DNA from: Promethearchaeota archaeon | GTDB lineage: Archaea; Asgardarchaeota; Lokiarchaeia; Sigyniarchaeales; SOKP01 | Assembly (NCBI GenBank): GCA_016926735.1 | Contig: JAFGOA010000107.1 | Location: 1-40,148, forward strand | Direction: 5' to 3' | Length of the DNA: 40,148 nucleotides | Part shown: positions 1-40,148 of the stretch, in pieces | Numbering within the stretch: the stretch's first letter is position 1 | Layout: the number at the start of each line of letters is the position of its first letter | Translations under genes and position numbers: made by a program | The notes under the pieces: generated by a model | Told to the model about the DNA's origin: nothing | Seen by the model: the letters and a program-made list of their open reading frames with translations, nothing else | Databases searched by the model: none

Positions 1-1850
1 ATATTGATAACTTTAAAATTAAAAATGATAGTTTAAATAAAAAATATAATTTATGGGGATTTAGAGGATTAGCTGGAGCAATGTTCTTTAATCAATTATA
101 TAATGGTGAAAATAATAAAGATAGATTAGAAAAGGAGATAAAAAGATATCTTTTAGAACCTGATGATATTGAAGGTGCAAGATTAAAAATAGATAATTTC
201 TCTAAATATGTAAAAGAAGTAGGAGAGAAAATAGATTCTCATAATAAATCTCCTAAACCACGATCTTCAATATATTTTCTAAGTTATTTTTGGCATATTC
301 AGTCTCCCGAAAAATATCCAATTTTTTTTCCCAAAAGTAGAAAAGTTTTAAAAAAATTGGGATTATTTGATGAATTGGGAAGAGATGATTATGGGAATTT
401 ATATCTTGAATTTTTGAATATTATTCAAGAAATCTTTAATTTAATAAAAAAGAAAATTGGGACTACATTACCATATGATACTATTAATAATATTTTAGAA
501 TGGTATTTTGATGAAATTAAAAGAAAGGATGTATGGATTTGTCCAAAAGAATCATGTGAATATGTTGAAATAGAAATCACAAGAAATGATAAGAACATAA
601 TTGATTCAGGATCATATAGAAAGATTATTGTACATTTTTTGCAACATTTAAAAAATGATAATAGATATTTTAGCTCTCCCGATATTTATGAAATATTTTT
701 AGATAATTCTTCAGAGGATATTTTATCTGAAGAAGAAATTCAAACATATCCAAGCCGACATAAAATTTGGAAAAATCAAATAAGGTCTGTATTGGGTATA
801 ATGACAAAGGAAGGATATCTTGAAACAGATGAATTAGAAGAAATTGATAAAATATACAATAAGGAAATTACTGAAAAAAAGAAATTGAGAACTAGAAAAA
901 GAACTGAAAAATTTTTTGAAGAATTTGAACTTTTTGATGATTGGGAATTATATTCTATTTTACCAGTTCCTATTAAAATAGAGCCAGATTATTCTAATTT
1001 TATTAATTCAAAAATAGACATAGAAAATATAAAAATAGCATTATTAAAAAAAAAACAAATAATATTAATGGGACCACCTGGTACATCTAAATCTTATTTA
1101 GCAGAACAAATTGCTTTAGATTTAATTGATGATTCTTCTAATTATGAAATAATTCAATTTCATCCATCCTATTCTTATGAAGAATTTGTTGAGGGAATTG
1201 AAATTGAATCTACAAGAGATAATCCATTTAAATTTACATCAAAAAAGAAAATCTTTCGAAAAGTTTGTGAATTTTCTAAAGATTTGGAAGAAGGATCATA
1301 TTATGTATTAATAATTGATGAAATAAATAGAGGTAATGTTGAGAAAATATTTGGAGAATTAATTTTTGGCTTGGAAAAAAGAGATAAAGCAATTAAGACA
1401 TTATATATTAATAATAAATTAGAAATTCCGAATAATCTATTAATAATTGGGACTATGAATACTGTTGATTTATCTATAGCTAATATTGATGCAGCATTGC
1501 GTCGGCGATTTCATATTATAACAATAATGCCAGATAAGAAAGTTCTTGAAAATTGGTTATCAAGTAATTATAAGGATAATTTTAAAGACTTTCAAGTAGC
1601 TCTCATACAACTAATGGAAGATCTTAACGAGAAGATTACTTCAGATACTGCTTATCTTGGACCATATAGACAGCTTGGTCATACTTATTTTTTTATAGAA
1701 CCTGAAGAAAATATTGAAAATTTGAAAAAGAAAGTTGATTTAGAATGGAATTATACGGTAAAACCGCTACTTCTAGAATATTTCAATTTTTCTGAAGAAA
1801 AGTTAGGAGAATATGAAATATTATACAATAATTTTAAAAATAAGTTTTAG
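1..1850 (+). CDS. mcrB: McrB-like AAA+ NTPase of a McrBC restriction system (5' end outside the window)
   Basis: Motor subunit of a modification-dependent restriction system; in the known family McrB binds DNA and hydrolyses GTP to drive the McrC nuclease. The first ATG is at 81, but the frame stays open to base 1 and the upstream codons read like protein (..LWGFRGLAGA), so the true start lies before the window. Counting from the ATG at 81, Walker A (GPPGTSKS) is near residue 331, Walker B (IIDEINRG) near 411, and the sensor/arginine-finger region (GTMNTVD, then ALRRRF) near 455-485. The long N-terminal part should be the DNA-binding specificity domain and has few recognisable features. The stop lies 15 bases before the McrC start, so the two are co-transcribed. 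Family call is firm; the modification recognised is unknown. Confidence 0.9.
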   Translation, partial: IDNFKIKNDSLNKKYNLWGFRGLAGAMFFNQLYNGENNKDRLEKEIKRYLLEPDDIEGARLKIDNFSKYVKEVGEKIDSHNKSPKPRSSIYFLSYFWHIQSPEKYPIFFPKSRKVLKKLGLFDELGRDDYGNLYLEFLNIIQEIFNLIKKKIGTTLPYDTINNILEWYFDEIKRKDVWICPKESCEYVEIEITRNDKNIIDSGSYRKIIVHFLQHLKNDNRYFSSPDIYEIFLDNSSEDILSEEEIQTYPSRHKIWKNQIRSVLGIMTKEGYLETDELEEIDKIYNKEITEKKKLRTRKRTEKFFEEFELFDDWELYSILPVPIKIEPDYSNFINSKIDIENIKIALLKKKQIILMGPPGTSKSYLAEQIALDLIDDSSNYEIIQFHPSYSYEEFVEGIEIESTRDNPFKFTSKKKIFRKVCEFSKDLEEGSYYVLIIDEINRGNVEKIFGELIFGLEKRDKAIKTLYINNKLEIPNNLLIIGTMNTVDLSIANIDAALRRRFHIITIMPDKKVLENWLSSNYKDNFKDFQVALIQLMEDLNEKITSDTAYLGPYRQLGHTYFFIEPEENIENLKKKVDLEWNYTVKPLLLEYFNFSEEKLGEYEILYNNFKNKF

Positions 1851-1865
1851 AGGATAAAAAAATTA

Positions 1866-3179
1866 ATGAATGAAGCTAATCCAATTGAGATATTTGAATA
1901 TGGAAATGTTCCTAAACCAATAGAAATACCTATTGAAAAATTAGAAAAATTTTACTTGGATTTTAAAGAGAAATTAAAAATTAAGCCAAAATACGAAAAA
2001 TATAAGAAATTTAAAGAAAGAATAACAGAACATAATAATTTTAATCCTTCAAATAATATGTTCAAATTAAAGCTAAAGGCAAAATATTACATAGGTATAT
2101 TGAAATTACCAAACAATCAGACTATTATAATTAGACCAAAAGTTGGTGAGGATATTAAATTTATAAAAATGCTTGAATATGTTGATCCTCAATATGCTCA
2201 TATATATTATGAGATTTCTCAAAAAATTACGCCTGAAACTAATTTTTTAAGTATTTTAGTAGATAGATTTATTTCATCAGCTGAAAGATTAATCAAAACA
2301 TCTTTAATAAAAAATTATAAAATAAAAAGAAATAGAGGAACTATTATTAGAGGAAAAATTCTTCAAAAAGAGACTATGCAGAATCCAAATTTTTTAAAAG
2401 GATTAGTAGTCTGTGAATATAATGATTATACTCCAGATATAATAGAAAATCAAATCATAAAGTTAGCTTTAAATAATTTAAGATATATAGCAGATGAAAA
2501 CCAACAAGTTCGAATACGCCAATTATTAGTAGAAATACAAGATATTACTTTAAAAGATTTTAAGATCGAAGATATTGAAAGAATTAAATATAATCATTTA
2601 AATTCTCGATATAAAAAAATCCATGATTATTGTAAATTGATAATTGGTAATTTTTCATTTGGTTTTGAAGTTGGAAAAAATGAATGGTTCAGTATGTTAT
2701 TAAATTCTTGGGATATTTATGAACGTTTTATTAGACAATTATTCAATATTTTTTTAAAAGAATTGATGGGTAAAAATATATCAGTAAAAAAAAAAAAAAT
2801 AGGTCAATGGAATTCCTGCGACAAGCAAAAATTAATTCCTGATATTTTAATTAAACAAAAGAATGAAATATTATTACTAATTGATGCTAAATACAAGTTG
2901 AGATTTAAGATAGGAGATTATCATCAAGGACGTACATATTTACATGAAATTCTTAAGAAACATAAAAGATGTGAGGTAAATTTTAATAAAAATCATCGAA
3001 ATTTATTACTTATATATCCTGTTAATTTCACGAATGAATATAATTTCTTACCAATAGAAAAGGATCCAATAAAAAAATCCGGAATTGTTTATGCTCATTC
3101 TATTGATTTATATCATATTGATAATGATTCTTATTTAAGATCTTGGGTAAAAAGAATTTATAAAAAATTCCTAAAATAA
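1866..3179 (+). CDS. mcrC: McrC-like nuclease subunit of a McrBC system
   Basis: Nuclease partner of McrB, 437 residues, within the usual size for the family. The N-terminal part contains a beta-rich stretch (NQTIIIRPKVG, about residue 80) typical of McrC. The C-terminal part holds the PD-(D/E)xK core: LIPDILI (D near residue 324) followed by LLIDAKYK (D-A-K near 340). Starts 15 bases after mcrB; A-rich codon use matches it. Together they should cleave DNA carrying a modified base, acting against phage or modified plasmid DNA. No methyltransferase is adjacent, as expected for a modification-dependent enzyme. No cassette-boundary motif is seen inside or before this pair, which sets it apart from the region downstream. 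Confidence 0.88.
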   Translation: MNEANPIEIFEYGNVPKPIEIPIEKLEKFYLDFKEKLKIKPKYEKYKKFKERITEHNNFNPSNNMFKLKLKAKYYIGILKLPNNQTIIIRPKVGEDIKFIKMLEYVDPQYAHIYYEISQKITPETNFLSILVDRFISSAERLIKTSLIKNYKIKRNRGTIIRGKILQKETMQNPNFLKGLVVCEYNDYTPDIIENQIIKLALNNLRYIADENQQVRIRQLLVEIQDITLKDFKIEDIERIKYNHLNSRYKKIHDYCKLIIGNFSFGFEVGKNEWFSMLLNSWDIYERFIRQLFNIFLKELMGKNISVKKKKIGQWNSCDKQKLIPDILIKQKNEILLLIDAKYKLRFKIGDYHQGRTYLHEILKKHKRCEVNFNKNHRNLLLIYPVNFTNEYNFLPIEKDPIKKSGIVYAHSIDLYHIDNDSYLRSWVKRIYKKFLK

Positions 3180-3539
3180 GATATTAATTATACTTTCTTT
3201 AATATATATATTTGAATTTCTTTAAATATAATTTTTTTCATGATAATAAGCAATTCAAGAATTTAAAATAATAGATATTTATAGTTGTTTTAAATTGAAA
3301 ATGCAGAAATTTTCTTAAACATTAAGGATGATAGATGATACAATAAATTCTGATTTTTATAAAATTTAAGGAAAAAAAAAAATAAAATTAAACTAAGATT
3401 TCAGCTGATTAATCATATCAAAATTAAAAAAAATTAATTCTAAATCAGATATTAGACCATGTTATGATACATTAAATATTATAAATAATAAAGAAAATTT
3501 TAAAAATATTAATCTAACACGATTAATATTTTTATATTA

Positions 3540-3565
3540 CGTAAAAATATATTTTGATTTTTACG
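3540..3565. repeat. 9-bp inverted repeat (hairpin)
   Basis: CGTAAAAAT and ATTTTTACG are perfect complements separated by 8 bases. There is no T-run immediately after it, so it is not a classical terminator. Function unknown. Confidence 0.4.
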
Positions 3566-3850
3566 GAAATATAAATTCATCTAATGTAGTTTGTCTTTTT
3601 TTTTTTAAATGTATTTTTCTATTTCTGAATACAAAATATATTTTTGGTTTTTTATTATTTATTAATAAAACTAAAATGAATTCTTCTATTTTTATTCACC
3701 CCTTTTGTATAATTCAAAATAATTGAAAATAAGTTATGATTTTGTCTATTACTCTAAAAAAATATAATGAATTTCTTTTGTCTCCTGTGATAAAATATAT
3801 GATTTTTTATATTTAAAATTATTTCGAAGCGCCTTTTCATATTTAAAGCG

Positions 3851-3925
3851 AATTTTTATTTTTAAACTAAATCTTATTATTTTAAAACTTTTAACATAAA
3901 CAATTTTAATATAATAATCGTGAAA
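3851..3925 (+). repeat. Copy 1 of a ~75-base repeat ending at the boundary motif
   Basis: The stretch AATTTTTATTTTTAAA.. through ..ATCGTGAAA matches 24253-24335 at roughly 84% by hand count over the last 56 bases, with one gap. The match stops right after CGTGAAA: the following bases (AAAACGGA here, TAACTGA there) and everything beyond differ. The other copy follows the stop codon of a small zinc-ribbon membrane gene, so this copy is probably the tail of a lost related unit. Confidence 0.7.
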
Positions 3926-3932
3926 AAACGGA
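3919..3932 (+). repeat. Cassette-boundary motif, degenerate copy (CGTGAAAAAACGGA)
   Basis: The left half CGTGAAA is intact; the right half differs from TAACTGA. A facing TTTCACGA at 3946-3953 gives an inverted pair. It separates the decayed stretch after McrBC from the NurA-HerA-DruA unit. Confidence 0.5.
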
Positions 3933-4093
3933 CTTATATTGGGGGTTTCACGAACTTTTATAATTAATATCAATATCATTATTTTTTCCTTATATAGTAT
4001 AAATCTTATATTATTAGATTTGTTTAATAATAAATAACTCATTTGTTTTCCTATAGTACGAGTATAAGGTATACTCCATCATATTAAATTCTA

Positions 4094-4439
4094 CTAAAGA
4101 AGTATATTAACTTCTTTAATATGATTTTTTATTTCAAATAATTCAAGATTAATATTTTCAGGTGTTATCTCTCTTCTTAATAATGAATATTCTTCTTTTA
4201 GATTGAAATTTTTTATATTTCTATAAAATCTTTTTTTTTTGAAATTTTCTCAATTTTTGTTGATTTATACTCTCAATTCCAATGTAAAGATTAATCTTAA
4301 AAACTTGAATTTTATAATAACCAAGTAATTCTTTTTTTAGCCCTTTTTTATTTATATTCTCTATTTTCACCTTCGATAGAATATTATCAAAATGAGAAAT
4401 TATATTTACATTTTGACAATAAATATTTAAGTAATAGTT
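4094..4439 (-). pseudogene. Decayed minus-strand gene, unrecognised family
   Basis: Read on the minus strand, about 115 codons look like real protein (..FDNILSKVKIEN.., ..LLGYYKIQVFKINLYIG.., ..LLRREITPENINLELF..) but need a one-base frameshift at the ten-base A-run at 4231-4240. The 5' side is closed by an in-frame stop (4440-4442) with no start codon. The C-terminal stop is at 4094. The protein is lysine- and isoleucine-rich with no motif I recognise. It abuts the nurA promoter region head to head. Probably a dead gene left by turnover. Confidence 0.5.
4095..4130. repeat. 9-bp stem-loop followed by T-rich sequence
   Basis: Bases 4095-4103 pair perfectly with 4110-4118 around a 6-base loop, with a T-run (4125-4130) downstream on the + strand. 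A competing pairing joins 4079-4087 with 4116-4124. It lies at the 3' end of the decayed minus-strand gene. It could act as a terminator, but there is no clear + transcript to end. Confidence 0.35.
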
Positions 4440-4468
4440 TTACAATTATAGAATTATAAAAGACATAG

Positions 4469-5572
4469 GTTTTTATCACGCCAGTAGAAGTTAATTTTAA
4501 TTTAGAGGATATTCGAAACATTGAGGATATAGCTAAAACCCAAATTCAAAAGTTTAATAATTTACGAGATTTAATTAAAGATTTAGTTTTTGTACCTACT
4601 GATCCTATTGGTCACTATTCTGCTATTACTTACAAATCTATTGATGGAGGTAAAATGGGTATTCATTTTGATCCTTTTGAGTTAGAATTCATTGTAATAA
4701 GTGATTCAAATGGATATGAAATAATGAAATTCATAGTTCCTAATAATGACAATTTAACTAAGAAAGATTTTAAATTTTTAGATAATTTCCATGAAATAAA
4801 TATACTTTCTTCAATTTTAAAGGTTAATTCTATTATAGAAGCTTCAGAAATTCTTAATAATCCTTATACAGCTATGGATCTAGCAGAATATGCTTGTATA
4901 TTTGAAAACTTAATGAAAGATAAAACTGAACCAAAATTATTTATGAAGGATGGTTTATTAAGATCAAAAGCTTTTAAACATGAATTAATGCAAAATTTAC
5001 TTGATATCTTAAAAGAATATCCTAAAAGAAAATTAGTCGGAGTAGCAAAAAGATCAAAAGTTTTAAGTCTTATTTCAACTGCTTTAAGGGTACAAAAAGT
5101 TTTTCCTCCTAATATGACAGGATATGTAGAAATTCCGTTAGATATTGAAAGAATGGCATATAAATGGACAGGAAAAGGAAAAATATCTAAAAATAATCAA
5201 GGACCATTGTCTTATGCTCTGGGTAAATTATATATTGTTAAATTATCAAAAAGAAATAATTTGTTACTAACAATAGAAATTCCTTATGATTATTTGAATA
5301 ATGAATCAATATATAATAATAAAGAAATAAATGAAATAATTGGCCATTTAATAAAAGATTCAATGATGTCTTATCCAATTTTAGGTTATCCGCAAACAAT
5401 AATGAGAGCACATGAAAAAGCAGTTAGATGTGGTTTTACAGGTTCTGTTTGGAAAGATAAAATAATAGAATATATTTTAAGTAATATTGGTGATAGAAGA
5501 TTATCAAAACTAATTAGAAATCAAATTTTTCTTCAAGAAATTGTTAATAAAGGAATTTTAGGAGGAATATAA
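4469..5572 (+). CDS. nurA: NurA-family nuclease without a standard start codon
   Basis: NurA is the 5'-3' nuclease that works with the HerA DNA translocase in archaeal end resection and in some phage-defence systems. The first ATG (4655) falls just after the conserved S-I-D-G-G motif, whose Asp codon (4643-4645) is a metal-binding catalytic residue in the family. The frame is open back to 4469 (an in-frame TAG is at 4466) and the extra residues are NurA-like (..FVPTDPIGHYSAITYKSIDGG). No ATG, GTG or TTG exists in that extension. Either a rare start (for example ATC at 4475 or ACG at 4478) is used on a leaderless transcript from the TATA-like TTATAAAAG (4454-4462), or the start has been lost. 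The GGAGG before the HerA start lies inside the nurA 3' end. Family call good; intactness uncertain. Confidence 0.75.
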   Translation, partial: VFITPVEVNFNLEDIRNIEDIAKTQIQKFNNLRDLIKDLVFVPTDPIGHYSAITYKSIDGGKMGIHFDPFELEFIVISDSNGYEIMKFIVPNNDNLTKKDFKFLDNFHEINILSSILKVNSIIEASEILNNPYTAMDLAEYACIFENLMKDKTEPKLFMKDGLLRSKAFKHELMQNLLDILKEYPKRKLVGVAKRSKVLSLISTALRVQKVFPPNMTGYVEIPLDIERMAYKWTGKGKISKNNQGPLSYALGKLYIVKLSKRNNLLLTIEIPYDYLNNESIYNNKEINEIIGHLIKDSMMSYPILGYPQTIMRAHEKAVRCGFTGSVWKDKIIEYILSNIGDRRLSKLIRNQIFLQEIVNKGILGGI

Positions 5573-5573
5573 A

Positions 5574-7463
5574 ATGAGTGATCATAATGGTAATGTTGTG
5601 GGTTTATTTATTGGATTAAATAGTTCTTCATATGAATATATTGCAAGTATAATAGCTCCATATCAACAAGAATATGCTCCAATTGTCGGAGGATTTATGT
5701 TAATTGAAAGTATAAATGAATATTTAGTAGCAAGAATAATGGATTATGTGCCTAAAGGAGAATTTATGTCATCAATGGGAATAAAATGGCTTTCAGATGT
5801 AGCACTTTCTCCTGAATCAATAGGACAAGATATAAAAACCAGTAAAGTAAGTTATCAAGTAAAAATAAAATTATTAGGGCGTCTAGATAAAAATACTAAT
5901 GAATTCATACCTGGAATTAAAACCATACCACATATAACTAGTAAAGTTGTTCAACCAAAAAAAGAAATAATTGAGATGATATGTAATAAAGCATTAGAGG
6001 ATCAATCTGAAGGTATTGAAATTGGTGAATATTGGCAAAATAAAGACATAAAAATTCATTTTAATCTTGAAGATCTTGTTGGAAAAAGAACTTTTATATT
6101 TGCTCGTGCAGGTTACGGAAAAAGTAATTTAATGAAAGTTATATCTTCAAATTGGATAGATGATTTAGGATCTCTCATTATTTTTGATCCAGAAGGAGAA
6201 TATGCAGTTACAGATAACAAAGATAGACCAGGAATAATGGATAAAAAACCTGCAATTTTAGTAACAAATCGCAATGATGTAAACAAAAAAACTCGATTCA
6301 ATGTTTATAATAAACTTAAATTTGATTTAAGAAAATTTCCTCCCAATTTTATTATTCCAATACTTATTCCAGAAACAAAGCATGAAATGATATTCTTTCA
6401 AAAACTTATGGGGCTTCAACAGAATCCTTCGAACTGGTCGAGACTTGTTGATTATTTAGGAGAAAATCGATGGAGATCTGATCTGGCTGAAGTTGGGAGG
6501 ATTATTGATGTAGAACCAGGTGATTATCAAAATCTTAGACCTATCTTAAATAATCTTATTCATCCAATTGAACAACTACATGATTCTGAATCAAATTTAT
6601 TAGACATTTTAGAAGAAGGCGTGATACAGGATAGTATTATTATTATTGATATTTCATTACTTAATTCTAATACAGCACTTCAATTGAGTTCAACAATTAT
6701 AAGTCATTTTTTTAATAGAAATCAAATTAGATTTACAACAGGAGATAAGGAATTAGCAAAAGTAGTTTTTGTTGTTGAAGAAGCTCAATCAGTAATTGGT
6801 GGCAAAAAAAGTGTTTCAAAATTTGTAGAATTAGCAAAAGAGGGTAGAAAATATCAATTAGGAGCTATTTTTATTACTCAACAACCGGGAAGTATCTCGA
6901 AGGAAATATTAAGTCAAGGAGATAATTTTTTTGTTTTTCATTTACTTAGTAAATCCGATTTAATTACATTACAAAAATGTAATGCTCATTATTCTGATGA
7001 TATATTAACACAGATATTAAATGAGCCAATTAGGGGTAAATCATATATGTGGACATCAAATCAACCATTTGTTTTACCAATCCATATAAAGAATTTTGAA
7101 GATATCGCAAAAGCAAATAATTCTATGAAAATACAAGAAGAAAATAAGATATTAGATCAAATCCTTATGAGAATTGATAATTTAGGGGAAATTGAAGTAC
7201 AAATCTTTAGAAAGATGATAAATATTATTAATGACAATAATTGGGATATACAAAATCGAAGAGAAATTATGATGGATGATAATAAAAAAAAATTATGTCT
7301 TACACTTTTTAAATTATTAGATAATGAAGAAATAGAATATTTAAATCAACAAAATGGTCTAGCAAAAAATAGCGATACAAGTATTCCTTATTCTATAAGC
7401 TATAAGTATATTGGTATTCTTCATGAAAGAGCAAGGATTCATGCTAGTTCTATTGAGGAATAA
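5574..7463 (+). CDS. herA: HerA-like hexameric DNA translocase/ATPase
   Basis: A 629-residue HerA/FtsK-type ATPase expected to form a ring that pumps DNA and loads NurA. The N-terminal beta-rich HAS-barrel region covers about residues 1-150. Walker A (ARAGYGKSN) is near 177-185 and Walker B (VVFVVEEAQ) near 396-404, followed by a sensor region with TQQPGSISKEIL and a C-terminal helical tail. It starts one base after the nurA stop, with GGAGG just upstream, so translation is coupled. It ends 7 bases from the converging DruA-family gene. NurA-HerA beside McrBC and DruA suggests a defence role rather than housekeeping repair, but a chromosomal repair pair cannot be excluded. Confidence 0.9.
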   Translation: MSDHNGNVVGLFIGLNSSSYEYIASIIAPYQQEYAPIVGGFMLIESINEYLVARIMDYVPKGEFMSSMGIKWLSDVALSPESIGQDIKTSKVSYQVKIKLLGRLDKNTNEFIPGIKTIPHITSKVVQPKKEIIEMICNKALEDQSEGIEIGEYWQNKDIKIHFNLEDLVGKRTFIFARAGYGKSNLMKVISSNWIDDLGSLIIFDPEGEYAVTDNKDRPGIMDKKPAILVTNRNDVNKKTRFNVYNKLKFDLRKFPPNFIIPILIPETKHEMIFFQKLMGLQQNPSNWSRLVDYLGENRWRSDLAEVGRIIDVEPGDYQNLRPILNNLIHPIEQLHDSESNLLDILEEGVIQDSIIIIDISLLNSNTALQLSSTIISHFFNRNQIRFTTGDKELAKVVFVVEEAQSVIGGKKSVSKFVELAKEGRKYQLGAIFITQQPGSISKEILSQGDNFFVFHLLSKSDLITLQKCNAHYSDDILTQILNEPIRGKSYMWTSNQPFVLPIHIKNFEDIAKANNSMKIQEENKILDQILMRIDNLGEIEVQIFRKMINIINDNNWDIQNRREIMMDDNKKKLCLTLFKLLDNEEIEYLNQQNGLAKNSDTSIPYSISYKYIGILHERARIHASSIEE

Positions 7464-7470
7464 AAAATAT

Positions 7471-8676
7471 CTAAATCCATAAACTATAATTTTCTTTTTT
7501 CCATTCCAAATATCTTTTATCTCTCTTGGTTCTAGGGATAATCCATCTTCTTTTCATGAATTCATTTATTTCTTCAATTGAAATATCATAATAATTAGGT
7601 TCTTCATTTTGAATTAATACTTGTTTATAATTTTTACATAGTGGAATAATAAATTGTTCACGATTTATATTATGTCTAAGAAAACTCTGTGGTTTCTCTA
7701 TTGATTTTAAAAATTTATGAATTACTTCTCTTTTATTTCTAAAACCAGATCCCCATTCTTTAATTTTTTGAGATGGAAGATAATATTTTGATACAAATGA
7801 AAAAATTTCATTATAGAGAGAACCATGAAATTGAAATTCACCATATCCATTTGAAAAACCACATTTTATAAATTTTTGACCATTAGGAAGTTTTATTCTA
7901 TCATATATTGAACTTTTGCCCAGAGCAGATAGAGTTGATATCATTATTAATTCACCCGTATTTTCTCTCTCTTTAATAAATGATTTTGTTCCTTGATATT
8001 TTTTTTTATAATCCTCCCTAATTTGATTGGAGAAGAGTAGAGAAGCAATTAATTTTCCCCCTAAAATCATATTATATGGTGGAACGGCTCCAATTAAGAA
8101 TCCATCCAATATCATATTAAGATTTTGTTGTTTATCTAGTTTTTTCCATCCAATATAGTTATCTCTTGATTTAATTGAAAATACAGGATCACAAAGACCT
8201 AAAATACCCATAATTTTGTTTGTTGTACTATCAAATATAAGATAGGTCAATCTTTTTCCATATCCACTAGATATTGGGATACTCCAATGAATTTTTATAT
8301 AATTAAATAAATTCCATAATTCGTGACGAGAATCAACGAGTATAATCTTAGGTTTTATTTTATTTGGTTTAATCTCATAACCATTAGCAATATATTCAAG
8401 TAATTTTTTTTCAATAGGTTTTAATTTCTTTTTATACTTTTTTCTCATTGCTTCAACAGCAACTTTATGAAGATTTCTTATATTATTTTTATTATTTTCA
8501 AATATTAATTGTTTATTTTCAATCCAAAATCCATTTCTATGAAAATATGGAAATATTTTTTGATCTAGTATGAATTTATCAAGACAATAATTAATTACAT
8601 TCTCATTTATTTTATCTAATATATTATTTTCATTATTATGATTTATATATTCACTGAAATTGATTTTTAAATCCAT
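7471..8676 (-). CDS. druA: DUF4338 / Druantia DruA-family protein
   Basis: A 401-residue protein with the family hallmarks: ILVDSRHELW near residue 112, RDNYIGW near 171, GAVPPYNMILGGKL in the middle, then a STLSALGKSSIYDR block and an NGYGEF block. DruA is a component of the Druantia anti-phage system, where its biochemical role is not settled. No DruE-type DUF1998 helicase is nearby. Instead it converges on NurA-HerA with only 7 bases between stop codons, and the three sit together between boundary motifs at 3919 and 8892. It may be a stand-alone DruA-like defence gene or the third part of a NurA-HerA system. Confidence 0.78.
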   Translation of the reverse strand: MDLKINFSEYINHNNENNILDKINENVINYCLDKFILDQKIFPYFHRNGFWIENKQLIFENNKNNIRNLHKVAVEAMRKKYKKKLKPIEKKLLEYIANGYEIKPNKIKPKIILVDSRHELWNLFNYIKIHWSIPISSGYGKRLTYLIFDSTTNKIMGILGLCDPVFSIKSRDNYIGWKKLDKQQNLNMILDGFLIGAVPPYNMILGGKLIASLLFSNQIREDYKKKYQGTKSFIKERENTGELIMISTLSALGKSSIYDRIKLPNGQKFIKCGFSNGYGEFQFHGSLYNEIFSFVSKYYLPSQKIKEWGSGFRNKREVIHKFLKSIEKPQSFLRHNINREQFIIPLCKNYKQVLIQNEEPNYYDISIEEINEFMKRRWIIPRTKRDKRYLEWKKENYSLWI

Positions 8677-8891
8677 AAAATCTAATCCCTTTATGAAAAA
8701 TATTATTAAGTAATTATTTGTCTATTTTTAGAATAATAAGAATCTAAATTATTAATAGATTATTTGATCCTTACTTTTAGTATATCTTTATTATTCTAAA
8801 TTTTTTAATAAAAATGATTTAAACTATAAAATTTATGAAAATTATATTAATTTTACATCTCTTCTGTTTGAAAAGTTAAATATAATGGATT

Positions 8892-8905
8892 CGTAAAATA
8901 ACTCA
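8892..8905 (+). repeat. Cassette-boundary motif, variant (CGTAAAATAACTCA)
   Basis: Matches the consensus CGTGAAATAACTGA at 12 of 14 positions, in the same orientation. It lies between the DruA-family gene start and a decayed gene whose stop is 6 bases downstream. Confidence 0.55.
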
Positions 8906-8910
8906 TCTCT

Positions 8911-9160
8911 CTAACTTTGATTGACAAATACATCTGTAAACACTTGAAATTCATAATCATGATCATCAGTAAATATTTTTGCTTGATTCCATTCATATAA
9001 TATTTTCTTCTAACCATAAGGATGCATTATCTGGAGTCCATTCTTCAATTATTCCCTCTTTTCTTATATATTCGAGTTTTCTGCCTAATTCTTTACCAGT
9101 TACTGGAATTGATTGAGATAAGTATGATAATATATGTAGTTCATGCTCTAGTAATACCAT
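8911..9160 (-). pseudogene. Frameshifted small winged-helix-like gene remnant
   Basis: On the minus strand, ATG at 9160 opens a protein-like frame (MVLLEHELHILSYL.., ..VTGKELGRKLEYI.., ..EEWTPDNASLWLEE) after a strong GAGGAGGAG ribosome site. A one-base shift near residue 50 is then needed to continue as KILYEWNQAKIF..EFQVFTDVF to the stop at 8911. The first part resembles a helix-turn-helix (VTGKELGRKLEYIRKEGII). It ends beside the boundary motif at 8892. Family not identified. Confidence 0.5.
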
Positions 9161-9820
9161 TAAAGTATCTTAAAGAAATGATTCTCCTCCTCATGGATTC
9201 GAGTAGATTATTTCCCTTGATTCATGATTTGGATAATATTTAATAGCTATATTCTTCAGCTATTCCTTTTTAGATTACCTAACCATTATTTTAATAGAAA
9301 ATTCTGTTTTTTTATTACTAAAGAGAATACAACTAAAAAATTCATTTTTAAAGAATATTTACTGATATATATGAATTTTTTATAGTTTTTTTAGAATAAT
9401 AGGGAGAATTTTACTACTATTATTTTGCTGTAAAATATAAGTAGAGGATTTCTATTCTTATAATTTAATAGGATTAAAAATAACAAATAATTATTACAAA
9501 ATTATGCCTAATTAACCTATAATAGCTATATAGGAATAGGTATATAGTATATTATATATTCCTTTTAAGAGGCTCATGATATAATTTTCAATGAGGAACA
9601 TTTCTATTATCCGGATATCATAGGCATAAGTGTTATAAATTATTAATATATTGTAATGATAAATACTAAAATATAGCAATATCGATATAAGAACCATATT
9701 ATCTGTCTTTTTTCTTTATATTTTAGTGATATTAATTGATCCTATATTCTGGAATTTATCTTAAGTTTTATAAATAAGAATCTTGTTAATATATTTAAAA
9801 ATGATATTTTTGATATTTAT
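9161..9820. other. Gene-free stretch
   Basis: No intact gene. On the minus strand about 9182-9241 there is a short protein-like run (..IAIKYYPNHESREI..) ended by a stop, possibly the front of the neighbouring remnant. A 61-codon minus frame at 9512-9697 is of low complexity and unsupported. The rest is A/T-rich with simple TATA repeats. Confidence 0.4.
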
Positions 9821-9834
9821 CGTTAAATAACTGA
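9821..9834 (+). repeat. Cassette-boundary motif (CGTTAAATAACTGA)
   Basis: 13 of 14 bases match the consensus. The next ~330 bases are a damaged copy of the sequence that follows the motif at 24900, so the duplicated block starts at the motif. Confidence 0.75.
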
Positions 9835-9900
9835 ATATTTAATATTATAAGGATGCTTCATACAAAAAATTTTATTCTATTTTAATCTATAAGATTACGG

Positions 9901-9921
9901 CATAAATAATATTAATTTATG
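9901..9921. promoter_or_regulatory. Palindromic operator/promoter of the dead antitoxin copy
   Basis: CATAAAT and ATTTATG flank AATATTA, giving 7-bp arms. The same element lies before the live RHH antitoxin gene (24981-24999). Ribbon-helix-helix antitoxins usually repress their own operon through such a palindrome; the TA-rich arms may double as the TATA box. Confidence 0.5.
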
Positions 9922-9931
9922 TGATTGAATT

Positions 9932-10144
9932 ATAGAAACTGAAAAATTAAAAATATTACATATTAAGCTCAAAGGAATAATATCATCTCGATTTGAGATA
10001 ATTAAATCTATACTGGGTGTATAAAATGATGCTGAAGTTGTTAGATTTTTAATCCAAAGGTACTATAAAGAACATTTAGAAAGAGAAGAAAAGTCTGTAA
10101 GAGATGAACTAGAAAAAGATAGAAAAATTATTTCCAGATTTTAG
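9932..10144 (+). pseudogene. Dead copy of the RHH antitoxin gene
   Basis: Aligns codon by codon with the antitoxin at 25011-25265. The start is now ATA instead of ATG, a CAA codon has become TAA (after ..SILGV), and the frame ends at TAG at the position equivalent to the Met of SRFMNRYG. Similarity fades at about 10158, where a helicase fragment begins. No toxin gene follows. It shows that the antitoxin cassette existed in two copies and one has decayed. Confidence 0.75.
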
Positions 10145-10148
10145 AAAT

Positions 10149-10310
10149 ATGGAAAGAGAAGAGGATACGGAGGAAGAAAGAAGAGTCTTTTATGTGGGTA
10201 TAACAAGAGCAAAAGATAAATTATATATTTTATCATTTGGAACTGAACATTCACATTTCATAAGTCCTGCTGAAATTGATCCTAATTTATATAAGAAGAT
10301 TATTCTATAA
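10149..10310 (+). pseudogene. C-terminal fragment of a UvrD/PcrA-type helicase
   Basis: 53 codons starting at an internal ATG: EEERRVFYVGITRAKDKLYI is the motif VI region of superfamily 1 UvrD-like helicases, followed by a short tail and a stop. The other several hundred residues are absent. It is joined directly to the dead antitoxin copy. The preserved motif argues for a recent truncation. Possibly left by a deletion or by insertion of a cassette into a helicase gene. Confidence 0.75.
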
Positions 10311-10370
10311 AGTATAAATAAGATTAAAACTTAAAATTAAGTTATTATAAAATCTAAAAGACAAAATAAA

Positions 10371-10385
10371 GTATATAAATAATTA
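10371..10385 (+). promoter_or_regulatory. TATA-box-like element
   Basis: GTATATAAATAATTA lies about 35-48 bases before the ATG at 10419, a reasonable position for an archaeal promoter of the two-gene unit downstream. Position and composition only. Confidence 0.35.
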
Positions 10386-10418
10386 GAAACAATATTTATT
10401 TTTTATTGATGATTTCAA

Positions 10419-10946
10419 ATGAAAAACTTAAAAGCTCTAAATGTTCCATATTTGGATAAACTAGCAAAAGAATGCAATATTAAAGTTAAAGGTAAAAAGG
10501 ATATTAAGATAAAACAGATATTAGACGCTAAAATCCCAGAGAAGAAATTAGAAACATTATTTCAAAAATATTTAACTGAACAAAAAGAGAAAAAAAAAAG
10601 CCCAAATACTAATAGTGCTCGATTAAAAAATATAGAGAATCAAATTCAATTTATTATGTCAAAAATTAGTCAATTAGAAACAATGATATTAGAACATCAA
10701 GGAAATAATCAACAGTTATCTTTCATAAGATTGGATACTTTAAAAAAAAGAATAAAACAAGAGATATCACCAAAAGAAATGATGAGTGTAGATGATTTGC
10801 TTAATGTAATTAAACAAACAGAATATTCAAAGAAAGATATTGAAACAGCTGTAATTGAATTAATTGATGAGGAAGTACTTGATTTTTCAGAAGGAGCTTC
10901 AAAGGAAAAATTAGATGGTAAAATAGGATTACTCATTAGAAGATAA
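10419..10946 (+). CDS. Small SAP-like, coiled-coil, winged-helix protein (partner of the ATPase-nuclease)
   Basis: A 175-residue protein with no family I can name. Residues 8-35 (VPYLDKLAKECNIKVKGKKD) resemble a SAP/Rho-N-type helix-extended-loop-helix nucleic-acid binding fold. Residues 60-95 are a likely coiled coil. Residues 105-175 look like a winged helix (MMSVDDLLNVIKQTEYSKKD then a VLDFSEG wing). It begins after a TATA-like element and ends 36 bases before the 822-residue ATPase-nuclease gene, so the two form an operon. A DNA-binding adaptor or regulator of the ATPase is the simplest reading; this is inference from arrangement and predicted fold. Confidence 0.7.
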   Translation: MKNLKALNVPYLDKLAKECNIKVKGKKDIKIKQILDAKIPEKKLETLFQKYLTEQKEKKKSPNTNSARLKNIENQIQFIMSKISQLETMILEHQGNNQQLSFIRLDTLKKRIKQEISPKEMMSVDDLLNVIKQTEYSKKDIETAVIELIDEEVLDFSEGASKEKLDGKIGLLIRR

Positions 10947-10982
10947 TAATTTAAAGGTGAATAGATAATTTCTACTCAAAAG

Positions 10983-13451
10983 ATGTTAATGTGGCCTTCC
11001 AATAGAGATAAAGATGAAATTGATAGTAAAATATTTGAAAGTAATCTTAATCCATTTGCTATTGCCAGTTATCATCAAAATCAATCAATAAAATCTGATT
11101 TTGTTGGAAGAAAGAAGGAATTATTTGATTTTAAGGAAAAGATCAAAGTGATCTATAAGGAAAAAGTGTGCAGAGCCTTTAGATTAGAAGGTCCCTCTGG
11201 AGTTGGAAAATCTACTCTATTTAATTATTTAAAGGAGGCGATAGAGGAAGAAAGAGCTAGTGAAAATCCTTCTACAAATTATATTCTTAAAAAATGTGAT
11301 ATCTTCTCTACCTATTTTGTAATTGGAAATAAGATTAATAATTTCTCAGATATTTGGCAACCTATGATTAATGGTCTTACACCTGGATTTGAAAAGGAAT
11401 TAAATAAGGATATTTCCTTACCAGAATATATTATATATAATTGTATATATCAAATGTTTTTATTAGATAGAGAATTATTATCTGAAATTATATGGAAGGA
11501 TTATACAGGAGAAAGACCAAAAAATATTTATAATATAGAACTGGTAGATATAATTGAACCATTGAAAAATCGTGGATCAGAAGGAGTCAAAGATCTTCAG
11601 GAATATTATAAAAATTACAAATTAATTCTTAGGAAAAATTTTAAATTTACAATAAATGAGAATTCATATGAATTGAAAAGAGAAGATAATGAAAAAATCC
11701 ATAATCTTTTTCGAGTGATAAATGAGGATGATCCTGATTTTTATTTAGAATCAATATTAAATAGAAAATCAGAAATATTTACCAGCGATAACGATCTAAT
11801 AGACTATTTTAACGATTTAATGCGTTATTATACGTGTTTTACAAAAAAGCAACCTATTTTGTTAATTGGTATTGATGAAATCGCTAAATCGAAATCAGAA
11901 GACAAAGAAGCTTATTATAGTGATCTAGGTTTGATACTTGTAAGACTTAGAGATTTACTTAATTATGTATTATTTGTGTTTATCTCAACTTCAAAAGATT
12001 GGAAATCCTATGATGATGTCATTAAAGATAATACAGATTTAAAGGGGCAATTATCAGACTTTATAGATCCAATGGTTTTAAGTCAATTACCTATTGAAGA
12101 TCTTATTCAAGTCTTCAGAAATAGAATGGTAGGATTTTGGAGGAATTATTCCACACTTCGACCCCCCGGAGCCCCTTATTATCCGTTCTCAGAAAATCTT
12201 TTTGAATATATATATAGGTATTGCAAAAGAAATTTAAGAGATTCTATAGTCTTTCTTCGAAAATTTTGGAATCATTTTAAATTCAACAAATTTATTCCGA
12301 AACTAGAAACTATGTTTGAATGTATGAGAGAGGTATATAAATTTGAATTAAAAACATTAGATCCTTCGAAATTTCAATCATTTGAGTGGAAAATAATTAA
12401 TAATTCTTTTAATAAACCAGGCAGATTTTCATCCAATGGTGATCGTTCCTCTGCTGTGGAGACTGGATTAGAATTAGCTTGGGAATGTCTATGTCACGAA
12501 AGTCCAAGAACAGTTTGGGATGTAAGAAATAATAAGACAATAAGAACATCTAATAGTAAGAAGAGAAGACCTGATGTTCTTGTGGAATTATTAAGCAATC
12601 TAGGATCGGAATATAGGAGGAATATAGAATTTCAAGTAAAGATGTATAAGAAAAATTCTACTGTTGCACATAAAGATATAAAATCATCAATTCAATTGTT
12701 TAATGAGAAATATACAGATTATCTTTATTTTATTATGACGGGTGGAGGTCTTGATTCGAAAGCTGAAGCTCATGTAAAAGAACTTGAGAAAAAATGGACT
12801 AATCGAATTATAAGACCAATATTAAACACAAATCAAGAAAATGCTCTTTATTTTCTAGCTTTATTTGAAGAAATTTCAGGAAAAAAGTTAGGAGCGAATA
12901 TAAAACATGATATTAAATTAGTTAAAGACATGCTTACAATCATCTTAGGACAAAATGTTGATATTTTTCTAAATAAAATTAAAAATTTACCACATCGAGA
13001 GATTGAAATTGAAGTTATTGAAGATGAAGAATCTGAAGGACAAAAAGTTAAACATAAAGATCAAACAAAATTAAGTGATTTTGAAAAAGAAGATATACAA
13101 AAAAAAGAAAAGAAAATAGAACAATCACAAAGTAGAGAAGAAAAAATACCTTTGAGAACATGGTTAAAAGATTATCCACAATTTAGTTCCTATCGAAATG
13201 AATTGTGTTTTTTATGTCTTTACTTTAAGGATAAAAAAAGAGAAACTGGTGCTGATCAATTTAAATTCTACCCTCCAACCATAATAAGTTATATTATGAA
13301 AGATGTTTCACTCGATAAAAATATATTTGATGGATTAGTTAAATTTATGAGAATAAATGGATTTATTATTAATGAGGCCAAATCCTTTAGAATGACTGAG
13401 AACGGAAGAGAATTATATAAAAAGATAAAAGCAGATAATTATCAATGTTAA
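10983..13451 (+). CDS. P-loop ATPase fused to an Mrr-like nuclease domain and a C-terminal winged helix (candidate defence effector)
   Basis: An 822-residue multidomain protein. FVGRKKEL (about 40-47) followed by Walker A GPSGVGKST (70-78) and Walker B-like ILLIGIDEIAK (about 291-301) mark an AAA/STAND-type ATPase. A helical region follows. Then RRPDVLVEL (about 527-535) and IEFQVKMYKK (about 547-556) match the D..(E)xQxK core of Mrr-type restriction nucleases. An acidic/lysine linker (about 670-715) leads to a C-terminal winged-helix-like region. ATPase plus nuclease plus DNA-binding domain is typical of phage-defence effectors. I do not recognise it as part of a named system. The start follows AAGGTGA about 20 bases upstream; an ATG at 10989 is an alternative. 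Confidence 0.75.
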   Translation: MLMWPSNRDKDEIDSKIFESNLNPFAIASYHQNQSIKSDFVGRKKELFDFKEKIKVIYKEKVCRAFRLEGPSGVGKSTLFNYLKEAIEEERASENPSTNYILKKCDIFSTYFVIGNKINNFSDIWQPMINGLTPGFEKELNKDISLPEYIIYNCIYQMFLLDRELLSEIIWKDYTGERPKNIYNIELVDIIEPLKNRGSEGVKDLQEYYKNYKLILRKNFKFTINENSYELKREDNEKIHNLFRVINEDDPDFYLESILNRKSEIFTSDNDLIDYFNDLMRYYTCFTKKQPILLIGIDEIAKSKSEDKEAYYSDLGLILVRLRDLLNYVLFVFISTSKDWKSYDDVIKDNTDLKGQLSDFIDPMVLSQLPIEDLIQVFRNRMVGFWRNYSTLRPPGAPYYPFSENLFEYIYRYCKRNLRDSIVFLRKFWNHFKFNKFIPKLETMFECMREVYKFELKTLDPSKFQSFEWKIINNSFNKPGRFSSNGDRSSAVETGLELAWECLCHESPRTVWDVRNNKTIRTSNSKKRRPDVLVELLSNLGSEYRRNIEFQVKMYKKNSTVAHKDIKSSIQLFNEKYTDYLYFIMTGGGLDSKAEAHVKELEKKWTNRIIRPILNTNQENALYFLALFEEISGKKLGANIKHDIKLVKDMLTIILGQNVDIFLNKIKNLPHREIEIEVIEDEESEGQKVKHKDQTKLSDFEKEDIQKKEKKIEQSQSREEKIPLRTWLKDYPQFSSYRNELCFLCLYFKDKKRETGADQFKFYPPTIISYIMKDVSLDKNIFDGLVKFMRINGFIINEAKSFRMTENGRELYKKIKADNYQC

Positions 13452-13646
13452 ATTTGTTAATAAAATAAAAAATATTAGGAGAAAGAATCTTATGATGAGA
13501 ATCTCAATTTAAAATAGAAAAGATTAAAAAAAGAGGTGTAAATAAGAATTGGAAGTAAAAGAAATAATTTTTCTATTTTTTTTTCAATAAAATAATTCTC
13601 CATAAAAAACTGGGAAAAATCAAAATTAGATACTTAAGCCAATCAT

Positions 13647-13660
13647 CTTGAAATAACTGC
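13647..13660 (+). repeat. Cassette-boundary motif, variant (CTTGAAATAACTGC)
   Basis: 12 of 14 match the consensus, preceded by the usual ATCAT. It sits between the ATPase-nuclease gene and the end of the sugar operon. The surrounding stretch 13452-13733 holds no gene; a T-rich run at 13567-13584 may end transcription of the upstream operon. Confidence 0.5.
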
Positions 13661-13733
13661 TTTTTTTTAAAATACGTGATAAATAATGATTATTTTTTTC
13701 CTCAAATATTTTTTTAAATACTTTCTGATTTGA

Positions 13734-14825
13734 TTATACGGGTAATTTACATTTACCTTCTATGTTATTTATGCTTTTCATATATTCATTAATACCTTGC
13801 TTAAAAGAAATAGTTGGAGTAAAATTTAATTTACTCTTAATTTTTGATATATCTGCAAAAGAGTGTCTTATATCCCCTAATCTATATTCATTAGTATAAT
13901 TTGGATTAACTTTATCATTAAAATATTGTGTTAATGTCTCTGCTACATCTCGAATTGTTATTCTATAACCAGAACCTACATTAAAGATTTCATTACTTCC
14001 CGTTTTTTTTTCCATACTAAGAATTAAGCTATTACATACATCCCTAATATTAATAAAATCACGACTTTGATAACCATCTTCGTATACAATAGGATTTTTT
14101 CCTCTTAATAATTTATTACAAAAAATAGATGCGACACCCGTATAGGGACTATAAAAGTTTAGATCAACTCCATATACTAAAAATAATCTTAATATAGTTA
14201 TATCAATACCATAAGTCTTTCCAATCATTAAAGACATTTGTTCTTGTATTTGTTTTGTTAAAGCATAAATAGAACTTGGATTTGTTGGATCATCTTCTTT
14301 TAATGCTTCTGGAATCAACGTATTTTTACAATTAGGACATTTAATCTCCCATTGTTTTTTTTTTAATTGGTCTTTAGATCTTAATTGAGGATAGACAATA
14401 CCACAATTATCACATATATATTTACCTTCTCCATATACGGTGTTGGATGATGTAATTATAACTTTTTCGATATTATTATCACAATTTACTAAAATATCCA
14501 TCAAATTTGCGGTTGATAGAACATTGTTTTGGAAAAATGAGCTAATTCTATACATTGATTGTGGAATTCCTAAGATTGCTGCCATATGGTAAATTATTTC
14601 ATTTTCTTGAATTAATTCTTTAAATATTTTATAATCACATGCAGAAGCATGCACAAATTTTACATTTTTATTTAGAGATTCTATATCAATGCTTTTTTTT
14701 CTATGAATATCCTTGTATAAACAGTCTAATATCGTAATTTCATGTTTATTCTCATTTACTAATTTATTGACTAAATTTGACCCTATAAAACCAGATCCCC
14801 CGGTAACCAAAATTTTTTTACTCAT
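13734..14825 (-). CDS. NAD-dependent sugar epimerase/dehydratase with inserted zinc ribbon
   Basis: A 363-residue extended short-chain dehydrogenase. The NAD-binding GGSGFIG is at residues 9-15 and the catalytic YxxxK (SSIYALTKQ) near 188-192. Between them a zinc ribbon is inserted: ICDNCG near 137 and KCPNCKN near 163, with PQLRSKDQ between. This insertion is known in a group of nucleotide-sugar epimerases that includes dTDP-L-rhamnose 4-epimerase-like enzymes. It should act on a nucleotide-sugar in the cytoplasm, supplying the glycosyltransferase upstream. It is the last gene of a four-gene leftward operon, 27 bases after the methyltransferase fusion. Exact sugar unknown. Confidence 0.85.
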   Translation of the reverse strand: MSKKILVTGGSGFIGSNLVNKLVNENKHEITILDCLYKDIHRKKSIDIESLNKNVKFVHASACDYKIFKELIQENEIIYHMAAILGIPQSMYRISSFFQNNVLSTANLMDILVNCDNNIEKVIITSSNTVYGEGKYICDNCGIVYPQLRSKDQLKKKQWEIKCPNCKNTLIPEALKEDDPTNPSSIYALTKQIQEQMSLMIGKTYGIDITILRLFLVYGVDLNFYSPYTGVASIFCNKLLRGKNPIVYEDGYQSRDFINIRDVCNSLILSMEKKTGSNEIFNVGSGYRITIRDVAETLTQYFNDKVNPNYTNEYRLGDIRHSFADISKIKSKLNFTPTISFKQGINEYMKSINNIEGKCKLPV

Positions 14826-14852
14826 TTTATTATACCATTTGTTTTTTTTTAA

Positions 14853-16592
14853 TTATTTTGTTTTCTGTGCTAGAATTAAAGAGATTAATTGATTTGTATT
14901 CTGATAATTTACTATCTTAAATCCTGCTTTATTAAGCAAAAAACTATATTCACTAAAAGTCCTTTCTTTACCCCCTACACATACTAATAAATTAAAATTT
15001 AAAGTAATTCCTATATCTTTATCTGAATTCTCTGGAACAATTGTCTCAAAAATGAGAAGATGACCATTTTTTTCAAGAGAATTATGTATATTCTTAAATA
15101 ATATTAAGATTTTATTATCATCCCAATCATGCATAACTCTACTAAGGATTATAGTATCAGCTTTAATAGGGATATCTTCAAAAAAATTGCCTCCGCAGAA
15201 TTTTATTTTTTTTTGTATTTTTTTTTGTTTTGAATATTTATTAGCATTTCTTATTACATTAGGTAAATCAAATACAATAGCTTCTTTGATGTTCGAATAC
15301 TTTTCTAAAATTTTACTTACTAATTGCCCATACCCTCCCCCAAGATCTAATATAATCTCAGATTTATTAAAATCATACAAATCAATAATATCATTATAAT
15401 CTAAACTATACTCAGACATTGCTTTTCCATAAATATCTCCTTTCTCAACATTTTCCTCATGGTATTGAAAGAAATCTTTCTTGTATATCTTTTTAAATTG
15501 AGGTTTGTACTGTTTCAATGCTTTTGTTAATTCTGCCATAGCAAAATAATGTTCATTTCCCCACATTAAAGCAGCATATTTTAAGCTTTCTTCATGATCT
15601 TCTGTTAATAATAGTCCCAAAGGCTTTAAATAATATTTTTGATTTTTTTCTGCAATAAAATCCCATAATTTTAATACTTTTATAATCATCATTAATGATT
15701 TAGATGGTAATTCAGTCTTATCTAATAACTCTTGAAAATTATCATATCCTGTATTAATTAGATCTAATATTTCTAATTCAACTATCGAATGTATTATTTG
15801 AGTTTTCCAATATCCAATCAGCATATTCATTAACTTATTTCTGTCATTTTCTTTATTTTTTAATGAATTTTTATAAATTTCGTGAATAGTCTCTCCAGAT
15901 TTATTAATTATTATTTTGCTATTATCTTTTTTTAAGACTAGAGAATTATCATTATAGTATGGCTCAATATTTTTGAACCTTTTTTGGTATATTGATTTTC
16001 CTTTTTTATTTACATGGAAATAACCTTTACTATCCTTAGCTATAGCACATTCCTTATGATAGAGGTTTAAATATTCATATTTTTGATTATGAAAAAAAGA
16101 TCCATTTTCTGTAATGTGGTGTGCTTTACCATCTTTAGTATAAACAACCGCGATACCATGTTTGAAATCACCTACATACAGATATTTTCGATCATACACT
16201 GAATTACCCATTGTATCAATATGGTAATAGAATCCTTCAAAATTTCTTACTGGACATTTTTTTTCTTGATAATTTCCCACCCAATCATATCTTTTATTAT
16301 ATATCTGTTTTCCATTTATATCAATATGATAAAAACCAGATTCATCTATGACCGCAGCTATGTTTTCATAATATCCAAATGTTTTAATAAATTTATGATC
16401 ATATGTTGGAATCCCCTTAATATTAATGTGATAAGCTCCTAATTCATCTTCAACTGCAGCTATGCCAGGTATGTGAAAACTCATAACATTTTTGAATCTT
16501 TTCTTATATAAGGGTTGATTTTTATAAAGATGATGGGTTCCATCATATGAAATACTTATTTCATCTAATTTAATTGAATTAAAATAGCTCAT
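14853..16592 (-). CDS. WG-repeat domain fused to a class I O-methyltransferase
   Basis: A 579-residue fusion. Residues 1-240 hold about seven WG-type repeats, each ending in H-I-(D/T)..G....Y.K+Y patterns (for example YHIDINGKQIYNKRYDWVG), which should form a beta-propeller-like or solenoid binding surface. Residues 250-579 are a Methyltransf_2-type O-methyltransferase: a winged-helix dimerisation part, the SAM-binding ILDLGGGYGQ near 412-421, and the catalytic-His block RVMHDWDD near 482-489. It lies 4 bases before the radical SAM gene's stop in operon order. The methyl acceptor could be a sugar, a peptide or a small molecule; the repeats may hold it. Confidence 0.85.
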   Translation of the reverse strand: MSYFNSIKLDEISISYDGTHHLYKNQPLYKKRFKNVMSFHIPGIAAVEDELGAYHINIKGIPTYDHKFIKTFGYYENIAAVIDESGFYHIDINGKQIYNKRYDWVGNYQEKKCPVRNFEGFYYHIDTMGNSVYDRKYLYVGDFKHGIAVVYTKDGKAHHITENGSFFHNQKYEYLNLYHKECAIAKDSKGYFHVNKKGKSIYQKRFKNIEPYYNDNSLVLKKDNSKIIINKSGETIHEIYKNSLKNKENDRNKLMNMLIGYWKTQIIHSIVELEILDLINTGYDNFQELLDKTELPSKSLMMIIKVLKLWDFIAEKNQKYYLKPLGLLLTEDHEESLKYAALMWGNEHYFAMAELTKALKQYKPQFKKIYKKDFFQYHEENVEKGDIYGKAMSEYSLDYNDIIDLYDFNKSEIILDLGGGYGQLVSKILEKYSNIKEAIVFDLPNVIRNANKYSKQKKIQKKIKFCGGNFFEDIPIKADTIILSRVMHDWDDNKILILFKNIHNSLEKNGHLLIFETIVPENSDKDIGITLNFNLLVCVGGKERTFSEYSFLLNKAGFKIVNYQNTNQLISLILAQKTK

Positions 16593-16596
16593 TTAT

Positions 16597-17622
16597 TCAC
16601 CTTTTAAATTTGTTTTTTGGTTTTTTCATATTACAAATTTGGCAAACTTGATATTTGTTCCAATTCTTTACTAAAGATTGATATATTTCACTATTCCATA
16701 AATCAATTATATTATGTTCTAAAACATTACCAAATTCACCCAGAGTTCGTCTTAAATTATCAGGTGCGCAGCATACATTAAATGTTCCATCAAAAGCAAT
16801 CCACCCTTCTTTACCAAGAAAAGGACAGGCCCAATCTTTTGATCTTTTTTTTAATGATAATTCGAGAAAATTTTCTAGAAAAATTTGCTTACCATTTTCC
16901 AGAGGATTATTTTTAACATACTCTATAATTTTTTCCACATGTTTATTCCATCTATTTATAGAATCATTATTACGTCGTAATGATTCTTTTTGTAATTCAG
17001 GATGAGTTATCCATAGATGGTGTCCTTTAACTCGATCTATATTATGATTAATCGCTAATTTTATAATGTTTATGAGTTCTTTTAAATTTTGTTCCATAAA
17101 AGTGATTTGAAAAGTGATAGAAGGATAATTGATCTGGTTTTTAATTATTATATCTCGCATTTTGATGAGAATATCAATATCATTTAAAAATTTTTTAAAA
17201 TTCATTCCAATCATTATATTTTCAGCGATTTCTTTAGTAGCACCATTAATAGAAATTTTAATATCACTAACAATAGGTAAAATTAATTTTGCCCATTTTT
17301 CTACACCTAATCCAGGGAAAGTACCATTTGTTGTGATATTAAGCTTTAAATAATTCTCTTTTGTTAATCTAATAAGATCTTCCATATAAGGATATAAAAG
17401 TGGTTCTCCCATTGTAGAAGGAATAATCTCTCTCAAACCGTATTCTTTAGCTTCTCTCACTACTTTTTTTATGATCTGAAAATCCATTAGACGATTTTTT
17501 TTCTTATTATGTTTTGTATAAATACTATGTTCTTCACACATTACACAGTTAAGATTGCATAAATCGGGATTAGTATCAAATGTTAACCTCCAAGGACCCA
17601 TCTGGGAAACTTTAGAATCCAA
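16597..17622 (-). CDS. Radical SAM protein with SPASM-type C-terminus
   Basis: A 341-residue protein. CNLNCVMC (C22, C26, C29) is the CxxxCxxC that binds the radical SAM 4Fe-4S cluster. A GEPLLYPYME block and an ITTNGT strand follow in the usual order. The C-terminal part carries several cysteines (CPFLGKEG, NVCCAPDN, CQICNMKKP) matching a SPASM or twitch auxiliary-cluster domain. Such enzymes modify peptides, sugars or small molecules. It sits 5 bases after the glycosyltransferase gene in the same operon. Neighbours suggest a role in making a modified glycan or peptide; substrate unknown. Confidence 0.88.
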   Translation of the reverse strand: MDSKVSQMGPWRLTFDTNPDLCNLNCVMCEEHSIYTKHNKKKNRLMDFQIIKKVVREAKEYGLREIIPSTMGEPLLYPYMEDLIRLTKENYLKLNITTNGTFPGLGVEKWAKLILPIVSDIKISINGATKEIAENIMIGMNFKKFLNDIDILIKMRDIIIKNQINYPSITFQITFMEQNLKELINIIKLAINHNIDRVKGHHLWITHPELQKESLRRNNDSINRWNKHVEKIIEYVKNNPLENGKQIFLENFLELSLKKRSKDWACPFLGKEGWIAFDGTFNVCCAPDNLRRTLGEFGNVLEHNIIDLWNSEIYQSLVKNWNKYQVCQICNMKKPKNKFKR

Positions 17623-17627
17623 TAGTT

Positions 17628-18869
17628 CTATCCCTCCTTTGAAATGATTTGCTGGTATAAAAGCATAATATCTTCAGCATCTTGACTAATAGAACGAACA
17701 TATGTTTTATAAGAGGATAATTGCTCAATAAGTTTTGAATTATTTATCAAAAGTTCTAATTTATCTTTAAGATCATCTTTATTCCCTATTTCGAATAATA
17801 ATCCATTCTTTTTATCTTGTATTAATTCTGACATTCCTCCAATATTAGAAGTAATAACAGGTATTTTAGAAAGAAACGCTTCATGAATTACGAGAGGAGA
17901 ATTTTCATACCAAAGGGAAGGAACGATTAAGATATCAATTTGAGAGAAAATATTTGCAATTTCATTATAATCAAACCCTCCATAAAAGGTAATACTTTTG
18001 TTTTTACATTGTTCTTTTAGATATGCATATGATTTAGGGAGTGTTCCAAATATTTTTAATTCCGATTTTGAATGATCTATTTCATTAAAAGCATCAATTA
18101 AAATCTTAATTCCTTTAATAGGGATAATTCGTCCTACAAATCCAAACCTTATTTTAGATGATTTCTTTTTTTTATTATTTTCAAATAATTTTGTATCAAA
18201 ACCATAATCCAAATATTTTATTTTATTTTCTGGAATTCCATATTCTATATATTTCTCTCTTAAAAAATTCGATGGTGCGATGAAGATATCAATTAGATGA
18301 TTAATTTCATTAATCTTTTTTATCCACATAGCAATTTCTTTTCTTGACTCATCAGTAGAGAGAAAATATTTTTTATTACATTCAATACAATTTTCTAAAT
18401 TTGGACCATCGCATAATGTCGAGTTTTCACTTACTAATTGTCCCCTAATACACATCATCCAATAATCATGTAGTGTAAAGATAACTGGAATATTGTATTT
18501 TTTTGCCACAGATACAATTGTGACTGTGAGGTGACTTAAATGTCCTATATGAACAATATCTGGGTGGATTTCAAGAAGGTAATGCTCAAAAATTTGCTCC
18601 ATCTTCTTATCGATATATTTACTTCTAAAAGTATAATCTCTGTTTGGTTTATTTACTCGTATAATTCTAATATTATTTTCATAACTCTCAGAAATTTCAT
18701 ATTGATTTTGAAAGTCATTTTCAACACGAGTAAAGATTGAAATTTCACATTTTTTTGATAATTCATTGCATAAATTAAAGCTATAGATTTCTGAACCTGC
18801 CAAATAATAGGGAGGATAGCCATGAATAACTTTTAGTATCTTTAATTGCTTATTTCTTTTACTCAACAT
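17628..18869 (-). CDS. GT4-type glycosyltransferase
   Basis: A 413-residue GT-B fold enzyme. The N-terminal acceptor domain begins IHGYPPYYLAGSEIY, the usual glycine-rich start of family 4 transferases. The C-terminal donor domain has RFGFVGRIIPIKG and an E-x7-E-like block (SPLVIHEAFLSKIPVITS, then GGMSELI). It transfers a sugar from a nucleotide donor, probably at the inner face of the membrane or onto a cytosolic acceptor. First gene of the leftward four-gene operon; its ATG follows AAGGTGAT, a clear ribosome site. A terminator for the preceding small gene lies just upstream. Confidence 0.9.
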   Translation of the reverse strand: MLSKRNKQLKILKVIHGYPPYYLAGSEIYSFNLCNELSKKCEISIFTRVENDFQNQYEISESYENNIRIIRVNKPNRDYTFRSKYIDKKMEQIFEHYLLEIHPDIVHIGHLSHLTVTIVSVAKKYNIPVIFTLHDYWMMCIRGQLVSENSTLCDGPNLENCIECNKKYFLSTDESRKEIAMWIKKINEINHLIDIFIAPSNFLREKYIEYGIPENKIKYLDYGFDTKLFENNKKKKSSKIRFGFVGRIIPIKGIKILIDAFNEIDHSKSELKIFGTLPKSYAYLKEQCKNKSITFYGGFDYNEIANIFSQIDILIVPSLWYENSPLVIHEAFLSKIPVITSNIGGMSELIQDKKNGLLFEIGNKDDLKDKLELLINNSKLIEQLSSYKTYVRSISQDAEDIMLLYQQIISKEG

Positions 18870-18888
18870 ATCACCTTAATATTAAAAA

Positions 18889-18915
18889 TAAAAAAAAAAA
18901 TACCTCCAGAGAGGT
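18889..18915 (-). terminator. Hairpin plus T-run terminator after the 41-residue peptide gene
   Basis: On the minus strand ACCTC-TCTG-GAGGT (18915 to 18902) is followed by A and then about twelve Ts. This is a textbook stem-loop with U-tract, 32 bases after the small gene's stop and before the glycosyltransferase start. Confidence 0.7.
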
Positions 18916-18946
18916 TTTATAAAATAATTTATGTATATTTTAATCA

Positions 18947-19072
18947 TTATTTTCCTTTTGTTTTAGAATTATTTGGATTTTTTTGATTTGATCTATTATT
19001 TCTTGCTGCTTTATGTGCAGGATTATTTGGATTTTTTGTATTGGATCTACTATTATTACTCTTTTTACCCAC
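18947..19072 (-). CDS. 41-residue basic, asparagine-rich small protein
   Basis: A small gene with a GTG start 7 bases after a strong AGGAGGTGATAAG ribosome site and its own terminator, so it is very probably expressed. The protein is almost entirely K, N, R, S and P with an internal repeat: NSRSNTKNPNN and later NNRSNQKNPNN, separated by PAHKAAR. No cysteine, signal peptide or membrane segment. It lies just upstream of an operon with a radical SAM/SPASM enzyme, a methyltransferase and a glycosyltransferase, so a modified-peptide precursor is possible. A nucleic-acid-binding small basic protein is equally possible. Confidence 0.65.
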   Translation of the reverse strand: MGKKSNNSRSNTKNPNNPAHKAARNNRSNQKNPNNSKTKGK

Positions 19073-19109
19073 TTTCTTATCACCTCCTTTTTAGTATTCT
19101 GAATTGATT

Positions 19110-19382
19110 TCAAGGTCTTAAAAATCGCTTCACCATTAAGAAAATTCCCCTATCTTTAAGAAACCGGGTTTTAATAAGTCTCTGGAAAATCCAAGATATA
19201 GGAATATTTCTGTGTAATTTGGTAATAGAATTTAAAAAAAGTGGATGATTATCTATAAAATAAGAGTAATCTATAAGTTGTAATCCTACAAGCTTTTGTT
19301 TCTTTATATTTAACACTTTTAGTAATTCCCTCCGAGCAAAATCAATCGAAGAATTTCGATTTGGAATCAGGGTTAATTCCAC
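19110..19382 (-). CDS. Hypothetical 90-residue basic protein (GTG start)
   Basis: The frame from a GTG at 19382 encodes an R/K-rich protein with sensible amino-acid mix (NSSIDFARRELLKVLNIK.., ..IPISWIFQRLIKTRFL). No ATG exists and an in-frame stop lies 15 bases upstream of the GTG. No recognised domain. It points the same way as the 41-residue gene and ends 38 bases before it. It may be a shortened remnant of a larger gene. Confidence 0.4.
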   Translation of the reverse strand: MELTLIPNRNSSIDFARRELLKVLNIKKQKLVGLQLIDYSYFIDNHPLFLNSITKLHRNIPISWIFQRLIKTRFLKDRGIFLMVKRFLRP

Positions 19383-19535
19383 TAGGAAAAGCTCTTTTTA
19401 ATTATGATTAAATATTATTTTATAGTATTTAAATATTACATCCTATATTGAAAAAAAAAGAATTTAGTTAAAGAATCATGTATGAAAAAAACCCATGATA
19501 TAAATCTAGAACATTTATTTAAAAATTTATTTTGT

Positions 19536-20141
19536 TTATATAATACATTCCTCAGCTTTCAATTGAAGAATACAATCTGATTCAATTATCTCATTTTCCC
19601 TTGCTACTTCATTGATCAACCATAATTCAGAGAAAATATTATCATTAGCTTTATTTTGATTATTCTCAGGCAAGCGTAATTTACAAGAGTGGAGATCATC
19701 CAATATCCCATATACAAAATTATTTGAAATAATAGCCCAAAAGTTATTGATTTTTAATAATTTAAAATATTCCTGTGGTTGATATTGTTTACATTTATAC
19801 TTAAAATGAAACACTTTCTTATCATTTATGTAAATTGGCATCCCACAATACATGCAATGCTTCAAATATCCTTGAACTTTAAGATATCTTGGTTCTTCTA
19901 ATAAATAATAAATAAATTTAGTATACCCATATCTAACTAAATACCCATAACTACTATGGAATTTGAAAATTTTCTTATTATTTTTAGAAATTTTATTCAA
20001 TTGATATCTAACTTTAGAACGTGTCCATTCATCTCTATTATAATAACTTTTTTGGCAAAAAAAATCAGATCTTAGGTAATCTAATATTTCTATTGTCGCA
20101 AATGGTCCCAATTCAATTAAAATTGATTCGATTATAGTCAT
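19536..20141 (-). CDS. Hypothetical zinc-binding, winged-helix-like protein
   Basis: A 201-residue protein of unknown family. Residues 1-60 resemble a winged helix (FATIEILDYLRSDFF.., WTRSKVRYQLNKISKNN), with a short wing to about 75. A zinc site is likely from C96-x2-C99 and H112-x4-C117. The C-terminal half has no motif. Single-gene unit, divergent from a short + strand remnant. A DNA-binding regulator is plausible from the fold guess only. Confidence 0.6.
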   Translation of the reverse strand: MTIIESILIELGPFATIEILDYLRSDFFCQKSYYNRDEWTRSKVRYQLNKISKNNKKIFKFHSSYGYLVRYGYTKFIYYLLEEPRYLKVQGYLKHCMYCGMPIYINDKKVFHFKYKCKQYQPQEYFKLLKINNFWAIISNNFVYGILDDLHSCKLRLPENNQNKANDNIFSELWLINEVARENEIIESDCILQLKAEECII

Positions 20142-20147
20142 AATATG

Positions 20148-20314
20148 AATTTTTTCGAATTTTTAATAAACTAATGAGTATTGGAAGAGATGAGTGGCGT
20201 AATCTTATTGATTATTTATTTGAACATAGATATAAAGTAGAATATGAAAATTAAGCTCAAAAAATAATCCTTAGTTATATTCCAAATGAACTAATTTGGA
20301 TAGAAGAAAAATAA
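20148..20314 (+). pseudogene. Short gene remnant with internal stop
   Basis: A protein-like frame (EFFRIFNKLMSIGRDEWRNL.., stop TAA, then AQKIILSYIPNELIWIEEK) interrupted once and without a start beyond the internal ATG at 20174. The pattern KLM..W..LIDYL weakly recalls a segment of the HerA protein at 5574-7463 (KLMGLQQNPSNWSRLVDYL), so it may be a HerA-family scrap. Weak. Confidence 0.35.
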
Positions 20315-20330
20315 ATATATCTTATTATTT

Positions 20331-21467
20331 TTATTCAGATCTAAGTGCTAGAGGAGGGTTCTTTAAATTCCATTTTTTCCAACCACTTCCCCTGACATTT
20401 TCCCAACCATATTCTTTCATAAGATCTAAAGTAATGTCTCTAATATTTCCATCATCAAAAGTTTTATAAATTTCAATTGGTTTATGAATGTCAACCCATG
20501 GAGGACTTCCCTTATTATGAAAATCAATAGATCTCTTCAAATTATATGTTTTTCCTACAAACCATTTATCATGTTCGAGTTTTAAAATATAAATTATTGG
20601 ATTCTCTTTTTGATATTCTTCAAATCCTTCAAATTGTTCTTTAAATTCTTCTAAAGGCCAAGTCTCATTATTACTTTTAAAACTATACCCCCTAACATTC
20701 CACCAACCATACTTTTTAATATATTCAATTGTTTTATCTCGATAATCCCCATTTTCAATGGATTCTTCGAGAGAAATTACTTTATAAAGTTTTGTCCAAG
20801 AAAGCCCCTCTCCAGATTTATGTTTTTCTATTTCTGCTTCTAAATTATTGGTTTTTCCTATATACCACTTATTTCGTTCTAATTTTAAGACATAAATATG
20901 ACTCTTATCATAATTTATTTGATTAATTTCTCTCTTATTTTCATTGATACCCGAATATAAAGAACCTTCTCTTATTATTTTATCAGAGTCTAATTCAATT
21001 TTTTGTTTTTTTTTTTCATTTTCTATATAATTATAGATAATCATTGGGATATAATCTGGGGATATATTCTCATAATAACAAGTACCTCTCACATTTTCCC
21101 ATCCATATTTTTTCATATATTCTAACATTTTTTCTGATAACTTAGACTGTTCATCAATTTCTTCTAATGAAATCAGCGGATATATTTTAATCCATTGATT
21201 TGATCTTCCTTTCTTATATTCTCTCATTCTTTTTTTTATATCTTTAGTTTTACCAATCCACCATTTTTCATTTTGGAGTTTAAGAACATATACAACTTCT
21301 TTTTCATTTAAAAGATCATCAATGTTTAATTTATTTGGTTTAAATTGAATATTAGTATTTTGAATATTTGCCATTTGACTTATTCGAATACATTCGGGAC
21401 AGATACTATTAAAATTATTAAACTGAAATTCAGATATCTCTTCCCCACAATTTTTACAGTGAAACAA
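20331..21467 (-). CDS. Zinc-ribbon protein with three tandem GIY-YIG-like domains
   Basis: A 378-residue protein. An N-terminal zinc ribbon (C4, C7, C23, C26) precedes three repeats of a GIY-YIG-like unit at about residues 58-130, 190-260 and 292-365. Each begins with (V/I)Y(V/I)LKL....KW(W/Y/F)(I/V)GKT and ends with KYGW(E/W)NVRG or EYGWENVRG, with a W-x-K/H-x-(Y/H)-x-x-I block between. The first strand pair matches GIY..YIG as YVL..WIG. The catalytic Arg and Glu are not obvious in every copy. Similar repeats with a GW-NVRG tail occur in proteins of large DNA viruses. A DNA-nicking or DNA-binding role is inferred. Confidence 0.7.
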   Translation of the reverse strand: MFHCKNCGEEISEFQFNNFNSICPECIRISQMANIQNTNIQFKPNKLNIDDLLNEKEVVYVLKLQNEKWWIGKTKDIKKRMREYKKGRSNQWIKIYPLISLEEIDEQSKLSEKMLEYMKKYGWENVRGTCYYENISPDYIPMIIYNYIENEKKKQKIELDSDKIIREGSLYSGINENKREINQINYDKSHIYVLKLERNKWYIGKTNNLEAEIEKHKSGEGLSWTKLYKVISLEESIENGDYRDKTIEYIKKYGWWNVRGYSFKSNNETWPLEEFKEQFEGFEEYQKENPIIYILKLEHDKWFVGKTYNLKRSIDFHNKGSPPWVDIHKPIEIYKTFDDGNIRDITLDLMKEYGWENVRGSGWKKWNLKNPPLALRSE

Positions 21468-21571
21468 AATTATTATTCACCAGATTAAATTGATTATTAT
21501 AAATAGAAATAGTTTTAACCATTTATAAGTATATAAGAAAAAAATTGATATCAGGATTAGAGCGCTATTAC

Positions 21572-21585
21572 CGTGAAATAACTGA
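21572..21585 (+). repeat. Cassette-boundary motif (CGTGAAATAACTGA)
   Basis: Perfect match to the consensus. It separates the GIY-YIG-like gene start (21467) from the 3' end of the zinc-HEPN gene (21630). Confidence 0.85.
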
Positions 21586-21629
21586 TAGAAAAATAATTCT
21601 AGAAAATATATAATTACATACAATTCTTA

Positions 21630-22496
21630 TTATGTTTTTAATCCAAAATCTTCTGTTAAAGACAAAAAAATTTTATCAAGTCTATTATAGTGGTCTTTAT
21701 CATCTCTAAAAAGTTTATTGAGAAAGGGAGATATAATTAAACCTGCTTCTTCTAAAATATTTTTTTTATTGATGAATTTAAATTGGTTATGAATTTTATC
21801 TACGATAGGTATTATCGTAGATTTGATAAAATATAATATAATTTGACAATATGTATTATGTATTAATTCTTTTTCTTCTATTGTCATTTCATGATTTTTA
21901 TGAACTATATTATTTCTTAAAGCATTGCAATTTATCAGAGAATCCTCAAGTTCTTCAGGAAAGTTCAATTCTTTTATTTTTTCAGGCATATACTTATTAT
22001 TTATCCCTTTTATTTCATTGTAATAATCTTCTAAATATGCAATTATCTTAATTAAGAATTTAAAATCATCAGAGTTAAGATATATCTTTTCAAGAGATTT
22101 TAAAGTATCCTTAATCAAATCATATGATATATCTTCTTTTAGTATAAATTCCACATCTCTAAAATAATCTGAGTAATCTTTAAAAGGTTTTTTGAATTCT
22201 TCTTTTTCATAAGATATATTCGGATTTTCAAGATTTATATGTGTTTTCTTTATTTTATTTACGATTTCCTTAATAAATTTTAATTCAAACCCACATTCAG
22301 GACAAAAAGTTATCCAATTTACAATAATTATTTTACTTGGAAAAAATCCTTCTTCGGTCATTAGTTTGGATGGCGTGTCCTTGAGAGGATATGTTGCACT
22401 ACGACCATCATAATGAAAATTTTGTAATGGATAAATTGTTGGAGGTATAAATTCTTTATTACAAAATGGGCATCTAATCTTTTTTACATCTTCCAT
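21630..22496 (-). CDS. Zinc-ribbon protein with HEPN-like RNase domain
   Basis: A 288-residue protein. The N-terminal part has paired cysteines CPFC (C9, C12) and CPEC (C65, C68), resembling the split zinc-binding region of DUF2225-like proteins. The C-terminal helical domain carries LRNNIVHKNH, whose R194-x4-H199 fits the catalytic RxxxxH of HEPN ribonucleases, surrounded by long helices. HEPN domains act as metal-independent RNases in toxins and phage defence. It is alone between boundary motifs at 21572 and 22636, with no antitoxin partner, so it could be autoregulated or act as a conditional effector. Function inferred from the motif. Confidence 0.65.
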   Translation of the reverse strand: MEDVKKIRCPFCNKEFIPPTIYPLQNFHYDGRSATYPLKDTPSKLMTEEGFFPSKIIIVNWITFCPECGFELKFIKEIVNKIKKTHINLENPNISYEKEEFKKPFKDYSDYFRDVEFILKEDISYDLIKDTLKSLEKIYLNSDDFKFLIKIIAYLEDYYNEIKGINNKYMPEKIKELNFPEELEDSLINCNALRNNIVHKNHEMTIEEKELIHNTYCQIILYFIKSTIIPIVDKIHNQFKFINKKNILEEAGLIISPFLNKLFRDDKDHYNRLDKIFLSLTEDFGLKT

Positions 22497-22635
22497 ATTG
22501 ATAATCTTCGAATCTTTGTCTATATCTATAATCTAGATTAAATACATAAAAATATTATGAAAAATAATTAATTGATAGAAAATAACAATTAGAATCTAAT
22601 ATAATATATGTGATATCATAAAAAATATAATTGCA

Positions 22636-22648
22636 TGTGAAACAATTA
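22636..22648 (+). repeat. Cassette-boundary motif, degenerate (TGTGAAACAATTA)
   Basis: 11 of 13 match to the second form CGTGAAACAGTTA. It lies between the zinc-HEPN gene start and the end of the PD-(D/E)xK gene, the position expected for a boundary. Confidence 0.5.
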
Positions 22649-22712
22649 GAATAATTAATATCTAACTTATTGAAATCCATATTAAAGGGGTTTTTGGGGT
22701 AATTTGAGTTTA

Positions 22713-23732
22713 TTATGGAAACGTTATCACATCAACATCAGGATGATATTCCTTTAATCCCTTTAACCATTCTTTATATAGTTGTTTACTAACATTAACT
22801 TTAAATAATACACATATTAACCCATTTGGAAAATTTTGTTTGTATCTTAGACATTTATCAGCAATTGAAACTAAATCTTTATGAGACGTTGGTCCTTTGA
22901 TCTCAATAGCGATTCCTTTAACAACTATATCAGGTCTCGTGGAACCAACACTTACTTCTATTTTAGTATCAGGGAACTTAGATCTTAGAAATTGAGCTAA
23001 AGTGTCTTGATAATAGATTTCTTTATCATAGTGTCGAAAAGGTACGAATTCTAATATTACTTTTTTAACTTCTAATAATATTTTATTCCCATTTTTTTTG
23101 ATTTTATCTTTTAATTCTTTTACTTTCCATTCTGCTTTTATTCTTTCAATATCATTTAATATATCTTTTATATCAATGTGATTTCGCTTAGTAAAGGAAA
23201 TGATAGTATCTAACTTTAATCTAATTTTCAATATTGAAACGAGGTCTTCTCTCGTACGTTTTACCTCTTTCCAATATTCCTCACCAGAAGAATCATCTTC
23301 CTCCAAAATCGTTTTGTTTAAATTTATTTTCTTCTCCAAGCAGAGCTTTTTCAATTGAGTTTTTGTCATTCTAAGGAGGATTATACTTTTCCATTTACGA
23401 ATTTGAAATCTTTTTTTAGAAAAACGGACAACTTTCCTTGCACTCCTTATGATACCTCTTCCCATTTTCAGAGCAATATTTTTACCAAGGGACATCTGAC
23501 TATTCTTTGAATCTTTATAAATGAGCTCTTCATCTAAATTATTGGTTTTTAATTCTACAAAATCTTCATATTCCTTTTGGATTTCCTCTGGATTAATTTT
23601 AGTCAATTGTATTTTGTTTTTTCTCAATAAATCTTGATGTTCTCTGCATAATGGTTTATCAAATTCTTTAATTGAATATAAAAATTCTCCTTTAGTAATA
23701 TCCTTCTTGCAGATATTGCAATAATACCTCAT
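22713..23732 (-). CDS. Zinc-finger protein with C-terminal PD-(D/E)xK nuclease-like domain
   Basis: A 339-residue protein. The N-terminus is a compact zinc finger (C5, C8, C29, H32). A basic segment (about 95-125, IIRSARKVVRFSKKRFQIRK) and a helical, possibly SAP-like region follow. The C-terminal domain has RPDIVVKGIAIEIKG with D268, E277 and K279, the D...ExK catalytic triad of restriction-type nucleases, and later strands (GLICVLFKV) that complete the fold. A nuclease for invading DNA fits the neighbourhood, but the target is unknown. Alone between boundary motifs at 22636 and 23976. Confidence 0.7.
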   Translation of the reverse strand: MRYYCNICKKDITKGEFLYSIKEFDKPLCREHQDLLRKNKIQLTKINPEEIQKEYEDFVELKTNNLDEELIYKDSKNSQMSLGKNIALKMGRGIIRSARKVVRFSKKRFQIRKWKSIILLRMTKTQLKKLCLEKKINLNKTILEEDDSSGEEYWKEVKRTREDLVSILKIRLKLDTIISFTKRNHIDIKDILNDIERIKAEWKVKELKDKIKKNGNKILLEVKKVILEFVPFRHYDKEIYYQDTLAQFLRSKFPDTKIEVSVGSTRPDIVVKGIAIEIKGPTSHKDLVSIADKCLRYKQNFPNGLICVLFKVNVSKQLYKEWLKGLKEYHPDVDVITFP

Positions 23733-24077
23733 AGATCCTCAATTTTTTTATTCATTTTATTATGTATTTTTTGAATATTTAAAGCTATTATTCTCTATAT
23801 ATTGTTGAATGTACTAGAGAATTAATTTTCAATCAACATTTATTAAATTTATTTTTTGTTTTTTATTCAACTAATACACCTGAAAAAGAAACTAATTTAT
23901 TATTGACAGTTATTTACTATCAAATTGGTATTATTGAAAATAAAAACATATGATTATTTCAATGTTATTCATCAACGTGAAATGGTTATAGAAAAAAATA
24001 TATAATTTATATAGGAGATATTTATATCTATTAAAAATAAAAATCAAGTATAGAAATCACAATAAGATGAAAAATAT
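23733..24077. other. Intergenic region with boundary motif and promoter-like sequence
   Basis: No gene. It holds the boundary motif at 23976 and a TATA-like stretch before the small + strand gene at 24078. At 23907-23917 CAGTTATTTAC is a partial match to the motif on the opposite strand (9 consecutive bases), not counted as a confident copy. Confidence 0.4.
23976..23988 (+). repeat. Cassette-boundary motif, second form variant (CGTGAAATGGTTA)
   Basis: Left half CGTGAAA intact and preceded by ATCAA as in the other second-form copies; right half TGGTTA differs from CAGTTA at two positions. It begins the 353-base unit holding the 58-residue gene. Confidence 0.65.
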
Positions 24078-24254
24078 ATGGCGAAATGCAGATCTTGTGG
24101 AGTTGAAATATCAGAAGGGTCATTAAAAAATAGAAACAGATGCCCTGATTGTTTAAGATTTCAAAACTTTTTAATACCGATAGAAATACTTTTAATAATA
24201 ATTATAGGATTACTTCTATTAATATTATTACGAAATCTTACAGGATACTATTAA
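24078..24254 (+). CDS. 58-residue zinc-ribbon protein with one membrane segment
   Basis: A small gene (ATG at 24078, TAA ending at 24254). Residues 4-25 form a zinc ribbon (C4-x2-C7 and C22-x2-C25). Residues 31-51 are a continuous hydrophobic stretch of I, L and G, a single membrane helix, followed by a short basic and aromatic tail (RNLTGYY). The zinc ribbon would face the cytoplasm by the positive-inside rule (KNRNR before the helix). It sits alone between motifs at 23976 and 24329, a complete unit of about 350 bases. Small zinc-ribbon membrane proteins are common in archaea; function unknown. Confidence 0.75.
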   Translation: MAKCRSCGVEISEGSLKNRNRCPDCLRFQNFLIPIEILLIIIIGLLLLILLRNLTGYY

Positions 24255-24335
24255 TTTTTATTTTTTCTTTTTTAAATTGAATCTTATTATTTTATAGCTT
24301 TTAATATAAGCAATTTTAACATAATCTTCGTGAAA
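24253..24335 (+). repeat. Copy 2 of the ~75-base repeat ending at the boundary motif
   Basis: Starts at the stop codon of the 58-residue gene and matches 3851-3925 up to and including CGTGAAA, then diverges. It serves as the 3' tail of this unit. Confidence 0.7.
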
Positions 24336-24342
24336 TAACTGA
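24329..24342 (+). repeat. Cassette-boundary motif (CGTGAAATAACTGA)
   Basis: Perfect consensus. It lies between the ends of two converging genes (24254 and 24376). Confidence 0.85.
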
Positions 24343-24375
24343 ATATTTATAATATAGATATAAGATTTAAAAATG

Positions 24376-24774
24376 CTAGAATGTATTATAATAATCACGA
24401 AAAAGTGATATAATATCTTTTTTAAATAAATCAAAGTATTCTATATCATGAAATGGGGATTTTCCAAATTCAAACCTACTATTATATTCCCTTATTATCA
24501 TATAAAGTGCTTTTTTGATATTTTCTTCCTTTTCATTTGTTGTAATTAAAACAAATGTAATCTTAAAGTCTTTCATACGAGAGATATTTATATCATATTC
24601 TCTAAATTTAAAAGATTTTTTTAATTCCTTTGTTGATTCAATCATTTCTTGAATCGGATGTACAATCTCCTCAAAAAGATGTTCATAGTCAATTATATCT
24701 TTAGGTCCTAAATTAATATGATTTAGTACAAGTCCAGTTTCCGTAAAAAAGAGTAAATCTCCATTAATTTTCAT
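24376..24774 (-). CDS. Hypothetical 132-residue protein, possibly longin/roadblock-like
   Basis: The N-terminal two-strand start (DLLFFTETGLVLNHIN), a long helix (about 30-50), central strands (FREYDINIS, FKITFVLITT) and C-terminal helices give an alternating pattern like small longin or roadblock proteins that bind GTPases. There is no sequence motif that proves this. One gene between motifs at 24329 and 24900. Confidence 0.55.
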   Translation of the reverse strand: MKINGDLLFFTETGLVLNHINLGPKDIIDYEHLFEEIVHPIQEMIESTKELKKSFKFREYDINISRMKDFKITFVLITTNEKEENIKKALYMIIREYNSRFEFGKSPFHDIEYFDLFKKDIISLFRDYYNTF

Positions 24775-24899
24775 TATCTATTTCTTTTTATTCCTTGATT
24801 AGAACTTTCTTTAGAATATTTTTGATTAATATAATAGTAATTTGAGTTCTAGTTAAATTTATGTTTTAAGACTTAGTATTTGAAGTTGGAATATTTCAT

Positions 24900-24913
24900 C
24901 GTGAAATAACTGA
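24900..24913 (+). repeat. Cassette-boundary motif (CGTGAAATAACTGA)
   Basis: Perfect consensus. It starts the antitoxin-Doc unit; the sequence to its right is duplicated after the motif at 9821, while the sequence to its left is not clearly related. Confidence 0.85.
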
Positions 24914-24980
24914 ATATTTAACATTATAAAGAGGGTTCATACAAAAAATTATATTCTATTTTAATTTATAATAATTTGAT

Positions 24981-24999
24981 ATAAATAATATTAATTTAT
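24981..24999. promoter_or_regulatory. Palindromic operator/promoter before the antitoxin gene
   Basis: ATAAAT and ATTTAT flank AATATTA, 11 bases before the ATG. It is conserved in the dead copy (9901-9921), which supports a real function, probably autoregulation by the RHH antitoxin. Confidence 0.5.
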
Positions 25000-25010
25000 G
25001 TGAACAAATT

Positions 25011-25265
25011 ATGGGAACTGAAAAATCAAAAATATTACATGCTGAGCTTAAAGGAATATTATCATCTCGATTTGAAATAATTAAATCCGCATTGGGTATA
25101 CAAAATGATGCTGAAGTTGTTAGATTTTTAATCCAAAGGTATTATAAAGAACATCTAGAAGGAGAAGAAAAGTCAGCAAGAGAGGAATTAGAAAAAGATA
25201 GAGAACTTATTTCTAGATTTATGAATAGATATGGTGAAGAATGGAAAAAACTAGGTGAAGATTGA
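25011..25265 (+). CDS. Ribbon-helix-helix-type antitoxin of a Doc toxin
   Basis: An 84-residue protein. Residues 10-45 (LKGILSSRFEIIKSALGIQN then AEVVRFLIQRYYKEH) fit a ribbon-helix-helix DNA-binding unit. The charged tail (EEKSAREELEKDRELISRFM, then GEEWKKLGED) is the likely toxin-binding arm. It overlaps the toxin start region (stop at 25265, toxin ATG at 25268), as usual for toxin-antitoxin pairs. A palindrome before the gene suggests self-repression. A second, dead copy lies at 9932-10144. Confidence 0.8.
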   Translation: MGTEKSKILHAELKGILSSRFEIIKSALGIQNDAEVVRFLIQRYYKEHLEGEEKSAREELEKDRELISRFMNRYGEEWKKLGED

Positions 25266-25267
25266 TT

Positions 25268-25639
25268 ATGTGGTTTCCTAGTGTAGAGTATATACTTGCA
25301 TTATTTAATGATCAAATCAGTTTAGGAACTTTAATGAATCGAAATGGATTAATATCTACTCTCGATAAATTAAAATGGGGAATTCCTTTTCATGATGCTC
25401 CAACTATATGGGAACAAGCAGCAATTCTTTATAAAGAAATAGTTGAGAATCATTATTTTTCAGATGGAAATAAAAGGATAGGTATTTTAATTATATATAT
25501 CTTCTTGTTTAAAAATGGTTATGTTTTTAATCCAAACGTAGGTGAGATTTATAATATAACTATGGATGTAGCTCAAGGGTTAAAATCATTTGAGGAATTA
25601 GTAGAATGGTTTAAAAAAAAATCAAAGAGAATAGAATAA
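25268..25639 (+). CDS. doc: Doc-type (Fic fold) toxin
   Basis: About 123 residues from the ATG at 25268; an upstream TTG at 25262 is less likely because GGTGA sits correctly before the ATG. The Fic/Doc active site HYFSDGNKR (H, F, D, G, N, K, R in register with HxFxDGNKR) is complete, so the enzyme should be active. Doc phosphorylates elongation factor Tu in bacteria; an archaeal target would be the equivalent factor, by inference. It forms an operon with the RHH antitoxin and ends 21 bases before the boundary motif at 25660. Confidence 0.88.
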   Translation: MWFPSVEYILALFNDQISLGTLMNRNGLISTLDKLKWGIPFHDAPTIWEQAAILYKEIVENHYFSDGNKRIGILIIYIFLFKNGYVFNPNVGEIYNITMDVAQGLKSFEELVEWFKKKSKRIE

Positions 25640-25659
25640 TTAATTTTTATGTAAAATAT

Positions 25660-25673
25660 CGTGAAATAACTGA
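25660..25673 (+). repeat. Cassette-boundary motif (CGTGAAATAACTGA)
   Basis: Perfect consensus, 21 bases after the doc stop. A partial copy (TCAAAAATAACTGA) follows at 25717-25730. Confidence 0.85.
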
Positions 25674-25934
25674 GAAAGATATTATAGAGGATATTTAAGT
25701 ATGTTTTATACATATTTCAAAAATAACTGAAATATCAACTTATTTTTAATCAATGATTTTCATATGAAACAGAAGATATTTCTTAGTGTCCTATAATTCT
25801 TATATATCTCCATATCACCTTCTTTTATAATAATGTTTCTCCTCTCATAGTATGGTGATAATATAATAGAACCTCAACTCTTCCAAGAAAGAAACTCCCC
25901 ACAAAAAGAGAAGAAAACGCAATATAAAAAGCAC

Positions 25935-26357
25935 ATGGAAGAAATATCAAAGGATTTAGCATGTCCAAATGAACACTGTGAATCCTATGGAATTATTGGA
26001 AAAGATACCATCCTCTTTAGACGTAAATATGGAAATAAACCATCTCAAAATCTTTTTGTATGCAAAACATGTAAAAAAACCTTTTCTGAACGAAAAGGAA
26101 CTCCCTTTTTTGGGTTTCATTTACCTGAAGAGAAAATTATAACAATTATCCGTTGCCTTGTCGAAGGGAATGGCACACGGGCAACTGCTCGTATCTGTAA
26201 TGTCCATCGTGATACAGTGACCAAAATTATCCGTCGATTTGGAACGCACTCAGAACAAATATCTCGTCTCTTCCTTAAGAATTATCCTCTAAAAGAATGT
26301 CAATTAGATGAGATGTGGAGTTTTATTAAAAAAACAAAAAAATCTAACCCCCCTTGA
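25935..26357 (+). CDS. IS1-type transposase, first frame (zinc finger and helix-turn-helix)
   Basis: 140 residues. The N-terminal zinc finger has C10 and C15 with CKTCKK later. A helix-turn-helix (TRATARICNVHRDTVTKII) follows and the frame reaches the first catalytic Asp in QLDEMWSF. It corresponds to InsA plus the first part of InsB in IS1. It must be joined to the downstream frame to give a complete DDE transposase, which requires a +1 shift at the A-rich or six-C run (26324-26353). Confidence 0.8.
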   Translation: MEEISKDLACPNEHCESYGIIGKDTILFRRKYGNKPSQNLFVCKTCKKTFSERKGTPFFGFHLPEEKIITIIRCLVEGNGTRATARICNVHRDTVTKIIRRFGTHSEQISRLFLKNYPLKECQLDEMWSFIKKTKKSNPP

Positions 26358-27066
26358 ATACCAGGAAGGTGAATGTGGAGATGCGTGGATTTGGATTGCG
26401 TTTGATCCTATCCATAAAGTTGTTATAGCGTATACAGTTGGAAAGAGAACACTTTCAAAAGCAAAAGAATTGCTCCATACTCTTCGGAACTGCGTTTCAG
26501 AGGAAATCCCTTATTTCACAAGTGATGAATTAGACTATTATACTTGTGCTATTGCAGAAGAATATGGAATTGAAAAAAGCTTTCCGAACACTGAAAAGCG
26601 AGGACGTCCAAAAAAACCCCTCAAGGAAATCCTTTCGTCACTTGTATATGCCCAAGTTCATAAACACCGGGAGCGGGGCAGAGTAAAAAAGATTGATACC
26701 CGTCTTCTTTTCGGCACCGCATCTCAGATAAAAGGAATTCTTTTAGACTCTGTTGTGAGTAATTATGTTAATACTACGTTTGTTGAGCGAAATAACCGTA
26801 CTATTCGACAACAAAATGGCAGATTTCAGCGTAAGACCTTACAATTTTCCAAGAAAAAGGCATTATTTTCTTCCCAATTGGCCCTTTTTTTTGGATATTA
26901 CCATTTCATTCGTCCCCATCAATCCTTACAGATAAAAAATAACATGCTTTCTGAGAACTGGGAAAAACGGACACCATTTATGAGTGCTGGGATTGTGGAT
27001 CATATCTGGACCTTTCGAGAATTATACTTTTATAAGAGCTATAGAAAGAGAGGAGGTGAAGCTTAA
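26308..27066 (+). CDS. IS1-type transposase, second frame (catalytic DDE part)
   Basis: About 252 codons in the +1 frame relative to the first. It carries WIWIAFDPIHKVVIAYTVG, the second Asp in YFTSDELDYY and the Glu in FVERNNRTIRQ, the remaining DDE residues. The nominal start at 26308 is inside the first frame, so it is probably made as a fusion by frameshifting at AACCCCCCTTG. IS1 normally uses a -1 shift at an A-run; the +1 arrangement is unusual or reflects a one-base deletion or insertion that inactivates it. Confidence 0.75.
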   Translation: MRCGVLLKKQKNLTPLEYQEGECGDAWIWIAFDPIHKVVIAYTVGKRTLSKAKELLHTLRNCVSEEIPYFTSDELDYYTCAIAEEYGIEKSFPNTEKRGRPKKPLKEILSSLVYAQVHKHRERGRVKKIDTRLLFGTASQIKGILLDSVVSNYVNTTFVERNNRTIRQQNGRFQRKTLQFSKKKALFSSQLALFFGYYHFIRPHQSLQIKNNMLSENWEKRTPFMSAGIVDHIWTFRELYFYKSYRKRGGEA

Positions 27067-27084
27067 CAATTATAGGACACTAAG

Positions 27085-27302
27085 ATTAATTCACTTAATT
27101 TATTTGTATATATAAGTTTCATTTGCAAATCCACAAGATAATTATCATCTTCATTTCGAAATAGATTACCATATATTTTTTCAACCTCTGAATCTTTAAG
27201 ATAAAATTTATCATGTACAAATTGATAATCGCATTCGGTTTTTAATAAATTAAACTGCTCAAGATATGATATTAGTTCTTTAAATAAATTTTCTTTTGAC
27301 AT
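27085..27302 (-). pseudogene. Small gene truncated at its 3' end by the IS1 element
   Basis: The frame starts at ATG 27302 (MSKENLFKELISYLEQF..) and runs into the IS right end; its last codons (LVSYNC and stop at 27063) come from the terminal repeat. About 72 native residues remain, acidic and helical, with no known family. Sequence left of the IS does not obviously continue the frame beyond a few codons, so the lost tail was short or was deleted. Confidence 0.6.
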
Positions 27303-27413
27303 TTATATATTTTTAATGTATTTGATTTAAAACCTAGACAGAATAAAATGATAAAAATAAGAAATTGAATATCTAAAAATTATATAAGTATTATAAAGAA
27401 ATTAATATTTTAA

Positions 27414-27426
27414 CGTGAAACAGTTA
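27414..27426 (+). repeat. Cassette-boundary motif, second form (CGTGAAACAGTTA)
   Basis: Perfect second-form copy, preceded by TTTTAA. It lies between the truncated small gene and the next remnant. Without the IS, the 25660-27414 unit would be about 450 bases. Confidence 0.8.
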
Positions 27427-27455
27427 GATAATAATTTATGAATTAAATTATATGA

Positions 27456-27584
27456 TTTAAAAAAAATTACAAATTAATTACAGAAAAATATAAAAAATAT
27501 AGATATCTTGGCTCTATAATCTTTAATAGAAAACCCAAATATAATAAAGAATATCATTATTATGAAAAAGATCTTATGATATAG
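27456..27584 (+). pseudogene. Short + strand protein-like fragment
   Basis: An open frame without start (KLITEKYKKYRYLGSIIF.., ..RKPKYNKEYHYYEKDLMI) ended by TAG at 27584. The residue mix is protein-like, not low-complexity. An in-frame TGA stands just before it. Probably the end of a lost gene. Confidence 0.3.
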
Positions 27585-27652
27585 TTATCCCTTTATCAAG
27601 AATCACCATAATTGGATTCTTAACTATGTTTTTTTTTTTCAAATTTATATAA

Positions 27653-28460
27653 TCATAAATTTCGAATGAATTTAACCAACTCTGATGCTTCATTTATCTT
27701 TTTTCTAATTATTATCGTCATTTCCTCCTGTTGGTTTTTAAACGTATCATTTATATCATATGCCATAATTATTGCTTGAAATATGTTTCCTAAATCGTGA
27801 GAATATTTATCCTTTAATTTATTTTTATCCCTTTGAATTGAAATAAGTTTTTTTTCTAATAATGCTACTATGGCAATCAAAATAATTATAGTATAATAAA
27901 TGATATTCATAGATAGATTATAGATTGTAAAATTGTATCCTGAATGATTTAAAAAATTAAAGATACCTGCGAATATTATGGGAATAATACTCAAACAAAA
28001 AAAAATGTAAATAACGTTCTTTTTTTTTAAAAAGATTTTAACTAACATTAAAACAATAATAATTATGAATATTTCAATAACTAATTCAAATATAAATAAA
28101 AGATTAGTTAAATTAAATAAAATAAAAAAGAATCCTATTGATCCTATTTTAGATGTAGAAACGTTTCTTTGTAAAAAAAGATGATAATATTCTCTAAAAA
28201 CAATAATAAATATCCAAAAGGCTCCAATAAGATAATTTATATCAACAATAATTAGTTTAGGACCTCCTGGATTACATATTTCACCTCCAAGATCTATAAG
28301 AGAACCAATTGCAGAAAAAATTAGTACTATTAACCAATATTTTAAATCCTTACGTTTTAAAAATGATATAATAATAACTATTATGGATATGATTGCTAAA
28401 ATCCCAATTATTATTTTTAATTCTAAATAGCATTGAGAGATATTTCCTCAACTCCGTCAT
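27653..28460 (-). pseudogene. Frameshifted multi-membrane histidine kinase fragment
   Basis: An ATG at 28048 gives 131 residues, but the same frame is open back to about 28447 and encodes further membrane helices. A good start (ATG at 28460, MTELRKYL) is in another frame, so a one-base change near 28445 breaks the gene. Assembled, it has six or more membrane segments and then the phosphoacceptor helix KYSHDLGNIFQAI, an H-box with HDLxN. It stops shortly after the dimerisation helices (..LVKFIRNL), so the ATP-binding kinase domain is absent. It could be a dead kinase or a membrane sensor that borrows another kinase. It fills most of the unit 27414-28634. Confidence 0.6.
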
Positions 28461-28633
28461 TATAATATAGTTAAAATTAATATGTATTAATATTCTAATT
28501 AATTTTATTAAATATTTTCCTTAAATTAGAATTGTCACATTTAAAGCTAAAATATGAAAAAAAAAAATAAAAATAAATTCTTTTAGAATACCAAACCTTT
28601 AGATAATCATTTTTTGATATTAGAGAGTATCAT

Positions 28634-28647
28634 CGTGAAATAACTGA
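28634..28647 (+). repeat. Cassette-boundary motif (CGTGAAATAACTGA)
   Basis: Perfect consensus, 23 bases from the 3' end of the minus-strand gene at 28671. The surrounding gap 28461-28670 is otherwise featureless. Confidence 0.85.
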
Positions 28648-28670
28648 GAAAGAATTTATAATTAATATCT

Positions 28671-29612
28671 TTAAACAATAAATTGACTAAAGATATAATC
28701 TTTAGGTGGGTCTATAGGTGTTTCACAATCACTACAAAGTGAATAACATTGTTTTAATTCTTCAGGAGATATTAAGTCAATTATATCTTTAAAAATCCGC
28801 ATACTTTTTAATTCGAACATTCCTGATTTTAATTTTGTTTTTGCAGTAAATATTATAAAACAATCCTGATGAATTGCATTATTAAGTAAATAATGGAACT
28901 TAATCAGTTCTGAATCAGGTTCTACATTCAAATTTCTTAGAGAATTAATATTAAAATCTTCATTAATAATTAGATCATTACCAAAGTAAGCAAACATCAT
29001 TATTGTACTATTATCAGGAGAAGTTTCTATAATTTTTAAGACATCACTTCTCAATGAAAGATAATCAGATTTAAGTAGTATTTTATTCTCTGAATATTTT
29101 TGATAAATATCATAAAGGTTTTTATTTTCTATTTCTCCCAATAATTTAAAATTGTCATCCCCTAAATAATTGTATATTAGGTCATAATAATCCACAGGAT
29201 CTCCCTCATCAATATTATATTTTTCAATCAAGAGTTTAAGATAATATTCAGCATATTTATTACCAAGAGATATAGGTTCAATATCTGATGTATCCGAATA
29301 TGTTAAATAATTCCAACCACATCCACTCCTATAACTAGCTTCTTTATTTCCATCATATTCTTTAAGAAAATCACCTACCTTTTTATATAAACTTATTAAA
29401 AAATATTTTGAAAATGGAATAAGCTCTCCAGAGTGATCATAGGGGTAATCATATCTGTGATCTATTATAAATTTAGGATTTTTTTCAATATACTCAACGA
29501 TTCTTTTAAAGATTTCTTTTTTCCATTTCTCATGAAGCTCTAATGAAATTTTATTATCTTCTATAAAATGTTGAATATCATTTTCCGTGAGAATTGATCC
29601 TTCTTTGATCAT
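28671..29612 (-). CDS. Hypothetical 313-residue protein
   Basis: No family recognised. It is acidic and rich in aromatic residues, without membrane segments. It has internal HRYDYPYDHSGE near residue 52, a CGWNYLTYSD block near 97 and a single C-terminal CSDCETP pair near 293-296 that is not enough for a zinc site alone. The central strand region (STIMMFAYFGNDLII, DCFIIFTAKTKL) suggests an alpha/beta domain. One gene fills the unit between motifs at 28634 and 29746. Confidence 0.65.
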   Translation of the reverse strand: MIKEGSILTENDIQHFIEDNKISLELHEKWKKEIFKRIVEYIEKNPKFIIDHRYDYPYDHSGELIPFSKYFLISLYKKVGDFLKEYDGNKEASYRSGCGWNYLTYSDTSDIEPISLGNKYAEYYLKLLIEKYNIDEGDPVDYYDLIYNYLGDDNFKLLGEIENKNLYDIYQKYSENKILLKSDYLSLRSDVLKIIETSPDNSTIMMFAYFGNDLIINEDFNINSLRNLNVEPDSELIKFHYLLNNAIHQDCFIIFTAKTKLKSGMFELKSMRIFKDIIDLISPEELKQCYSLCSDCETPIDPPKDYIFSQFIV

Positions 29613-29745
29613 TTTAATCAGAATTTAATTATTAAAGAAATTATTTTATTCATATATTTTAAAAATATACTCCTTGAACAATTAGTATTATACTATGATA
29701 AAATATGTATAGAATTCCTTTTCTCTTGATATTTAAGATAATGAT

Positions 29746-29759
29746 CGTGAAATAACTGA
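29746..29759 (+). repeat. Cassette-boundary motif (CGTGAAATAACTGA)
   Basis: Perfect consensus, between two divergently transcribed units. Confidence 0.85.
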
Positions 29760-29790
29760 CTATCATATTTTTATTATTTTATTGAATTAT

Positions 29791-29820
29791 ATACTCGAAA
29801 ACTTTAAATAATTCGAGTAT
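29791..29820. promoter_or_regulatory. Operator-like inverted repeat before vapB
   Basis: ATACTCGAA (29791-29799) and TTCGAGTAT (29812-29820) are perfect 9-bp complements around a 12-base spacer, ending 16 bases before the ATG. The TTTATAT directly after it may be the promoter core. This is the expected place for VapBC self-repression. Confidence 0.6.
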
Positions 29821-29836
29821 TTATATTTTTAATAGA

Positions 29837-30088
29837 ATGACTATATCAGAAGAAAAAATGGTTTTAAAGGTTGGATCTAAAGGAGAAATCTTTCCTCCAA
29901 AAGAGATTAGAGAAAAATTAGGTTTAAAACCAAATCAACCGATTGTTATGACAATCCATCAAGATAAGTTAATAATTAGAAAATTATATTCTTTAGATGA
30001 AATATTAAAAACGCCTCCTAAAGTAAAAATAAGTTATCATGCTTGGAAACAATTTAAAGACGATTTAAATGAGGAATATGAAAAATGA
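29837..30088 (+). CDS. vapB: AbrB/MazE-type antitoxin (VapB)
   Basis: An 83-residue protein. Residues 8-50 (KVGSKGEIFPPKEIREKLGL, then QPIVMTIHQDKLIIRK) are a clear AbrB swapped-hairpin DNA-binding domain. The tail (ILKTPPKVKISYHAWKQFKD) is the probable toxin-binding part. It overlaps the toxin start by 4 bases (ATGA) and is preceded by a perfect inverted repeat, so it should repress its own operon. Confidence 0.88.
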   Translation: MTISEEKMVLKVGSKGEIFPPKEIREKLGLKPNQPIVMTIHQDKLIIRKLYSLDEILKTPPKVKISYHAWKQFKDDLNEEYEK

Positions 30089-30576
30089 AAATATTATTTG
30101 ATACTTCTTATCTTCTTCCTTTTATTAAAATTAAAATAGAATCTATATCTGACGATATTCTTCTAAATCTTCTCAATAATAAATCTAATGAATATTATTA
30201 CTCTGATTTATCATTATTTGAATTGACTGCAAAAGCTTTTAAGTTAATAGTAGATAATAATCAAATCAATTCACAAGATTTAATGATAGGAATAGATGCT
30301 ATACAAAATGATTCAAGATTACAATGTATTACATATATATATAATCCATTAATTATTGAATTAGCTATAGAATTCAAAAGAATTTACAATGATACTATTG
30401 ATTGTATTATTTTTGCATCAGCAATATGTAATTGTGATTGTATCATAACAATGGATCTCATATTTTATGAAAATATTAAAAATAATGATACCTTATTAGA
30501 AAAAATTCAATCAATTAATAAGAATTTTAAATTTTGGTTTAATGATCTTGTTAATTCCCAAGAATCTATAAATTAA
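30085..30576 (+). CDS. vapC: PIN-domain toxin (VapC)
   Basis: 163 residues of PIN fold. The acidic residues that bind magnesium are in order: D6 (ILFDTSYL), E in LSLFELTAK, D in DTIDCIIFA and D in IITMDLIF. VapC toxins cleave tRNA or rRNA. Translation is coupled to the antitoxin by the ATGA overlap. It ends 38 bases before the motif at 30614, so antitoxin, toxin and operator form one complete unit. Confidence 0.88.
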   Translation: MKILFDTSYLLPFIKIKIESISDDILLNLLNNKSNEYYYSDLSLFELTAKAFKLIVDNNQINSQDLMIGIDAIQNDSRLQCITYIYNPLIIELAIEFKRIYNDTIDCIIFASAICNCDCIITMDLIFYENIKNNDTLLEKIQSINKNFKFWFNDLVNSQESIN

Positions 30577-30613
30577 TATTGCTGTAAATAATATATTTCT
30601 ATATATCTATCAA

Positions 30614-30626
30614 CGTGAAACAGTTA
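30614..30626 (+). repeat. Cassette-boundary motif, second form (CGTGAAACAGTTA)
   Basis: Perfect second-form copy, preceded by ATCAA. Confidence 0.8.
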
Positions 30627-30706
30627 TCATAATAAAAATATAATATATTTTGTCTAAAATTAGTCTAAATTCTATTTAAATAATAAGATTTACATAATAA
30701 TCTTAA

Positions 30707-30964
30707 AATATATCCTTAAAAGAGAATTTAATAACAATTTTTATCAAAATAAAAGATGGGTCCGAATTTAAAATAGATTGTGATGAGATTAAAAGAGTAA
30801 TTAATAATAAAAAATATTTAGAGATTATGTTTAAAAAAGAGATGATTAAATTTGAAAAGGATCAGTTGGATTCTTTTGAAATTACATTTCCAAAAGATAT
30901 TAAAAATAGTGACCCTAATGCATATGAAACTCGTTTAATAGTAATTCTTTCGAATATAATTTAA
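30707..30964 (+). pseudogene. 85-codon frame without a normal start codon
   Basis: A good protein-like frame (ITIFIKIKDGSEFKIDCDEI.., ..FKKEMIKFEKDQLDSFEITF.., ..YETRLIVILSN) ending at 30964. Back to the in-frame TAA at 30704 there is no ATG, GTG or TTG before the conserved-looking body; the first ATG is at codon 42. Either it starts at an unusual codon (for example ATA at 30731 after AAAAGAGA) or the start is lost. The predicted fold is a small mixed alpha/beta domain. It fills the 389-base unit between motifs at 30614 and 31003. Confidence 0.5.
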
Positions 30965-31002
30965 GATATTGAAATATTATTTTTATAACTTAGATATATC
31001 AT

Positions 31003-31016
31003 CGTGAAATAACTGA
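31003..31016 (+). repeat. Cassette-boundary motif (CGTGAAATAACTGA)
   Basis: Perfect consensus, between the ends of two converging units. Confidence 0.85.
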
Positions 31017-31126
31017 GAACTACGGAAATACATCTTAAACTATATTAAAATCTCTATATCTAATAAAATAAGTTGTATAAATGATAATTATTAGGATTTA
31101 GTAAAAAAAAAAAGAATTTAATAAAA

Positions 31127-31285
31127 TTATTCTTCATATATTATAGTAAATCTTATACCTCTTGCTCCAGCTGATGATTGAGCTATTCGAATTTTATCAA
31201 TCACAAGATTAGATCCTTGAAAAAAGGAGTTTAATTCTCGTTGAACATCATCTTTAAAGCCTTTAAATATTATCGCTTTTAGCAT
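31127..31285 (-). CDS. 52-residue hypothetical protein
   Basis: A small gene, ATG at 31285 and TAA at 31127, with GGTGAT 8 bases before the start. The protein (MLKAIIFKGFKDDVQRELNS.., ..IAQSSAGARGIRFTIIYEE) shows strand-helix-strand-strand character and a glycine-rich turn. Family unknown. It has a TATA-like CTTTTATATATC (31370-31381 on the minus strand). It is the only gene in the 31003-31425 unit. Confidence 0.65.
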   Translation of the reverse strand: MLKAIIFKGFKDDVQRELNSFFQGSNLVIDKIRIAQSSAGARGIRFTIIYEE

Positions 31286-31373
31286 TATTTATATCACCTT
31301 TTAGAATATTTCTTCATATATTTGCATTTATATAATTATTATTTAAAATATATTCGAAAAAATTCTATTGATA

Positions 31374-31436
31374 TATAAAAGTTTGAGGTGTAGTTTTCAA
31401 ACTATTTTTTTCTTCCATCAAATACGTGAAGCAGTT
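31374..31436 (+). repeat. Copy 1 of a 62-base repeat with TTCA-loop hairpin, ending at the boundary motif
   Basis: TATAAAAGTTTGAGGTG.. through ..ATACGTGAAGCAGTT matches 38917-38978 with only a few changes; similarity stops exactly after CAGTT. It contains a hairpin (TAGTTTTCAAACTA, 31391-31404) followed by seven Ts on the + strand, and the promoter of the leftward gene. Confidence 0.75.
31391..31411 (+). terminator. Hairpin plus T-run
   Basis: TAGTT-TTCA-AACTA followed by TTTTTTT. The twin at 38934-38953 has a TTCG loop instead (TAGTT-TTCG-AACTA). The stem is kept while the loop base changes. It could end + strand read-through at the unit border. Confidence 0.5.
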
Positions 31437-31437
31437 A
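31425..31437 (+). repeat. Cassette-boundary motif, second form (CGTGAAGCAGTTA)
   Basis: One base differs from the second-form consensus. It overlaps the last codons of the DUF5615 toxin gene (stop at 31435). Confidence 0.8.
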
Positions 31438-31794
31438 TTCATTTAAAATATCTTTTCTAATTCTTATTTGATTAATTTCTACTATCAAGATTTTACCAAT
31501 AACTTTATTTAATTTAAAACTTTCCATAAATTCTTTAAAAAGAGATTTTACTGCATTTTTACCTTGACCTTTAGGTCGAAGAATTATAATTCCATAAAAA
31601 TTATCATTGATATTCGCAAAATCATAATCGAGAGTAATTAATATTCTATTTTCTTTAAAGCAAATTTGATTTAAAGATTTATCATCAATTCCTGTGATAT
31701 TTTCATGATAAACAGAATCTACTTGATGTTCTTCTATTTCTTCAATAACTTTTTTAAGAATCCAAGGAGTATTTTCATCTAATTTAAATTTCAC
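31435..31794 (-). CDS. DUF5615 PIN-like toxin
   Basis: A 119-residue protein starting MKFKLDENTP, with the conserved LDEN, then HQVDSVYHENITGIDD, ILITLDYDFAN and GIIILRPKGQG blocks of the DUF5615 (Mut7-C-like PIN) family. The acidic residues D6, E7 and D-Y-D are the presumed nuclease site. Its start overlaps the DUF433 antitoxin by 11 bases. Its stop coincides with the boundary motif at 31425-31437, so the motif forms its last bases. Confidence 0.85.
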   Translation of the reverse strand: MKFKLDENTPWILKKVIEEIEEHQVDSVYHENITGIDDKSLNQICFKENRILITLDYDFANINDNFYGIIILRPKGQGKNAVKSLFKEFMESFKLNKVIGKILIVEINQIRIRKDILNE

Positions 31795-32044
31795 TTTGTT
31801 GCTCCTGAACTTTTGTTATTGATATAATTTCTTCTCTTGCTAATACAGCACCATATTGAAGGGCAATTTGGATATGTTCTTTTTTTAAACTTGGGTAATT
31901 TTCAAGTATTTCTCCTTCATTCATTCCTTCAGCTAAACAGTCCAAGATAACTGAAACCATTACCCTTGTTCCTTTAATATGTGCCTTTCCATGACAAATA
32001 TTTGGATTGAAGGAGATATATTCTTTCCAATTTAATTGAACCAT
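31784..32044 (-). CDS. DUF433 antitoxin
   Basis: An 86-residue protein with the DUF433 signature: ISFNPNICHGKAHIKGTRV (normally ..P.vchGkp.ikGTRi), then SVILDCLAEGMNEGEILENY and LKKEHIQIALQYGA. It is a helix-turn-helix antitoxin that pairs with DUF5615 toxins. First gene of the pair on the minus strand; 78 bases before the motif at 32122. Confidence 0.88.
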   Translation of the reverse strand: MVQLNWKEYISFNPNICHGKAHIKGTRVMVSVILDCLAEGMNEGEILENYPSLKKEHIQIALQYGAVLAREEIISITKVQEQQSEI

Positions 32045-32121
32045 GATTATTATATAGAAATAAATGTAAATTAATTTTTAGTTTTTTCAAAATACCATTA
32101 AATGATATTATAGATAATCAT

Positions 32122-32135
32122 CGTGAAATAACTGA
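32122..32135 (+). repeat. Cassette-boundary motif (CGTGAAATAACTGA)
   Basis: Perfect consensus. It opens the largest unit (to 38967), which holds the DMP19-like and C25 peptidase genes. Confidence 0.85.
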
Positions 32136-32243
32136 ATTATATATACTGGAAATTTAAGAAAAATAGAGAGAAGAAAACTTATTTTAAATTGTGATTTTTT
32201 TTTTTGAAACTAAAGGATGATATCTGGATTATTATTCATTATA

Positions 32244-32726
32244 TCATTGTTCATTTTTCACAATTTTATCAAGCTTATGTTTAATTACAAAATCAATTAA
32301 GAATTTTTCTATATCTTCAGGACCATCACAGAAAAGTTCACTAGAGTCATTCATTATTTTTTTTTGCATCTGTGTTAATTGTCGTAATTGTTCTTGACGT
32401 TTTTTTCTATTTTCATTTGGACCAGTTTCTCCAAAAAATCGATTTATTTCTTCCATCATTTTAGTTAAAGTTTTTGATCCAACAATTTTTAAATATTCAG
32501 GAATTAGAAAGGCTGAATTTCCGGTAGAATTCCAATAATATTGTTCTAATCCTCCGTTTCCAACTTCATAAGAGAATATCATTAGATCGACAAATATTTT
32601 TTCTTCTTGTGAAAAATTATCCCATGCAATCATTTCTTCTTTTTTCATCATTTTCATATACAACTTATCAAGATTCACCATAATTGTAAATAAGAAGAAA
32701 TTATTTATTTTTCCTTTGATAAGCAT
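32244..32726 (-). CDS. DMP19/DUF4375-like protein
   Basis: Up to 160 residues from ATG at 32726. The block FSYEVGNGGLEQYYWNSTGN followed by PEYLKIVGSKTLTKMMEEIN matches the DUF4375/DMP19 family (E-x-x-N/G-G-F/L-x-Q-y-f-x-N-S-x-G). DMP19 proteins are small helical proteins; one has been described as a DNA-mimic. The first 16 residues are hydrophobic and poorly conserved in character, so the start may be the Met at codon 17 (MVNLDKLY). It follows the large peptidase gene on the same strand after 47 bases. Confidence 0.75.
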   Translation of the reverse strand: MLIKGKINNFFLFTIMVNLDKLYMKMMKKEEMIAWDNFSQEEKIFVDLMIFSYEVGNGGLEQYYWNSTGNSAFLIPEYLKIVGSKTLTKMMEEINRFFGETGPNENRKKRQEQLRQLTQMQKKIMNDSSELFCDGPEDIEKFLIDFVIKHKLDKIVKNEQ

Positions 32727-32773
32727 TATTTTACAGATTATAAAAATATAAAAATAAAAAAAAGATTGATATG

Positions 32774-35700
32774 TTATAATTCCGCAGGAAATTTATCAAT
32801 TAATCCCACATAATATTGAGCAATAAATAGAGAATCTAATGTATTTATCAGTCCATCACCATTAACGTCTGCAGCTTCAGGAAAGAAGCCCTCTGGATTC
32901 AATCCTACAAAATATTGAGTTGTGAGTGTGGCATCTAAGGCATTAATTAATCCATCATTATTTACATCACCAAGGGTGATATTAGGATGAACGATTACAT
33001 GACTGTTTATACCAACAGGATTATCTATAGTATCTGTCATTTCATTTGCTAAAGTTAGTATATCTATTGCTAACACACATTCACCTACTCCAATCGTCTC
33101 CCAGGTTATGATGAGAAAATCTAAATTTGGACTTGGAAATGGACCTAATGCATCAAATCCACTCACTCGAGCTACTCCTTCTGAATTATTGATATCAATA
33201 GAACTTATAAATCCATCAGGTCCAGCAATAATATCTACTATCCTTAGTATAGTAGGATTAAAAGTAAATTCAAATCCATATGCAGCAACTCTATGACGTC
33301 CTGAATCTATATATACATGAGTATCAAAGATATCTCCTACTTTTTTATCTGCTACAGAACTGATGCTCACATTTCTCATGGGAATAGGAGTTGTTTTTAC
33401 ATGGCTATTTATGATATAAGTAGTCTCTATAGGTTCTCCAGAATCGTCTATTAAAGAAATTTTATCAAAAGTTATTGCACTTTCACCTACTCCAATTGCT
33501 TTCCAAGATATTGAGAAAAGGAACAGGTTTAAACCAGGGTCTATCCATGACTCAGTATATCCAGCTACTTTTATCCATCCTTCTGAATCATGTTTCTCCA
33601 CAGATGTTATAAATCCAGCTTGTGCACTATAAAAATTCGTTGGAACAACGATATTGGGATCAAAAGTAATGTTAAAATAATATCCAGTTAATTTCTGACT
33701 TCTTGAATCGACATTAACACTTGTAGAGAATGTATCTCCCACATACTTATCCGTAACAGAACTTATCCTGACATCACCATGTACTGTTATATTGCAATTT
33801 ATACCATTAGGAGTACCTATAGTATTTGTGGAAATATCTGCTAAAGTTATTATATCTATTTCAACCATACTTTTCCCTACAGAAATTGCCTTCCATGAGA
33901 TTGTTAGAAAGTCTAAGATTGCACTTGGAAATGGGCCTAATGCATCAAATCCACTCACTCGAGCTACTCCTTCTGAATTATCAATATCAATAGAACTTAT
34001 AAATCCATCTGGTCCAGCAGTAATATCTACTATCCTCAAGATTTTAGGATTAAAATGAAATTCAAATCTATATGCTCCAACTCTCTGAAGTCCTGAATCT
34101 ATATACACATGAGTATCAAATATATCTCCCACAAGCTTATCCGTAGTAGACCCTATCATCACACTTCCAGGTGTCCCCATAATTGGATTAGAATTGATAT
34201 GGATATTATTATCCTCATTAATCTCCAATACATCATTGTAGCAGTCTACATGACACATTAATTTATAGTATCCAGAGGGTAAGGTTATTGTCCCATTACA
34301 GTTTATAGATTTTATTTCGTTATGGTTTAATCCATCAATATAACATGTACCGAGCTCATAAACTTCCTCATTACTTACCGCAGTATATTTGACATAAAAT
34401 CCATTTGCAGTTCCATATCCAAAATTACCGATATTAGCCCATAGATCATAAGAAAAACTGATTTCATCACTTCCAGAGAAAACATTACTAAAATCACATA
34501 AAATATCATCTATAGAATAAAAGTCCGGCAAGTATTTTTGTTTGGTAAGATTTAAAGGATAATACATGATATTATTGTCTTCATTTAGTTCAATAACTCG
34601 ATCATGATAATCTATAACACACATTATTTCATACTCTCCAAATGGTAATGTAATTCGCCCTTCTTCAGTCGAAGATTTTATCTCAAATTTATCTAATCCA
34701 TTAAAACAATCATCCCCCAGATAATATGTATTATCACCTTTAACTGCAATAAAATCAATAGAAAATAGTTCATTAGTTGAAAACCCAAAATTAGAGATGA
34801 TCGTTGATATCTTATAAGTGAAACTTATCTCATCTCCTTCTTCCAAGAAAATATCACTTAATTCACAATCAAGTCTCAAAGGAATAAAGTTTGGTGCATA
34901 TTCTTCTCTCAAAAGTATTACATGATTATTGTTAGTATGGACATTATTATTTTCATTCGATTCAGTTACCTCATTAGCATAATCTATAGTACATATTAAT
35001 TCATATTCCCCAAATGGAACGGTTCTATAGCATCCTCTTATATTATTAATATATTTTACTTCATTTTGGTCCAATCCCCCCACATAACCATAACCTCCTA
35101 GACTATAAACACCTTCATCACTTTTCAAATCATATTGAATCCAAAAGTCTTCTGAAGTTTCACATCCATAATTTTTAACATAAGATGAGATATTATAAGA
35201 GAATTCTATTTCACCATCAATTGTTATACTTGTATCACTTATTATAAGTTCAACATCACTGTAAGGCATAATATCCGGTAGCAAAATATCTTCGGAAACT
35301 ACAAAAGGATAAGAATCACAATAATAATTATTATCATCATCCACTTCATTAATGCTATTATCATAATCTACAGAACAAGCTATTTCATATTGCCCAAATG
35401 GTAAGGTTATTTGTCCTCGACAAGTTGCTAATTTTAGTTCATTAGGATTTAAACCCTCCATATAATATTCTCCTAATACATATATACTATCACTAGTTTT
35501 TATTTCTCCTAATTCATATGGACTTTCACTACTTTTTACTTCTCCTAATTCATATGAACTTTCAATACTTTTTGCTAGATATCGAATATAAAATCCCTCT
35601 GAAGTACCTACCAGTCCTTTATTAAATATCTCAGAGGATATCTCATAATCAAATGTTAATTCATTATCTCTAAAGATAATATTACTTTTTGTAATTTCAA

Positions 35701-38700
35701 TATCATGTGAAATAAGATCTGGAGAAAAATACTCCTCTCTAAGAATTAAAGGATTAGGATTGGTGTGAATATTATTAACCTCCGTCATTTCATACACTTC
35801 ATTATAACAATCTATAGACTGCCCTAATTTATATTCCCCTAATGGTAAGGTTTTTTTTCCTTCACACACTATATTTTTCTGTTTACCACGGTTTAACCCA
35901 TTTATATAGCAGATTCCTAGATCATAAGTTGTATCATTGCTTATTGCTGTATATTGAACAGAAAAACCTGCTGCATCTCTTCCTCCTTGATTATAAACAC
36001 TAGACGATAAACGATAAGAAAACGATACATTATCACCTTCAATAAGAACTTCGCTTAGAGCAATTTCAACTTCATTATTGTTAGATAAAAATGTTAAATC
36101 GACTGGTTCAGATTCTTGTATAATTACAGCAGTAGGATCTCCAAAAAGATTTAAACACGCGCACGCGTGTTCCATGCTTGGATCACCCACTAACCAATTT
36201 GGTTTTTGAAGTATAAAATCCTTTTTTGCATCTAGCAATGCTTTACCAATTTTAAGTATACCCTCTCCAAATTGAGCATCATAAAATTCACGTCTCAAAA
36301 GACAACTCGCAAAATTTGTATTTTCTCCATTATATTCTACCATACCTGTGCTTCCAATAACAGCAAATGCTGCATTTGGAGAAGATAAATATCTACCTCC
36401 AATAGAATATCCCGGATAAGCAAAAACATCACATCCATCAGTATAGAGAAAAAAAGGTTTAGAATTTGCTAGACGATCTATATCATCAGGATATAATAAT
36501 CTCATATTGTACCACCTATTACTATGACCTACATGAGTTATAATATGAATATTATTATTTATTATAGGTATGAGATCTTCTTTATTCCACATAGATTCTC
36601 GATCATAAAGAGTTGTTATATTGTAATATTGATCAAATTGCCGTGTAGTGTAACCATGACTAAGACAAAAACCATTTGTTTCATTATTATAAATTAATTC
36701 ATCTAATTCATAACTACCCCAATATGGGATGCCCTCAAAAGTACCCCCATATTCACCTACTATTAAAACACTATATAAATAATCATCATCTCTACTTTCC
36801 ATTTCCAACTCATGGAGAATTGTTTTTCTTATGAAGTTTGAAAGCTCCTCTTCTGTATCAACAGGAGCTCTTCCTACTGCGACTTCTGTGTAACTATCAT
36901 GGGTAAAAAAAAATCTCCAATTGTCTCTATCGTCTTTAAATTCACCATAGTTCCCATCATAATCAGCATCCCAAGAACCATCTAAGTAAGCGTAATATAG
37001 ATCCGTATAAGTAAATACTTCATCTATGTAAAACATCCTCATAGGTACCTCATTTTCATCCCCTATTATAAAGACATACTCGGTACACCAAGAATAATAG
37101 GCATCTTTTATAAACTCTCTTATTTTTTCTTCTTCGTCCCTAAAATATTTATATTCTGCGTAAATTTCCTCAATAGTTATAATTATAGGATTATATCCTT
37201 GAAAAGATTTATACTCAATTAAATCTTGTAAAGTATATGGTCCATTGGAATATTTTAAGAATTTATTAGTAATAATTACATAGTCATGTGGCCCTTGATC
37301 TTTATCAAAAATACTCTGTTGTGGTCTAATAATTACCATTGGATCTCCAAACACTTCATAACCTAAAAAATCTTCAACAAGACGATAAGAAGTATCATAT
37401 GATTTTAAGACATCATATTTTGCGTCGGTTAATGCCCTACTAATCTCATCTATACCCTCTCCGAATATAGCATCATAGAATTCACGATATAACTTCTGCC
37501 CTGGAATATCTGTAGGATCATCTGGCGTATAAGTAGGAAAACTCCATGCATATTCTGAAGTTCCAATTGCAGCAAATGCTCCATTTGGAGAAGTTATTAG
37601 ACGCTCTCCTATAGAATCATATGTAAAATGGAATCCATTAGCATTGTGAATATAATTCTGGTCAATCTCATCAGCATAATTAAAGGCATAACTTTGATAG
37701 CTATATAGAAAGAATGGTTTCTTGACGTTTATATATGGAATATCATTTATATTCAGTTTCATCATATTATCATGTAGGCTATTAAGTTCATCTTCCCAAT
37801 AAACATAACCTGGTCCATATCCATCTTCAGTCGCAGTACAAAATGACGTCTCTGGACGTCCAAAATGATTTAGTATATGCACCCCATTGTTGCTCTCAAT
37901 AATATCTAATAAAGCATATGGAGTCCACGTTTTAACATAGGGATAATTGTAATTTGAGCGTTCATAAAGAGTCTTAAAGGTATACTCATTAGAAATCTTC
38001 CTTGTTTGATACCCATTAGCAGAACAATACTCATATCCATTATACATATATAATTGGTCCAAATAATCACCACCGTATACTGCTATTGGATCACCAGGAT
38101 CAGAACCCGGATCTAGTTGGTATCCATAAAATTCACCTACCATCAAACCATTATATAGATAATTAGTATTGTAATTTCTTAATTCTTGTTCATGAGCGAG
38201 GGTTTTTCTCACGAAATTTGAAACCTCCACTACTGAACCAACAGGGGCTCTCCCAAGATAGACATCAGCATGATAACCCCAAATCGCTTGGTTCCGTAGT
38301 ATCTCCCAATCCTCTACCTCACCATATACACGATTATTATTATCATCCCAATCATTATTTATAGTTGCATAATATTGATCTGAATAATAAGTTACATCAT
38401 CTGGACCCCATTCTTGCCCTGGTGGAGGGTCACCTCCTGAACAAAAATACCTTGGAGGGATAATATTTGAATCTCCTCCTAAAAGTACATATTGAAGGCC
38501 CCAACCAAAATACTTATCTACTATAAATGCTCGTATTTTTTCTGCATAATCTCTCCCATCATAACGGGAATATATCTCTTCAACAGTCACTATTGTTGCG
38601 CTAATACCTTGTGCAATTTTACTGTCAATAAGAGTATGAAATGAATATGCTCCATTATAATCTTTTAGGTCCTTATTAGTAATAATAGCATATGTAAAAA

Positions 38701-38890
38701 GTTGAAGGGGATCATCAAAAGAAAATATTTTAGGCTCTTTAAAAATTACTTTATCTTGTCCATTAGGAATAACCATCTCTAATAAAAACGCCGAGGAAGA
38801 TATAACTAAAAAAAAAGTTAAAAATATTCCAATCTTTGTTTGTTTTTTCATTTTTTTAATTTTTAATATTGAATTATTAGATATATACAA
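32774..38890 (-). CDS. Giant secreted C25 (gingipain-like) peptidase with CARDB-like, cohesin and dockerin domains
   Basis: A 2038-residue surface protein. A signal peptide follows M14 (KKQTKIGIFLTFFLVISSSA). Two C25 peptidase domains cover about 48-525 and 533-925. In the second, THVGHSN (H near 787) and TDGCDVF (C near 818) form the His/Cys pair. In the first the His is kept (LNHFGRP) but the Cys position reads SYQSYAF, so it is probably inactive. Five CARDB-like beta-sandwich repeats follow (about 925-1565), then three cohesin domains (about 1570-1970) and a type I dockerin (1972-2038) with two calcium loops (DVNNDGLINALD and DVNGDGLINTLD). It should act outside the cell and assemble with itself or other cohesin/dockerin proteins. 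Confidence 0.9.
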   Translation of the reverse strand: MYISNNSILKIKKMKKQTKIGIFLTFFLVISSSAFLLEMVIPNGQDKVIFKEPKIFSFDDPLQLFTYAIITNKDLKDYNGAYSFHTLIDSKIAQGISATIVTVEEIYSRYDGRDYAEKIRAFIVDKYFGWGLQYVLLGGDSNIIPPRYFCSGGDPPPGQEWGPDDVTYYSDQYYATINNDWDDNNNRVYGEVEDWEILRNQAIWGYHADVYLGRAPVGSVVEVSNFVRKTLAHEQELRNYNTNYLYNGLMVGEFYGYQLDPGSDPGDPIAVYGGDYLDQLYMYNGYEYCSANGYQTRKISNEYTFKTLYERSNYNYPYVKTWTPYALLDIIESNNGVHILNHFGRPETSFCTATEDGYGPGYVYWEDELNSLHDNMMKLNINDIPYINVKKPFFLYSYQSYAFNYADEIDQNYIHNANGFHFTYDSIGERLITSPNGAFAAIGTSEYAWSFPTYTPDDPTDIPGQKLYREFYDAIFGEGIDEISRALTDAKYDVLKSYDTSYRLVEDFLGYEVFGDPMVIIRPQQSIFDKDQGPHDYVIITNKFLKYSNGPYTLQDLIEYKSFQGYNPIIITIEEIYAEYKYFRDEEEKIREFIKDAYYSWCTEYVFIIGDENEVPMRMFYIDEVFTYTDLYYAYLDGSWDADYDGNYGEFKDDRDNWRFFFTHDSYTEVAVGRAPVDTEEELSNFIRKTILHELEMESRDDDYLYSVLIVGEYGGTFEGIPYWGSYELDELIYNNETNGFCLSHGYTTRQFDQYYNITTLYDRESMWNKEDLIPIINNNIHIITHVGHSNRWYNMRLLYPDDIDRLANSKPFFLYTDGCDVFAYPGYSIGGRYLSSPNAAFAVIGSTGMVEYNGENTNFASCLLRREFYDAQFGEGILKIGKALLDAKKDFILQKPNWLVGDPSMEHACACLNLFGDPTAVIIQESEPVDLTFLSNNNEVEIALSEVLIEGDNVSFSYRLSSSVYNQGGRDAAGFSVQYTAISNDTTYDLGICYINGLNRGKQKNIVCEGKKTLPLGEYKLGQSIDCYNEVYEMTEVNNIHTNPNPLILREEYFSPDLISHDIEITKSNIIFRDNELTFDYEISSEIFNKGLVGTSEGFYIRYLAKSIESSYELGEVKSSESPYELGEIKTSDSIYVLGEYYMEGLNPNELKLATCRGQITLPFGQYEIACSVDYDNSINEVDDDNNYYCDSYPFVVSEDILLPDIMPYSDVELIISDTSITIDGEIEFSYNISSYVKNYGCETSEDFWIQYDLKSDEGVYSLGGYGYVGGLDQNEVKYINNIRGCYRTVPFGEYELICTIDYANEVTESNENNNVHTNNNHVILLREEYAPNFIPLRLDCELSDIFLEEGDEISFTYKISTIISNFGFSTNELFSIDFIAVKGDNTYYLGDDCFNGLDKFEIKSSTEEGRITLPFGEYEIMCVIDYHDRVIELNEDNNIMYYPLNLTKQKYLPDFYSIDDILCDFSNVFSGSDEISFSYDLWANIGNFGYGTANGFYVKYTAVSNEEVYELGTCYIDGLNHNEIKSINCNGTITLPSGYYKLMCHVDCYNDVLEINEDNNIHINSNPIMGTPGSVMIGSTTDKLVGDIFDTHVYIDSGLQRVGAYRFEFHFNPKILRIVDITAGPDGFISSIDIDNSEGVARVSGFDALGPFPSAILDFLTISWKAISVGKSMVEIDIITLADISTNTIGTPNGINCNITVHGDVRISSVTDKYVGDTFSTSVNVDSRSQKLTGYYFNITFDPNIVVPTNFYSAQAGFITSVEKHDSEGWIKVAGYTESWIDPGLNLFLFSISWKAIGVGESAITFDKISLIDDSGEPIETTYIINSHVKTTPIPMRNVSISSVADKKVGDIFDTHVYIDSGRHRVAAYGFEFTFNPTILRIVDIIAGPDGFISSIDINNSEGVARVSGFDALGPFPSPNLDFLIITWETIGVGECVLAIDILTLANEMTDTIDNPVGINSHVIVHPNITLGDVNNDGLINALDATLTTQYFVGLNPEGFFPEAADVNGDGLINTLDSLFIAQYYVGLIDKFPAEL
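33130..33250. repeat. Near-identical DNA repeat inside cohesin domains (copy 1)
   Basis: About 120 bases encoding the GPDGFISSIDI and GVARVSGFDALGPFPS region are nearly the same as 33921-34041, much closer than the middle cohesin copy. It implies recent duplication or gene conversion. Confidence 0.7.
33921..34041. repeat. Near-identical DNA repeat inside cohesin domains (copy 2)
   Basis: Partner of 33130-33250. A long identical stretch, for example ATCAAATCCACTCACTCGAG, is present in both. Confidence 0.7.
35485..35585. repeat. Tandem 14-residue repeat within a CARDB-like domain
   Basis: The second CARDB-like unit has three successive copies of a segment ending in Y-(E/V)-L-G-E: SSYELGEVK, SPYELGEIK and SIYVLGEYY. 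The other CARDB units have only one. It looks like slippage-driven expansion that lengthens a beta-hairpin. Confidence 0.6.
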
Positions 38891-38911
38891 AATTAATTAT
38901 AGGAATATTTT

Positions 38912-38925
38912 CACTATATAAAGTG
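38912..38925 (-). promoter_or_regulatory. TATA-box-like palindrome before the C25 peptidase gene
   Basis: CACTTTATATAGTG on the minus strand, centred about 28 bases before the ATG at 38890, is the right distance for an archaeal promoter producing a leaderless or nearly leaderless mRNA. Confidence 0.5.
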
Positions 38926-38978
38926 TTGAGGTGTAGTTTTCGAACTATTTTTTCTTCCATCAAATACGTGAAACAGTT
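38917..38978 (+). repeat. Copy 2 of the 62-base repeat, TTCG-loop hairpin, ending at the boundary motif
   Basis: See 31374-31436. The hairpin TAGTTTTCGAACTA is at 38934-38947 with a T-run to 38953. The match again ends right after CAGTT; the following bases (GCTTTAAT here, ATTCATTT there) differ. Confidence 0.75.
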
Positions 38979-38979
38979 G
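38967..38979 (+). repeat. Cassette-boundary motif, second form (CGTGAAACAGTTG)
   Basis: 12 of 13 match the second form. It lies between the peptidase promoter and the cut-off end of the cupin gene. Confidence 0.8.
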
Positions 38980-39004
38980 CTTTAATTTTTATCATTATTC
39001 ACCT

Positions 39005-39235
39005 CTAAAATAATGTATATTGAGCAAAGTGTATTTGATCTCTTAATTCAATTTGGAAATGTCCTTCAATTCCCCAAAAAACTTCATCTGTATCTGGATG
39101 TTTGTGGAAATTATTTTTTCTTTTCAATTTAACAAGTTTAAAATAATAATCATTCATTTGAGCAAAAATCTTTAAAGAATTTAATTTTTTAATTAAATTT
39201 GCTTTCTCTTTGATATTAATAATTTTAACATCCAT
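39005..39235 (-). pseudogene. Truncated cupin-domain protein
   Basis: 76 residues. HKHPDTDEVFWGIEGHFQIELRD is the first cupin motif (the H-x-H...E metal ligands) with its following strands, as in small single-domain cupins of about 110 residues. The frame then ends (..IHFAQYTLF) without the second motif and its conserved His. The stop is 25 bases from the boundary motif at 38967-38979, so the missing C-terminus was probably cut by an exchange at or near the motif. The remaining protein is unlikely to be functional. Confidence 0.65.
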
Positions 39236-39316
39236 ATTAATTCATAATTGGAAATATTATTTGTACTAATAATATCAGAAAAAAAAAATTTTATAATAAT
39301 TTTTGAAAATTTTACA

Positions 39317-39703
39317 TTAATTTTCTTTTTTTAAAAGTGAATTATATAATGTATATCCAGATAAAAGAGTTAATATTGCTCCAAAAATATAATCCATCAT
39401 TCCAATTGGAAGATGTTCTGTTTCATTTAACATCGCAATTAATCCTAAACCTAGGATGATAATTGCAGCATATTTTTGATTTTTTAAATTCAATATACCC
39501 ATTATTATTCGAAGGCTTCCGACAATTTAAGCGAAGGATCCTGTAGTTGTTAAGCTTTCAGAAAATTCTCCTTGGATATATGAAGCTGCTATTTCTGGAA
39601 AAAATAGACAATATATTGCTCCCCATAACTCAATATATGCAAATAAAAACAATGTAATAGAGGTTGCAAATTTAACTAATTTATTTTTTCTTTCTTCATC
39701 CAT
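39317..39703 (-). pseudogene. DUF4345-like membrane protein gene with an in-frame stop
   Basis: An ATG at 39703 opens a frame (MDEERKNKLVKF..) that meets TAA at 39529-39527 after 58 codons and continues in the same frame to 39317 (..IVGSLRIIMGILNLKNQ..). Read through, it is one coherent ~128-residue protein with about four membrane helices: ITLFLFAYIELWGAIYCLFF, a helix around IVGSLRIIMGIL, YAAIIILGLGLIAML and YIFGAILTLLSGYTL. A PE-AASYIQG segment after the first helix resembles DUF4345-type proteins. A single nonsense change is the simplest explanation. A shorter 61-residue protein could restart at ATG 39502. Confidence 0.6.
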
Positions 39704-40148
39704 AAAATCATTTCTTATTGATTATTTTAATATAGATATTGTTGATCCTATATATATGTCTTAATTAGACTATTTATTGTTCCTCTATAATATTCTTTCT
39801 TATGATATTCAAGCTATATATATTGTTAATCCTACATACATATTAGTAAACTTATATATATATCTAGTATAATCTCTAAAACATAGGTCTTTTCTATGGA
39901 AAAAGTAAAGATTTTGATATATTAGAATTTGATCTTTTAATATAAGCTTGTATTTCTAAACCTTTATCAATTGAATTAATGTTATTTGGATTTAGAAATA
40001 AAAAATTAAATTAATTTAGAAAAAACCAAAAGTAAGTTATTACTACCTTATTATATAATATAGATATATTTTAAATTTAACTGAGTTTTAATTTTCTATT
40101 CGGATATTATGGTTTTTATGTGAAACATATTCCGATTTCTACTTCGAA
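39704..40148. other. Gene-free end of the window
   Basis: No gene seen. There are two related stretches, AGATATTGTTGATCCTATAT (39734 on) and TATATTGTTAATCCTACATA (39818 on), and at 40119 TGTGAAACATATT, a doubtful relative of the second-form boundary motif. Confidence 0.35.

What the first reader, a model, noticed from the sequence alone, without database searches (positions are those of the whole stretch)
4469..8676. NurA-HerA facing a DruA-family gene within one unit
NurA and HerA are coupled, and a DUF4338/DruA gene converges on them with 7 bases between stops. The trio sits between motif copies at 3919 and 8892. Druantia normally couples DruA with a large helicase; HerA may take that place here.
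Basis: partly seen in the sequence, partly recalled or inferred. Interest (0 to 1): 0.58.

Follow-up and report, generated by a model that had tools for sequence, protein, structure and literature searches.

The report
NurA-HerA genes paired with DruA
Three genes - a DNA motor, a nuclease and a defence-linked protein called DruA - sit together here and again in distantly related archaea and on bacterial-type contigs, so they probably form one anti-virus or DNA-policing unit that I did not find described.

Summary
In detail: accessory NurA (frame 4469-5572 +), HerA (5574-7463 +) and DruA (7471-8676 -), 7 bases between the HerA and DruA stops. The proposed test succeeds. Of 16 archaeal genomes with a DruA match over the Pfam cut-off (draws of 294, 389 and 392 genomes), 9 carry the strong, Druantia-type DruA. 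Six of these lie beside NurA-HerA (one with a gene between), two in Druantia-like operons, one at a contig end. Two IMG/VR contigs carry DruA-NurA-HerA operons. The convergent layout recurs twice; other loci are co-directional. Two very different HerA/NurA lineages are involved, and HerA-1-linked DruAs are not one clade (p-AU 0.005): the pairing is recurrent. No Druantia helicase lies beside the trios.

Among solved structures HerA and NurA match TdpA and TdpB best. DruA's model has a GNAT fold; phage Mu Mom, a DNA modifier, ranks first but ties with other GNATs. My reading: a TdpAB-like motor-nuclease with DruA in the modifier or specificity seat. Linkage is shown; mechanism is inferred. Caveats: NurA lacks a standard start codon; motif copy 8891 is doubtful.

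The parts
4469..5572 (+). Accessory NurA-family nuclease (open frame; likely start near the ATC at 4475; the first ATG, at 4655, would lose the DGGK motif)
   Evidence: Pfam NurA 1.1e-5; 50% identical to NurA of L060 over 358 aa; best solved relative TdpB, profile E 8.4e-6. A separate NurA is on contig C110.
5574..7463 (+). HerA-family DNA-translocase ATPase (clade 1)
   Evidence: Pfam DUF87 7.5e-18, PADLOC HerA; best solved relative TdpA 2.6e-23, then 3.4e-14.
7471..8676 (-). DruA (DUF4338), GNAT-fold protein, convergent with HerA
   Evidence: Pfam DruA 2.4e-89; AF2 model pLDDT 80; GNAT structures and phage Mu Mom as best VIA matches.
4010..4213 (-). Decayed DruA-like remnant with internal stops
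   Evidence: the genome search E 3.2e-4; profile E 6.2e-5 against 5.4 for the best reversed-sequence hit.
3918..3932 (+). Left copy of the repeated motif, probable cassette border
   Evidence: 84% identity of the 50 bases upstream to those of copy 24328.
8891..8905 (+). Putative right copy of the motif, doubtful
   Evidence: no flank similarity to any other copy.
9820..9834 (+). Next motif copy to the right, well supported
   Evidence: 1 mismatch; 90% identity of the 50 bases downstream to those of copy 24899.

Best explanation
The three genes are one horizontally mobile module, most likely a defence or DNA-surveillance system. Shown: recurrent adjacency of DruA with two divergent NurA-HerA lineages in three archaeal groups and on two IMG/VR contigs; an accessory NurA; nearest solved relatives TdpA and TdpB for the window's HerA/NurA lineage; a GNAT fold for DruA. 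Inferred: HerA (hexamer) pumps DNA into NurA, which degrades it; DruA is the partner that decides which DNA is spared or attacked. My preferred version is that DruA puts a mark on host DNA (a GNAT-type base modification, as phage Mu Mom does) and HerA-NurA destroys unmarked DNA, a TdpABC-like division of labour with DruA where TdpC would be.
For: Linkage. Layout: window, L060 and L126 convergent with gaps of 7, 4 and 6 bases; L074 and L050 co-directional with 3-base gaps; L129 DruA-X-NurA-HerA; L071 and L101 DruA-NurA-HerA. More than one pairing: HerA-1-linked DruAs held as one clade are rejected, p-AU 0.005. Defence-type neighbours: McrBC, MTase-Mrr in L060, C5-MTase, Vsr and UvrD-nuclease in L074. 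TdpA/TdpB best solved matches. GNAT fold: and PMC10853773, which calls DUF4338 a GNAT domain (passages read). DruA also stands alone in phage-like contigs L100 and L103, L103 with a phage terminase, as a virus-borne DNA modifier would.
Against: NurA-HerA of both lineages also occurs without DruA: G007, G066, G067, G255 and L092-L094, so DruA is not obligatory; in G007 an HNH protein follows HerA. By the tie rule, Mom (Z 10.0) is not separable from ordinary GNATs (9.2 and below); DruA and Mom share no significant profile match, and the Ser of Mom's inactive S124A mutant has no obvious counterpart in DruA by eye. No modification was measured. The clade-2 HerA profile does not favour TdpA. The window's NurA start is unclear. 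PMC10853773 reads DUF4338 in DndF as a possible back-up effector acting on proteins.
Confidence: 0.45

Rival explanations
1. Druantia-like system in which DruA is a sensor or DNA-binding adaptor and HerA-NurA replaces the DruE helicase as effector; no DNA modification is involved.
For: The DruA is of the Pfam and PADLOC DruA type; plasmid relatives lie in operons with a large DEAD helicase; no MZB helicase in G294, G578 or G1040.
Against: I saw no DruB- or DruC-like order beside the trios. DruAs of NurA-HerA loci and of Druantia-type loci largely separate on the tree (NH label 2 changes against a shuffled mean of 5.3; 1 of 500 shuffles as low). A GNAT fold suggests catalysis.
Confidence: 0.25
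2. DruA is a toxic or regulatory acyltransferase (back-up effector) acting on a protein, released when NurA-HerA fails or engages.
For: GNAT fold; DUF4338 fused to DndF is read that way in PMC10853773.
Against: Stand-alone DruA in phage-like contigs is easier to explain as a DNA modifier than as a toxin.
Confidence: 0.15
3. Ordinary neighbours in a cassette or defence island: DruA and NurA-HerA are independent cargo that happen to touch.
For: The window is cassette-like, with a repeated motif, a decayed DruA copy and McrBC; both partners occur separately elsewhere.
Against: Adjacency in 6 of 9 strong archaeal DruAs from three groups, gaps of 3-7 bases in five of them, and coincidence of clade-1 NurA and strong DruA in the same 2 of 389 genomes (about 1e-5 for genome co-occurrence alone).
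Confidence: 0.06
4. A DNA-repair or end-resection accessory rather than defence.
For: NurA-HerA is a classical end-resection pair (established; titles and abstracts); in G007 a calcineurin-like phosphoesterase and an SbcC/Rad50-like gene lie upstream.
Against: Patchy presence, a second NurA elsewhere in the genome, defence-type neighbours, DruA partner.
Confidence: 0.09

Closest known systems
TdpABC (TdpA HerA-like ATPase, TdpB NurA-like nuclease, TdpC phosphorothioation enzyme; PDB 8wet, 8wfd, 8y1k; the roles are recalled, no paper on it was found in the library)
   Same: The window's HerA and NurA profiles match TdpA and TdpB best among solved structures; three-gene motor, nuclease and third-enzyme plan.
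   Different: No PAPS-reductase family gene found anywhere in G000 or G578; DruA, a GNAT-fold protein, stands beside the pair instead.
Druantia type I (DruABCDE)
   Same: The same DruA family by Pfam and PADLOC.
   Different: No DruE-type helicase beside the trios, and no MZB helicase found at all in G294, G578 or G1040; NurA-HerA instead.
Archaeal NurA-HerA DNA end-resection complex
   Same: HerA translocase plus NurA nuclease in tandem.
   Different: Accessory, diverged copy; the genome has another NurA on C110; DruA linked.
HerA/FtsK capture systems and DndFGH (PMC10853773, passages read)
   Same: HerA/FtsK ATPases captured into defence; DUF4338 (GNAT) occurs there as an N-terminal fusion to DndF; the haloarchaeal loci L091 and L132-L134 look like this type.
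   Different: Here DruA is a separate gene and the nuclease is NurA; NurA occurs 0 times in that paper's main text.
Phage Mu Mom
   Same: GNAT-fold DNA-modifying enzyme; top VIA match to the DruA model, Z 10.0, 179 residues aligned, 3.7 A.
   Different: No sequence relation; tied with other GNATs; activity untested.

Membership tests
Druantia (type I) | DruA (DUF4338) | tested here: met
Druantia (type I) | Large DruE (YprA-type) helicase encoded beside DruA | tested here: not met
   None in the window near DruA. MZB-domain search of 6 trio genomes: none in G294, G578, G1040; in G000 only on C18 and C168, not C147; in G157 and G947 on contigs other than the trio's. The C168 frame follows a methylase-like frame, not DruA/B/C (by eye).
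TdpABC | HerA-like TdpA and NurA-like TdpB | tested here: met
   Similarity, not identity: profile E 2.4e-32 to TdpA and 8.4e-6 to TdpB, best of all solved chains.
TdpABC | TdpC phosphorothioation enzyme (taken as a PAPS-reductase-family protein, recalled) beside TdpAB | tested here: not met
   PF01507: no match in G000 or G578; in G294, G157, G1040 and G947 only on contigs other than the trio's.
Canonical NurA-HerA repair complex | The genome's ubiquitous NurA copy | tested here: not met
   NurA matches in 52 of 58 genomes searched; G000's stronger match is on C110 (61 bits against 24.9 for this copy).
GNAT acetyltransferases | GNAT fold | tested here: met
   AF2 model pLDDT 80.2; GNATs make up nearly all VIA rows, Z 8.4-10; Foldseek alone E 0.04 at best; PMC10853773 agrees.
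Mom-type DNA modifiers | DNA base modification | not testable with these tools
   Needs nucleoside mass spectrometry; hhalign to Mu Mom E 0.67.
Anti-phage defence system | Protection against phage | not testable with these tools
   Only neighbourhood evidence here.

The most novel reading that the evidence does not exclude
NurA-HerA-DruA is an unnamed restriction-modification system of archaea and bacteria in which DruA is a GNAT-fold DNA-modifying enzyme that marks self and HerA-NurA pumps and shreds unmarked DNA. If so, DruA would also be the modifier in Druantia type I and in phages that carry it alone, giving DUF4338 its first defined chemistry.
Probability: 0.3. Interest if true: 0.85.

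Novelty: new variant of a known kind. Interest (0 to 1): 0.62.

Why it matters
The role of DruA in Druantia is, as far as I know, unexplained. Finding DruA with a compact, well-understood motor-nuclease pair, free of the large Druantia helicase, gives a small system in which DruA's job can be tested directly. It also adds a defence candidate in a deep archaeal lineage and a second third-gene option for Tdp-like HerA-NurA pairs.

Tried and rejected
Chance adjacency: rejected by the surveys. DruA as a transposase of an insertion element bounded by inverted repeats: no flanking terminal repeats around DruA stood out, one intact copy in the genome, no support. The ~200-base remnant at 4010-4213 is 28% identical to the intact DruA over its short match, so it is not a recent duplicate.

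HerA and NurA profiles in IMG/VR: the clade-1 scans found no relatives. NurA structure prediction from two sequences failed (pLDDT 33.6) and was not used. phmmer with the canonical NurA found no solved structure, so 'TdpB rather than NurA' rests on the three-sequence profile only; a single canonical NurA is not an equal control. A plasmid search with the window HerA gave two weak partial hits. Mom compared with DruA by hhalign: not significant. Tyrosine integrases in G000, G001 and G033 lie on contigs other than those where I had seen motif clusters, so no enzyme is assigned to the motif array.

Limits of the counts: 7 of the 16 over-cut-off genomes carry only distant or fused DruA-like proteins and none showed NurA/HerA in the stretch fetched, but two of those contigs (G695, G1028) are only about 3.2 kb. 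G469 is below the cut-off and was not examined. 6 of 13 plasmid records with DruA were inspected, none with NurA/HerA by my profiles; 7 were not. The 294-genome draw runs from the same genus to the same domain and overlaps the 392-genome draw by at least three genomes. The NurA clade-1 search was run on the 294 and 389 draws only. Gene names in L072/L073 as Druantia type I rest on gene order and sizes like those of the annotated Nitrosococcus operon, not on a profile for each gene. In the DruA trees I left out IMGVR045902, and also the long-branched G157 and G947.
Full report
WHAT IS THERE. The window is the whole of contig C147 of a 3.88 Mb genome; that it is an Asgard archaeon is my inference from gene content and composition, not from a call. 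Between an McrB/McrC-type pair (81-1850 and 1866-3179) and a two-gene set with a large ATPase-like protein (10419-13451) lie NurA (4469-5572 +), HerA (5574-7463 +) and DruA (7471-8676 -), all confirmed by Pfam and, for HerA and DruA, PADLOC. NurA's frame opens right after a stop codon, and the only standard start (4655) would remove the conserved DGGK motif. Four of six clade-1 NurAs keep that motif as DGG[KR]; G1040 and G067 do not in that exact form. Relatives start near the ATC at 4475. This copy may therefore use a rare start, or be damaged or misread.

THE BORDERS. A motif (TCGTGAAATAACTGA and variants) recurs on one strand of the window: 10 strict matches against 0.14 expected. The 15-base pattern with at most one mismatch occurs 15 times in this genome and 12 in its sister G001, against 0 for the reversed control in both. 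Copy 3918 is secure by flank similarity; copy 8891 is not. The trio therefore sits in a cassette-like array, but 'between two copies' is certain only for 3918 and 9820.

DOES DRUA TRAVEL WITH NURA-HERA? Nine of the 16 carry a strong Druantia-type DruA (E below 1e-50). Neighbourhoods: G000 (window), G294 (L060, found in the species-genome scan) and G1040 (L126) have NurA, HerA and DruA in the same convergent layout, with 7, 4 and 6 bases between stops. G578 (L074) and G157 (L050) have them co-directional with 3-base gaps. G947 (L129) has DruA, a 1054-aa Sacsin/NOV_C protein, NurA and HerA in a row. G745 and G904 have Druantia-like operons, with a DEAD/MZB helicase shown for G904. G124 ends inside DruA. 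In IMG/VR, 7 distinct contigs carry DruA: 2 with NurA and HerA (L071, L101), 2 with Druantia type I gene order (L072, L073) and 3 without either (L100, L103, and L104, whose stretch ends just after DruA).

IS IT ONE INHERITED ACCIDENT? No. The HerA/NurA pairs belong to two very distant clades. The DruAs linked to HerA clade 1 do not form one clade (p-AU 0.005). Yet DruAs of NurA-HerA loci and of Druantia-type loci cluster by partner (2 changes against a shuffled mean of 5.3; 1 of 500 shuffles as low). DruA has met NurA-HerA more than once and stayed. Within the 389-genome draw, the clade-1 NurA profile finds exactly the two genomes with a strong DruA. Against a strict bond, in the 294 draw 4 of 5 genomes with a clade-1 NurA match (G007, G066, G067, G255) have no DruA, and three plasmid clade-2 pairs have none nearby. 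In G007 an HNH protein follows HerA by 22 bases.

WHAT DO THE PARTS DO? HerA: best solved relative TdpA (single sequence 2.6e-23, next 3.4e-14; profile 2.4e-32 against 5.9e-18 for HerA 4d2i). NurA profile: TdpB is the only solved match below 0.01 (8.4e-6). The clade-2 HerAs do not favour TdpA. DruA: the AF2 model (pLDDT 80.2) gives GNATs almost throughout the VIA list, headed by phage Mu Mom (8bv8, Z 10.0, 179 residues, 3.7 A) with the next at 9.2, which counts as a tie. Plain Foldseek finds acetyltransferases only at E about 0.04. PMC10853773 independently calls DUF4338 a GNAT domain (passages read). All nine aligned DruAs keep W131, S132, P134, D163, P164, R171, D172, G176, W177, P199, P200, Y201, K208, Y227, S255, Y258 and R260. 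By eye Y258 sits where GNATs carry their general-acid Tyr; that is inference.

HOW IT LIKELY WORKS. Inferred: HerA-NurA is the DNA-degrading engine; DruA is the enzyme that tells self from non-self, most attractively by modifying DNA. Supporting context: restriction- or helicase-type neighbours in four loci (McrBC here; MTase-Mrr in L060; C5-MTase, Vsr and UvrD-nuclease in L074; a ResIII-type helicase in L101), a serine recombinase upstream in L101, and lone DruAs in phage-like contigs near PAPS-reductase-like and, in L103, ParB-like genes. No PAPS-reductase family gene was found in G000 or G578, so DruA is not an add-on to a TdpC-type enzyme of that family there, and no MZB helicase was found in G294, G578 or G1040, so DruA works there without a DruE (some of these genomes are incomplete drafts).

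NOVELTY. In the open-licence PMC library, DUF4338 is in 3 papers. Of 77 papers holding at least two of DruA, HerA and NurA, none of the 20 listed holds DruA, and since papers with more terms are listed first, none holds all three. The passages read in PMC12458937 and PMC11090510 do not describe the trio. Subscription papers and preprints outside PMC are not covered. I call it a new variant of a known kind: a Tdp-like NurA-HerA core with a Druantia protein.

Noticed in passing
window 3918-32135; also G000 C222, C161, C25 and G001 C34, C229: Cassette-like array: motif TCGTGAAATAACTGA on one strand between small gene sets (Fic, MazE/PIN, DUF433/DUF5615, DMP19, NurA-HerA-DruA). Enriched in G000 and G001; a variant ending CCGA clusters in G033. 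No tyrosine integrase match on these contigs.
   Followed up: partly
window 27413, 30612, 31423: A second element, CGTGAAACAGTTA and one near copy, in the same intergenic regions; its right half is the reverse complement of the main motif's TAACTG (by eye).
   Followed up: no
window 25935-27066: IS1-like transposase split into two overlapping frames, at 37% GC against about 25% around it, inserted between two motif copies.
   Followed up: no
L075, L076 (G374 contigs C182, C121): Tandem pairs of distant DruA-like genes; the L075 contig also carries DnaB-like and PolB-like frames (by eye), so it looks viral.
   Followed up: partly
L087:11617-12861 (G007): HNH endonuclease-domain protein 22 bases after a clade-1 HerA, where DruA stands in other loci: a possible alternative third gene.
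   Followed up: partly
L129:3404-6568 (G947): 1054-aa Sacsin/NOV_C protein inside a DruA-NurA-HerA operon.
   Followed up: partly
L100, L103 (IMG/VR): Lone DruA genes near PAPS-reductase/DUF3440 and, in L103, ParB-like and terminase genes; possible phage DNA-modification genes.
   Followed up: partly
L137:4202-9511 (G000 contig C168): 1769-aa MZB-domain helicase after a methylase-like frame, perhaps an ARMADA-like system (by eye).
   Followed up: no
window 32774-38890: 2038-aa open frame on the - strand at about 32% GC, higher than the rest.
   Followed up: no
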